Below, in pieces: positions 1 to 44,879 of a stretch of DNA of 44,879 nucleotides. The notes below the pieces were generated by a model. It worked only from the letters and a program-made list of their open reading frames with translations. It was not told the origin of the DNA and made no database searches. Position 1 is the stretch's first letter; every line of letters begins with the position of its first letter. The translations under genes and the position numbers were made by a program. Source of the stretch: a virus; the IMG/VR virus record IMGVR_UViG_3300008952_000096, positions 1 to 44,879 of that record; one strand, 5' to 3'.

Positions 1-119
1 CACTCACTACCAGAATATTCTCATTGGGGTCTCGGTAGAGCCTCCAAAGTACATAGGCACTAGTCAGATAGGACTTCCCCATACCACGGAAGGCCATAAC
101 AAGCTTCCTACGCTGTGTG
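1..119. repeat. Terminal direct repeat, left copy (assembly overlap)
   Basis: Bases 1-119 match bases 44761-44879 exactly. The repeat lies inside terL and collapsing it to one copy keeps the reading frame, so it looks like the overlap left by assembling a circular or terminally redundant molecule. T7-like genuine terminal repeats lie outside coding genes, between late and early regions, so this is not taken as the biological genome end. Confidence 0.9.
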
Positions 120-262
120 GTGTCTTGAAGGTAGTTAGAAAGCTCGTACTGCATTGGGGTGGGGTCGGGGAGCTTTAGAAACTTCCAAACTAGGAAGACA
201 AATACTCTAAAATCATTAAACGCTCTCTGCTCCGTAGATAGAGCGGTCTCCTTACTGCTCAA
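1..262 (-). CDS. terL: Terminase large subunit, N-terminal part (gene continues at 44760)
   Basis: This is the start of the packaging ATPase-nuclease; the rest lies at 43283-44760 because the circle was opened inside the gene. Reading minus from a TTG at 262 through base 1 and on to 44760 gives 580 codons (579 aa), against about 586 aa for T7 gp19, and the frame is kept across the join. This part encodes the N-terminal helical region (motif VFLVWKFLKLPDPT) and the Walker A-like AFRGMGKS near residue 57. The TTG is the preferred start because a TAG lies upstream in frame, the first ATG is only at about residue 37, and the distance to Walker A matches T7. It overlaps the end of terS by about 11 bases. 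The Shine-Dalgarno is weak, so translation may be coupled to terS. Bases 1-119 are repeated at the other end. Confidence 0.9.
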   Translation of the reverse strand, partial: MSSKETALSTEQRAFNDFRVFVFLVWKFLKLPDPTPMQYELSNYLQDTTQRRKLVMAFRGMGKSYLTSAYVLWRLYRDPNENILVVS

Positions 263-551
263 ATTCTGGTAATTCCAGCCCCATGTCAGCTAACGGGCTA
301 TCAGATTCCAAGTTTTCAGCCAGTTCTACAATCGGGGAGGCTTTATTAAGCTTAGAACTGTTTACATCAATGTGGTTGTCGTGTAGAAAGGCCCGGGCGG
401 CGTTTAACAGGCTAGCTGGAGGACTGACTCGCTCTACCTGCCTTCCTTCCGGCCCATTTGTTACCACAGACATCCCATTCTTCACTTGATCAAGGAATTC
501 TTCCGCTAGCAATGCGTGTAATTGTTCTAAAGCTTTTGATTTATTACTCAT
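252..551 (-). CDS. terS: Terminase small subunit (T7 gp18-like)
   Basis: This 99-aa acidic, mainly helical protein is called TerS from position: it sits directly upstream of the T7-like terL and after the gp16-like gene, and its length is close to T7 gp18 (89 aa). TerS recognises concatemeric DNA and stimulates TerL during packaging. The ATG at 551 overlaps the stop of the gp16-like gene (ATGA), and its own end overlaps the terL start, so the three are probably translated together. The sequence has no motif that identifies it independently. Confidence 0.75.
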   Translation of the reverse strand: MSNKSKALEQLHALLAEEFLDQVKNGMSVVTNGPEGRQVERVSPPASLLNAARAFLHDNHIDVNSSKLNKASPIVELAENLESDSPLADMGLELPEFEQ

Positions 552-3500
552 ATCTCGTTATGTGCCCCACTATCGATCTCGCGTGCTTCATCTTTAAGTA
601 GTCTCATTATATCCCCCGGAACATTAGCGGTGTTCTCACCCTGCCCACGCTCTATCAGTCTCTGGAGATTTCTCCTGTAGTGGATATTACTCTTACGCTT
701 CATGACATCCGAAGCACTATCTAGATACTGGCTGATAACTTTAGTGAGCAACTCATATTTACCACCACGTACGCCCTCAGATGTAGGGCCTGCATTTTTA
801 AACTCAGTACTCTGGATCACTAAATGAAGAGCTTCTTTCATAGTCTTCCCATGAATCTTCAATGTATTAGCAACAGTCTTATACAGTTTCATATCATCAG
901 GGCTGAGAGCAATGTTATCCCCCAGATCTCCAAATACCCGCTTCTGGTTCACACTAACCTTGGCCTCATCAAGAGCCTCTGCTACAGGGTCTCTAACCCA
1001 GTCCCCTGAATAGAAGGGGTTAATGAAGTTACCCCAACCTCTAGGATACTCCCTGTCTTCATTGAAGAAGTTAGTCTTATTTATAAGCCTAGAAGACATA
1101 GGGGTTCTGTTAATGATCTTCTCGTACAGAGTGCGCGCCTCTTTCATGCCCGGATCTGACCATGTCTTCCTGCCTGTCATAAGGATATTTGGCACAAATG
1201 ATGCAGCAAGGTTTTCCAACTCTTCACCAGCAGAAGTTCTTTCAGGATCAATAAATATAGACATGATTCTATTGATACCTTCGAAGTAGCTCTGTGAAAG
1301 GATATTATCAGCTATTGCCGAAACACCAGTGAAAGCTATGTCATTCATATCGCCATGACGTATATCTTCTAAACTCTCCGTCATATCTGCTGACATTTTA
1401 AATATTGTAGATAGAGGCTCTAGCCTACCGTAAGTGAACCAGCTAATAGAGGGGTCTTTCTCGTCACGTACCCACCACTTTTGGGCACCCTTCGGGAGGT
1501 TCTCATATGGTATCTTAAACCAAATAGAGTATTCAGGTATCTTGCGAAGGTGCCACCTCTCCCGCTCTTCAGGGTCTCTAGGAGCCCCACCAGTTATACG
1601 CCCGTCAATAGCTAGAGAGCCCGCAGTCAGCCAAAGCATCGACCCTACACGTACCCTAGCCTTTATTGCGTGTATCTCTTCTACATCATTATTCTTGACG
1701 GCTTCTTTCCACTTACCCAACCACTTATAAGCAAAGGGCGTACGTTCTGCGGTTGCCTTTATAAGATTTGTGGGAGTATTGATGAAAGGAAGCGCGAATT
1801 TTAACTCAGGAGTTACTTGAGTCTGTGATTGCAGGTATCGGCTAAGTCGGTTGAACTCTTGCGGCTCAGTGAAGGTGGCGTACTGTGAGTACTTAGTAGC
1901 CTCGTCGTGTACCGTCTTAAGAGCATCAGTCATGGACTCGTCCGATACGAACTCGTCAGAATCCCAATGATAAGAGTTATCAGATAACGTTTTTGCAAAC
2001 TTATCGGCATCTTGGACCGTAAACTTTCCAAGAGTGTCATCCGGTAATGTGGGGTCATCCAGACCCTTGCTCTTAGCCAACTGCAGCCTCTTTCTGGCTA
2101 GCTTTCTAGCAGATACGGTCGCCTTCATATGGTAGTTAATTGATTTAGCGGCAGCATCTCCAGCCATTAGCATTCTAAAAGAGGCTGAAGGGATGGCATT
2201 CAACATAGCTAGACTAGCTGACATAGATTTGCCCATAGTGGAGGACTGTGACATGTCCGGGAACAGCTTATCCATGGAAATAGCGTTCTCTGGCTGCAAG
2301 TCGAACTTGGTGGCCGCGTCCATCTGAGGCTTACCGGAGAATAATGCTGACCAGAAATATCCTAGTTCCTCGTTCTCGGGTCTAGACATCTCCTCCGACA
2401 TCCTCTGGAAGTCGCCGTCTTGATAAGCCTTCCAAAGCTTGTCTTTAGCCAGTTTGTTGAATTGAAATGCTGCTCTGAGCCCCTTCCGTATAGCCCCAAA
2501 TGCTGATAGCTCGTCCGCAACCCGTTCAGCTATATCACTGAGTTCTTGGGAAGCCTCTGCGAAGGATCTAGGCATGTTACGCGGGGCCATAGCCCCTACA
2601 ACTTGCTCCGTCTGGAACCACAGAGAGGCAACAGTATTAGAAGCAATATTGATCATCTGCGTAGGGGGCGCGCTTAGAATTGCACCTAGCCAGAATTGAA
2701 CAACCGCTTCCTTTCGCATTCTCCAGTCAGTCTTACGGATGAACAGCAGGGTCTGGCGGAGTGCGTCCTTATCCGTAGCTGATCCTCCCCCACCAGCAGC
2801 AGAGACCATATCCAACCAATCGTCTACCCGGTCCATGCCGCCCATTTCCGATACAATTTCCTCGTATATCCGGTCTACCTTTAGGGCGTTTGATCGGGTA
2901 GCCCTTGCGCTTTCTCGGATCAAACGTCGGCTACCCTCGGCAATTTCCTTTAGCTCTTGCACCATCAGCTTCCCTCTAGCTGTATCCCGGTTACTCCGTA
3001 CCCCCTTAGGTCCCATTAAGTTCAGCGACCGTACAACGTGCTGCTGTACGATACGCATTGCCTGAGACTTAACCGCTAGTTGCTGATATGCGCTCATGGG
3101 ATCGTCTGGGTCGATATTGATCATACTACGAAGAGCCTTCTTACTTGCCCCCATAGTGGTAGCTACGTCTTCAAAGTCTTTCTCAATCTCTATGACTGTC
3201 TTCTTAGCTAGGTTCTTCGCTTCTAGGTTCACAGATTTAAGTGACTGCGTCCTAAAGAGATCGGCATCGGCCCCATCCAGCGAGTTCAACATTGTCTGGA
3301 ACTCATCCAGCAGTTGGGCAGCACCCATATCCTCGTAATGTCGGAAGATTGAGTCAAAGCCTGCGGGCTTTCCTTCTCTAGTCACCCCTTTTAAGAACTC
3401 CTCAACTTTATCGATATCTCCATCCGTGAGAACTTTGGAAAACTGTTTGAGTTCATCAGCAGACAACTGTCCTTTTAGATCCCTGGCATTCTCGGGCCTC

Positions 3501-5431
3501 TTACCCTCCCACAGAGGATCTTTGGTATCAACCGCTCTAATACCGCTTCTTATCTCTCCCTCGTCAAAGCTTTTACTTACTTTATTTGTATACCCCCTAG
3601 GATAGGCAGCATCAGCCTGCTCTTGTAGAGCCTTAACTACCCTTGGTCCCAGAATCCGCTCTGCCTTGCCTTTAGGATCTATCAGCCTGTCGAATGCTGC
3701 CTCAGTGTCTTCAAGATGCTCGGTTGCTTGACGCATGTAGTCTTCCATATTACCACTTCTGAGTACCCTGATCTGTTCAGCTAGGGCCTTACCACGCTCA
3801 CCTCCGTATTTCTCAAGCTCATCTAGGGCCGATTGGGCTTGAACACTGTCCTTACCGAGGGCGTTGTAGTGAGTTTCAAGAGCCTGCTTACGGCCCATGT
3901 CGTACTGACCAGCGAATGTTTCTGAGGAATCGACAAAAGCTTTAGCTTCTGGGGATAGCTTGGCATATTCCGGGTCTAGCCCGGTAGAGGCTTCGGGTCG
4001 GGGGGCAGCAGGCCCAGAAGGTTTAAAGTCCAGCCCCTTTCGATTTGCGACATCTTGAAGTGCCCGGAAATGCAGATCTTGAGCTATGTCTTCTTCGGAT
4101 AGCCTTACATGCTCCATAAACTCCCTACGCACCCACTCATCCTCAGTCATTGACGCACCAAGGTCTGAGTCTTTAGCTCCTATCATTGCGTCATGTTCTT
4201 CGTAACGGGCTCTAGATCGATCAAAGTCAAAAGGCCCTGCACGATTATTGGATTTACGTTCTAGTATCTCCAGTGCTTCATCATACTCACCCTTATAAGA
4301 TCCTAGAACCTCTGATTCAATCTGCTCTATTCCGGGCGTATCTGGACTAAGTGGAGCATCTACCCCGTCAAGGGATGCCGCCCCTTCATCCGCTTTCCTA
4401 CCGACTCTCTCCAAGCTTTCTAGATAAGTTAGAGCTTCGTTGAACCCGGGGTCATTAACGCCAAGGTTATCTATAGCCTCCTTAACCTGCTCGACGTTAT
4501 AGAAAGTTCTACGAGACTGTACTAGGTTGGAGACAAGCTTACGGGAATACTCTGTTACTTGTTCATCAGTACCAAACTCTTTCTGGAAAGCTTTGACCTT
4601 CCTAGAGGCACGAGATACCCTAACTCCCTGTACGATAGTCTCGGCTGCTGCTCCAATAGCGAAGCCTTCCACAACATTCTTTAGACGCTTTTCAAACTGA
4701 GTATCGTCTACCTCATGGTTGAAGAACTCAGGAATATATGGATCTAGTGCTGGATACTCGTTCAAAGCGGTGGAAAGGTTTCCATCTGCGGGATCTAGGG
4801 CCGCATAGTCAACTACCGCACCAGCAATACCTCCCTGTAGCACTGAATTCCTGAAGGTTCCTCCGCTCCTAAGGAAGTTGAGGAACTGGAAGCTCTTGGC
4901 GGCGGCTCCAACTACACCAGAAGTCACAATGAATGGTATAAGGAACTCAGATACAGTTCTTGTGACTTCCCCAGCTGTAGTCTGCGGTTCCCCGAAATCA
5001 TCAAATTCGAATGTCTTTACAATATTTCCCCACTCATCGCGGGTTTCTCCAAATACGGTTTCCTTAGCGGCATTAGCGATGTTTTCGGCAGCGTCCGATG
5101 CCCCGCCCCCTATCTGGCGGAAGATATCCTCAAGTTGGTCCAGAGCGGAGGTGTCTTCACCAGACAGGTCCTGCCCTTGTGCCTGGGCTTCAGGAACCCC
5201 ACCCTGCTCCATCTCCGCAGAGGGAGGGGCCGCAGAAGGAGTGAGGGGTTCGACTTCCGCCTGTGGCATAGGGGTCGGGGCCGTGCCCCCGCTCTGGACG
5301 TTTTCCGAACTTTCTGTAGGGGGCCGATCTTCAGTGAGTGCCTGAGTGCTTGGTTCAGCAGACTCTCTTTCTTGCTTCGCTTTCTCTGAGAAAACCTGCT
5401 CTTCCTCAGAATATTCATCTTCGTATGCCAT
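548..5431 (-). CDS. Internal virion protein, gp16-like, 1627 aa
   Basis: This is by position the large internal core/ejection protein (T7 gp16, 1318 aa), expected to leave the capsid and help form the trans-envelope DNA channel. The first about 120 residues are acidic and Pro/Ser/Glu-rich. They are followed by a hydrophobic stretch near residues 155-205 and long helical, charged segments. A hydrophobic region around residue 910 (FWLGAILSAPPTQMINIAS) and another near 1240 (FALPFINTPTNLI) could meet membranes. I see no lytic transglycosylase signature, which T7 gp16 has at its N-terminus. The ATG at 5431 overlaps the upstream stop as TAATG, and the end overlaps terS. The assignment rests on order and size rather than sequence identity. 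Confidence 0.75.
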   Translation of the reverse strand: MAYEDEYSEEEQVFSEKAKQERESAEPSTQALTEDRPPTESSENVQSGGTAPTPMPQAEVEPLTPSAAPPSAEMEQGGVPEAQAQGQDLSGEDTSALDQLEDIFRQIGGGASDAAENIANAAKETVFGETRDEWGNIVKTFEFDDFGEPQTTAGEVTRTVSEFLIPFIVTSGVVGAAAKSFQFLNFLRSGGTFRNSVLQGGIAGAVVDYAALDPADGNLSTALNEYPALDPYIPEFFNHEVDDTQFEKRLKNVVEGFAIGAAAETIVQGVRVSRASRKVKAFQKEFGTDEQVTEYSRKLVSNLVQSRRTFYNVEQVKEAIDNLGVNDPGFNEALTYLESLERVGRKADEGAASLDGVDAPLSPDTPGIEQIESEVLGSYKGEYDEALEILERKSNNRAGPFDFDRSRARYEEHDAMIGAKDSDLGASMTEDEWVRREFMEHVRLSEEDIAQDLHFRALQDVANRKGLDFKPSGPAAPRPEASTGLDPEYAKLSPEAKAFVDSSETFAGQYDMGRKQALETHYNALGKDSVQAQSALDELEKYGGERGKALAEQIRVLRSGNMEDYMRQATEHLEDTEAAFDRLIDPKGKAERILGPRVVKALQEQADAAYPRGYTNKVSKSFDEGEIRSGIRAVDTKDPLWEGKRPENARDLKGQLSADELKQFSKVLTDGDIDKVEEFLKGVTREGKPAGFDSIFRHYEDMGAAQLLDEFQTMLNSLDGADADLFRTQSLKSVNLEAKNLAKKTVIEIEKDFEDVATTMGASKKALRSMINIDPDDPMSAYQQLAVKSQAMRIVQQHVVRSLNLMGPKGVRSNRDTARGKLMVQELKEIAEGSRRLIRESARATRSNALKVDRIYEEIVSEMGGMDRVDDWLDMVSAAGGGGSATDKDALRQTLLFIRKTDWRMRKEAVVQFWLGAILSAPPTQMINIASNTVASLWFQTEQVVGAMAPRNMPRSFAEASQELSDIAERVADELSAFGAIRKGLRAAFQFNKLAKDKLWKAYQDGDFQRMSEEMSRPENEELGYFWSALFSGKPQMDAATKFDLQPENAISMDKLFPDMSQSSTMGKSMSASLAMLNAIPSASFRMLMAGDAAAKSINYHMKATVSARKLARKRLQLAKSKGLDDPTLPDDTLGKFTVQDADKFAKTLSDNSYHWDSDEFVSDESMTDALKTVHDEATKYSQYATFTEPQEFNRLSRYLQSQTQVTPELKFALPFINTPTNLIKATAERTPFAYKWLGKWKEAVKNNDVEEIHAIKARVRVGSMLWLTAGSLAIDGRITGGAPRDPEERERWHLRKIPEYSIWFKIPYENLPKGAQKWWVRDEKDPSISWFTYGRLEPLSTIFKMSADMTESLEDIRHGDMNDIAFTGVSAIADNILSQSYFEGINRIMSIFIDPERTSAGEELENLAASFVPNILMTGRKTWSDPGMKEARTLYEKIINRTPMSSRLINKTNFFNEDREYPRGWGNFINPFYSGDWVRDPVAEALDEAKVSVNQKRVFGDLGDNIALSPDDMKLYKTVANTLKIHGKTMKEALHLVIQSTEFKNAGPTSEGVRGGKYELLTKVISQYLDSASDVMKRKSNIHYRRNLQRLIERGQGENTANVPGDIMRLLKDEAREIDSGAHNEI

Positions 5432-5679
5432 TAACTATCAGAAACTCCATCGGTAGGTTTGGAAGGTTCCGCAGAGGCGTCGGGCTGCGTTGTTGAGTCG
5501 GTATTAGTATTCTCAGCCATCGAAGACGCATTGCCCCCTAAGGCCCTAAGTAACTTATGGCCTACTAGCTCCCCAATGTTCTGTGACGCATCTGATCGTA
5601 TCTTCTTATCTAGCTGATACTTAGATCTCCGCAGGTTCCTCAGGAAAACTACATCGCTATCTTCATCTTTGTAAGGCAT
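5431..5679 (-). CDS. Small protein between gp15- and gp16-like genes
   Basis: This 82-aa protein has an Arg/Lys-rich N-terminal half (RRSKYQLDKKIR) and a polar Ser/Thr/Asp/Pro tail. No family was recognised. It is tied into the ejection-protein operon: its ATG overlaps the upstream stop (TGATG) and its stop overlaps the next start (TAATG). Position suggests a virion or assembly role. T7 has no gene here. Confidence 0.7.
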   Translation of the reverse strand: MPYKDEDSDVVFLRNLRRSKYQLDKKIRSDASQNIGELVGHKLLRALGGNASSMAENTNTDSTTQPDASAEPSKPTDGVSDS

Positions 5680-8600
5680 CAGTCCATTGTCTCCACGATT
5701 GCCGGAAGTCCGGGCTCTTCACTAAAGCCGCCAAATGTTGAAGCCTCAGACCCCCTCCTAACAGCCTCTTTAGCCTCCAACATCCTGTAATAGCGCCTAG
5801 TAGATTCGCTTATATAGTGCCCTGTCTCAGGTCTCTCTCCTAGCAGTTCTATGTAGTCGTACATATTAGAGGGCATTGGAATAAGCTCCTCAGTACTAGT
5901 AATCCCCGGGACTATTGAGAAGGAAGATGCCCTCATGTCAAAATAGTTAGTCGCATCCATCTTCCTCTTATCTTCCCTCTTCTGCCGGATATTTCGGATA
6001 GTCCTTTCTGCGTTTCTCCGTATATCAGGATCGGGATTCATAGAATCTGCCCTAAGTGTATCGCTGATAGCTGGGTCACCTGCTTGGCTGATGGTGTACA
6101 TAAGCCCACGTAAGAATCCTAAAGCAGTCGTATACACTTTAGGTACAGGCCCTTTCGGCTCTCTAAATACAACCGTAGATTTAGGTATGTCTTCCGGGTC
6201 GGGCTTAATAGATTGTATGCTGGTCTTTGTTTCTTGTAGAGCTTCAGTAGCGGTCTGCTTCGCCACCTCTCCAATAGATCCTCCACTCTGAATCATCTCA
6301 AGGTACCTAAGTTCTTTAATAGCCCTTGGTATGCCAGAGTCAGGTATAAGACCGAAGTTAATCTTAGAAGCTAGGAAATCATACTGGGCTCTGTACCCAA
6401 TACCCTTAGCTACTCCATCAGAAATACGCTTATTAACGCCCGGTCCTAGTTCAGTACCCAGTTCCATAGTAGCTGTAGATAGCGGTCTGCCGGTAATATT
6501 TAGTACATCTACTTCAATACTCCCCTTAACCACAGAAGAGATATCTGGGCTACCTTCGGTTAAAATGCCCTCAGGATCATATGTCCTGTTAACCTCGTTT
6601 AGTGCTGTTGTTGCCGCAGCCCCGGCAGTAGCTACTACCCTAATAGGTGTGTCGGAGTCTGCTTCAGGTGTGTCTGAAGAAAGAAGTAAAATGTCCTGGG
6701 GGGTAGCATTCAAAGAAGCCACTGGGAGTAAAGCCTCGTTCTGCTCATCAATGAGGGCTGCAAGAATACCTGCTTTACGCTGAATAACTGCTGCTTCGTC
6801 TAAACCCTCGGGAGTTTCAGCCATACGAGCCTCGTATAAAGCACGGTTCTCGGGTGACAGTGCTTGCATATTGGCGTCCATTGCTGAAATAGTCATCCTT
6901 CGTACATCATCCGGCCCTGGCCCGTATCCTCTAGAGGCAGCTAGTTTGGCTAAACCGGGGTCATTCTCAGCATCGGTAATGCCGGTGACTCCCCTAGTAT
7001 TTGTCGGTGTAGTAAGGGCCCAGTGAGGTCCTGGGACCTTGCCGGTCCAACCATCACGTTTATCTATTTCTCCGGGTGCTGGGGCGTTAACAGGGCCTAC
7101 ATCTACGTTAGGTCTCCGCCTGAGGACCGCTCCTGTGTACCCCCTAACCCAGTTAGTAACGGCTATCTCCATCTTACCCGGGTCTTCCAGAGCCCCCACA
7201 CTTTGTAGATGATTCATCAGGCTAAGAGTAGCTGCGTTATCAAACTGACGTATTGCAGAACGATCAGCTGTATTTAAGTACTTACGACCGCTGGGGGGGT
7301 TAAGGAATGCAGATGAGTCACTGTCAACGGACTGCTGCTTCTCTGCCGCTAGACTTTTCATTATTTCTATAGCCTCCGCATTGCCCATACCCGAAGACTG
7401 GTTCCTACCTGCTGATGCCGATAGAAGGCCTATGATAAATGGACGGAGAACTGCTTCGATACCCATCCGCGCGGCAGGAGTACTTGCCGCAGATTTCCTA
7501 AGAGCCAAAAATGCGTCTGGTATTGCTAAAATTTCCTCTACTTGGTCAGCCGAGCCTCTCCTAGTGCTACGCATTTCATCGGAAATACGATTAACAACCT
7601 CCTCTAGCTCAGTGTACGTTTCTATTACTGACTCATCCTCGGGGTCTACACTCTTCATTAAACTGTCAAGTGTACGTACATGAACTACAGGGTCGTTTGG
7701 GATATTCAGATTCAGATGCTCACCAGTATCTAGAAAGTGTTCTATCCTCAGTTCATCGGCCTTCGCAAAATCACCTTCATTTTGTGCCCTTCTTGCATCC
7801 TCCGCATTTTCGGCTGCTTTGTGAGCATCCACCTTCTTTTGGAGAGTCAGCTTCGCGGATAGGGCGGCTTGTACACTGTTGCTAGCCTGCATAGCTGTGT
7901 TATTTAGCTTCGACTCTGTTACCTTCCCAATAATTTTAGAGTCTGCCAAACGCTCTATCAAACTTGTAATGAAGTACTTGGTATCATCAAAGGCTTTACC
8001 ACCAGCAAGCTGTGCATCCAGAATCGAAGCCTGCACAACATCAAAAACAATACTCTCCTCAGTATCCTTAGAGACCGTAATTCCAGAATCAACAGCTATA
8101 AGCCTGTTGTATTTAAGAGCCTTTGCAAGCTCCTTAACAACAGAATCCAGGCGGCTATTAACTTTATCCGGTGTAATCTCCACACCAGCAGGAAAGTCAG
8201 CGTTAAATTCACCTAGGGCGTTGAACAGACCCGTACTAAGAGCCGAAGCGGTAGTACTATTAAAACGTTCTTCAGCAGCCTCCAGGGAACTAGCCCTCGC
8301 AGCCTGCATTAGAGCTAGCTCATGCCGGTTTATATAAGGTATTAACCCGCGTCTTTCATGCTCAGTTAGCTTAGGTCGTTCAGGACTTTCGTAACCATCT
8401 GTCTCAACCGTAGTGGCTGTGTGTGCCCTAAGCAGAACGTTCTCTACATTCTCCTGAAAGTCCCTCGCCCACATAGTTGGATTATTAATGTTAGTTCGAC
8501 CGGAGTTCTCCATCTTGGTCCGCAACTGCGAAACAATTAGGGGACCCATATCCTCCCCCGCCTGCTCTTCAATGGCCCTAGTAACCACTGCTCTGAACAC

Positions 8601-8864
8601 CGGAGTTTCGGCTATAATAGTGGCCTTGGGTTCCCCCGCTTGTGACCTAGCTACAGCCTGCTCTACTACGCCCTCTCTGTAGCTTTCTACTCCAGCGTTT
8701 AGACTGCTGGAGGCCACCTTGAGACTCCGTCCCAACTTCTCTAGAGCGATTGATTTGGATCTATCGGGGGCAGTCCTGAAAACCTGTAAGAACGGAGTTG
8801 GGGCGGAGACCTTCGGGATGGGTCGCGCCTTCTGTCCACGTAGTTTCTCTTCTAGTTCAGCCAT
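5679..8864 (-). CDS. Internal virion protein, gp15-like, 1061 aa
   Basis: This is by position the second large ejection protein (T7 gp15, about 747 aa), which with gp14 and gp16 forms the internal core and DNA conduit. It is Ala/Glu/Lys-rich and largely helical, with no membrane segment after the chosen start. I use the ATG at 8864 (MAELEEKLRGQ), which overlaps the gp14-like gene by 8 bases and has an AAGGA upstream. A longer reading to 8966 lies inside the gp14-like gene in another frame and begins with an unlikely hydrophobic stretch. At 1061 aa it is about 300 residues longer than T7 gp15. No peptidoglycan hydrolase motif was seen. Confidence 0.75.
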   Translation of the reverse strand: MAELEEKLRGQKARPIPKVSAPTPFLQVFRTAPDRSKSIALEKLGRSLKVASSSLNAGVESYREGVVEQAVARSQAGEPKATIIAETPVFRAVVTRAIEEQAGEDMGPLIVSQLRTKMENSGRTNINNPTMWARDFQENVENVLLRAHTATTVETDGYESPERPKLTEHERRGLIPYINRHELALMQAARASSLEAAEERFNSTTASALSTGLFNALGEFNADFPAGVEITPDKVNSRLDSVVKELAKALKYNRLIAVDSGITVSKDTEESIVFDVVQASILDAQLAGGKAFDDTKYFITSLIERLADSKIIGKVTESKLNNTAMQASNSVQAALSAKLTLQKKVDAHKAAENAEDARRAQNEGDFAKADELRIEHFLDTGEHLNLNIPNDPVVHVRTLDSLMKSVDPEDESVIETYTELEEVVNRISDEMRSTRRGSADQVEEILAIPDAFLALRKSAASTPAARMGIEAVLRPFIIGLLSASAGRNQSSGMGNAEAIEIMKSLAAEKQQSVDSDSSAFLNPPSGRKYLNTADRSAIRQFDNAATLSLMNHLQSVGALEDPGKMEIAVTNWVRGYTGAVLRRRPNVDVGPVNAPAPGEIDKRDGWTGKVPGPHWALTTPTNTRGVTGITDAENDPGLAKLAASRGYGPGPDDVRRMTISAMDANMQALSPENRALYEARMAETPEGLDEAAVIQRKAGILAALIDEQNEALLPVASLNATPQDILLLSSDTPEADSDTPIRVVATAGAAATTALNEVNRTYDPEGILTEGSPDISSVVKGSIEVDVLNITGRPLSTATMELGTELGPGVNKRISDGVAKGIGYRAQYDFLASKINFGLIPDSGIPRAIKELRYLEMIQSGGSIGEVAKQTATEALQETKTSIQSIKPDPEDIPKSTVVFREPKGPVPKVYTTALGFLRGLMYTISQAGDPAISDTLRADSMNPDPDIRRNAERTIRNIRQKREDKRKMDATNYFDMRASSFSIVPGITSTEELIPMPSNMYDYIELLGERPETGHYISESTRRYYRMLEAKEAVRRGSEASTFGGFSEEPGLPAIVETMD

Positions 8865-9426
8865 TCCACAGATCCTTAAGCGTAGTGCCGTCGCCGCCGA
8901 TAGCTCTGCCCATACCCATACCAGCATCAAAACCTGCAGAAAGCCCGCCAATAACAGATGAAGCAATAGCCAGCCCAGTATCGGGTACTTCTGGGAGTCT
9001 CTCTACCTCAAACTTATGCCTAAGAGCCGATCCAAGGCTCTTCATAGCTGTAGCTTCTGACAAGTGTCTAGCAGTGATATCTATGTTGGCAAGCTGGCTA
9101 GATTCATCTACGTTTAGATTCCGGTACAAACTCTGGACAACTCCTCCACCAACCCCAGTCTCAGCTACTGCTGCTTGCAGACGACCCCTTGCCTCAAGTC
9201 CCTCAACCATCTTGGAATGACGATCAGTCTGTGTCTCTGAGATGGCTTGACGCTTTTCTATTGCTAGCTGTTGTGCTTCAAACTGGCGACGGGCTCCAGC
9301 CTGCTGTCGGGCAATCGCATTGGACCTAGCTACTGCGCTCGCCTGCGCTACAGCCTGTGCAGATCCAATAGCTATATTAGCGACTGCCATAGTCGATCCC
9401 ACCAAAAGAGAAACAGGGTCACACAC
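8857..9426 (-). CDS. Internal virion protein, gp14-like
   Basis: At 189 aa this matches T7 gp14 (196 aa) in size, in place and in character. It has a short MCDPVSLLVG N-terminus, an Ala/Gln-rich amphipathic helical region (residues 15-60), a coiled-coil-like middle and a Gly-rich hydrophobic C-terminal segment (residues 155-180). In T7 this protein inserts in the outer membrane during DNA ejection. The start is GTG at 9426 with an AAGGAG about 10 bases upstream, and its end overlaps the gp15-like start. Confidence 0.8.
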   Translation of the reverse strand: MCDPVSLLVGSTMAVANIAIGSAQAVAQASAVARSNAIARQQAGARRQFEAQQLAIEKRQAISETQTDRHSKMVEGLEARGRLQAAVAETGVGGGVVQSLYRNLNVDESSQLANIDITARHLSEATAMKSLGSALRHKFEVERLPEVPDTGLAIASSVIGGLSAGFDAGMGMGRAIGGDGTTLKDLWNG

Positions 9427-9428
9427 TT

Positions 9429-9884
9429 CTACATACTCCTTTCAAAGGATAGGAAAGGATTATCTTTCATAAGTATCCTTTCGCGGCCCACCTGAAATCC
9501 CAGACAGTCCCTAAGCCACCGTACAGAGCTAGAATTATCTTCATGTACGAAATTACGGAGGACTCGGTAGTCCTCTACCATTCTGGAGACCCAACCACGT
9601 GCAATTTTTGTATAAGTGAGCTTAACGTCACTGAGGGCATCTGTCCCAAGCAGCCAAGGCACACCTCCCCAATCGGTGGCTGTAATCCCGAACATTGCGA
9701 TAGGCCGTCCCTTATACACCGCTGTATCACACACCTCACAGTAGTCATAGGCTGAAGTAAGGCAGTCTATCGGGGCCATACTAGACACACAGCTAATTTC
9801 CAACTTATCTATATCCCTCAATATAGGAGCCAGGAAGGCGGGATCATGGGCTTCAGAGGGCCGTAGAATGATATCCGGGTTCAT
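9429..9884 (-). CDS. gp13-like protein, GNAT-like fold
   Basis: This 151-aa protein occupies the T7 gp13 position. It shows the acetyltransferase-like pattern of that family: a GRPIAMFGI strand, a WLLGTD turn, a helix with YRVLRNFV, and a C-terminal SSVRWLRDCLGF segment resembling the N-x-x-x-x-x-W/F-L-x-x-x-G ending of GNAT proteins. T7 gp13 is needed for virion morphogenesis but is not in the mature core. Enzymatic activity cannot be judged here. The ATG at 9884 overlaps the stop of tail tubular B (ATGA). Confidence 0.75.
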   Translation of the reverse strand: MNPDIILRPSEAHDPAFLAPILRDIDKLEISCVSSMAPIDCLTSAYDYCEVCDTAVYKGRPIAMFGITATDWGGVPWLLGTDALSDVKLTYTKIARGWVSRMVEDYRVLRNFVHEDNSSSVRWLRDCLGFQVGRERILMKDNPFLSFERSM

Positions 9885-12800
9885 CTTGATGCCCTCCTGC
9901 CTCTGGAATAGTGCTGCACCTCGTAGGTTAGCCCCGTGATGGCCATACCGAAAGGTGAGTCCACAAAGGTCCCATCATTTAGCAGGTAGCCCCCAGCTAG
10001 ATTGATAGTGGTGGATAAATTACCCCCATTTATATCGAAAGGAATTACTGCAGGACGCAAGTTAGGCGGTGTAGTCAACTGATTAGCTACTAGCTGATTA
10101 AACGTCTGATTTGAGCTAACTCCACCGATAAATGAGGGCCCACTATCAAAGGTAGTTCTAGCTGTTAGAGCAACAGTAGAATTAGCAGACACATGCAGAG
10201 CCTTTATCTGTGTCCTCCCCTGCTCACGGTTCTCCTGCTCAACTAATCTTCTATTATTGCTACGGAGGTAGAAGGGACTTAGAGTGACTGAGTGACTACA
10301 CCTTTGCCCAACGATTATAACAGTGCCTGGGGTGTTCCAGTCGCCCGGAATATTTATCCAACCACTTCCTGTAGTTATAGGAGAGCCTGCATCTGCAATT
10401 ATCAGCCCCTCTTGAGGATGGCCCGGGCCCACCATTGCTATGAAATCGGGGGTAATGGACTGCTCAAATTTTACGTCAGTCGAACTATCAACAAATAGAG
10501 TAGTAGTAGCTCCACCACCACTTGTCTGCATCTGAGCAAGGTCAGAACTGAATTCCAGCTTGTGGTTGAGACATGATCTAACGGTACCGTAGTCACCTGA
10601 ATTAACGGGGAAATCAGGTAACGCTTCTGGAGTTATTTTCTCCATAAACAGATCGTTATTCCTGTGTACTGATAGATATATTGACCCATTGATAACTCTG
10701 GAGTGCTTTATATCCCCACCCAGAGTCCACTTAGACCACGCCTGCTGTAGTTTTCTACCGTCCGCTGTGTAAAAGAACTTGTATATAAAGAGAGACCCTT
10801 CCTCGCCCCTACTCCGTACAACAACTATGGACTCGTTCTCTGAGCCTATAAGTTGACTAGCTCCAGCAGGTATATAGGTAGGAACATGGCTGGTTATTTC
10901 ATCGAACTTTACGGTTCTTGAAGAAGGCTGGTATTCCCAAACTCTAGTAGTCTGCCCCAGTGTTGATAACCACAGAACCCTGTCCCCAAGGAAAATAGGA
11001 CGGATTTTCTCAGAAACAGGATAGGAAGACACATAGTTTATAGAGGCTGTTTTCCCTGTGAAACTCTGCCCCTGATCTGCTGATAAGAGAAACTGCTGCT
11101 CCTTATCGAACAGCATGACCCCGTTTTCAAGCGGCAGCGCAGCAAAAATATCGACTACTGACCCGCCGGTTTGGGTCACCTGTAAATCCATAGGATCAGA
11201 CTCTATAAATGTCTGCAGACTAGTCGCGAAGAAATTCATTGGCTCCGCAGTCTCGGACAAGACTACATAGCTACCTGAGACCAGAGCGAGCCGATCCCTA
11301 TAAACAAACATATCCCCTACAGTAGACCCAACAAATGAGGGAGGGGGTGAATTAGCGTCATCTCCAACTAGACGCTCCTTCCACTGACTCGCGGGAGGGT
11401 TTATAGGTAAGGCAGGGTCTTTAGTATCCGATGCGGCTTGGAACACGAACTCGACAGTATTACCGTTGAGAACCTTACGTAGGATATGGGGCATTGTGTC
11501 TGAGTCCAGAGTATGGGACTCCCACTTTGTACGACTTTCAACCCATACCCTCCCTTTGTCAGAGTACTTCAGGTAGTACTCATCACCATAGCTCTCTGTA
11601 TCCCCCTGTATCTTAGTCACAAACCCATTCGGAGCATGGTAAGGGAGGTCCGCTATAGAACTGGGACCAGATTCGCCAGATATTACACTTATGGAATCAA
11701 AAGGAACATTGGTCACAGAACAGCTTAACCCACGTAGTTCTTCAAGCACGTTACTACGAGGATGCACCATTTTGTCGAAGGGCTCGGGCTGTTGTCTGTT
11801 GTAAACATCATACCAGTTATGTTGATAATGGCCGACTATTTGGTCATCTTCGTGTTTCATCCAGACCCACGGCTCGGTTAGCCAAGACGTAGCTGTGGGG
11901 GCTCCTCCTTGGATTCCTGCAGGAAAGGAGTTACTTGTGCCCGGTGGGGTGTTTTGTGCAGCGTAGTTATTGCTATCACGTACCCATATCTTAAACCCAG
12001 AGTAGTAGGGATTAACCCTAGTCCACTTCATGCCAAGGACGGCAAACAAATAGACATAGGGCGCGTACCCAGTAGGAAAGTCCTGCGTCAACTCATTGAC
12101 TACTAGATCAGGCATATCGTCTGTCCAGCTTACATCCGAAAGATCGGGCTCAATCCTCCACTCTTGGTAGGGGTTATTCATCGCAGAAGACCCAGCGTTA
12201 TGATGTGTGACCTTTAAGGTGAATATATTTAAGATCTCGTTAGGCGCTGTAGGGGGGTATCCCCTAGCCGGTCTATACTGGTTCCCGCTTTGGGGGTCGA
12301 ACAGTCCTGCTCCACCTAGTTCTTCTGTGTTAGACCTGAAATGGGTATAAGTGGTTGTTACTTTGTCTTGATGATTAAACTGAACATAGAATGGCCGAAC
12401 ATCATCCGGCTCTACGCCACTGGGGTCCACGAATACTGCGTTAAACTTTAGATACTTAGGCTCAAGGCTTGTAGGAGGGGTTAAAAAAAGAATATCCAAA
12501 GGTTGTAGGAAGGCCCACACGCCCATAACAGGTTTAGCTAGCGTTGGGTCAGGTACACCCGCTCCAAGTGCATTGTTTGGGTAGGTGTAGAGGTCGGCGT
12601 TTGTCTGGGTCTGGCAGTAAGACTCCCATACTGATGGGGTCATGCCGTTGAGGGTTCCAGAGAACGTAGCTACAGCTTCGGGGTACTCCTGTGCTGTATT
12701 GAGGCTGGTTATTCCAGTAGGATTACCATTAGAGCCAAGAGCCGTTGTGTTAGTCTCAGGAAGAGGTATAGGGTAGAACCCTCCCCATTGATTTGTGTTT

Positions 12801-13648
12801 TTGTATGCCTCCCCCTCCCACGCTATATCGCTTCTCTGAGCAGTCTCTAGTAGAGCGTCTGCATATTCGCTAGTAAGTGATGCTAGATTTATAGAATTAA
12901 GACTAGCTAGATCTGAATTTATGCCTGCCAAGATAGTTGGGTCGGCTGCAAATGAGAAGATTGTGTTAGTCTCGTCAAACAGATCATATTCGTTTCTGTT
13001 AGTGCCGTCCGAATCAAGTTCTGGCTGTTCCTTAGTCGTGTAGGCTGTCACTGTTGCTGCGGGCGATACTAGAGCATTAGATGCTTGAGTCTGCAACTCA
13101 GTAGGAAGATCTTTAACGGTGATCAACACCTGAGGCATAACTTCTACATCGTGAGGCTCCATTGAAACCGTCTTCTCTTTATTAGCAATGTAGGTAACGT
13201 CGAAGAGAGTTACGGCACTCAGGTTAGTATGAGTGACATCTGATAACAGCGTTGCTAAGTATTCCCTAGATCCGGTGTCATAGTGGACCGTGTACTCTGA
13301 TCCCGTTACTGCATCAAGAACCTTGATCTCAGGGGATACCAGCGGGTTACCAGAAACATCATGCTGTATGATGTAGACGTTGTACTTCTCGTTGGGTCCA
13401 CGATCAATTTCATGTATCAAAGTAGGCTCTGAAGCGGCGTTAACTGATAAGGGGCCACCATACCTGTCTGCGGGGGCAGCTGAAGGCCCACTAACCAGAG
13501 CTTCGCTTGAAGGTCTTGAGGTAGCCCCCGTTACTGGGCTGAATTCTATATTTATGGCTTCAGTCACCTGCCCATCAGATCTTTTAGATGGGGTCTGCTG
13601 ACTCACGCCTTCAACAATGGAGGCAATCTCTCTCTTGATAAGAGCCAC
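9881..13648 (-). CDS. Tail tubular protein B / nozzle, gp12-like, 1255 aa (expanded)
   Basis: This forms the tail nozzle below the gp11-like adaptor. T7 gp12 similarity is clear at the start (ALIKREIASIVEGVSQQ), in the segment with LPYHAPNGF, then MPHILRK, VGDMFVYRDRLALVSG, DPMDLQV and ITSHVPTYIPAG. T7 gp12 is about 794 aa, so this version is about 460 residues longer. Much of the excess lies roughly between residues 220 and 610, an Asn/Pro/Tyr/Trp-rich stretch between the N-terminal propeller part and the LPYHAPNGF segment. The GTG at 13648 shares its G with the gp11 TAG stop (TAGTG) and aligns with the T7 start. A reading from 13678 would add ten residues lying over gp11. The extra domain may carry receptor-binding function, since no tail fibre gene is recognisable. 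Confidence 0.92.
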   Translation of the reverse strand: MALIKREIASIVEGVSQQTPSKRSDGQVTEAINIEFSPVTGATSRPSSEALVSGPSAAPADRYGGPLSVNAASEPTLIHEIDRGPNEKYNVYIIQHDVSGNPLVSPEIKVLDAVTGSEYTVHYDTGSREYLATLLSDVTHTNLSAVTLFDVTYIANKEKTVSMEPHDVEVMPQVLITVKDLPTELQTQASNALVSPAATVTAYTTKEQPELDSDGTNRNEYDLFDETNTIFSFAADPTILAGINSDLASLNSINLASLTSEYADALLETAQRSDIAWEGEAYKNTNQWGGFYPIPLPETNTTALGSNGNPTGITSLNTAQEYPEAVATFSGTLNGMTPSVWESYCQTQTNADLYTYPNNALGAGVPDPTLAKPVMGVWAFLQPLDILFLTPPTSLEPKYLKFNAVFVDPSGVEPDDVRPFYVQFNHQDKVTTTYTHFRSNTEELGGAGLFDPQSGNQYRPARGYPPTAPNEILNIFTLKVTHHNAGSSAMNNPYQEWRIEPDLSDVSWTDDMPDLVVNELTQDFPTGYAPYVYLFAVLGMKWTRVNPYYSGFKIWVRDSNNYAAQNTPPGTSNSFPAGIQGGAPTATSWLTEPWVWMKHEDDQIVGHYQHNWYDVYNRQQPEPFDKMVHPRSNVLEELRGLSCSVTNVPFDSISVISGESGPSSIADLPYHAPNGFVTKIQGDTESYGDEYYLKYSDKGRVWVESRTKWESHTLDSDTMPHILRKVLNGNTVEFVFQAASDTKDPALPINPPASQWKERLVGDDANSPPPSFVGSTVGDMFVYRDRLALVSGSYVVLSETAEPMNFFATSLQTFIESDPMDLQVTQTGGSVVDIFAALPLENGVMLFDKEQQFLLSADQGQSFTGKTASINYVSSYPVSEKIRPIFLGDRVLWLSTLGQTTRVWEYQPSSRTVKFDEITSHVPTYIPAGASQLIGSENESIVVVRSRGEEGSLFIYKFFYTADGRKLQQAWSKWTLGGDIKHSRVINGSIYLSVHRNNDLFMEKITPEALPDFPVNSGDYGTVRSCLNHKLEFSSDLAQMQTSGGGATTTLFVDSSTDVKFEQSITPDFIAMVGPGHPQEGLIIADAGSPITTGSGWINIPGDWNTPGTVIIVGQRCSHSVTLSPFYLRSNNRRLVEQENREQGRTQIKALHVSANSTVALTARTTFDSGPSFIGGVSSNQTFNQLVANQLTTPPNLRPAVIPFDINGGNLSTTINLAGGYLLNDGTFVDSPFGMAITGLTYEVQHYSRGRRASR

Positions 13649-14241
13649 TATCGATAACCCCTGCTTATTAGGTCCCACGACTCAGAGTCTTTAAACACAT
13701 TAAAGCTCTCATGGACCGCGTTAGCGTCACCAAGCCTCAGTCTTGCGTGCATCTCGTCCTGCGCCGAGAACAGCCTTAGCTGTGGGTCGCCCACCCTATT
13801 CTCAGAGAGAACTCGGGCAGAACGCATAGTGATATACTTACGAGCTACTTCGGGTAAATCTTCAAATGGAAGTAATGTGGTGAGGATCAACTCCACCTCG
13901 GACGTAAATGTATTTACGTTGTCCGTCCTGTTATAGAGCATCCCCCCACGTTCCACATAAATCTTTTCCGGGCTGTAATTCACCATCTGTACATCTATGA
14001 CAGTTGCTGAAATAAGGATGTTATTATTAACATCAGGCTGTAGCTTGATCTTCTCCATGTTGAACCACCAGCCCTCAGATTGAACCGCCCGCCCTTCTTC
14101 ATCTAGAATTGATTCTGAAGCCTGCACATCTGCGCGGCCATCGTGTGGGGCAGCTAACACAGGTACAGTGGCTTCACCAATAGAGCGCAGCATTAGGTTT
14201 ACTGCTGCTAGTCTGGAGGTTTTACCAAGAACTTCAGCCAT
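13648..14241 (-). CDS. Tail tubular protein A / adaptor, gp11-like
   Basis: This 197-aa protein is essentially the T7 gp11 length (196 aa). It forms the ring linking portal to nozzle. Family traits are the start AAVNLMLRSIGE, the VQSEGWWFNMEK segment and the C-terminal YITMRSARVLSEN...LRLFSAQDEMHARL pattern. It lies after the capsid gene and its terminator, and its stop is shared with the GTG of the gp12-like gene. Because it follows a strong hairpin terminator, its expression relative to capsid is probably reduced. Confidence 0.93.
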   Translation of the reverse strand: MAEVLGKTSRLAAVNLMLRSIGEATVPVLAAPHDGRADVQASESILDEEGRAVQSEGWWFNMEKIKLQPDVNNNILISATVIDVQMVNYSPEKIYVERGGMLYNRTDNVNTFTSEVELILTTLLPFEDLPEVARKYITMRSARVLSENRVGDPQLRLFSAQDEMHARLRLGDANAVHESFNVFKDSESWDLISRGYR

Positions 14242-14252
14242 CAGTACTCCTG

Positions 14253-14292
14253 AAATGAAAATGCCCCCCAGACTACGGAAGCTCTGGGGGGC
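14253..14292 (-). terminator. Intrinsic terminator after the major capsid gene
   Basis: A perfect 10-bp stem (14263-14272 with 14283-14292; GCCCCCCAGA/TCTGGGGGGC) has a 10-base loop and is followed on the minus strand by ATTTTCATTT. It lies between the capsid stop (14319) and the gp11-like start (14241). This is the same place as T-phi of T7, where it limits late transcription beyond gene 10. Confidence 0.9.
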
Positions 14293-14318
14293 GAGGTAGC
14301 GACTATTTCTAGTCGGTC

Positions 14319-15410
14319 TTACGGATGCGTAGCAGGTGCCGTTGAAGCGAGAGTAAGTGGCGTTCCCGCATCACTGATCTCAATGGCACACTCAGGGCGC
14401 AAAATTCCGTGCCCCACCGCGTATTTCCCAACAATGATATGGCCTTGGCGACGGAGATCATAGGTCTGCTCCATTGCCAGTCCCACAAGCTTAACTGTAC
14501 CAACACAGTCAGGGGTGTTCATTAGAGCAATGGTCTTACTCTGATCAACACCGTGTCTACCATGTGCGTTGTTCGCAATTACAGCCTGCTTGAGGTTGTT
14601 GGTCTTGACCAACTCGGCCCCACCAATCGAAGGCAGGAAGCCTTCGGCCAGTGATCCCGTACCAGCCAAATCGCGAGACATGATGTTCGCAATCGGGCTC
14701 TTGTTGGACAGGTTAGTAGGTGCAGTCACATTAGGATCTCGCATGAGGCTCCAGAAGGCCAAAGGCCCCATGAACACCTGACGGTTTCCTCGGACGTTCT
14801 TACCGTCGAGAAGCCTGTGCCCAGCGAAGATGGCGTCAATCAAAAGATCATAACCATCCGTAGTGATAGCGTCTACACCATTATTAGCACCACCACCAGT
14901 CGAGAAACCCAACTGGCTGCCACCATGACCAACGGCAGAGGTATGGCCGTCGAAGTTAGCTGCTGCTGAAGCCGCCAACGTCATATTTTGAATAACGTGC
15001 TGATCCATCGTATTGGCAAGAATTTCACCAATCTGCTTGGAGTACTCAGCCCGAACTTCGTAGTGATTCATCGCTTCATCAAGCACATCGATGAACACAG
15101 GAGCTACGAGAAGACCATCAATACTGATGACCTTTTCGGTGTGCTGAACTTCTTGCATGAGAAGCTCATCACCCGCCACGTGTTCATAAGCATCCGTTTT
15201 CCAAGTCGCCGGAAACCGGGCACTCTTACCATGCGGGATTGTACGTACTTTGTGCCTACCCATAGTAACCTGGGCTTGGTTAAAGGCATTAAGCACTTCC
15301 CCACCGAAAAGCTCTAGGAACAGAGCAGTCCTATCGGCGGGGGTTGTGATTACACCCTTATCGGCACCGGCATAAGAAACTACGCCGCTAGTTGCCGTTA
15401 CATCTGACAT
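14319..15410 (-). CDS. Major capsid protein, gp10-like
   Basis: This 363-aa HK97-fold shell protein compares with T7 gp10A (345 aa). Family features are the early ALFLELFGGEVLNAF, RHKVRTIPHGKSARFPATWK, and the middle EVRAEYSKQIGEILANTMD. It follows the scaffold gene and precedes the terminator. The ATG at 15410 has an AGAGGA about 10 bases upstream. The -1 and +1 frames offer only a few extra codons after the stop, so no long gp10B-like frameshift product is encoded. Confidence 0.95.
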   Translation of the reverse strand: MSDVTATSGVVSYAGADKGVITTPADRTALFLELFGGEVLNAFNQAQVTMGRHKVRTIPHGKSARFPATWKTDAYEHVAGDELLMQEVQHTEKVISIDGLLVAPVFIDVLDEAMNHYEVRAEYSKQIGEILANTMDQHVIQNMTLAASAAANFDGHTSAVGHGGSQLGFSTGGGANNGVDAITTDGYDLLIDAIFAGHRLLDGKNVRGNRQVFMGPLAFWSLMRDPNVTAPTNLSNKSPIANIMSRDLAGTGSLAEGFLPSIGGAELVKTNNLKQAVIANNAHGRHGVDQSKTIALMNTPDCVGTVKLVGLAMEQTYDLRRQGHIIVGKYAVGHGILRPECAIEISDAGTPLTLASTAPATHP

Positions 15411-15425
15411 TTAAATTAAATCCTC

Positions 15426-16211
15426 TTAGGAGGGCAATGACCCTCCATGGGCTTGCATCGAACGAGCCACTTTCGCATCCACCTTGGAACGAAAGGCTGC
15501 CGATTTTTGATATCGAACATCTGCCAAGTCAGAGAGCATCCCTGACTTGTCTGCATATACATCTACGCGAGACCCCGCAATGGTTCCCCCTTCTACAGTG
15601 GAACCTTCAAAGCCGTCTGAAGCCTGACGTTGCTGGATAAGTCCGCGAATAGCCTGCTCGGTTCTTGAAGGGTTCATGCTATTAACAGACTCGTTGTAGG
15701 CTTCCTGCTGTTCATCAGAAAGATTAGCCGCAGCCCACTCTGTAAGTCCTTTGTATTCTTCCTGAGATCCTGCAAGCTCAAAAGCCTTAGCCGTTATTGA
15801 CGTAACGTTTTGAGCAGCAAGAGCCTCTTGTCCAGAGATATAGCCTTCTACTATTTCTCTAGGAATACCGGCCTTATTAACTAGAGCCCCCATACTTTCT
15901 TCGGACAAAGAACCATTCTTAGCGTACTCGTCTGTGAAGTCAGTTAGGGAAAGACCAGCGGACTCAAGTGCGGTTTTAGCCGCTTCTTCTTGCTTCTGTA
16001 TGGCGAGGTCTTGCTTTTCGTCTGATGCGCCTGCGTCAGAGCCACCGCTATCTTCAGAAGCGGGTGCTGCTTCTGAGGATGGCGTAGGTTGTTCGGTATC
16101 ACTTCCTGCTACAGTTGAGGTGTCAGACTGCTCAGTTTCAGTATCCGGTACTTCGTCCGAAACTGTAACCCGCACAATTCCATCACCTTCTTCTACGGTA
16201 GAGGCACCCAT
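15426..16211 (-). CDS. Capsid assembly scaffold, gp9-like
   Basis: This 261-aa, very acidic protein lies between portal and capsid. It has a disordered Ser/Thr/Glu/Asp-rich N-terminal half and a basic C-terminal tail (RSKVDAKVARSMQ). That charge pattern is typical of T7 gp9 scaffolds (307 aa), whose basic C-terminus contacts the shell before the scaffold leaves. The start is ATG at 16211, immediately after the preceding stop. Confidence 0.88.
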   Translation of the reverse strand: MGASTVEEGDGIVRVTVSDEVPDTETEQSDTSTVAGSDTEQPTPSSEAAPASEDSGGSDAGASDEKQDLAIQKQEEAAKTALESAGLSLTDFTDEYAKNGSLSEESMGALVNKAGIPREIVEGYISGQEALAAQNVTSITAKAFELAGSQEEYKGLTEWAAANLSDEQQEAYNESVNSMNPSRTEQAIRGLIQQRQASDGFEGSTVEGGTIAGSRVDVYADKSGMLSDLADVRYQKSAAFRSKVDAKVARSMQAHGGSLPS

Positions 16212-16460
16212 CTATTGTTCCCCACGATTTTTCAAAGCGTCATGGGCACGCTTAGTAGCTTCTTGGTCAACTTCCATTACGTTACCGTACACAGGCTCTT
16301 CAAAGAAGACAAAGCCAGGGCTTTCGTTTGCCTGCGAGGTTGCTCGTAGATTAGGTTTGTTCTCTCTGGTCTCATCCTCGGGCATATTCACTGCAGTTCC
16401 GGCGACTACGCCACCCTCGCTTACGTTTGAGGATGCCTTATTACGTTTCTTTTCTGCCAT
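16212..16460 (-). CDS. Small protein between portal and scaffold genes
   Basis: This 82-aa charged protein has a Lys/Arg-rich start (MAEKKRNKASSN) and a helical C-terminal DQEATKRAHDALKNRGE. No family was recognised. It is directly adjacent to the scaffold start, and an AGGGAGGTAAG-like Shine-Dalgarno sits just upstream of its ATG. Head assembly is the contextual guess. Confidence 0.7.
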   Translation of the reverse strand: MAEKKRNKASSNVSEGGVVAGTAVNMPEDETRENKPNLRATSQANESPGFVFFEEPVYGNVMEVDQEATKRAHDALKNRGEQ

Positions 16461-16469
16461 CTTACCTCC

Positions 16470-18140
16470 CTATTGGGCGGGAATATCCCCACCATCTGCT
16501 TCGCTCATGCCCTTCATCGCTAAGGACGCGCCTTCACCGATTACCCCAGGAACTGCCTTAGTAGCCTGGGACATGAGAGCTTGTCTCTGCATTTCCTGCT
16601 GCTGTGCCTGCCTCTGCGCGAGTACTTCTTCTTTGGTCTTAAGGATTGTGTCGGTTGGTATTCCGTGACCGATGAGGATCTTGTGCGCGAGGTCTGCTGG
16701 ATCGATAAACTCGACAATTTCTGGGGACAGTTGGGCTGCAGCGGATAAATCTGAAAGTACCTCTCGTAGAGTTTGTAGTTCTTGTGTACGGCCTATAGCC
16801 TCTAGACCAGTAATAACAACGGGCTGAACACTGTTACCGGGTAGCGGGGAGATATCCCCCTTCCTCTCTAAAATTGACTCAATACGTTTCACAACAGGCA
16901 GTTGTAGTTCATGCGCTAGGACAGACCAAGCGCCACCCGAAGCTCCCTCTAACTCCCGTGCCATTGCTCTAATCTCTTCGGCTGTAACTCTTTCGGCATC
17001 GCGCCGAATAGAAGCAGACATTAGGAAAGCACTTGATAGCTCCCGGATTAGCTCCCCGGCTGTGTCCTTCGCTATAGCTAGATCCGCCTGCTTGTCCATA
17101 CGAAGTACGGATACATCGTCAGCCGCGCCGACAACGTACCCACCATTAGGGGCGCTCGCGAGAGTTCTAACTCGGGTAGACCCGTTGGGCCGTACCATGA
17201 ATACGGTGCGTGCTGCTGCTGCGGAGTTTTCGACAATACTCCTACGTAGAACATTTAGAGAGTTAAGCGCCCCACGATAAGTCTCAATAAAGCCTCGACC
17301 ATAAGATTCTCCAGATATCTGAGTGAATCTTAGGGCCAACCACGGGCTCTTCTCTTCCTTCACCTTTGAGCGGGTTCCGGGAACCTCCTGCTCAAACGCT
17401 TCTTGGTATATTACGTGGCTCTTCTTTTCCAGCCTAATATGGGTGTAAACATCAACCTTCTCCTCATCATCCATCACTGGAGCAGAGGTGGACATACTAG
17501 CTAGATCTTTAATGGAGTCAGGCAGACCCTGCCAGTCATAGGTTTCCCGTAGAACTAGCTCAAGGACTCGCCCCATAGGCCCACGCCTAACTACATACTG
17601 ACCTAAGTGGAATACCTTTATTCCCCCGCCTTCCTTAGGAATGTTTACCAAAACATTCCCGGTTATCAGAAGGTGACGGAATACTTCAGAAAGCCCTACT
17701 CTGTAGGTCCCTGTCTCAAACTCCTTGTTAATCGCCCTTTCTCGGCTTGCCAAGGCTTTCTGTATTTCAAGCCTGAGGTTCTCCACTTCCGAACTATCTT
17801 CCGAGACATCCAGAGCCGCCTGAATATCCTTCTCTGCGACCTCGTAACGGAAGAAGGAGGAGCTAGGTGGGAAGGATGTAAGTAGGAACTTAGAGGCGAG
17901 AGCTTCAGTAGCGTACCCGCCAAAGGACTGCCATGGCGAAGGGTCATCAACCGGGGATGTGTAACGTCCTTGATCAACATTCGACGGGAATACACTAGGT
18001 ATTGTTAAACGAGCCGAATTCTGACCGGACTCTAAATAGAATGTCCTGTCGGCTACTAGCTTATCGTATCTCTGACATGCAGTTGACATATTTGGGCCAT
18101 CGGTACTACGCCCCCCTGGCCCTAATTCCATATCACTCAC
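16470..18140 (-). CDS. Portal / head-tail connector, gp8-like
   Basis: This 556-aa dodecameric portal compares with T7 gp8 (536 aa). Recognisable parts are the N-terminal CQRYDKLVADRTFYLESGQNSA, the clip region with GRGFIETYRGALNSL, and the ERVTAEEIRAMARELEGASGG motif of T7-type portals, followed by the helical C-terminus. The GTG at 18140 shares its G with the upstream TAG (TAGTG); an ATG three codons in (18131) is an alternative start. The C-terminal about 70 residues are Gln/Met/Ala-rich. Confidence 0.94.
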   Translation of the reverse strand: MSDMELGPGGRSTDGPNMSTACQRYDKLVADRTFYLESGQNSARLTIPSVFPSNVDQGRYTSPVDDPSPWQSFGGYATEALASKFLLTSFPPSSSFFRYEVAEKDIQAALDVSEDSSEVENLRLEIQKALASRERAINKEFETGTYRVGLSEVFRHLLITGNVLVNIPKEGGGIKVFHLGQYVVRRGPMGRVLELVLRETYDWQGLPDSIKDLASMSTSAPVMDDEEKVDVYTHIRLEKKSHVIYQEAFEQEVPGTRSKVKEEKSPWLALRFTQISGESYGRGFIETYRGALNSLNVLRRSIVENSAAAARTVFMVRPNGSTRVRTLASAPNGGYVVGAADDVSVLRMDKQADLAIAKDTAGELIRELSSAFLMSASIRRDAERVTAEEIRAMARELEGASGGAWSVLAHELQLPVVKRIESILERKGDISPLPGNSVQPVVITGLEAIGRTQELQTLREVLSDLSAAAQLSPEIVEFIDPADLAHKILIGHGIPTDTILKTKEEVLAQRQAQQQEMQRQALMSQATKAVPGVIGEGASLAMKGMSEADGGDIPAQ

Positions 18141-18391
18141 TATATACTTAGCCCGCCCCCTGCACTAGATGCAGGCGCTCTTGCACCTGTCCCCCCAAAT
18201 CCGGCAGGAACCGCCCCAGAAGGCTGGATCATTGCCGGGATTGCTAGTTGGGCGAGACCAGTCATCGCAGAGGAAAATCGGTCTTTACGACCTTTAACCC
18301 TTGCCATACGGTTTTTGGTGTCGGGAATAGGTAAAAATACAGGGGGAGGATCTTTAGGTTTCGGGATATTAGGGAAACACACGGGGATCAC
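18140..18391 (-). CDS. Small Pro/Gly-rich protein before portal (gp7.3-like position)
   Basis: This 83-aa protein has a Pro-rich N-terminus (PNIPKPKDPPPVFLP), a basic middle (RVKGRKDRF) and a Gly/Ala-rich hydrophobic C-terminal half. It sits directly before the portal gene, as T7 gp7.3 does; T7 gp7.3 is a small Gly/Ala-rich tail assembly and adsorption protein. The resemblance is in position and composition only. Confidence 0.6.
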   Translation of the reverse strand: MIPVCFPNIPKPKDPPPVFLPIPDTKNRMARVKGRKDRFSSAMTGLAQLAIPAMIQPSGAVPAGFGGTGARAPASSAGGGLSI

Positions 18392-18606
18392 TCCTTCTCT
18401 GATACCTCAAAAATGTCTGGCAGTTCATCATCATTAACTTCCTTCAACCACAGAACGTACTCAACCACCTCTCTCTGCCCTGCTCTCCGATGAGCCATCT
18501 CAAAGCTCTCTTTTTCGGCAATACATTCGGCAGGGTAGCGTTTTTCTAGGTGGTCTATGAGCATTTCAGCGGTGAATAACGTCGGTTTTGTTCTATCTGG
18601 GCGCAT
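18388..18606 (-). CDS. Hypothetical protein, 72 aa
   Basis: This small acidic, helical protein (TAEMLIDHLEKRYPAECIAEKE) ends EVSEKE. No family was recognised. It starts directly after the HExxH protein stop (18607) and overlaps the next gene, so it belongs to the same operon at the boundary of replication and virion modules. Confidence 0.65.
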   Translation of the reverse strand: MRPDRTKPTLFTAEMLIDHLEKRYPAECIAEKESFEMAHRRAGQREVVEYVLWLKEVNDDELPDIFEVSEKE

Positions 18607-18954
18607 TTACTCCCCCAACAGCCTGTATATTTTAGCCATAGCTATCCCCCACTCCTCATTATGGTGGTGGTTTAGTAATCCCTCTTCCTGACGTTGTGGC
18701 CTCCATTGAATCGCGTGGGCTAGTTCGTGGATCAATGTATCTATCTGCATCGCCATAATCATTGTGTCTAATTGGCCGCGCTTACCGGAGTAAGAATTTA
18801 TAACAACTTCAATTCTAGATTTCTTTTTCCTTTTTATCAGGTGCGTATATCCATCGCAGTCGGGGAGATCCTTAACGGAGACACTGATTGGGTACATTGC
18901 TGGATAAATCGCTTCAATTTGCTTTGCGATTTTCCTTAGCTCTTTCGCAGTCAC
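18607..18954 (-). CDS. HExxH zincin-like protein, 115 aa
   Basis: The motif DTLIHELAHAIQW (His76, Glu77, His80) is a zincin metalloprotease signature, and HHHNEEW (residues 96-102) supplies the third zinc ligand in the way of SprT-like/WSS1-like minimal peptidase domains. The N-terminal half is a strand-rich region with a basic patch (KRKKKSR). The substrate is unknown. A second such protein is encoded at 29483-30133. The ATG at 18954 overlaps the DUF3310 stop. Family membership is inferred from motif spacing only. Confidence 0.75.
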   Translation of the reverse strand: MTAKELRKIAKQIEAIYPAMYPISVSVKDLPDCDGYTHLIKRKKKSRIEVVINSYSGKRGQLDTMIMAMQIDTLIHELAHAIQWRPQRQEEGLLNHHHNEEWGIAMAKIYRLLGE

Positions 18955-19247
18955 TCTGTGTTAGATCTTCTATCTGCAAGAAATTTTAGTTCCCTAGATA
19001 GAGCTTCAGCGGCTTTGGTTATGTCTGTTTCATAGGTTGCTCCCGGTTTATGACCGGCTCGGAGTATGTATTTGACACATTGACTTACCATTGGTGATGT
19101 AATTTGAAAAGCTTCGCAAACATCCCAACTGTCAGTATTTTCAGAGATGTTGTCGTTAGCTACTTTAGGAAGGTAGTACCTAGGACGAAAGACTCCACCA
19201 GAATAAGGCTCCAGTTTCCCGTCTGCTGCGCCGTTACTTTCGTTCAC
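18951..19247 (-). CDS. DUF3310 protein (T7 gp1.7-like nucleotide kinase family)
   Basis: The C-terminal QCVKYILRAGHKPGATYETDITKAAEAL follows the DUF3310 pattern (invariant KYxxRAGxK, then D-x-x-KA). T7 gp1.7, a member of this family, has dGMP/dTMP kinase activity. The protein is 98 aa, with an N-terminal about 45-residue extension. It overlaps the 5' nuclease gene, which fits a nucleotide-supply role beside replication enzymes. Catalysis cannot be confirmed from sequence. Confidence 0.8.
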   Translation of the reverse strand: MNESNGAADGKLEPYSGGVFRPRYYLPKVANDNISENTDSWDVCEAFQITSPMVSQCVKYILRAGHKPGATYETDITKAAEALSRELKFLADRRSNTE

Positions 19248-20013
19248 TTTGAGGCTCCCATAGTTTGAGTCTACCTGACTTAGGACTGTAGTTTTCTCTA
19301 GTCAGAATTCGCGCACATCTAGCTTGTATTAGGGCTTGTCGTTTAGCAGTCATTAGTGAGCAGTTATGGGCTTTAGCATATGTTTTACATATAGTTCTCC
19401 ATAATATGGACTCTCCTTGGTCCCATGTGGAATCTATAATCCTTTTAGCTTTGACTGGCCCTATACCTTTACATCCAGCATATCCATCCCCTGGATCTCC
19501 AGACAGAATTTGGGTGTAGAAGAATTTAGATCCTTCTTCTGGAGTAACTTCTTGGATACCTTCTTCTGGTTTGGTCCAGTTAAAGTGCTTCCCGGGAATT
19601 TGAAGAAGATCCTTATCTATAGAGGCTATTACGTATGAGTCTTCTGATTTGTCTGTAGCTAGGATTCCTAAAACATCATCAGCTTCTAGCTGTGGGTAGT
19701 GAACACTTCTCCAGTTTTGTTCTAGATAGTCTTTTATAGGCTGCACTAAGAGAGGGGTGTACCTTTTAATACGATTAGCTTTATAAGTGGGGTTGATCTG
19801 TTTTCTGAAATTATTGGTATCTGAAAGACATACAATTAGATCGTCGGAGTTGGTGTTGTTTAGAATTTCATGTACTGAGGATTCTATTTCTGGCTGGGCT
19901 TTATTCATATCTGCCCACCATGTGAATAGTCCGGGTTTAAATTCAATAGCTGTCTCATGTCGGTTAGCTATTTGCCAAGCAATAATGTCGGCATCGATTA
20001 GAGTTATTTGCAT
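19234..20013 (-). CDS. 5'-3' exonuclease / flap nuclease (T7 gp6-like role)
   Basis: This 259-aa FEN/PIN-type nuclease removes RNA primers and degrades host DNA. Visible motifs are the N-terminal LIDADII aspartates (D7, D9), the acidic EADDVLG near residue 114, SIDKDLLQIPG, and GDPGDGYAGCKGIGPVKAKRI near 172-192, the helix-3-turn DNA-binding segment. It starts immediately after the DNA polymerase stop, so the two are likely translated together. Confidence 0.9.
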   Translation of the reverse strand: MQITLIDADIIAWQIANRHETAIEFKPGLFTWWADMNKAQPEIESSVHEILNNTNSDDLIVCLSDTNNFRKQINPTYKANRIKRYTPLLVQPIKDYLEQNWRSVHYPQLEADDVLGILATDKSEDSYVIASIDKDLLQIPGKHFNWTKPEEGIQEVTPEEGSKFFYTQILSGDPGDGYAGCKGIGPVKAKRIIDSTWDQGESILWRTICKTYAKAHNCSLMTAKRQALIQARCARILTRENYSPKSGRLKLWEPQSERK

Positions 20014-21831
20014 CTAGTGTACTTCGCTCCAGTCTTTACCTGTAAGTGTGTTTGTTTGTAGAGGGCATCGGATTTTTAATTCAGTCTCTGTTTCATTAAT
20101 AGCTTGAGTTAGAGCGTGACTAAGGGCTTTAGAACTGTCTTCATCTTCTACTTCGAAAAGAAGCTCGTCATGTATGGCTGCAAGAAAGTTAGTAGATGTT
20201 TCTAGTTCTGTGCCATGTAATCTCTTGTATAGATTTTTCATCCAGACTTTAAGAACAACACTCGCAGAACCTTGGATAAGTGTGTTTAGGGCGCTATGAG
20301 TTCCGTTTGTTTTAACTATTCTTCCGTCTATTAAGGGAAGTTCTTCTTTAGTTGTTGCGAGTTTTGTAACCATTGAGTGGAGAGGCTTGAAACCTTTAAG
20401 GTTATTGAATATTTTGGTCATAGCATTTTGACCTAGCTTGGAAATGTCTTTTTCAGTCAGGTTTCTTATGGGAGTAGATTCTTCAATGTCTCTGTATATG
20501 ATTCCCCCTAGTTTTTGGACTCCTGCTCCATAGATCAAAGCATAGGAGAATTGTTTTTGGGTGTCCCTATTTTTAATACCTGTCCACTGCATGAAGAGTT
20601 TATGAGGGTCGCCTTGAGTAACCGCTTCAATGAAGGTGTCATTACCGAATTTAGCTAGGTAATGGGCGAGAATACGTAGCTCTATCCCTGACAGATCTGA
20701 ATCTAGAAGAGACCATCCTGGGGTCGGAGCATGGAAAAGTTTCCTTACGTTTTGGGAGCTAGGTATTTGTGCCATGTTTGGTCGGTTGTGGGCCATACGT
20801 CCGGTACGTGATCCTGTACATTGAGTTTGCCCGTGTATTTTTCCTTTAGTGACTAGCTTAAGCCAAGGCACTCTTCCTTCGGCTAGCTGTGCAATGAGTT
20901 TATTAGCTTTCTTAAATTCAATTAGAGCGGGTATGGGTTTGTAGGCAAGTGATTGAAGAACTTCTTCTGTTACTTTTGGATTACCGGCTTCAGTGAATTC
21001 TGTGGGGTACCACCCGTATTCACTAATGAGTCTGTCTGCAATCTGTTGAGTGGACCTTGGGTTGAACTCTAGTATTTTGATCTTTTCTACGGTGCATCCC
21101 TCTTTATAACCTAGCCTTGAGTTGTCTCTTTTGGGGGTGAAGTATCCTAGTGAAATTGATTTAGGCTTTATAATCTCCTTTAATTTTTGTTCTGCTTTTT
21201 CCCGTGTGTCCATAAGTTGTGCATATAGTTTTGCGCCTCCTACTTCATCAAAGCCAATTCCGGTTACATTGGCTTTGGTTAGTAGATAGTTTGCAGCTGC
21301 CTCTGTTTCAAAGGCATCAGTCGGTGTTTCTTTTAGTTCGTTCATCATATGATGGTATAGAAGTGTAGTTAGGGTGGTGTCTTGGACGCAGTAATCAAGC
21401 ATTTCGGGAGTAAACCTAGACCAGTCTGCTGTTTCGTGGAAGTGGCCTTTAAGGAAGTTAAGTCTGTACCCCCAAGCTTTGAGTGAGTGGAGTCCTACTA
21501 GGCTTTTAGGGAATCCTGTTTTCAAACGTTTATAGTCATGCTCTCTTATGTTTGTCAAGAAAGCCATACGGGACATTAAGAGAGTGTCGTGCATTCTATG
21601 GGTAAAGGTGAAGCCTTCTGATAGTGTTTCTATAATGTGCAGATCAAACCCTGATATATTGTGGCCGATAAGTATTTCAGCGGATTCAAGGTAGGACAGT
21701 CCTTCGGGTATGGAGGTGTTATCGAAGGATAATGATTCCTTAGTGTCTATGTTGTGGGTAGCTATACAGTGAATTGTTTTAGCTCTAGGCAGCAGTCCAT
21801 CTGTCTCTATATCGAATACTATTCTTGTCAT
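20014..21831 (-). CDS. DNA polymerase, family A with 3'-5' exonuclease
   Basis: This 605-aa T7-like replicase has exonuclease motif DIETDG at residues 6-11, exo motif YCVQDTT near 160, a palm beginning LDSDLSGIELRILAH near 373 (motif A), KQFSYALIYGAG near 427 (motif B) and HDE near 551 (motif C). T7 polymerase is 704 aa. The segment between the exonuclease/thumb and the EFNPRS motif is only about 28 residues where T7 has about 70 forming the thioredoxin-binding loop, so thioredoxin is probably not the processivity factor. The start overlaps the helicase stop (ATGA). Confidence 0.96.
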   Translation of the reverse strand: MTRIVFDIETDGLLPRAKTIHCIATHNIDTKESLSFDNTSIPEGLSYLESAEILIGHNISGFDLHIIETLSEGFTFTHRMHDTLLMSRMAFLTNIREHDYKRLKTGFPKSLVGLHSLKAWGYRLNFLKGHFHETADWSRFTPEMLDYCVQDTTLTTLLYHHMMNELKETPTDAFETEAAANYLLTKANVTGIGFDEVGGAKLYAQLMDTREKAEQKLKEIIKPKSISLGYFTPKRDNSRLGYKEGCTVEKIKILEFNPRSTQQIADRLISEYGWYPTEFTEAGNPKVTEEVLQSLAYKPIPALIEFKKANKLIAQLAEGRVPWLKLVTKGKIHGQTQCTGSRTGRMAHNRPNMAQIPSSQNVRKLFHAPTPGWSLLDSDLSGIELRILAHYLAKFGNDTFIEAVTQGDPHKLFMQWTGIKNRDTQKQFSYALIYGAGVQKLGGIIYRDIEESTPIRNLTEKDISKLGQNAMTKIFNNLKGFKPLHSMVTKLATTKEELPLIDGRIVKTNGTHSALNTLIQGSASVVLKVWMKNLYKRLHGTELETSTNFLAAIHDELLFEVEDEDSSKALSHALTQAINETETELKIRCPLQTNTLTGKDWSEVH

Positions 21832-23456
21832 AGTTCGACTTCTTCCAATTCTGTTATTCGTCCAGTGTCAGTGGAGTAAAGTAGTTTTCCTGCAATCCCT
21901 AGCTCTCCACTAAATCTGTTCTTAAGGATACGCAGAGTTGTTGTATTAGCTGTTTCTGGGTCTTCGTCTTGACTAGGTCTTTCTAGACCTATAACGATGT
22001 CTGAAAGTTGGCCGATTCCTCCGCTTCCTCTGAGTTGTGCGAGACTTGTCTTTGCCCCGTTTTCATGGCCTGCTCCAGTTTCAGGACGTTTTAGGTGCGA
22101 TATAGCTATCATTTTTATATCTAATTCTTGAACTAGTGTTCGCATATTAGTCATAAGAAGATCTATCATTTTTCTTTCATCTTTAGCTTCTGAGCCGGAT
22201 GCAAGCATTGAAATATGATCAAGTAGGATAGTGTCGCATCCGAAAGCTTTTACCAAATACCTTATCTTTGGCATTAGAGTTTCAGGATCTAGGGAACCAA
22301 AATGTTCAAGAAAGTAGTAGTTTCCTGAACCGATAGTCCTTTCGAAGGAGCTATGAAGGGTGTCTTGATCAATCGTGTTATAAACGTGTGGTAGATGTAT
22401 AGGTTTGTTTAGGTCAAGCCCCATTATGGAATGAGCGCATCGACGTATGGATTCTTCTAGACTGATGCAGCCAACTTTTCCTCCGTTATTAGCAGCATGG
22501 TAGATGATCTCTTTGGCTACTTGCGTCTTACCTAATCCACTTCCTGCACAGAGTACTACCATTTCAGAGTTACGTATGCCGTGGAGTTTTTCGTTAAGTC
22601 CTTCAAATGGGTAACGTATTAGAGCTTCGTGCAGTGGTGCAGAGACTGTTTCCCAAAGGTCCGTACCGGGTATAACTCCAGAGGGTTGGTAAGGCTTGGC
22701 TGCCCATAGTGCGGTTGTGAGGGCTTCAATTTGACCGGCAACTAGCATATCCGAAGGGTCTTTGTAGGGAGAGGGTAGGGTTACAATTGCAGCCTTACCT
22801 GGGGACAATAGTTCGGCACATTTATAAGCTGATTCTTGTCCGGGCTCGTCCATATCAAAACAAAGTACAACTGTTTCGAATTGCTCTAACCATAGAAGAG
22901 CTTTTGCGATGTATTGAGGAGCAGATGCAGCGCCGTTAGGTACGGATACTACAGGCCATTTACAGTTAGTTAATTGGGCTACAGATAGACAATCTAGTTC
23001 TCCCTCAGTTACTACAATTCTTTTTTGGGGTTTCCATAGTTGCTGCCCATAGAGAAGTGTTTCTTTAGGGTCTCCCGTCCAACTGAATTTCTTTTTCGCC
23101 CCTCTTATTTTTTGAGCAACTGGTTGATTCTTATCGTTGTAGTAGGTTGCAATATGTCTAACTGTTCCATTAGTATTCTGTACGGAGTAATCATATTTCG
23201 CGCATGTTTCTTGTGATATACGCCTGCTAGCTATACTTGTGTAAGTGTCGTGTTGTATAAGACTTTTTTTCTTAGATGGACTCTTCATACCATCTATTTC
23301 TGGGGGTGCATTGTCAGTAGGTAAGTGCTGGAGCAGGATGTAATCACATCCTGCCCCGAAGCACTTTTTTCTACCGTTTGAGTACACCGCTACGTTATCG
23401 CGACTCCCGCATTTCGGGCATGGTTCCTTGTGCATGTACTGTGACGGCTGTTTCAT
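21828..23456 (-). CDS. Primase-helicase (T7 gp4-like)
   Basis: This 542-aa bifunctional enzyme (T7 gp4: 566 aa) unwinds DNA and primes the lagging strand. A zinc-binding domain has Cys13, Cys16, Cys32 and Cys37 (CPKCGS...CFGAGC). The TOPRIM EGELD lies near residue 150 with FDMDEPG about 50 residues on. The RecA-like helicase has Walker A GSGLGKT near 303, Walker B ILLDHIS near 412, then ISHLKRP. I use the ATG at 23456, seven residues before a second ATG, with AAGGGA upstream. The open frame extends to 23645 but that part lies over the HTH gene and carries no domain. Confidence 0.93.
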   Translation of the reverse strand: MKQPSQYMHKEPCPKCGSRDNVAVYSNGRKKCFGAGCDYILLQHLPTDNAPPEIDGMKSPSKKKSLIQHDTYTSIASRRISQETCAKYDYSVQNTNGTVRHIATYYNDKNQPVAQKIRGAKKKFSWTGDPKETLLYGQQLWKPQKRIVVTEGELDCLSVAQLTNCKWPVVSVPNGAASAPQYIAKALLWLEQFETVVLCFDMDEPGQESAYKCAELLSPGKAAIVTLPSPYKDPSDMLVAGQIEALTTALWAAKPYQPSGVIPGTDLWETVSAPLHEALIRYPFEGLNEKLHGIRNSEMVVLCAGSGLGKTQVAKEIIYHAANNGGKVGCISLEESIRRCAHSIMGLDLNKPIHLPHVYNTIDQDTLHSSFERTIGSGNYYFLEHFGSLDPETLMPKIRYLVKAFGCDTILLDHISMLASGSEAKDERKMIDLLMTNMRTLVQELDIKMIAISHLKRPETGAGHENGAKTSLAQLRGSGGIGQLSDIVIGLERPSQDEDPETANTTTLRILKNRFSGELGIAGKLLYSTDTGRITELEEVEL

Positions 23457-23682
23457 TGCTGGTGGTCCCTTCTTGGAGTTCATAGATGGCATAACGTGAG
23501 CCGTTGGCTGCTTTAGCCCATCGGGTTTGAATGTCCATCCCATTTTTTCGAAGTTCACTGATTCGTGAAGCGAGTCTCCAAACGTTGAACTCTGACCATG
23601 CAATGAGTTGTGTAATTTTCTTCTGCTTTTTAAGGTATCTGGCAATGTTTACGTTCTGTGTGGCTGCTTTAGTTTTGATCAT
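23395..23682 (-). CDS. Small helix-turn-helix-like protein
   Basis: This 95-aa basic protein has the segment ITQLIAWSEFNVWRLASRISELRKNGMDIQTRW...YAIYEL, the pattern of a winged-helix/HTH domain common in small phage proteins beside replication genes. It may bind DNA or regulate; no target is evident. The ATG at 23682 overlaps the endonuclease I stop (ATGA), with another in-frame ATG four codons earlier (23694). Its last about 60 bases overlap the primase-helicase start in another frame. Confidence 0.75.
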   Translation of the reverse strand: MIKTKAATQNVNIARYLKKQKKITQLIAWSEFNVWRLASRISELRKNGMDIQTRWAKAANGSRYAIYELQEGTTSNETAVTVHAQGTMPEMRESR

Positions 23683-24143
23683 TCGTGTATCCATTCCTTT
23701 GGTATTAGAGATTTAGCCCATGGGAATCCATATTTATCAGCCCATTCGGCATATGTTGTTTTAGATCCTTTATAGAGTCGTGCATTTGGGTTAGTGAATA
23801 TGAACCTTATATCTATGTGCTTGTTTTGTTTTTTGACAATGAGCATTTTGGTTCTGTCTTTTGAGGTGAACCACCCTTTTGCTTCTATATAAATGCTTTT
23901 GTTGTTGCGGGTTTTGAGTACAAAGTCTGGTGTATAAATGTGACTTGTTGTGTATTTGAAGCCCGCTCCTTCGTATATGAAGTGCGCGTCTTGTTCTATT
24001 AATTGTTCAAGTATCTGAGCTTCTAGGGTGGAGCGTACCCTGGTAGAATTAACTACCAGGGCTGTTCCTTTTGGATGCTTTCTCCAAGCAAACTTAAAGG
24101 AACTACGCTTCCCCCTGTCGCTTGATTTAGAGTAGAGCCTCAT
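23679..24143 (-). CDS. Endonuclease I, Holliday junction resolvase (T7 gp3-like)
   Basis: This 154-aa enzyme (T7 gp3: 149 aa) resolves branched DNA and helps break down host DNA. The PD-(D/E)XK core is visible: Glu41, Asp73 in TPDF, and Glu87-Ala-Lys89 in YIEAKG. The C-terminal NARLYKGSKTTYAEWADKYG...LIPKEWI matches T7 gp3 closely. I choose the ATG at 24143, which overlaps the end of the SSB gene by about 17 bases; a longer frame to 24179 would only add residues over SSB. Confidence 0.94.
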   Translation of the reverse strand: MRLYSKSSDRGKRSSFKFAWRKHPKGTALVVNSTRVRSTLEAQILEQLIEQDAHFIYEGAGFKYTTSHIYTPDFVLKTRNNKSIYIEAKGWFTSKDRTKMLIVKKQNKHIDIRFIFTNPNARLYKGSKTTYAEWADKYGFPWAKSLIPKEWIHE

Positions 24144-24807
24144 CACCGAAGGGATCATCGTCGTTAGAATCTGTGGCAACGGGAGGCATTTCAGCAGCCG
24201 CTTGAGCTACATAACCGCCGGGAACAGATTCAAATTCTGCTCCGTTGACTCCTGAAGTTGAACTAACAAGTTCAATTACTTGAACTGCTTGGGGCCGTAG
24301 ACTTACCCCTAGTCCCATACTGTCAACGAACCATGGTTTGATGGAGAATTTGATTACAATTTTACTACCTGCATAGATAGGCTCAGACATTGGTACTCTG
24401 TTACTGTCCATGATAGGCAGGTTAAAGGGAACCTTTTCTCCTTTTCTATAAATGGTACATGCTTGCCTAAATTTGAAGATGAATTTTCCTGTCTCTTCTC
24501 CATCTTCAGTGACCTCTTCTTCATAGGGAAGGGGGGCATGCTTACGCAGTTTGGCGGCTGTAAGTTTGGGCCTATTACCGAATTTCTCAGAAATAGCATT
24601 TAGGTACTCGCCTGCCGAAGCATGTGCTGTATTGATTGTTTCGATTAAGGGTTGTGCCCGTTCATTATCAAGAACAATTTTACAAGAATAGGCGGGCTCA
24701 GATCCTTGATAACCTTGTGGGTCGGATAGAGCAACAAATCCAATTGTTCGGGCTTGTGGTGTCAAGTATTGAGTTCTGAAATCTACGGAAATATTTTCGA
24801 GAGTCAC
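24127..24807 (-). CDS. Single-stranded DNA-binding protein, gp2.5-like
   Basis: This 226-aa OB-fold protein is followed by an acidic C-terminal tail (SNDDDPFGDEALL), as in T7 gp2.5, whose tail docks to polymerase and helicase. Core features include FVALSDPQGYQGSEPAYSCKIVL at residues 24-46 and VIKFSIKPWFVDSMGLGVSLRPQAVQVIEL near 150-180, similar to the DUF2815/gp2.5 group. It sits directly before endonuclease I as in T7. The start is GTG at 24807, sharing its G with the preceding TAG (TAGTG). Confidence 0.88.
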   Translation of the reverse strand: MTLENISVDFRTQYLTPQARTIGFVALSDPQGYQGSEPAYSCKIVLDNERAQPLIETINTAHASAGEYLNAISEKFGNRPKLTAAKLRKHAPLPYEEEVTEDGEETGKFIFKFRQACTIYRKGEKVPFNLPIMDSNRVPMSEPIYAGSKIVIKFSIKPWFVDSMGLGVSLRPQAVQVIELVSSTSGVNGAEFESVPGGYVAQAAAEMPPVATDSNDDDPFGDEALL

Positions 24808-25040
24808 TAAGTACCTTTCTTTCTTGCGGTTAGAATAATTGAGTTATCTACTGGTCCAGGGGTCAATGATAACCGTGCATTTCTTACTGGTTTTATTAGA
24901 ACTGCATCTCCTTTTGAGGTCCATAAACTTATATCTATTTTATTGTTATCTGGTAGAACAATAGTTACGGAATCTACTTGGTTATTAACTTCAACTTCAC
25001 CAACTTGATGACGTTGAAGATAAGCTTTAACTTTTTTCAT
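24807..25040 (-). CDS. Hypothetical protein, 77 aa
   Basis: This small basic, strand-rich protein starts MKKVKAYLQRHQ and contains VTIVLPDNNKIDISLW. No family was recognised. The ATG at 25040 is preferred over 25076 because the earlier codons overlap the preceding gene; AAGGA lies 11-14 bases upstream. The stop TAG overlaps the SSB GTG start, so the two are probably co-translated. Confidence 0.65.
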   Translation of the reverse strand: MKKVKAYLQRHQVGEVEVNNQVDSVTIVLPDNNKIDISLWTSKGDAVLIKPVRNARLSLTPGPVDNSIILTARKKGT

Positions 25041-25242
25041 CTTTCTTTTTCCTTGAATAGAGAAGCTCTGCTCCACTTTTTATCTGACGCTGGTGTCGTG
25101 GGCATGTAGTGGTGGGACTGAACAAACCTCGGCTAGAGCATATACACTGATCTCGGTGTCTTCCGAAAACATCACTACTGTTGTTTCGGAGTATTCCTCG
25201 TTTGGCATGTACATAGGCTCTGTGGAGATCGGTTCCTATCAT
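25027..25242 (-). CDS. Small Cys/His protein, 71 aa
   Basis: A strong AAGGAG lies about 6 bases before the ATG at 25242, which overlaps the preceding TAA (TAATG). The product has HRDQCICSSRG and TTTCPRH, a possible C-x-C...C-x-x-H metal site, and a basic C-terminus. It overlaps the next start by 14 bases. The tight spacing and ribosome site support it as a gene; no function is recognised. Confidence 0.6.
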   Translation of the reverse strand: MIGTDLHRAYVHAKRGILRNNSSDVFGRHRDQCICSSRGLFSPTTTCPRHQRQIKSGAELLYSRKKKDEKS

Positions 25243-25514
25243 TACAACTCCTTAGATAGGAAGTCCCGTAGACCCCCAATCATTTTGGGGTTCTTTTGCT
25301 CTTCTTGCTGGAGCATGTTGGCAATAATTTCCAAAACTCGTTGTGGTCTAACTTTAAATCGTTCACAAAGAGCGAGGAAGAACACACCAGATGCTGCGAT
25401 TATAATGTGTGAGTATTCGGTCTCTATTTGTCTGAGTAGAGCGTGTGTATAAGCAATAACTTTTGGAAAATTTGCTTGTGCTATAGCGTCAACGATGTTG
25501 GTAGGTGTTTTCAT
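25242..25514 (-). CDS. Hypothetical helical protein, 90 aa
   Basis: This 90-aa mostly helical protein has a hydrophobic stretch HIIIAASGVFFLALC at residues 36-50 and an EIIANMLQQEEQK helix. The hydrophobic stretch is short for a membrane anchor and may be a core helix. It starts four bases after the RNA polymerase stop, and its end overlaps the next start. No family was recognised. Confidence 0.7.
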   Translation of the reverse strand: MKTPTNIVDAIAQANFPKVIAYTHALLRQIETEYSHIIIAASGVFFLALCERFKVRPQRVLEIIANMLQQEEQKNPKMIGGLRDFLSKEL

Positions 25515-25518
25515 AATG

Positions 25519-27948
25519 TTAGCTGAAGAAGTAATCTGCTTGGAGTACTTCGTTCAGATCTAGGTTTCCCATTTGAGGTAAAGGTAGTATTAATTTCTTA
25601 GCTTCATCAGACATGGGACTGGTGACTTCATCATGGAATCTTTGAAGTACGGGTTCTTTATATATTTTGATGAATTGTTCTCGCAGACATGTTGCAAGTA
25701 GAGGAGCGTCAGCAGCTGTAGTTGCAAACGAGTCATGTACTGTAGCGAATGACATGTCTGGCCTGTCTCTTTTACAAGCTAGTATTGTTCTCATTAAATG
25801 TGCTGAGTCTATACTGTGTATAAAGTTGGGACTTATTGAATTAACAGCTTTTTTAGCAAGTATTTTTGTTTCGGCAGTTGGTGTAGACCAGACTGCTTTT
25901 ATCATTTGGCCTGAGAGTCTGGTTGTGATTCTTTTTGATATGTAGTTTTGATAGGATTGTTTAATAGTTAGTCCTGCTGGGTTAGTCCACACAAGGGGTA
26001 CATTATCGAAGGCGGAGGCTTCAGCAATGGATTTAAGGAAATTCATTGTCTCTCTGGCAGCGATTACGGTGGATTCAATGGCCTCTTTTATTATAGGGAA
26101 GAGGTAATTAACGGCGGCTGGTGTTCTTTGTCCGAATGGGGTAGGGGTACCGTCATAAGCGGTGTTAATGAAGTCGTACACTTGTTGTCTTAGTCCGTAA
26201 TTCATTAGACCGTATGGGCTGGTCATTGTGGGCGCTTTACACAGATCTCTGTTAATGAGTTTTGTTGTAAGCCATAGGGCAGGGAGTGAATTAGGGTTAG
26301 GGTCATTTTGAGCGTCTTTGGCGACTATTTTATGGACTTCTTCTGCAATTATGGAGTAGATATCACTAGGTCTTTCAAGTGGTACCATGTTTACTACTTT
26401 AGCTGCTTTCTCATCTAGGATACAAGCACTGAGGTGCTGGTATCCGTTTGCTGTTCCGTCCATAGCAACGGGGAGTGAAGACATAAATCCCCAACCTTTG
26501 TCTTTGAATGCGCTGTATTCAAGAGCCCAAGCAAGGAATGAGTAGGGCTTATCTGCTTCTGTCCAATGTGTGTTTACCAGCGGGTCGTTGGATATAGCTT
26601 CTATTATATCTGAGTTAGAGTCTACCCAGTCTAGTCTTTCTTGGAAGGAGTCTTTAGTTCTTCCCCAGCAGTTTGCTCCATGTATCATTAACCATTGGTG
26701 CTGGCTTTCGTTGGTGATTGGTTTAGGTTTTGAGAAACGTAATAGGGCTTTAATACTTTCAGTGGCTTGGACAGATAGGAATATTGGAAGAGGGTATACC
26801 CTTCCACGGAAGTCTAAGTTACATGGATAAAAAAGGTTTTCTTTATCGGCGTACTGTCGTGCAAGCCCTAGAGTAGTGGCGAGAGTGAGGGCTTGTGATC
26901 TTCTACGGTTATTTGCTACATGGATATTTTTGGCAGTGAACTTCCATTTTAGATAGATCTCTTCATTATCTGTGTCTGGTTTTGGTGGTATTTGAGTAGG
27001 GGTTTGTCCGGGAAGATTCCCAATACGTGTGTCATTTCTCCAGACTTCTTCTAGTACTGTAAGTATGTCAGTGTCTAGTTTGAAAGGAACTTCTTGAATA
27101 GCGTTGAGTGCTTGGTAGACAATGGGCATTTCAGTGGTTTTAAGTTTATCTAAGTAATCGCTGTCTCGTGTTTTTACTAGTTTTGTAGGTATTTTTTCAT
27201 AGCCCCCATTTAATGGGGTTTTCCAGGGTTTTGGCTTCGTGAAGATTGGCTGAGTCCATGGATGTAGAAGCTCTGCACGTGCGTCTGCTTTATAGAGTAG
27301 TTCTACTAGTTCTTCAGTTGGTCCGAATAGATTTGCATTTCTAGGTCTTCCATATTTTGTAGTTTTGATTGTCTTTACTTCGAATAGTCCACTGGCATCC
27401 ATTAAAGCATCAAGACAGAAGTAACCTACGCGAGCAATAACTTTGGTAGGCCAAGAAGTCCAGTCGATCTCAGTAGAGTTAGATACTGCTCTTTTAAATG
27501 CGCGCCTTGCTTCTGGCTCTGTTCTTTGTCTGGCTTTGTTGGTTCGATTAACTCTATTGAAAGTTGTCCTGTCTTCATGATACAAGTCGTTGACTGATAT
27601 CTCGGTTTGAAGCCTAGAAGCAATTCGTCTTGCGTAGGTATGTAGTGTTATTTTGTCTTTTTTGGAGACTGCATCTAATACGGTACGTACTGTGATCAAT
27701 GCAATTTTATTGGGTGATATGACCTCTATGTAAGGAATGGCAGACTTATTTATCCCGGAGTATTTAGCTGTCTTGATTCGTGTCTTTATTAGAGCAGCAG
27801 TGGGGTCAAGAAGCCGTTGAGCGAGGGTTCTTGGAGGACCAAACCTAGTTTCAGCCATGTTTTTCTTACTGGCTTCTCGTTGGCGTCTGTAGCGATTACG
27901 CCCCTTTTCTATTGCTGCTTTTTCTTGTTCCGGCCAGTCGTTATGCAA
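25519..27948 (-). CDS. Single-subunit DNA-dependent RNA polymerase (T7 gp1-like)
   Basis: This phage polymerase is expected to transcribe the middle and late genes. It is 809 aa against 883 in T7. Catalytic signatures are present: NLDFRGRVYP near residue 378, MDGTANGYQHLSA near 496 (the T7 Asp537 site), CKAPTMTSPYG near 570 (the Lys631 site), NFIHSIDSAHL, and the VHDSF His-Asp near 737 (the Asp812 site). It ends ADYFFS, comparable with the T7 FAFA foot. The start is TTG at 27948 with AGGAGA six bases upstream; the next ATG is about 30 codons in. A terminator hairpin lies 33 bases upstream, so supply may be regulated by read-through. Confidence 0.97.
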   Translation of the reverse strand: MHNDWPEQEKAAIEKGRNRYRRQREASKKNMAETRFGPPRTLAQRLLDPTAALIKTRIKTAKYSGINKSAIPYIEVISPNKIALITVRTVLDAVSKKDKITLHTYARRIASRLQTEISVNDLYHEDRTTFNRVNRTNKARQRTEPEARRAFKRAVSNSTEIDWTSWPTKVIARVGYFCLDALMDASGLFEVKTIKTTKYGRPRNANLFGPTEELVELLYKADARAELLHPWTQPIFTKPKPWKTPLNGGYEKIPTKLVKTRDSDYLDKLKTTEMPIVYQALNAIQEVPFKLDTDILTVLEEVWRNDTRIGNLPGQTPTQIPPKPDTDNEEIYLKWKFTAKNIHVANNRRRSQALTLATTLGLARQYADKENLFYPCNLDFRGRVYPLPIFLSVQATESIKALLRFSKPKPITNESQHQWLMIHGANCWGRTKDSFQERLDWVDSNSDIIEAISNDPLVNTHWTEADKPYSFLAWALEYSAFKDKGWGFMSSLPVAMDGTANGYQHLSACILDEKAAKVVNMVPLERPSDIYSIIAEEVHKIVAKDAQNDPNPNSLPALWLTTKLINRDLCKAPTMTSPYGLMNYGLRQQVYDFINTAYDGTPTPFGQRTPAAVNYLFPIIKEAIESTVIAARETMNFLKSIAEASAFDNVPLVWTNPAGLTIKQSYQNYISKRITTRLSGQMIKAVWSTPTAETKILAKKAVNSISPNFIHSIDSAHLMRTILACKRDRPDMSFATVHDSFATTAADAPLLATCLREQFIKIYKEPVLQRFHDEVTSPMSDEAKKLILPLPQMGNLDLNEVLQADYFFS

Positions 27949-27980
27949 CAGATCTCCTAATAGGATTACTTATAGAGTAT

Positions 27981-28005
27981 TAAATAAGAAAACCCGAAGG
28001 GTTTT
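27981..28005 (-). terminator. Terminator-like hairpin just upstream of RNA polymerase
   Basis: The minus strand reads AAAACCC-TTC-GGGTTTT (27989-28005) followed by CTTATTTA. It has a 7-bp stem, a C(UUCG)G-type tetraloop and a T-rich tail, a good intrinsic terminator shape. It ends 33 bases before the RNA polymerase start, so it could end the upstream accessory transcript or attenuate the polymerase message. Confidence 0.75.
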
Positions 28006-28064
28006 TGAGTACCTAAGTGTTGTTAATCCTGTTTACTGAGTATTAAGGTAGAACTTGTTGAAGA

Positions 28065-28094
28065 ACCTTTATTAAACGTTATGGTGTTTGTCAA
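28065..28094 (-). promoter_or_regulatory. Possible host sigma70-type promoter before RNA polymerase
   Basis: The minus strand has a perfect TTGACA (28089-28094). The best -10 at 17-base spacing is TAAAGG, a poor match, with TAATAA at shorter spacing. It would place RNA polymerase under host control, but only the -35 is convincing. Confidence 0.3.
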
Positions 28095-28234
28095 GCTTTC
28101 TATATCTTCTTACTCGTCCGCTTTATATATGGGGTAGTTTACCAACAGTTAGACAGTGTAGTTTAGCGGAGAGGTAGACTCTATGAGTCTCTCTAGGAGC
28201 TTAGTTTGGCTTAGTGGGGAGTGAGTTCATGTGG

Positions 28235-28909
28235 TTAAGTAGAGCCTGTTAGAGGGCTTCTCAGGGTGTGTGAGGATGGCTGGGTAATTGCTTTCCTCTC
28301 TGAGACAAATAGGTCCCAGTCTGGTTGCCCCGGCCAAGTTCTGGAACCTTTAGCCCAATTACAGCCAGAACAGGCTCCACGGAAGTTGGTGTTGCAATGG
28401 AGACCTCCTTTTGAGAGAGGGAGGACATGGTCAGTTTGAGTGGCAGGGTTGTTATGACATATCCAGCATGTTCCTGATGAGTGAGCTTCGTACTTATTAC
28501 CGTGACAGTAAAAACACAGTGATTCAGTTATTCGGGCTTTTCTTAGTGCGGCTGCTTTTCTTATACGTGTTTTTTCTATGTCTGCTCTTTCTTTGAGTAG
28601 TAGTCCTTCTTCTGAAAGATAGTTGGGATCTATTTTAGAGATCAGCTTTATAAGCTTCCTTGATTTTGACATTGATTTCCGTCTGTTTTCTTTGATAGTT
28701 TTATTGATGTTTGGGTCGGCTCTTCTAGAGGCCATTCTTATACGGTCTTTTTCAGCAAGGGTGGTTTTGTTCAGGCTTCTGTACTTTTTTAAGTAGGAGC
28801 TTGAGCATTTTGTACACCTCCATCTTCCTCCTGCTTTATTGTGTTTGTCTTTTATCCAGTTTTTGGGAGTGCCGTGTGTTCCACATATGGGACTAGGTTT
28901 CGATCTCAT
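28235..28909 (-). CDS. HNH endonuclease
   Basis: This 224-aa protein ends in a clear HNH domain: CWICHNNPATQTDHVLPLSKGG, then FRGACSGCNWAKGS, with paired CxxC zinc ligands and the catalytic His in TDH (about residues 146-190). Another CxxC (CTKCSSSY, near residue 32) and a long basic helical middle (RRKSMSKSRK) resemble free-standing phage HNH nucleases that act as homing or nicking enzymes. It lies between accessory genes and RNA polymerase and overlaps the previous gene by 17 bases. No intron is evident nearby. Confidence 0.88.
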   Translation of the reverse strand: MRSKPSPICGTHGTPKNWIKDKHNKAGGRWRCTKCSSSYLKKYRSLNKTTLAEKDRIRMASRRADPNINKTIKENRRKSMSKSRKLIKLISKIDPNYLSEEGLLLKERADIEKTRIRKAAALRKARITESLCFYCHGNKYEAHSSGTCWICHNNPATQTDHVLPLSKGGLHCNTNFRGACSGCNWAKGSRTWPGQPDWDLFVSERKAITQPSSHTLRSPLTGST

Positions 28910-29483
28910 ACATTGTACCTTCTTTAAGAAGTACTAAGGTAGAACCTTCAATTGCTTTACGTTTGTTATGTGTGTAGTGGAAATTCTTATTAATGTATGG
29001 GTTGTATCGTACCTGATTACCCAGTTTTAGTTTGGTTAGGCTATCTGTATCGTCGGTTATGTTTAAGTCGGCTTGGTCTATTTCTACCCAAGCGTGTACT
29101 TGTTTTCTTTTTTGCTCTCGTACTTTTGCTTGGATTTTCTTTGAAATAATGTAGGTGCTTCCTTTTACTATTGCGCTATTGAAGGATCTTTGTTTTTTAC
29201 CTTTTAGTTGCAGTGTCCAGTTTTTCATATTTGAGTTCCAGTAGATACGGTATCTTGGAATTATATTTCTTGTTTGTTGATGCAGTTTTTGTTTTTGAGC
29301 AATTGTAAGTCTATGGGATGTTTCACAGGGTTTGTCTTCTTTTTGGTGCTTGTTCCATGAAATACCACAACCATCACATATATTTAGCTCGTTGAACCAG
29401 TGACCGTTTGCGTGTGCGTGGCATTTACATGCTTCTGATTTCCATGGGTTTAGGACTTTGTTTTCTAGGGGTGTTTTAGTCAT
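28893..29483 (-). CDS. Hypothetical Cys/His-rich basic protein, 196 aa
   Basis: The N-terminal CKCHAHANGHWFNELNICDGCG (residues 19-40) looks like a zinc-binding element. The middle is basic and the C-terminal third reads as a small beta domain (LGNQVRYNPYI...GSTLVLLKEGTMYEIET). The strand pattern could be an SH3-like fold, but no family was recognised. The ATG is inside a TAATG overlap with the SprT-like gene. Confidence 0.7.
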   Translation of the reverse strand: MTKTPLENKVLNPWKSEACKCHAHANGHWFNELNICDGCGISWNKHQKEDKPCETSHRLTIAQKQKLHQQTRNIIPRYRIYWNSNMKNWTLQLKGKKQRSFNSAIVKGSTYIISKKIQAKVREQKRKQVHAWVEIDQADLNITDDTDSLTKLKLGNQVRYNPYINKNFHYTHNKRKAIEGSTLVLLKEGTMYEIET

Positions 29484-30133
29484 TAGTCAGTATTCCAGTG
29501 TAGTTTTCCTGTTACAGATCCACGTTTGGTCACGTATTCTAGGCTGACATTACAGCTAAGACAGAAGCGTTCTTTCCAGAAGGATGGGTTGAGTCTTATT
29601 CGTGACCACACATACTTACATTGTGGGCATCGTGCGACGGGTATAAGTAGTTTCTTTCGACTTTTACGGAACAATGGGTCGTAAGCTGTGGGTCTGGGTA
29701 AGGCTCCGAGTGTTGCGGCTATATATTTCCATTCTTTCCCATGTGGTTGTACAGTTCCATCAAATAGAAATGAAGATATTTGGTGGGCACATTCATGGTA
29801 GAAAGTGTCTAGAAACTGCTCTTCCGATATTGATAGGTTAGTTATTACAATGAATGATTGGGTGTAAACCCGTGTTCTGTGGTATCTGGAGTATCCATAT
29901 TTTGAGGTCAGGCGTCTGTATTTGATGGGCCTTTTTAGAATGAATTGAGTTAGGTCTTTTGGCTGTATGTGTCTCTTTATGAGTGTGTTTTTATATTTAT
30001 CACTTATTTCAGCTATATTTATTCTAAAGGTTTCTAGCTGGTCCATACGCTGTAGGAAGTGGTGAACTGTTTCTGGTTTAAGGTTCATGTTCCAACTGTT
30101 TGGTGCGGGGGTTGCTTTTAGTTTCCTTTTCAC
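29483..30133 (-). CDS. SprT-like zinc metalloprotease
   Basis: This 216-aa protein has FYHECAHQISSFL (His113, Glu114, His117) and QPHGKEW (third ligand about His131), followed by a C-terminal zinc ribbon with CPQC and CLSC about 20 residues apart. HExxH plus HGxxW plus a zinc ribbon is the SprT/SPRTN plan; cellular relatives act on DNA-bound proteins. The GTG at 30133 overlaps the gp88-like stop (GTGA) with GGAGAG upstream. A longer frame to 30229 would only add residues over the previous gene. Confidence 0.82.
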   Translation of the reverse strand: MKRKLKATPAPNSWNMNLKPETVHHFLQRMDQLETFRINIAEISDKYKNTLIKRHIQPKDLTQFILKRPIKYRRLTSKYGYSRYHRTRVYTQSFIVITNLSISEEQFLDTFYHECAHQISSFLFDGTVQPHGKEWKYIAATLGALPRPTAYDPLFRKSRKKLLIPVARCPQCKYVWSRIRLNPSFWKERFCLSCNVSLEYVTKRGSVTGKLHWNTD

Positions 30134-30696
30134 CGCTCTCTCCAAGGGTAGGCTACATCGTTGGTTCCCCAGCACCACCGGCATTCCAGACATTTGTGTC
30201 CTTGCTTTAGTGCTGGACATACGAACCATTTATTTTCGGTTTCGTTAGGTCCTTTTTCTGGGTCGAAGACTTGGGAGAAGGTTAGGTTCAGTCCTTTTTT
30301 AGAAGCATAGAAAGCTCTCATTTTCCAAGAGTGGGATGGTTCTTTATTTCTGGCTGCAACACTTACTCGTATTGTTAGGTTTTTGGCCCAGGTCCATTCT
30401 GGAGATTTCAGGGCTGCTATTACCATGCTGTATTCCTTAGTAGGCAGCCAGTGTGATATCTCAGGTGTAGCTAGGGCTATTTCGTTAATACACCAGAGCA
30501 TTTCTAGATCTTGTAGATCGCCTGTGTCAAACCAACGGAAGTAGTTGGGGTCATGTCCGCTGAATTGCTCTTCAACGGTTTTGGGTGGTTTTTCAAGGTC
30601 TAGGTTTAGTACTGTGGCGAAGTTTGAGATGAATTTAATATGGTCATCGGTTATAGCGAGTGGTAGTTGTGTGTTTAATTCTTCATGCTGTTCCAA
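30130..30696 (-). CDS. gp88-like protein, C-terminal part (frame offset from 30675-30896)
   Basis: This 188-aa product carries the later conserved parts of the phage gp88-like family: YFRWFDTGDLQDLEML (residues 52-67), ATPEISHWLPTKEY (76-89), LTIRVSVAA, and a C-terminal CPALKQGHKCLECRWCW cluster. The family's N-terminal Cys-rich part is in the preceding frame, with a 22-base overlap and a -1 offset. A TTG at 30696 has AGGAGA about 9 bases upstream, so it may be translated separately. Otherwise this is one gene broken by an indel or joined by frameshifting. The biochemical role of gp88 is not known to me. Confidence 0.72.
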   Translation of the reverse strand: MEQHEELNTQLPLAITDDHIKFISNFATVLNLDLEKPPKTVEEQFSGHDPNYFRWFDTGDLQDLEMLWCINEIALATPEISHWLPTKEYSMVIAALKSPEWTWAKNLTIRVSVAARNKEPSHSWKMRAFYASKKGLNLTFSQVFDPEKGPNETENKWFVCPALKQGHKCLECRWCWGTNDVAYPWRER

Positions 30697-30896
30697 AGGC
30701 TTAGTCTCCTTTCGTTTGCGGTTTTGACTACGGGGAAAGTGTAGAATCCTCTACTTGCGTAGCATTTGAAGCAGGCACTGTTGGGCTTGTTTATGAGTTT
30801 TGATCCTGTTTTACAGGCCCATGTTGGTAATCCCCAGGAGTAGCAAGGCATTTTAGATGTGTTGCTGAGTCTTCCTATTACTTGGTCTATTCTCAA
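30675..30896 (-). CDS. gp88-like protein, N-terminal part
   Basis: This 73-aa product contains SKMPCYSWGLPTWACKTGSK and CFKCYASRGFYTF, with Cys18, Cys28, Cys42 and Cys45, and VKTANERRLSLW. It is the N-terminal Cys-rich part expected in gp88-like phage proteins, whose remainder lies in the next frame. The ATG at 30896 overlaps the preceding stop (ATGA). In intact relatives, as I recall them, the two parts form a single chain of about 250-300 aa. Confidence 0.72.
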   Translation of the reverse strand: MRIDQVIGRLSNTSKMPCYSWGLPTWACKTGSKLINKPNSACFKCYASRGFYTFPVVKTANERRLSLWNSMKN

Positions 30897-31258
30897 ATTG
30901 TCCTTTCACTGTCTTTGTGGGCTACATCTCGGTTGAAGTGGAGAGTTTGTCCAGTAGAGGTCGTAAGCCAATCATGTCGGATACCCCCATGTCCGGTTAC
31001 GTCTAGGTATTCAAAGTACAATGCTTGTGCTGCTGCCATGTGGGGAGAAAACGCCCAGAACATGGGCAAGGAGCAGGAGTATTGTTCAGGACTGTTACCG
31101 AATCTTGAAAGTATAGAGTTGAGCATTTTATCGTCGTTCGGTTTTCCGGGACAGAAGTATGCGTCTGTTGTTTTTGATCCGATTGTAATTGTGCCTAATA
31201 GAATACATGCGGTGCAGTCATGTGTGTATTTAGGATTTGGGTGTGTGTCTGATTTCAT
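30893..31258 (-). CDS. Hypothetical Cys-containing protein, 121 aa
   Basis: This protein of unknown function has CTACILLG near residue 15, YFCPGKPNDDKM, and a C-terminal STGQTLHFNRDVAHKDSERT. Cys and His residues are spread over the first 65 residues. It overlaps both neighbours by 4 bases (ATGA), placing it in one operon between the methyltransferase-like gene and the gp88-like pair. No family was recognised. Confidence 0.7.
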   Translation of the reverse strand: MKSDTHPNPKYTHDCTACILLGTITIGSKTTDAYFCPGKPNDDKMLNSILSRFGNSPEQYSCSLPMFWAFSPHMAAAQALYFEYLDVTGHGGIRHDWLTTSTGQTLHFNRDVAHKDSERTI

Positions 31259-31914
31259 GACTTTTCCTTGTGTTTTGTGTTTAATTCTTTGTGTTTAATT
31301 TCTTTTGTAGGTGGCGGTGTGGTCTTTATCTTAAGCGGCCATTGATCGGCCATTGCGGCTGCGATTCCACTATAAGTTTTTGAGCGTATTTTGGATCGGT
31401 TCGGTCCAGGACTAAGTTTCCATATACGCTGCTCTCTTCCGCTTACTATTTTAGTAGGTTGGAGGGGTTTAAGACCTTGTAACCAGAGTCCAGTTTTTTT
31501 AGTTTCGCCATGACCGAACTGCCAAGGTTGAATGTATTGTGTTGGTTTTATTGGTAATGTTCCTACGGGGTTTTCCATGCAAACACGCGGACAGACTTGA
31601 GTCGCCAGATCCCACAATTCCATCGTCCAGCGGATCGCGTCGATTCTCTGCTCATGCTTCGGCATTCCTTTCCCGTACCATCGATTACCACTAACGCATA
31701 TCGCAGTACAAGGAGGGTGCATTATGATGAGGTCCCAGCGGATCATTCCGTCATTATAAGGCCCATTTTTGATAACTGGGATGAGGTCACTTTTTATGTG
31801 ATATTCGCTCCTGTCATCTGATTCTAGGATGTCACAAGACCAAGCAGAGTGATTTCGATTACGAAAAGCTCGTCGGACTTGGCCGCTTGTTTCACAGGCT
31901 ATTAGTACATTCAA
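31255..31914 (-). CDS. C5 cytosine methyltransferase-like protein, reduced
   Basis: This 219-aa protein starts LIACETSGQVRRAF (AdoMet-binding motif I position). It has DLIIMHPPCTAICVSGNRW with the PC motif at residues 68-69, and RVCMENPVG with ENP in place of ENV at 114-116. It is shorter than standard C5 methyltransferases (over 300 aa) and lacks an obvious target-recognition domain. Its most likely role is modifying phage DNA, but it could be inactive. The start is TTG at 31914 with AAAGGA seven bases upstream; no in-frame ATG lies nearby. Confidence 0.72.
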   Translation of the reverse strand: MNVLIACETSGQVRRAFRNRNHSAWSCDILESDDRSEYHIKSDLIPVIKNGPYNDGMIRWDLIIMHPPCTAICVSGNRWYGKGMPKHEQRIDAIRWTMELWDLATQVCPRVCMENPVGTLPIKPTQYIQPWQFGHGETKKTGLWLQGLKPLQPTKIVSGREQRIWKLSPGPNRSKIRSKTYSGIAAAMADQWPLKIKTTPPPTKEIKHKELNTKHKEKS

Positions 31915-32015
31915 TTTTGAGTCCTTTAGTCTGTGTTTGCTCTCCTCTGTTCTCCAGACCCCCCCAGGCCATTAAAGGAGAACAGAGGAGAGTTCGGGCT
32001 CACTGACCCGGACTT
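31915..32015 (-). promoter_or_regulatory. Intergenic region with two hairpins
   Basis: A perfect 16-bp inverted repeat (31940-31955 with 31977-31992; CTCTCCTCTGTTCTCC and its complement) has a 21-base spacer containing a run of seven C. Next to it is a 4-bp stem CGGG/CCCG (31995-32010). No T-tract follows, so processing or regulation is likelier than termination. The arm core GAACAGAGG recurs in the hairpins at 36.6-36.8 kb. Confidence 0.6.
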
Positions 32016-32435
32016 TTAATGAGTCGTTTCTTTAGGACCTGATTTGGGAGGCGGGGGTCCAGTTTTTATTGAGTTCATTGCATCGTTAATACAGACTTCA
32101 AGTAGTGCTGCAGATTTGATCATTACTTCTTCTTCAGATGTGGCTTTGAGATTGGGGGTTGTGATGATGTCTTGTATTCCTTCGATTTGGTTTATGGTGA
32201 AGGTGTAGAAATCGATATAGTTCTCTCTGCCTGTTAGGCTGGTGCCGTAGTCAGTGAGAATTTTGGTTTTCTCTACGTCGAGGAATATTTCTTTCATGTA
32301 TTTAAGTAGTCCGAGAAAGGCTCCAAATACTTCTGGTTTGGAGATATACGTGAGTGAGGCGAGCATTAGAGTTAGGAATAGTTTTTCGGGTGGTCCTAGG
32401 GAGAGTTCCTTTTTCTTGGGTTTCTCGTCATTCAT
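32016..32435 (-). CDS. Hypothetical protein, 139 aa
   Basis: The N-terminus is Lys-rich (MNDEKPKKKELSLGPPEKL), then a hydrophobic helix LFLTLMLASLTYI (about residues 19-31), a helical middle and a polar Pro/Lys C-terminal tail (TGPPPPKSGPKETTH). It may associate weakly with membranes. No family was recognised. AAGGAAC lies upstream of the ATG. Confidence 0.68.
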   Translation of the reverse strand: MNDEKPKKKELSLGPPEKLFLTLMLASLTYISKPEVFGAFLGLLKYMKEIFLDVEKTKILTDYGTSLTGRENYIDFYTFTINQIEGIQDIITTPNLKATSEEEVMIKSAALLEVCINDAMNSIKTGPPPPKSGPKETTH

Positions 32436-32451
32436 TGGGTGTTGTTCCTTC

Positions 32452-32790
32452 TTAATATAGGGTTTCGAAGCGGTTTCTTTCTTCTTTAATTGAGTAGATA
32501 TAGTTTCCTGTAATTTTTGCAGCTTTATCTGTTGCCTTAGTGGCTATTTTTAGTCTTGCAGATACGTCCGATATATTAGGAGTTTGTGCTTGGGCTATCA
32601 TTAATTGGTTTAGTCCGCGCATTATGTGGTCAAGTCTTTGTTGTAGTTTTCTAAGTGTGTGGATCAGATATTCGGGACATGTTGTAGTTAGGCAGTCCGG
32701 TGTGTTTGGGAGCCATTGGTGTGATGGGGTTATGAACTGGTCACATACTGAACATTTCATGTTATAGAGTTTTTCGGTTGTCTCTTTCAT
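32452..32790 (-). CDS. Hypothetical zinc-finger-like protein, 112 aa
   Basis: CSVCDQF (Cys14, Cys17) and CLTTTCPEY (about Cys33, Cys38) form a likely four-Cys zinc site. The rest is helical (LRKLQQRLDHIMRGLNQLM, then KIATKATDKAAKI) and could be a coiled coil. No family was recognised. It follows the structured intergenic stretch at 32809-32968. Confidence 0.68.
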   Translation of the reverse strand: MKETTEKLYNMKCSVCDQFITPSHQWLPNTPDCLTTTCPEYLIHTLRKLQQRLDHIMRGLNQLMIAQAQTPNISDVSARLKIATKATDKAAKITGNYIYSIKEERNRFETLY

Positions 32791-32808
32791 ATTTGCCTTT
32801 GTTATTAG

Positions 32809-32968
32809 GGCGGTTTTATTATTCGCACAAGTGGTTTGACAACCGCCAAAACATCCACTGGCTATCCGTGTTGCCCACGGCGGCTTAGAGCCGGTTCTGG
32901 TTGATAGTATGACTTGGCAAGAACCGTTAAGAGTCCAAGTCGTATCTCAGAATCTCCTGTTTAGGGAG
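32809..32968 (-). other. Structured intergenic stretch, possible RNA element
   Basis: This gap between the DUF932 gene and the 112-aa protein holds several complementary pairs: GGCGGTT/AACCGCC (32809-32815 with 32841-32847), CCGTG/CACGG (32866-32870 with 32876-32880), CGGC/GCCG (32881-32884 with 32890-32893), GGTTCT/AGAACC (32893-32898 with 32920-32925) and GACTTGG/CCAAGTC (32911-32917 with 32935-32941). The last two interleave, a pseudoknot-like arrangement. It does not fold as a tRNA, and no gene fits. Confidence 0.45.
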
Positions 32969-32995
32969 TAGCAGGGTTTTTCCGAGTCCTAATTG

Positions 32996-34102
32996 TTACA
33001 TGGCTGTTTCTGGTGACATGTACTGAAGATGTCCGCAGCCGGGTCTTTCAGTGAGCATTTCGATTGCCCGGTCTTTGAATTTTGCGCCAATTCCACGGAT
33101 GTTGGTCTTGAATTGCTTTCTTGGGTCATGATCGCGCCATGCGGTGACTACTTGTAGAGCGCCCCATCTGGTCCAGTCAGCTTGCTGCTTGTTGCTGTCA
33201 AAGTTGTAGGATAGCTCTCGTACTTGGTCGTACCTGTGATCGGTGAGTTCGCTCATCTTGTATGTGGGTTGGTAGTCTTTTGTTCGGACAAGTTCGTTTA
33301 TCTTAGCTGTGAGTCCTCCAGGCCAAATATCTTCAAGTAGCTGGGCGGCAAACACTTTGAATTGCCGTGTGGTCATGAACCCTATCTGTAGGCTTTGGTA
33401 GGCTTGGATTGTCTGTGCAAAGGATGTATCTGCGGATCTCATTAGGTTGTTAATTCCACGTACATTTAGTTCGGCGGATTCGGTGTGTCGGAACTTTGTT
33501 TGGTTGTTAAGCCAGTTATACATATGAGGAAGCTGGTTAAGGCAGTACATTCTGAGAGCATGTGTCCCATAGTTTACTGCGTAGTTTCCGCCATGGTCAT
33601 TCAGTGCAAATATGAAGTTATCGATTGTTTCTGGTGTTTTCATGTCTGCTTTGTTGATCTGGTGTTCTGTGTAGTACCTTTCATCTGTAGGCTCTGGCAG
33701 GTCAGCCCTGTCTGTTTTGATTGAGATGAAGGCGGAACTGCCCCCGTTCCAAAGTCCTACTTTGCTGTATTCTCCATCGCCCGATGTGACAATTTGATCA
33801 AGTGCGTCGAATGCAGTTTTGTTTTGGATGATTTTGTAGGAGGATGAGCATACTCCGTATGGAGTTTTTGTAATGGAGTCTCTTAGTCCGTAAGTGTTGG
33901 GGAACTGGTTAAACCCGGTCAAATTACCTTCTTGCAGGTCTTCGTAGCTAGTACGTTGGTAGAGTTCTACCTTTTCGATTGGGTTCAGGATTGTGTTTGT
34001 TTTGTCATGTACTTGTTGGAGTGTGTTGCAGTCAGATATGTCAATAAGTTGTGAGTTAAACGTTGAGGTTCTGGCGAAGTTCCCATTGGTTAGTACTGTC
34101 AT
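32996..34102 (-). CDS. DUF932 (phage/plasmid-like TIGR03299) protein
   Basis: This 368-aa protein shows DUF932 traits: NTYGLRDSITKTPYGVCSSSYKIIQNKTAFDALDQI near residues 70-105, a central LNDHGGNYAVNYGTHALRMYCLNQL, and a helical C-terminal half. The family is common in phages and plasmids of varied bacteria and its biochemical role is unknown. It is the longest gene of the early block. The ATG at 34102 follows a gap with a strong hairpin (34182-34205). A structured gap follows its stop. Confidence 0.82.
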   Translation of the reverse strand: MTVLTNGNFARTSTFNSQLIDISDCNTLQQVHDKTNTILNPIEKVELYQRTSYEDLQEGNLTGFNQFPNTYGLRDSITKTPYGVCSSSYKIIQNKTAFDALDQIVTSGDGEYSKVGLWNGGSSAFISIKTDRADLPEPTDERYYTEHQINKADMKTPETIDNFIFALNDHGGNYAVNYGTHALRMYCLNQLPHMYNWLNNQTKFRHTESAELNVRGINNLMRSADTSFAQTIQAYQSLQIGFMTTRQFKVFAAQLLEDIWPGGLTAKINELVRTKDYQPTYKMSELTDHRYDQVRELSYNFDSNKQQADWTRWGALQVVTAWRDHDPRKQFKTNIRGIGAKFKDRAIEMLTERPGCGHLQYMSPETAM

Positions 34103-34343
34103 TCTGGGTTCCTTTTTAGTTATTGGATTCTATCGGCTAATTGAATATTGGTTGGTTGATTTTAGGTACAGAGGGTGAGGCGGCCCCCCGCTTCGCGGGG
34201 CTGCCGAGCCTGAGAAAGTCTTGTGTGTCTAATGGTGAGTTTGCGCGACGCGATTTCCCCCCTAGGCATGGGTCTTGGGGCCTGGGTCGGCGTGGGCTGT
34301 GGTAGTAGCCTGAAGAGGCGATAAAAGGAGATTCGAAGAATCT
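34103..34343 (-). promoter_or_regulatory. Intergenic gap with GC hairpin and 21-bp repeat copy
   Basis: This gap before the DUF932 gene contains a CCCCGC-TTC-GCGGGG hairpin (34186-34200) extendable by GGC/GCC (34182-34205). It also holds, at 34249-34269, one copy of a 21-bp sequence whose exact complement-strand copy lies at 37197-37217. No T-tract follows the hairpin. Open frames here read through these elements and look spurious. Confidence 0.55.
34249..34269 (-). repeat. 21-bp inverted repeat, copy 1
   Basis: The minus strand reads ATGCCTAGGGGGGAAATCGC plus G. The same 21 bases occur on the plus strand at 37197-37217. The two copies bracket the first part of the early region in opposite orientation. 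Confidence 0.85.
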
Positions 34344-34520
34344 TCATCGCCGGAAGTTTCGTAGTTGTCGGGATATCCATAGTTTTCGGGATGTCCATAG
34401 GATTAGCTTGTAGAGGTGGTAGAACCAGATGACTACGGAGATGGAGACTCCGAGGATGATTATGAGGAGTCCAAAGTGCCCCAGGAACATGAAGAGGTTC
34501 TGGATGAAGGTTTCCATCAT
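34344..34520 (-). CDS. Small membrane protein, 58 aa
   Basis: The ATG at 34520 (a second is at 34517) has AAGGAT upstream. The product is one long hydrophobic segment, residues 6-37 (FIQNLFMFLGHFGLLIIILG, then VSISVVIWFYHLYKLIL), followed by a basic tail (RKLWISRQLRNFRR), giving a cytoplasmic C-terminus by the positive-inside rule. It directly follows the DUF4326 gene. It may act on the host membrane early in infection; no family was recognised. Confidence 0.65.
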   Translation of the reverse strand: MMETFIQNLFMFLGHFGLLIIILGVSISVVIWFYHLYKLILWTSRKLWISRQLRNFRR

Positions 34521-34521
34521 T

Positions 34522-34779
34522 TTATCCTTTTTCGTTCGCGAGTTTGAGCAGGGTGTCTCCGTGGCAGGGCTTTGGAGCACACCAGCAGGCAAGATCTTTG
34601 CCTTTAAGCTCTTCGATTTGGGACATGAGTTCGTCTTGCTTGATGATCCATTCTCGGTGTTTACGGATCACTTCTTCTCTGTCCCCATCTTTACCGATTG
34701 AGAATGGGTTACCCCATTTCGTTGCTCGGTCGATTCGGATGGCTTTTTCTGTGGCTTTATGCAAGTGAACAACTTTCAT
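34522..34779 (-). CDS. DUF4326 protein
   Basis: This 85-aa protein shows DUF4326 features: RATKWGNPFSIGKDGDREEVIRKHREWI in the middle and LKGKDLACWCAPKPCHGDTLLKLAN at the end, including the hallmark CWC-x-P-x-x-CHG-x-x-L. The Cys/His set may bind metal. The family is widespread in phages with no known activity. The ATG at 34779 lies after a hairpin with a UUCG loop (34798-34823), and its stop almost touches the next start. Confidence 0.85.
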   Translation of the reverse strand: MKVVHLHKATEKAIRIDRATKWGNPFSIGKDGDREEVIRKHREWIIKQDELMSQIEELKGKDLACWCAPKPCHGDTLLKLANEKG

Positions 34780-34797
34780 TTGTGTGAGTTCCTTTTT

Positions 34798-34823
34798 GGG
34801 GAGAGGACCGAAGTCCCCTCCCC
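34798..34823 (-). promoter_or_regulatory. Hairpin with C(UUCG)G loop between early genes
   Basis: An 11-bp stem with one mismatch (GGGGAGGGGAC / GTCCTCTCCCC on the minus strand) closes a TTCG loop. It lies between the SSB-like stop (34831) and the DUF4326 start (34779). The base run after it is A-rich, not T-rich, so it is probably an RNA-stabilising or processing element rather than a terminator. Confidence 0.6.
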
Positions 34824-34830
34824 GTTGGGG

Positions 34831-35274
34831 TTAGGAGATGATCTTGTCGGCTGAGAGGGTCTCAGCGACGGGCTGCCCGAAGGACGAACCTCCCTTGCGG
34901 GTTTCGATGCACTTCTGAGTCGCGATGACCTCGACGGTGTACCCGGACTTTCCGGTCTTCTTGGAAGTCCATTCCCGAGACTGGATTTCACCTCTTGCGG
35001 TGATGTATCCGCCGGGATTCTCAAGCATCTTGAGGGTTGCCTTATCCAAGGGCTCGTTGTCCCAAAGTTTGACAGTGACCCACATGGTCTTGACCTCGTT
35101 CTGCTTGGTCGCGGAGTTCCAGATCGGGAAGTTGTGCGCTACCGGAACATCGGTCACGTACTGATTGCCAACCTTGGCATTCGGGCGCATGACCTTGCCT
35201 ACCCAACCCTTGATGATCCCTTCAAACCCCTTGAGGGACACTTGCGGTACGATCTCGTTTGTTGCAGCTGCCAT
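34831..35274 (-). CDS. OB-fold SSB-like early protein, 147 aa
   Basis: The strand pattern FEGIIKGWVGKVMRPNAK...TMWVTVKLWDNEPLDKATLKMLENPGGYITARGEIQSREW...SGYTVEVIATQ resembles single-stranded DNA-binding OB folds, including a turn of the ITARGEI type. It is distinct from the gp2.5-like SSB at 24.1-24.8 kb and lacks an acidic tail, ending ETLSADKIIS. The ATG at 35274 has AGGAAG nine bases upstream; a frame reaching 35382 covers a hairpin (35320-35344) and is not preferred. Its role could be early DNA protection; that is inference. Confidence 0.7.
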   Translation of the reverse strand: MAAATNEIVPQVSLKGFEGIIKGWVGKVMRPNAKVGNQYVTDVPVAHNFPIWNSATKQNEVKTMWVTVKLWDNEPLDKATLKMLENPGGYITARGEIQSREWTSKKTGKSGYTVEVIATQKCIETRKGGSSFGQPVAETLSADKIIS

Positions 35275-35319
35275 GTTGTAGTCTTCCTTTTTTGTTTGCA
35301 TTTGCTGTGTGATGGGCGT

Positions 35320-35344
35320 GCCGCCCCACGCCTTGCGGGGCGGC
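35320..35344 (-). promoter_or_regulatory. GC-rich hairpin upstream of SSB-like gene
   Basis: A perfect 8-bp stem, GCCGCCCC with GGGGCGGC, has a 9-base loop and lies between two early genes. No T-tract follows. It resembles the other early-region hairpins at 34186, 34798 and 35916 in placement, consistent with RNase III-type processing sites known between T7 early genes. Confidence 0.55.
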
Positions 35345-35417
35345 GCTGCCCGTGTTCTTTCTCTTTCTTTAGAGGAGACCATCCCCTCATTAAGAGGGGT
35401 TGGGCGAGGCGCTGTGC

Positions 35418-35891
35418 TTAGACCTCGTCATAGATTCTCCCAGTGACTCCCATTCCGGGGATGGGCAGCCGTGTTCCTCCATCGGCTGCTCCGTGAGCGA
35501 TGAGGCCGAATTCGAAGGTGTCCTGGTCAAGCTGGGCTCCGTTCGTGAACTCCCATGTTCGGCTGTAGAACCCGAATGGGTCGTTCTCCAACTCCGCCCA
35601 TTCGGTGGGCTTGAACTCCCACCGTAGGAGGTGTGAGGGCGTTGTCTTGGAGTCGTAGAGACTACGGTCGTGGTTTGTTATCTCGTACATCCGAGCCTCG
35701 TTCTGGCATCGAGTACATATGGTGTCATAGCGGTCGAGGTCGGAGTTCTTGTGGTAGAGCTTTGTCGCTTTTACCGGGTGTCCGTCGAACTCTGGTAGGC
35801 AGTAGGGGCACTGATGGTCGGATGTGGACCAACTATCTCCGCGTATTGTGGACTCGTTTTGAAGTTCTTCCTTCGCATCGTAGAGATACAT
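35418..35891 (-). CDS. Hypothetical early zinc-binding protein, 157 aa
   Basis: Two CxxC pairs (CPYC at 28-31 and CTRC at 59-62) likely bind one zinc. The C-terminal half has EFKPTEWAELENDPFGFYSRTWEF and LPIPGMGVTGRIYDEV. No family was recognised. It lies in the first cluster of early genes, flanked by GC hairpins on both sides. The ATG at 35891 has AAGGAG eight bases upstream. Confidence 0.72.
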   Translation of the reverse strand: MYLYDAKEELQNESTIRGDSWSTSDHQCPYCLPEFDGHPVKATKLYHKNSDLDRYDTICTRCQNEARMYEITNHDRSLYDSKTTPSHLLRWEFKPTEWAELENDPFGFYSRTWEFTNGAQLDQDTFEFGLIAHGAADGGTRLPIPGMGVTGRIYDEV

Positions 35892-35915
35892 CGTGAAGCT
35901 CCTTATTTTGAATGA

Positions 35916-35942
35916 GGCCCGCCCTCACGCGCTGGGCGGGCC
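35916..35942 (-). promoter_or_regulatory. GC-rich hairpin upstream of 157-aa early gene
   Basis: A perfect 9-bp stem GGCCCGCCC/GGGCGGGCC with a 9-base loop sits between the stop of the 44-aa gene (35957) and the next ribosome site. It is one of four similarly placed GC hairpins in the early region. Confidence 0.6.
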
Positions 35943-35956
35943 GATTTGAGTGACTT

Positions 35957-36091
35957 CTAGTGGAACTCGCAAGGGTCTTCGAGTGTGTAGACCATGCTAC
36001 ATACATCACAGAAGTAGCATTCGCATTCTTCTTCTGGATGACCGAGGCACTCGTCTGTGTGGTAAAGTGGGTCACGGTTATTGATGCTCAT
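35957..36091 (-). CDS. Cys-rich microprotein, 44 aa
   Basis: Starting at the ATG at 36091 (GGGAG upstream, ATGA overlap with the previous gene), it encodes 44 residues with six Cys (15, 23, 25, 28, 31, 41) and several His, including DECLGHPEEECECYFCDVCS. This is a strong candidate small zinc protein. Overlap coupling, ribosome site and composition all support it. The longer frame over the same bases (35833-36075) has no such support. Confidence 0.7.
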   Translation of the reverse strand: MSINNRDPLYHTDECLGHPEEECECYFCDVCSMVYTLEDPCEFH

Positions 36092-36258
36092 TTGGTATCT
36101 CCCTTCACGTTGATGATCCAGTGGTCGTAATAGGCGTGGAGTGTCTTCGACTCATCGTAGTCACACTCTTTTTCGTATGTACCACTCCAACCGAGTTCAT
36201 CGGCTTCGACGGATGTCTCCATCCAAGTCTTGAATTCAACGGGATACTCAAAGGTCAT
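36088..36258 (-). CDS. Small acidic early protein, 56 aa
   Basis: This acidic, aromatic-rich protein (MTFEYPVEFKTWMETSVEADELGW) is the first gene after the repeat-rich non-coding region, in the place where T7 carries small host-takeover genes such as 0.3. The acidic small size is reminiscent of early phage inhibitors, but no homology was recognised. The ATG at 36258 has GGAGAGAG upstream; an ATG six codons earlier (36276) is possible. Confidence 0.62.
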   Translation of the reverse strand: MTFEYPVEFKTWMETSVEADELGWSGTYEKECDYDESKTLHAYYDHWIINVKGDTK

Positions 36259-36503
36259 GATCTCTCTCCATCTCATCTGGGTGCGGAGGACTCTGAGTCA
36301 ATCGACCCAGCCCCTCGCGCACACGCACTGTTCTTGGGACGGCACCACAGGTGACCTGAGATTCTCGTAGTGCCGCGAGCGGAAAAATTGTTCGCAGCCA
36401 CGGGGTTATCGTCAGCGTCCCTTTGCTGAGGATGACCGCATGGCGGAGCGAAGAAATTTTCCGAGCGGTGCTACATCTCAGGGCATCTGTGGTAACGAGC
36501 GAA

Positions 36504-36557
36504 GATCCCAGGGAAGCTCGACCGATTAGGGAGAGATTCACTCTGGGGCTTAGCGGT
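36504..36557 (-). repeat. Repeat unit A (long form)
   Basis: The longer unit begins GATCCCAGGGAAG on the plus strand, runs through the 22-bp core (36516-36537) and TCACTCTGGGG, and ends CTTAGCGGT. It is nearly identical to units C (36836) and E (36970). The minus-strand core has CCCTAATC and TCGAGC blocks, loosely like a phage-type promoter. Confidence 0.8.
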
Positions 36558-36624
36558 CCCAAGGACTGTGTGTGTGTGTGTGCTTCCTAGGGCCATGGAA
36601 TAGTACGGGGACTGAATCCGACAT

Positions 36625-36694
36625 CCACCTGTGTTTCATTTCCGCTCTGCCCGAGTGATTAGCGAGGGATTTTATGGAAATGGAACAGAGGTGG
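36625..36694. repeat. Inverted repeat 1 enclosing core copy B
   Basis: Arms 36625-36643 and 36676-36694 are complementary at 17 of 19 positions (CCACCTGTGTTTCATTTCC and GGAAATGGAACAGAGGTGG on plus). The loop contains the second 22-bp core. The right arm is repeated at 36754-36772. Confidence 0.8.
36649..36670 (-). repeat. 22-bp core, copy B (short form)
   Basis: The plus strand reads GCCCGAGTGATTAGCGAGGG plus AT, identical to copy D at 36934-36955. It differs from the long-form cores at three positions and lacks their flanks. Confidence 0.85.
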
Positions 36695-36729
36695 ATAGCG
36701 GAGGATTCAGTCACCGAAGAGGACCTCCT

Positions 36730-36767
36730 CCTGTGTTTCATTTCTTCTCTTAGAAATGGAACAGAGG
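36730..36767. repeat. Inverted repeat 2
   Basis: Arms 36730-36745 and 36752-36767 pair at 14 of 16 positions with a 6-base loop (CCTGTGTTTCATTTCT and AGAAATGGAACAGAGG). The sequences match those of inverted repeat 1, indicating duplication of a hairpin. Confidence 0.8.
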
Positions 36768-36835
36768 TGGATCGGGACGATGAGGGGACCGTTCTATTTG
36801 GCCCGCCGCAGCTTTTGGAATGAGTACTGGAGCGA

Positions 36836-36889
36836 GATCCCAGGGAAGCCCGACTGATAAGGGAGGGATTCACTCTGGGTCTCAGCGGT
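36836..36889 (-). repeat. Repeat unit C (long form)
   Basis: This has the same layout as unit A: GATCCCAGGGAAG, core 36848-36869, TCACTCTGGG, then CTCAGCGGT. Core and right flank are identical to unit E. Confidence 0.85.
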
Positions 36890-36933
36890 GCAGCGTGGGT
36901 GACTGCGGCGCGACGGCGCTGCAGCGCAGCAGA

Positions 36934-36955
36934 GCCCGAGTGATTAGCGAGGGAT
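36934..36955 (-). repeat. 22-bp core, copy D (short form)
   Basis: This is an exact copy of core B without the long-form flanks, 24 bases from core E. Confidence 0.85.
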
Positions 36956-36969
36956 CGGATTGCGGGAGG

Positions 36970-37011
36970 CCCAGGGAAGCCCGACTGATAAGGGAGGGAT
37001 TCACTCTGGGG
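36970..37011 (-). repeat. Repeat unit E (long form)
   Basis: CCCAGGGAAG, core 36979-37000 and TCACTCTGGGG match unit C except at the outer edges. The unit ends in CCCAG/CTGGG, which could pair. Confidence 0.85.
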
Positions 37012-37132
37012 TGACGTTGGTGTTATCTCACAAGCCTGCAAAAAGGTAGGACAGTGTAATTATCACCCACGTGCGATGCACGCACTAGCTCGTTAGTGGC
37101 AGTCAGGGGTTACTCAGTGCCCCGCTGCATCT

Positions 37133-37138
37133 ATTATA
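37133..37138 (-). promoter_or_regulatory. Consensus -10 box (TATAAT) facing the early genes
   Basis: The minus strand has a perfect TATAAT. No good -35 lies 16-18 bases upstream (CCGCCA there); a CTGACA is about 25 bases upstream, too far. It is a candidate host promoter for the early region on the basis of the -10 only. Confidence 0.35.
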
Positions 37139-37196
37139 TGAGGCGGGCGGGGCCCTGGCGGCTTGTCAGAGACTAGTGTGGTTGTAGTATGCGAGA

Positions 37197-37217
37197 ATGC
37201 CTAGGGGGGAAATCGCG
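37197..37217 (+). repeat. 21-bp inverted repeat, copy 2
   Basis: The plus strand carries the same 21 bases found on the minus strand at 34249-34269. It lies just downstream of the lysis genes. Confidence 0.85.
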
Positions 37218-37268
37218 GTCAAATCTATCGTTATGGGGCACTCAGGTTTTTGTAACTCACAAAACGGA

Positions 37269-37532
37269 CTACCTATGGACTTCCCTAACAGCCTCACAGT
37301 ACGCTTCAACTCTCCCCAAATAGTCCTCAATAGCTGGGCTCTGATCCAGCCCGCCCCTCCACATCTCCTCAATCATCTCCATATTAATCTGCGGACATTC
37401 AGGAGCCATCATCACCCCCTCGCTGGTAGCGCAGCCGAGCCCTCCAGCGAGAAATAAGCTCAGAACCCGTAGCCGTACGCTCCCCCAGCTTGTTCGAAAA
37501 TACATCAAGAGCTTTTCTAAGTCGTAGTACAT
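37269..37532 (-). CDS. Outer-membrane spanin-like lipoprotein (Rz1-like), overlapping
   Basis: This 87-aa product begins inside the i-spanin gene in another frame. The ATG at 37532 has a strong AGGAGAAGGA. The N-terminus MYYDLEKLLMYFRTSWGSVR is followed by LRVLSLFLAGGLGC, a signal with a Cys at its end, although the lipobox is imperfect (Gly at -3). The mature part is short, with Pro and Cys residues (APECPQ). Overlapped position, lipoprotein-like signal and gene order match Rz1-type o-spanins, which pair with Rz to fuse inner and outer membranes. A start at 37505 is possible. Confidence 0.68.
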   Translation of the reverse strand: MYYDLEKLLMYFRTSWGSVRLRVLSLFLAGGLGCATSEGVMMAPECPQINMEMIEEMWRGGLDQSPAIEDYLGRVEAYCEAVREVHR

Positions 37533-37653
37533 CTTTATTCCTTCTCCTAAGTTCGCCTGTGGCTCTCCCAATCTCCTGTCCCATGGTCTTCAGCCCCCAA
37601 AGGGCTGCTATTAACGCGACTAAGCAGACCGAGACAACGACCAGCCACTCCAC
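37399..37653 (-). CDS. Inner-membrane spanin-like protein (Rz-like)
   Basis: This 84-aa protein has an N-terminal membrane helix (VVVSVCLVALIAALWGL, residues 5-21) and then a charged helical, coiled-coil-like domain (GRATGELRRRNKDVLRLRKALDVFSNKL), the i-spanin layout. It starts with GTG at 37653 sharing its G with the holin TAG (TAGTG), and the o-spanin-like gene starts within it. It is shorter than lambda Rz (153 aa). Confidence 0.72.
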   Translation of the reverse strand: MEWLVVVSVCLVALIAALWGLKTMGQEIGRATGELRRRNKDVLRLRKALDVFSNKLGERTATGSELISRWRARLRYQRGGDDGS

Positions 37654-37889
37654 TAGGCCCGGGGAGGCAGGAGACCGGGAGGGAGTACCTTAACCTCTGC
37701 ATTATCTGGTCGGAACAAGTGCAGACCGTACGCAATGACCCCCGCTCCCACCAGTCCCCACTCAATGGCCTTATTGATGAGGTCCGGTGTTCCTTCGGGG
37801 GCTCCAAAGCTAGTGGCTACCCACGCTAGTACTGGGGCAAGCATGGCTAGGAACGCTCTACTCTTTACTATCCATTTCTCTTCTTGCAT
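37653..37889 (-). CDS. Holin-like protein
   Basis: This 78-aa protein has two hydrophobic segments (AFLAMLAPVLAWVATSF at residues 12-28 and AIEWGLVGAGVIAYGLHLF at 41-59), a charged N-terminus and a Pro-rich tail. Size, topology and position between the endopeptidase and spanin genes indicate a class II-type holin that opens the inner membrane. AGGTGAAG lies before the ATG. Confidence 0.75.
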   Translation of the reverse strand: MQEEKWIVKSRAFLAMLAPVLAWVATSFGAPEGTPDLINKAIEWGLVGAGVIAYGLHLFRPDNAEVKVLPPGLLPPRA

Positions 37890-37893
37890 TTCT

Positions 37894-38214
37894 TCACCTC
37901 AATGGCTGGTATTCAATATGAATGTGCGCGTTTTTTCGTTCTAGCAGCACCTCAAAGTCCGTCCCTAAGGACTGCTGTATCTTCTTGGTGATCCACTCCC
38001 ACTTACCTCCAGTGTCCGGTATGTGTCTAATACGGCAGTCAAATGCCGAACCTGAGTAGTGGAAGGACCTTCTGGAATGCACCCCATCAGACGCAGAGGT
38101 GACTACTGCATCCTCACCCTCGTCTGCAAATACACCGGAAACTACAACCATAGCTACTGCGATCTCTGGGCAGAGACCACCTAAGCGAACCCCAGGCTTG
38201 AGTCTAAGCCCCAT
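37894..38214 (-). CDS. M15-type peptidoglycan endopeptidase (endolysin)
   Basis: This 106-aa zinc peptidase is predicted to cut peptide cross-links in murein. The family pattern is visible: SFHYSGSAFD gives His52 and Asp59, and LLERKNAHIHIEY gives Glu92 and His97/His99, matching S-x-H-x-x-G-x-A-x-D and E...H-x-H of M15 enzymes. T7 uses an amidase (gp3.5) instead, and none is found here. There is no signal peptide, so it should depend on the holin. I prefer the ATG at 38214, six bases after AGAG; 38220 is possible. Confidence 0.85.
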   Translation of the reverse strand: MGLRLKPGVRLGGLCPEIAVAMVVVSGVFADEGEDAVVTSASDGVHSRRSFHYSGSAFDCRIRHIPDTGGKWEWITKKIQQSLGTDFEVLLERKNAHIHIEYQPLR

Positions 38215-38542
38215 TATCATCTCTTAGCTTAAACATACGCTCAATGGAGTTAATAGTTTTCTGAATTTTCTCGGCTCTACGAATAGAGGTCTTCATATCG
38301 TCTTCTATGCCAAGTACACCCACCTCTAAGCGGACAACTGACTCATGTGTAGCCTTGGTTGTCTCCTCAAGTTTCTCTGTGCGGTCTTCCATAATATCTA
38401 AACGTAGCTCTGTATTCTGTAGCCGGTCCCGTACTTTCATGTGAGACCGCCCTGCCCCAAGAATTGCGGCAGAGACTCCTGCAAATAGAACCCCCACCAA
38501 CTCCTTAAGGGACGTAATCTCATCCAACCTAATCCTCTCCAT
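38204..38542 (-). CDS. Membrane-anchored coiled-coil protein, 112 aa
   Basis: One membrane helix (ELVGVLFAGVSAAILGAG, about residues 14-31) precedes a long heptad-like charged region from 36 to 105 (VRDRLQNTELRLDIMEDRTEKLEETTKATHESVV...). It could be a holin partner or another spanin-like element. It sits at the head of the lysis cassette and overlaps the endopeptidase start by about 11 bases. Confidence 0.7.
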   Translation of the reverse strand: MERIRLDEITSLKELVGVLFAGVSAAILGAGRSHMKVRDRLQNTELRLDIMEDRTEKLEETTKATHESVVRLEVGVLGIEDDMKTSIRRAEKIQKTINSIERMFKLRDDNGA

Positions 38543-38544
38543 CT

Positions 38545-38850
38545 CTAGGTACCCGAAGGCTCACAAATCATCCCAGGACTGACCCACGGCATCTGATCGT
38601 CCTTCTCCCTGTTGTCCTCTACGCCCAGCAAACTGAAACACGCCTCATGCCAAGTCTCCAGAACCACGCTCACCAACCTGTCCCATTCCTCGTCAGACCC
38701 TGCGAGGGGCCGGAAGCGATCATGGAGGGCGATGGCTGGACCGTCCTGCATCTTTGCCATGCAGAGTTGGTGGGAGAGAGTGCTGATGTTGGCGCTAGCT
38801 ACTGAAGGTGCCAGCAGGAGCCCCAGTACTATAAATAGTCCCGCCTTCAT
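38545..38850 (-). CDS. Small exported protein, 101 aa
   Basis: A Sec signal peptide is visible (MKAGLFIVLGLLLAPSVASA, cleavage likely after ASA). The mature part of about 81 residues contains three Cys (LCMAKM, EACFSL, MICEPSG) and no known domain. The ATG at 38850 overlaps the sulfatase stop (ATGA), so the two are probably co-translated. It could be an accessory periplasmic protein for the sulfatase or a lysis factor; neither is shown. Confidence 0.72.
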   Translation of the reverse strand: MKAGLFIVLGLLLAPSVASANISTLSHQLCMAKMQDGPAIALHDRFRPLAGSDEEWDRLVSVVLETWHEACFSLLGVEDNREKDDQMPWVSPGMICEPSGT

Positions 38851-40640
38851 GTCCCGTTGGGCCAAGTGTCGGGATACCGGGCCAACTCCGTTAAGAGGGC
38901 CTGAAGCGCCACAAGATCTGGGCCGGTGGCCGTGGCTTCACAATTCCCGATAGTGCATAAGGGAGTAGTCTGCTCTGGGTCACTAACGAGGTTGTAGAGT
39001 GAATCCTGCTGCCTGTAATACTTGTACCCCGCATTGTCAACGATAGCCCTGCCAGCCGCTAAATTGGTGCTTCCATTTGAGTGCACAAATGTGACACCGA
39101 ATCGGCTAGCAGAGTCGCACTGGCTGGGCACGTTCATCACGGAGGAGCAGGGTGCCCGCGTATCTTGAAGGCGGGCCAGTACGTTGTCTGAACCTGCGGG
39201 GAGATCTCCCGCAATCCTGTGGACACCCGCCACATCTAGGATTGTTTGATTCAGGTCGGTCATTGTTACCGCAGCGTTGCTGAATGTGTTTCGACTAACA
39301 TCTGCAAGAACTCCACCAGCGATGATCAGGGGGACACCTGTCCCGGTATGGTCTACGGAGTTTTTGCCAATACCCCGTTCATGGGGAGCCGATCCCTCAA
39401 TAGTACTAAAGGCTAACTGCTGTTCCTCTGTCAGTTCACTTCCCAGACAGGTAGCCCCATTGTTACTGTTGAGGCACGTTGGGGATGAATTAAATGTATC
39501 CATGAGATTTATGGCCGCATCTAGCCACGGCTTTGAACCCCAGTTTTCTGATCCATTGTCTCCGTGAAGAATTATCAACGTGTCTGCACGCTGGGCGGGA
39601 GTGAGGTGGTTAACCATATTGCCTATCTGCACATCCACTTCGTTGATATGTTTGACAAAGCATTCAACATTAGTGTTTGCATCAATTACGGTGTTCCCCT
39701 GTGCATCTAGGTTTATACAAGAGCCAGTTTGGTTGTTCGCGTTGATGCCAGTCATGGGGTCAGCATTAAAGGTGTTGTTGCCCGGAAACGGGGTATGGGG
39801 GATATGCGGCCCAAGAAAGCTCAACCACAAGAACCAGGGCGGGGCGTCTTCTGGGTTCTCTGGGAAGGAGCTATAGTGTGTATCTAGATAATCCATCGCT
39901 CTTTGTGTGTACGCCCCATCGGCGTAGGTGAAGGTAGTCGCGCAATCCCCCAAATATGGGCTCATTACCCCCTGCCACCCCACCTGTGCCTGTGGCCCGC
40001 CATTAACAGTTTCAAAGACTGATATTTGACACCAAAGTTGGTTATTGCCTTGGCTAAACGGCCACATCATTGCATGGTCAAACCCCATTATTGCATTGGG
40101 CTCTGCTGTTAGGGGGTTAGGTGTTTGTCCCAGTTCCCCTGTAGTACCTATCCCGTTCTTGCCAGATCCGTATGTAGTGTACCCCGCATCCGATAGGTAC
40201 TTAGGGAGCATCGGCTTATTATACATTTGTATCAAGTTGGGGATACCCGGCGTATTCCCATCGGTTTGACCCGAAATATTTGATGAGGTTAGCCACTGAT
40301 TTTCGGGACGGTCCCCATATGTAACTAGTACGTCGAATCCAGTCAGAAGCTCTGCCCTGGTTGCGACACACCACCGCTCTGCCTGCCCCAAGACAAATGT
40401 AACACCGTCTGCACGTAGGGCATCGATATTGGGTGTGGATAGTCCGGCCAGGGGCAGCAACGAGTGCTGCGCTGGGGAGTAGTCAAGAGCATCCCATCCA
40501 ATATCGTCCATCGTGATTAGGAGGACGTTGGGCTTTCTAGCCTTTTCGTATCCACCCGTAGAGCCGCCTCCGTATGATCCAGCAATTGACTCACCACAGA
40601 CCAGCAAAGTGGCAATAATAAAAATCAATAGTCTTTTCAT
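38847..40640 (-). CDS. Secreted formylglycine-type sulfatase (S1-like)
   Basis: This 597-aa alkaline-phosphatase-fold sulfatase should remove sulfate esters, substrate unknown. A Sec signal peptide (MKRLLIFIIATLLVCGESIA) comes first. Active-site features are LLITMDDIGWD (Asp45, Asp46), STPNIDALRADGVTF, the maturation signature CVATRAELLTG at 91-101 (Cys91, Arg95), GSGKNG with Lys161, GPHIPHTP at 277-284, and ILHGDNGSENWG with Asp361/Asn362. Thus the metal site and the Cys precursor of formylglycine are intact, with Ala in place of the usual Pro (CxAxR). Sulfatases are rare in phages. It lies between a fibre-like exported protein and a small exported protein. Host formylglycine-generating enzyme or an anaerobic maturase would be needed. 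Confidence 0.9.
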   Translation of the reverse strand: MKRLLIFIIATLLVCGESIAGSYGGGSTGGYEKARKPNVLLITMDDIGWDALDYSPAQHSLLPLAGLSTPNIDALRADGVTFVLGQAERWCVATRAELLTGFDVLVTYGDRPENQWLTSSNISGQTDGNTPGIPNLIQMYNKPMLPKYLSDAGYTTYGSGKNGIGTTGELGQTPNPLTAEPNAIMGFDHAMMWPFSQGNNQLWCQISVFETVNGGPQAQVGWQGVMSPYLGDCATTFTYADGAYTQRAMDYLDTHYSSFPENPEDAPPWFLWLSFLGPHIPHTPFPGNNTFNADPMTGINANNQTGSCINLDAQGNTVIDANTNVECFVKHINEVDVQIGNMVNHLTPAQRADTLIILHGDNGSENWGSKPWLDAAINLMDTFNSSPTCLNSNNGATCLGSELTEEQQLAFSTIEGSAPHERGIGKNSVDHTGTGVPLIIAGGVLADVSRNTFSNAAVTMTDLNQTILDVAGVHRIAGDLPAGSDNVLARLQDTRAPCSSVMNVPSQCDSASRFGVTFVHSNGSTNLAAGRAIVDNAGYKYYRQQDSLYNLVSDPEQTTPLCTIGNCEATATGPDLVALQALLTELARYPDTWPNGT

Positions 40641-40641
40641 A

Positions 40642-42801
40642 CTAAGGCTCCAGTGTAATCTTTAGGGTCGGTCGAACATAGTCAAGCCCTTCCGTACCCA
40701 TATATTCCCACACTACATTGCCATCGCTGCAGGTGGCGGGGACTCCAACCACCCGCGACTCGCACGTAGGGGGAGTAGACCCAGTTATTGGGGCAGTACT
40801 CGACCACTCTTGGTGAGCCGCGTATGACCTAGTGACACCGTTCCCATCAGTATGCCTAACCCAATACCGGTTCGAGGCGATTCCTGCGCCTGCGGGACTA
40901 AAGGGAATCTGGGAGTTCGCTTGCCAGTCTATGCCGCCGTCTGCAAAGGCTGCCTGCTGCCATATAGCACCGGGCGCACCGCCCTGCAGACCACACTGTG
41001 TAGCGGTGAACTGAGCATCAAGGGAGCTAATCCCATCGGTGCCTCTGCCGTTGAAATACGGTGCTATTTCATTGTTCACCACTTCGTTCGCAACTTTGAT
41101 TTGGCCCGAGAATTGGTGCTGCGGGCCAGTGAAAGCCTCCATGACTATGTTCGCTGTTCCCGCCGGTATGGTTATGTACTCTGGTGTACTTAATGGGCCT
41201 ACGCTGGCGTTTGTAACTGGCATTGGTCCCATGAACTGAGTGTCTAGGTTTCCTAAGCCACTCGCATTCTGCGACTGGAGGAAGGCGTCGGTGTACTTAA
41301 ACCCGCTAGTGCCTAGGAACATATTGGCACTAAACCCATCTGCGTTTGACGAGGATTGAGGGTACTGGGTACCCGTGGCCGGGAGCCGAGAACTGATAGA
41401 AAAATTGCCATAAATCTCGAATGAGTTCCTCGTAGTATCCATGTCGTACAGCACCATCCCGCCGCACATATCAGCAACCATGCTAGTCACCCCGTCATAT
41501 CCGACTCCGGGGGCGTTTCCCCAAGTGTTGTGGTTCGGGTTGGTACTTCCTCCTGCAAGCAGTCCACCGAATGGCTGTGCAATAAACGAAAGGTCAAACT
41601 CCCAGACGTAAGTGGCTGGGTTACCGGGAGAGCCTGCGGTCTGTACCCACCCCTCAGCAAGACTCCCATCTTCAAAGAGGGTACCGGGAGCAAACCCACA
41701 TACAGGAGAGGGGGCCAGACCGCTGAACAACTCAACACCGCTAAGTTGTGGGTTCCCTACACAATCGACCAGTTCCAATAGAAGTACGCCAGAGCCTTGG
41801 GTTTCTACGGGACCAACGTTATTCCCCCGGCCCCGCGCCCTGCTTAACACATTAAATGTCGCATAGTTCGCTGACTGGCTTGGGGCGTACTGCGGTGGGC
41901 CAAGGATGTTGCGCCCCGTTGACGGGGAGGGTGGAGTGCCGCCCGCCGGGTCGCCGAACGGTGCAGCCAGGGGATCGAATGTCCAGGGGTAGGGCGATAC
42001 CTTGCCAGCTTCGGTGTTAAAGATATTCAAGGCTGTTGAATAGACTAGATCATCGAATGCCGTGAGAGAGGCGGGGGCTGTAACAAAGCTGTAGTTCCTG
42101 TTAGAGCAGGTGGTGTCGGTGCATGTAAAGTCGAGAATGGGCTCCAACCATACAGAGGGTAGGTGGCTCCCTCCCGATGCCGCGTTATTCAAAAGAGGAC
42201 AACCAAAAGTCGGGATAGACCCGTCAGACCCCAGCGTACACACCACATCCGCTGTGAGCCCACCCGCTGCTTGATCTGGAACCTTCAGGGTAAACGAATG
42301 CGAGCCGCTATTCCCGGCCTCGTCCAAAACCAATGCAGAACCCACGGTGGGGTGGGGCTCGATAATAATCGAAGCCCCCGGTTGGTTCAGGAGAAGGTCG
42401 CCCGAACTCACATCAAAATATAGTGGCGATGTGGTTGGCCCAGGCGTAGATAGACCCAGAGAGAAGTCATCGGCGTCCGTTGACGTTTTTGTAACTCCAC
42501 CAGTCGAGGTTGTCGCGCCGCCGCCGGGACCACCACCAGAAACGACAACATCAACTACACCTGCTCCTTGAGCAGTTACAGAAGAGATTCCGGGACCTTG
42601 GAAGTCAATTACAGTAGCGGCTGCCTCAATAGTGACACCATTAGCATCCACCTGAACAGGAGCGCCAGGGGTACCGGCAGGACCTTGTGTGCCTCCACCT
42701 GTACTATAAACAGGACCACTTGGATTGCTGTATACGGTGGTGGCTACGGCTAAGGCTCCCGTGGCTACCACAGTCAATACCTTAGTAATCTTAGACCACA
42801 T
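40642..42801 (-). CDS. Large exported Gly-rich protein, fibre-like, 719 aa
   Basis: The N-terminus MWSKITKVLTVVATGALAVATTVYS is a signal peptide or anchor. Residues 30-110 are Gly-rich with a short collagen-like GPAGTPGAP and a VDVVVSGGGPGGGATTS stretch like virion fibre linkers. The rest is beta-rich, with many Gly/Asn/Thr/Pro residues and scattered Cys (for example FTCTDTTCSN near 228 and PTCESRVVG near 677). No T7 gp17 N-terminal domain is present. It could be an exported adhesin or glycan-binding partner of the sulfatase, or the phage's fibre. The ATG overlaps the upstream stop (TAATG), and the sulfatase starts just after its stop. Confidence 0.75.
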   Translation of the reverse strand: MWSKITKVLTVVATGALAVATTVYSNPSGPVYSTGGGTQGPAGTPGAPVQVDANGVTIEAAATVIDFQGPGISSVTAQGAGVVDVVVSGGGPGGGATTSTGGVTKTSTDADDFSLGLSTPGPTTSPLYFDVSSGDLLLNQPGASIIIEPHPTVGSALVLDEAGNSGSHSFTLKVPDQAAGGLTADVVCTLGSDGSIPTFGCPLLNNAASGGSHLPSVWLEPILDFTCTDTTCSNRNYSFVTAPASLTAFDDLVYSTALNIFNTEAGKVSPYPWTFDPLAAPFGDPAGGTPPSPSTGRNILGPPQYAPSQSANYATFNVLSRARGRGNNVGPVETQGSGVLLLELVDCVGNPQLSGVELFSGLAPSPVCGFAPGTLFEDGSLAEGWVQTAGSPGNPATYVWEFDLSFIAQPFGGLLAGGSTNPNHNTWGNAPGVGYDGVTSMVADMCGGMVLYDMDTTRNSFEIYGNFSISSRLPATGTQYPQSSSNADGFSANMFLGTSGFKYTDAFLQSQNASGLGNLDTQFMGPMPVTNASVGPLSTPEYITIPAGTANIVMEAFTGPQHQFSGQIKVANEVVNNEIAPYFNGRGTDGISSLDAQFTATQCGLQGGAPGAIWQQAAFADGGIDWQANSQIPFSPAGAGIASNRYWVRHTDGNGVTRSYAAHQEWSSTAPITGSTPPTCESRVVGVPATCSDGNVVWEYMGTEGLDYVRPTLKITLEP

Positions 42802-43271
42802 TATTCCGGCACCTCTCTAAGACTAACTACCGTCTTATTAACTGCTGAAGCAGTGCCTCTGAGCCAGTATTCTCCCTTACTAAGCCATAGGCAGTCTGTA
42901 CCATTGAGAAGCCCAGCACCCGGAACAATCTTATATACACCAATTGTTGGGACAGCAGCTGAGGGGGTAACGTATTCAACCACCTGCACTGTTGCCGATG
43001 TGGAATCAGAGTCCATACAGATTTTAGCTCTGTTTACTACTCTGAATGTGGCGGATTCTCTGCTTGGGTCTACCCCAGATACAGGAGCCCACCAGTAGCA
43101 GATCCCACCGTGGAGGCGTGTAGCAAGGCAGGGGGTCGAGTAGTCTAAGCCTACGGAGTCTGTTGAATAAACGAATGGAAATGCGGGGTCTGCATTCTGA
43201 GAGAACGCTTGTTCAGAAACTCCCACCAAAAGCCCCAAGGCTGAAAGTAGTGTTACAAAGATCTTACGCAT
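42801..43271 (-). CDS. Exported protein of unknown function, 156 aa
   Basis: A clear Sec signal peptide (MRKIFVTLLSALGLLVGVSEQAFSQ, cut near AFS) precedes a mature beta-rich part of about 132 residues with four Cys (PCLATRLHGGICYWW, KICMDSD, TDCLWL), possibly two disulfides. No family was recognised. It is the first gene after terL and heads the exported cassette, ending in a TAATG overlap with the 719-aa gene. Confidence 0.75.
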   Translation of the reverse strand: MRKIFVTLLSALGLLVGVSEQAFSQNADPAFPFVYSTDSVGLDYSTPCLATRLHGGICYWWAPVSGVDPSRESATFRVVNRAKICMDSDSTSATVQVVEYVTPSAAVPTIGVYKIVPGAGLLNGTDCLWLSKGEYWLRGTASAVNKTVVSLREVPE

Positions 43272-43282
43272 GTGTACCTTCC

Positions 43283-44879
43283 TTAGTGTTTAACGCCCAT
43301 AGGGGCAATCCATGTATTATGGGTTTTGCTGGGTCTCCCCAGGCAGTTGTCAAGAAATCTTTCAAGCTCCCTGTCCTGTAACTCGTTTTGATGATCCACC
43401 ATAGCCTCGTCAACGTCGATAGCTATCTGGTCTACCCAATATCTACAAGCCATTGACAGGGCATCCAATCTGTCATCGTGCCTAAGAGACCCTTTATCCT
43501 TGGTAATCCGTGTAAGTTGGTGGACGAGCTTTCTGTGGGTGTAGTGTTGGTCAGACTCATCTGATTTAAGTGCGTCACTCATTAGTAAGGACCGATCAAC
43601 TACAACTCTATGCTGGTTCATCAGGGGCTCCATTGCATCGATTATCCTTAACTCTTTCTGTCCTACAGCCGTGGGAGCATCCTCAATAGTCACATCATAC
43701 ACCTTACGTAGTACTGGTTTGAAGACTTCTAAGTACAGCCCATCACCAAAGTTAGGCTCAACAATTATTAGGTTCACTGCCTCTTCTTTTGCAATATTGG
43801 CTAAACTTGAAAGGGTTTTCTGATCATATCCGCCCTTAAACCCACCACACCTACGGATAAATATCTGACCATTGAGCATCTTCGCTACACAGTAGCCGGT
43901 CTCATCACGCCCTCTACCAGAGGGGTCAATAGACATGACCGCTCCCGTATAAGGTAGCCACCGCTCATCTTTAACAGGAATCCGGGAATAGAATCGGTCA
44001 CCCTGTAGACCTAGATTTGGCAGTTCTGGGATTATGTTCTCTTTTGAAGAGTTCCAGATAACCTTTTCAGGTGCTAGTTTCGTATCAACATCCATGACAA
44101 CTAGATCAGAAGTCTTAAGAGGGTACCTTTCAGCGTCTGATAAGGTCGTATCTAGCTGGAATTGAAGCGCGAACCCACTGCGCCCATATTCTGCTTCTCT
44201 CTCCTGCAGTTCCCCCTCATCGAAGCGTGTATCTGTGGGTGTCCCTGAAGGCAGCCGTCCTTGTTCTATCATGTCACTTATAGATGGAGCGAGATTTCCT
44301 CGGTATCCCGACAACTTAGAAGGAACGGGTATTCTCGCGGGCCAAATCCGAACGTCATACCCGCGTTCAGGAAGCTTGTTATAGATAGAGTCTTCTGTTT
44401 GAGGGGTTCCTAGATAGATTATTTGATGACTTGTAGATTCAAGCAAATCGTCTGGCTTTAGAATTGCTGAAAACTCCTTAGTGCGCTCTACTAGTTTATC
44501 TCTCTGAGTCTGAGATTCAGAGTTATTAGGTGTTTCTACATCATCAGCAATAATAATTGAGGCTCTACTCCCTGTTAATTGACCATATAGGCCCAACGAC
44601 TTAACAGACGGGCTCTGAGACACCATGGCGTTACCAACAGTGAAGCGTTCAATAGAGTCAAACCCGTGCCCTTGACGCGGTGTCATATGTTGGAGCATAG
44701 GCATCTCACTCACCAGCATCTTAGTGAAGCGTGAGAAGGCATCTGAACGGTCTTTCGAGGCACTCACTACCAGAATATTCTCATTGGGGTCTCGGTAGAG
44801 CCTCCAAAGTACATAGGCACTAGTCAGATAGGACTTCCCCATACCACGGAAGGCCATAACAAGCTTCCTACGCTGTGTG
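43283..44879 (-). CDS. terL: Terminase large subunit, main part (start lies at 262)
   Basis: This ATP-driven DNA packaging motor and nuclease continues the segment at 1-262 across the circle join, 579 aa in all. T7 gp19 similarity is strong: AFRGMGKSY (Walker A), SPSVKSLGLYGQLTGSRASIIIADDVETPNNS (Walker B DD), YLGTPQTEDSIY, GTPTDTRFDEGELQEREAEYG, MSIDPSGRGRDETGYCV (nuclease Asp), VEPNFGDGLYLEVF, and KDKGSLRHDDRLDAL (nuclease Asp pair). A T7-type terminase points to exact direct terminal repeats and concatemer cutting. Bases 44761-44879 duplicate bases 1-119. Confidence 0.96.
   Translation of the reverse strand, partial: TQRRKLVMAFRGMGKSYLTSAYVLWRLYRDPNENILVVSASKDRSDAFSRFTKMLVSEMPMLQHMTPRQGHGFDSIERFTVGNAMVSQSPSVKSLGLYGQLTGSRASIIIADDVETPNNSESQTQRDKLVERTKEFSAILKPDDLLESTSHQIIYLGTPQTEDSIYNKLPERGYDVRIWPARIPVPSKLSGYRGNLAPSISDMIEQGRLPSGTPTDTRFDEGELQEREAEYGRSGFALQFQLDTTLSDAERYPLKTSDLVVMDVDTKLAPEKVIWNSSKENIIPELPNLGLQGDRFYSRIPVKDERWLPYTGAVMSIDPSGRGRDETGYCVAKMLNGQIFIRRCGGFKGGYDQKTLSSLANIAKEEAVNLIIVEPNFGDGLYLEVFKPVLRKVYDVTIEDAPTAVGQKELRIIDAMEPLMNQHRVVVDRSLLMSDALKSDESDQHYTHRKLVHQLTRITKDKGSLRHDDRLDALSMACRYWVDQIAIDVDEAMVDHQNELQDRELERFLDNCLGRPSKTHNTWIAPMGVKH
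44761..44879. repeat. Terminal direct repeat, right copy (assembly overlap)
   Basis: These 119 bases are identical to bases 1-119; see the left copy. Keeping both would duplicate about 40 codons of terL, so one copy should be removed when closing the circle. Confidence 0.9.

Follow-up and report, generated by a model that had tools for sequence, protein, structure and literature searches.

Among described systems, the nearest to the locus analysed here are the secreted S1 sulfatases (PF00884), in which the His of the GKWHLG motif contacts formylglycine; a phage sulfatase-like family of unknown function (PHROG 19870); the capsule depolymerases and tailspikes of phages, which are usually attached to the virion or made as soluble products without signal sequences; and the superinfection-exclusion proteins and exported morons, which are mostly single, small proteins, often encoded by temperate phages or expressed early. 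Phage carbohydrate-interacting proteins have been reviewed (PMC9853417), and phage FGE genes have been mentioned, the FGE encoded by Pseudoalteromonas phages being read as auxiliary metabolic (PMC10232697). A preliminary description of the DNA studied here had proposed that a set of exported phage proteins around a sulfatase was undescribed, and this held: we found no description of an exported sulfatase cassette in the open-access papers or phage records that were searched. To judge from its sequence, the cassette, made up of g156, g719, a sulfatase-family gene and g101, is an exchanged, variable and predicted-exported module. Our best guess is that it constitutes a late-secreted set that would remodel glycans or destroy receptors, and it probably alters sugars at the host surface or in its surroundings.

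The window (the whole stretch of viral DNA that was analysed, 44,879 nt) is a complete T7-like phage genome of 44,760 bp plus a 119-bp terminal repeat; positions 1-119 are repeated at 44761-44879, so that the record is circular in the assembly. The T7-like assignment was made with PHROGs, from terL, portal, capsid and tail proteins. Read along the minus strand, the genes follow the order gp16, terS, terL, g156, g719, sulfatase, g101, g112, M15-like endolysin, holin-like gene and spanins, in agreement with the earlier placement of the cassette after terL and before the M15, holin and spanin genes (Table 1). A homologue of the M15 gene in another carrier, L053, matches the endolysin family phrog_894. 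A second contig (L004), near-identical to the window, shows gp16-terS-terL-cassette unbroken across the cut point of the circular record. Compared with the window, L004 changes frame within gp16 near its position 7310 (around residue 882); this is either an assembly error or a true difference.

The four genes had been described as consecutive and overlapping. They are consecutive and tightly packed, starting 11 nt after terL, with a 1-nt overlap between g156 and g719 and a 4-nt overlap (ATGA) between the sulfatase gene and g101, but the overlap does not extend to every junction, as g719 and the sulfatase gene are separated by a 1-nt gap; g112 follows g101 after 2 nt. Since terminator-like sites on the minus strand between terL and the lysis genes show no excess over the chance level, the four cassette genes and their neighbours most likely form one late transcript. 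Elsewhere in the window, an embedded frame with a lipobox-like LGC (37269-37571) overlaps the i-spanin gene and is likely the o-spanin. A poorly coding stretch between the spanin and the early genes (36503-37020) contains a cluster of imperfect direct repeats of 20-55 nt and is perhaps the packaging or terminal region, and the early/replication region includes large ORFs at 25519-27948 and 20014-23645.

Table 1. Cassette genes, their predicted signal sequences and motifs, and neighbouring genes in the window
Feature	Position	Strand	Basis
terL, next gene upstream; N-terminal part continues at window 1-262	43283..44879	-	phrog_38, 1.7e-105; wrap-around seen in the assembly
g156, small predicted-exported beta-rich protein, 156 aa, 4 Cys in the mature part	42801..43271	-	ORF; RBS AAGGAAGG
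Predicted signal sequence of g156, MRKIFVTLLSALGLLVGVSEQAFS, cut before QN	43200..43271	-	Heuristic
g719, predicted-exported protein of 719 aa, rich in Gly and tail-fibre-like, C-terminal part variable	40642..42801	-	ORF; homologues
Predicted signal sequence of g719, beginning MWSKITKVLTVVATGALAVA	42730..42801	-	Heuristic
Conserved block of g719, aa 132-207, Cys pair invariant in 7/7 members	42181..42408	-	46% identity to L032/L033
S1 sulfatase-family protein, 597 aa	38847..40640	-	PF00884 77.6 bits, cut-off 25
Predicted signal sequence of the sulfatase-family protein, MKRLLIFIIATLLVCGESIA, cut before GS	40578..40640	-	Heuristic
Nucleophile motif CVATR, aa 91-95, whose Cys and Arg do not vary among family members	40356..40370	-	Alignments
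GKNGIG, aa 160-165; retains the Lys but not the His of the usual GKWHLG	40146..40163	-	Alignments
DNG metal-ligand motif, aa 361-363, invariant	39552..39560	-	Alignments
g101, predicted-exported 101-aa protein, most conserved member	38545..38850	-	ORF; homologues
Predicted signal sequence of g101, MKAGLFIVLGLLLAPSVASA, cut before NI	38791..38850	-	Heuristic
g112, transmembrane and coiled-coil protein, after g101	38204..38542	-	ORF; similar genes in relatives
Lysis genes, downstream: M15-like endolysin, holin-like, i-spanin-like	37399..38220	-	ORFs and profile matches

Relatives were gathered in turn with the sulfatase, g101, the sulfatase subfamily and g156, which yielded about a dozen further uncultivated phages. 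The co-inheritance suggested for the four genes is borne out in these phages: the full order g156-g719-sulfatase-g101 is found in the window, L043, L033/L032, L040, L050/L049 and L053, while L057 has g719-sulfatase-g101 without g156. Other contigs start inside or just before the sulfatase gene or g101 (L044, L047, L058 and L063), or end just after g156 or within g719 (L070-L073). Contig ends fall inside the cassette in about 10 of the 16 contigs, a pattern that might point to trouble in assembly caused by the variability of the cassette but is not clearly above expectation.

Phages of four packaging/capsid types carry the cassette. In the T7-like carriers (the window, L043 and L057, with a phrog_38 terL) it lies after terL. 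The remaining types are represented by L032/L033 (phrog_1328 capsid, phrog_1216 portal, phrog_2 terL), whose structural genes are also those of L040; by L050 (phrog_371 capsid); and by L053 (phrog_212 capsid, phrog_332 portal, phrog_2 terL). In carriers of these three further capsid/portal types the cassette sits in the structural block, after the major capsid gene in the L033 and L050 types (two genes intervene in L050), and it adjoins the lysis genes in the window and L053. By gene order, the late placement put forward in the preliminary description stands as far as the late region is concerned, but a position from terL to the lysis genes is not a general rule. Recurrence of this gene order in phages whose packaging and capsid types are unrelated shows that it is more than chance. 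A terL-based search also recovered T7-like kin without the cassette.

Comparison of close relatives revealed where the cassette varies. Between the sister phages L033 and L040, flanking proteins are 93-98% identical in amino acid sequence (~94%), and g156 and g101 retain 97% and 87% identity, whereas g719 and the sulfatase drop to 52% and 51%. Similarly, over 8 kb L071 matches L072 at 92.6% identity, a similarity that ends about 100 nt into g719. L053 and L058, which are different phage types, share 88% nucleotide identity over the 3' part of the sulfatase gene and g101, stopping at the end of g101, and L043 and L047 share 93.5% nucleotide identity in g101 only. In a tree with 16 other sulfatases (a few bacterial ones and other viral-contig sequences), those of the cassette form one clade with support 99/96. 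The sulfatase tree conflicts with phage lineage, as the three T7-like members do not form one clade (AU p 7.9e-7); the placement of the window sulfatase is unsure because of its long branch. On these comparisons phages seem to swap versions of the cassette, the two large genes (g719 and sulfatase) appearing variable and exchanged and the two small ones (g156 and g101) more constant.

The preliminary description had also assigned a Sec-type signal sequence to each of the four genes. All of them pass a home-made heuristic rule for n-, h- and c-regions, as do 27 of 27 homologues, so that 31 of 31 cassette genes are positive versus 7 of 39 other genes in the window; these seven include the holin-like gene, and most of them score lower or have doubtful start codons. 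The cut of the sulfatase signal, after SIA, was picked by eye, the rule's own best cut being after residue 16. Mature cassette proteins of the window contain 1.89 Cys per 100 aa, versus 0.55 in its structural and packaging proteins (p 5e-6), and the corresponding values in four relatives are 1.9-2.3 versus 0.1-0.8 for structural proteins. Conserved Cys columns are present in all four families. Such a high content is expected of proteins that fold in the periplasm, although by itself it does not prove export, because early/replication proteins of the window likewise contain a fair amount of Cys (1.62 per 100).

Predicted export, together with variability, would also fit superinfection exclusion, in which exported proteins would modify or mask the receptor on the still-living infected cell and block competing phages. 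Variation of g719 and the sulfatase would then represent exclusion specificity, and exchange between unrelated phages would reflect competition in shared hosts. We nevertheless consider this explanation unlikely: the genes lie either in a late operon downstream of terL or, within the structural block, behind the capsid gene, and by this order their products would be made late in the lytic cycle; an enzyme with three partners exceeds the needs of known exclusion proteins, and no lipobox was seen in the cassette proteins of the window.

The partners of the sulfatase appear to belong to three new families, all of them open to immediate testing; g156, g719 and g101 gave no convincing match in the 50,697 named phage records or in Pfam, PHROGs or PDB. 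The cassette itself was found in none of these 50,697 records, where single-sequence searches with all four proteins gave weak generic sulfatase matches only. Plasmids contained generic sulfatases at about 22-26% only, and g101 was absent from them. Scans of genome contigs with g719 and the sulfatase, which relied on exact 8-residue words and reach close kin only, confirmed no cassette; these two proteins were the only queries, and cellular homologues of g101 and g156 are possible. Among the other viral contigs, L031 (IMGVR 3300030419_004814) encodes at 970-4158 a protein of 1062 aa in which a sulfatase domain (phrog_19870, 7e-13) comes after a long N-terminal part; the protein has no signal sequence and is possibly a sulfatase built into the virion of another phage.

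The smallest partner, g101, is 49-68% identical between lineages, and its dN/dS of about 0.1-0.2, where measurable, indicates strong purifying selection. A gene for a transmembrane and coiled-coil protein directly follows g101 in the window (g112), L043 (10246-10605), L053 (6922-7245), L050 (7443-7745) and L044 (2133-2423). Since it does so in several phage types, its product may be a fifth partner; genes of this kind show weak spanin-like matches to phrog_739. Homologues of g156, of 146-166 aa, are encoded by L043, L033, L040, L050, L053 and L070-L073, and every member has four Cys in its mature part. The model of g156 is a low-confidence beta-sandwich (pLDDT 59) that could be assigned to no fold (best TM about 0.4). 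A Pfam match of g156 to CIS_spike_tip (E 0.0019, below the cut-off) was taken as chance.

Homologues of g719 in other phages measure 277-505 aa. The protein combines a short block of conserved sequence, which contains a Cys pair, with a stretch rich in Gly and a C-terminal part that varies, and the starts of the window and L057 proteins look, by eye only, like phage tail-fibre sequence. An AlphaFold2 model of g719 alone reached a pLDDT of 33; because the models of g719 and g156 are poor, the term fibre-like reflects the sequence character of g719 only. PF03906, the N-terminal anchoring domain of T7 fibres, is absent from g719 and from the whole window, and in L043 and L057 it is found in a gene separate from g719. 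L043 and L057 thus possess a T7 fibre gene in addition to g719, which led us to reject the idea that g719 is simply that gene displaced. The gp12-like tail tubular protein of the window (9881-13678, 1265 aa) matches LUZ100 gp12 from residue 675 onwards and has about 430 extra residues in its N-terminal half; as the window lacks the T7 fibre N-domain, these residues may be the receptor-binding part.

The lack of this domain, the Gly-rich, tail-fibre-like N-terminus of g719 and the location of the cassette in the structural block of other phage types would all suit a virion-associated set, that is, accessory fibres and an enzyme that attach to particles after export or at lysis, and that would bind and de-esterify glycans at the start of the next infection. 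The assembly of tailed virions, however, takes place in the cytoplasm, and Sec-cleaved proteins would come into contact with them only once the cell had lysed. In addition, L043 and L057 have an ordinary T7 fibre gene besides the cassette, and the high Cys content of the cassette proteins differs from that of virion proteins. Attachment to the particle is, in our opinion, rather improbable.

All 9 members of the sulfatase family match PF00884 (E <= 0.1), and profile matches in PDB point to the S1 sulfatase structures 6uss and 7oza (E about 1e-18). Cys91, Arg95, Lys161, His279, Asp361-Asn362 and Lys426 (window numbering) are invariant in 9/9 members, the extremes of the family being ~25% identical, and with these residues in place catalysis is plausible. 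The metal ligands in the window are D45, D46, D361 and N362; L033/L040 have DE as the first pair. The Lys-x-His pair of GKWHLG is incomplete in 9/9 cassette sulfatases, which retain the Lys and lack the second active-site His. Given the contact of this His with formylglycine, its absence may change activity without abolishing it. The third residue of CxxxR is Ala, Pro, Met, Thr or Val across the family, and the CVATR of the window fits C/S-x-P/A-x-R; known maturase motifs are stricter at this position. The absence of the second His, and a third motif residue other than Pro or Ala in some members, make activity and FGly maturation uncertain. No FGE was detected in any of the 14 phage records (several of which are fragments), so maturation, if any, would depend on the host.

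The loss of the second His in all members and the relaxed context of the nucleophile could also mean that the sulfatase fold merely binds sulfated or charged glycans, in a lectin-like manner, and that the set serves as a decoy or adhesin. We find such a non-catalytic role very doubtful, since the invariance of Cys, Arg, Lys, His, Asp-Asn and the second Lys at such low overall identity implies a working active site. Least credible of all is that these are auxiliary metabolic genes, with the exported enzyme freeing sulfate or sugars from dissolved polysaccharide and feeding the infected host: marine bacterial sulfatases are scavenging enzymes and the FGE of Pseudoalteromonas phages has been so interpreted (PMC10232697), but uptake or sugar-metabolism genes were not seen travelling with the cassette, late expression beside lysis leaves little time for gain, and partner genes of unknown type nearly always accompany the sulfatase.

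We tentatively favour late export of a binder and an enzyme that would act on a host glycan so that progeny escape trapping. Late in infection, the Sec system of the host would export the four proteins to the periplasm, where they would fold with disulfides, and at lysis they would be released together with the virions. The fibre-like g719 would act as the binder, targeting a glycan of the host surface or matrix, the sulfatase-family enzyme would strip from this glycan an ester group that carries charge, sulfate being the simplest case, and g156 and g101 would be constant partners. Glycan binding sites would in this way be altered or destroyed on the dying cell, its debris and neighbouring slime, and untrapped progeny would reach new hosts. 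Allele swapping of binder and enzyme would track changing host glycans.

More speculatively, the cassette might belong to an undescribed class of phage weapon, a Sec-exported four-protein module, passed between unrelated phages, that strips charged groups and frees progeny. Such a weapon, with binder and enzyme alleles swapped between constant flanking genes, would be the phage counterpart of a receptor-destroying enzyme. If this were true, several phage types would use host secretion to place a dedicated enzyme set outside the cell, a function beyond those usually listed (lysis, adsorption and exclusion), and the pattern of constant and variable genes would give a direct handle on the host glycans that drive phage turnover in nature.

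With secreted S1 sulfatases, the phage proteins share the fold family, a signal sequence (predicted here), CxxxR, DNG, and Lys and His residues. They differ in lacking the second active-site His, in forming a separate clade, and in always being accompanied by g101 and, where the contig reaches, by a g719-type gene. The match to PHROG 19870 is weak, partial and low-scoring (1.8e-9 for the window and 3.5e-5 for L033). As for influenza neuraminidase, a virion membrane protein of an animal virus that is unrelated to the cassette, the resemblance is a functional analogy only and concerns the proposed destruction of receptors that frees progeny. The proposed effect on surface glycans and the rapid exchange of alleles are in common with capsule depolymerases and tailspikes, in contrast to which the cassette is a multi-gene set predicted to be exported by Sec. 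Finally, superinfection-exclusion proteins and exported morons are, as the cassette proteins are predicted to be, phage-made envelope proteins with signal sequences; unlike these mostly single genes, the cassette comprises four linked late genes, one of which encodes a member of an enzyme family.
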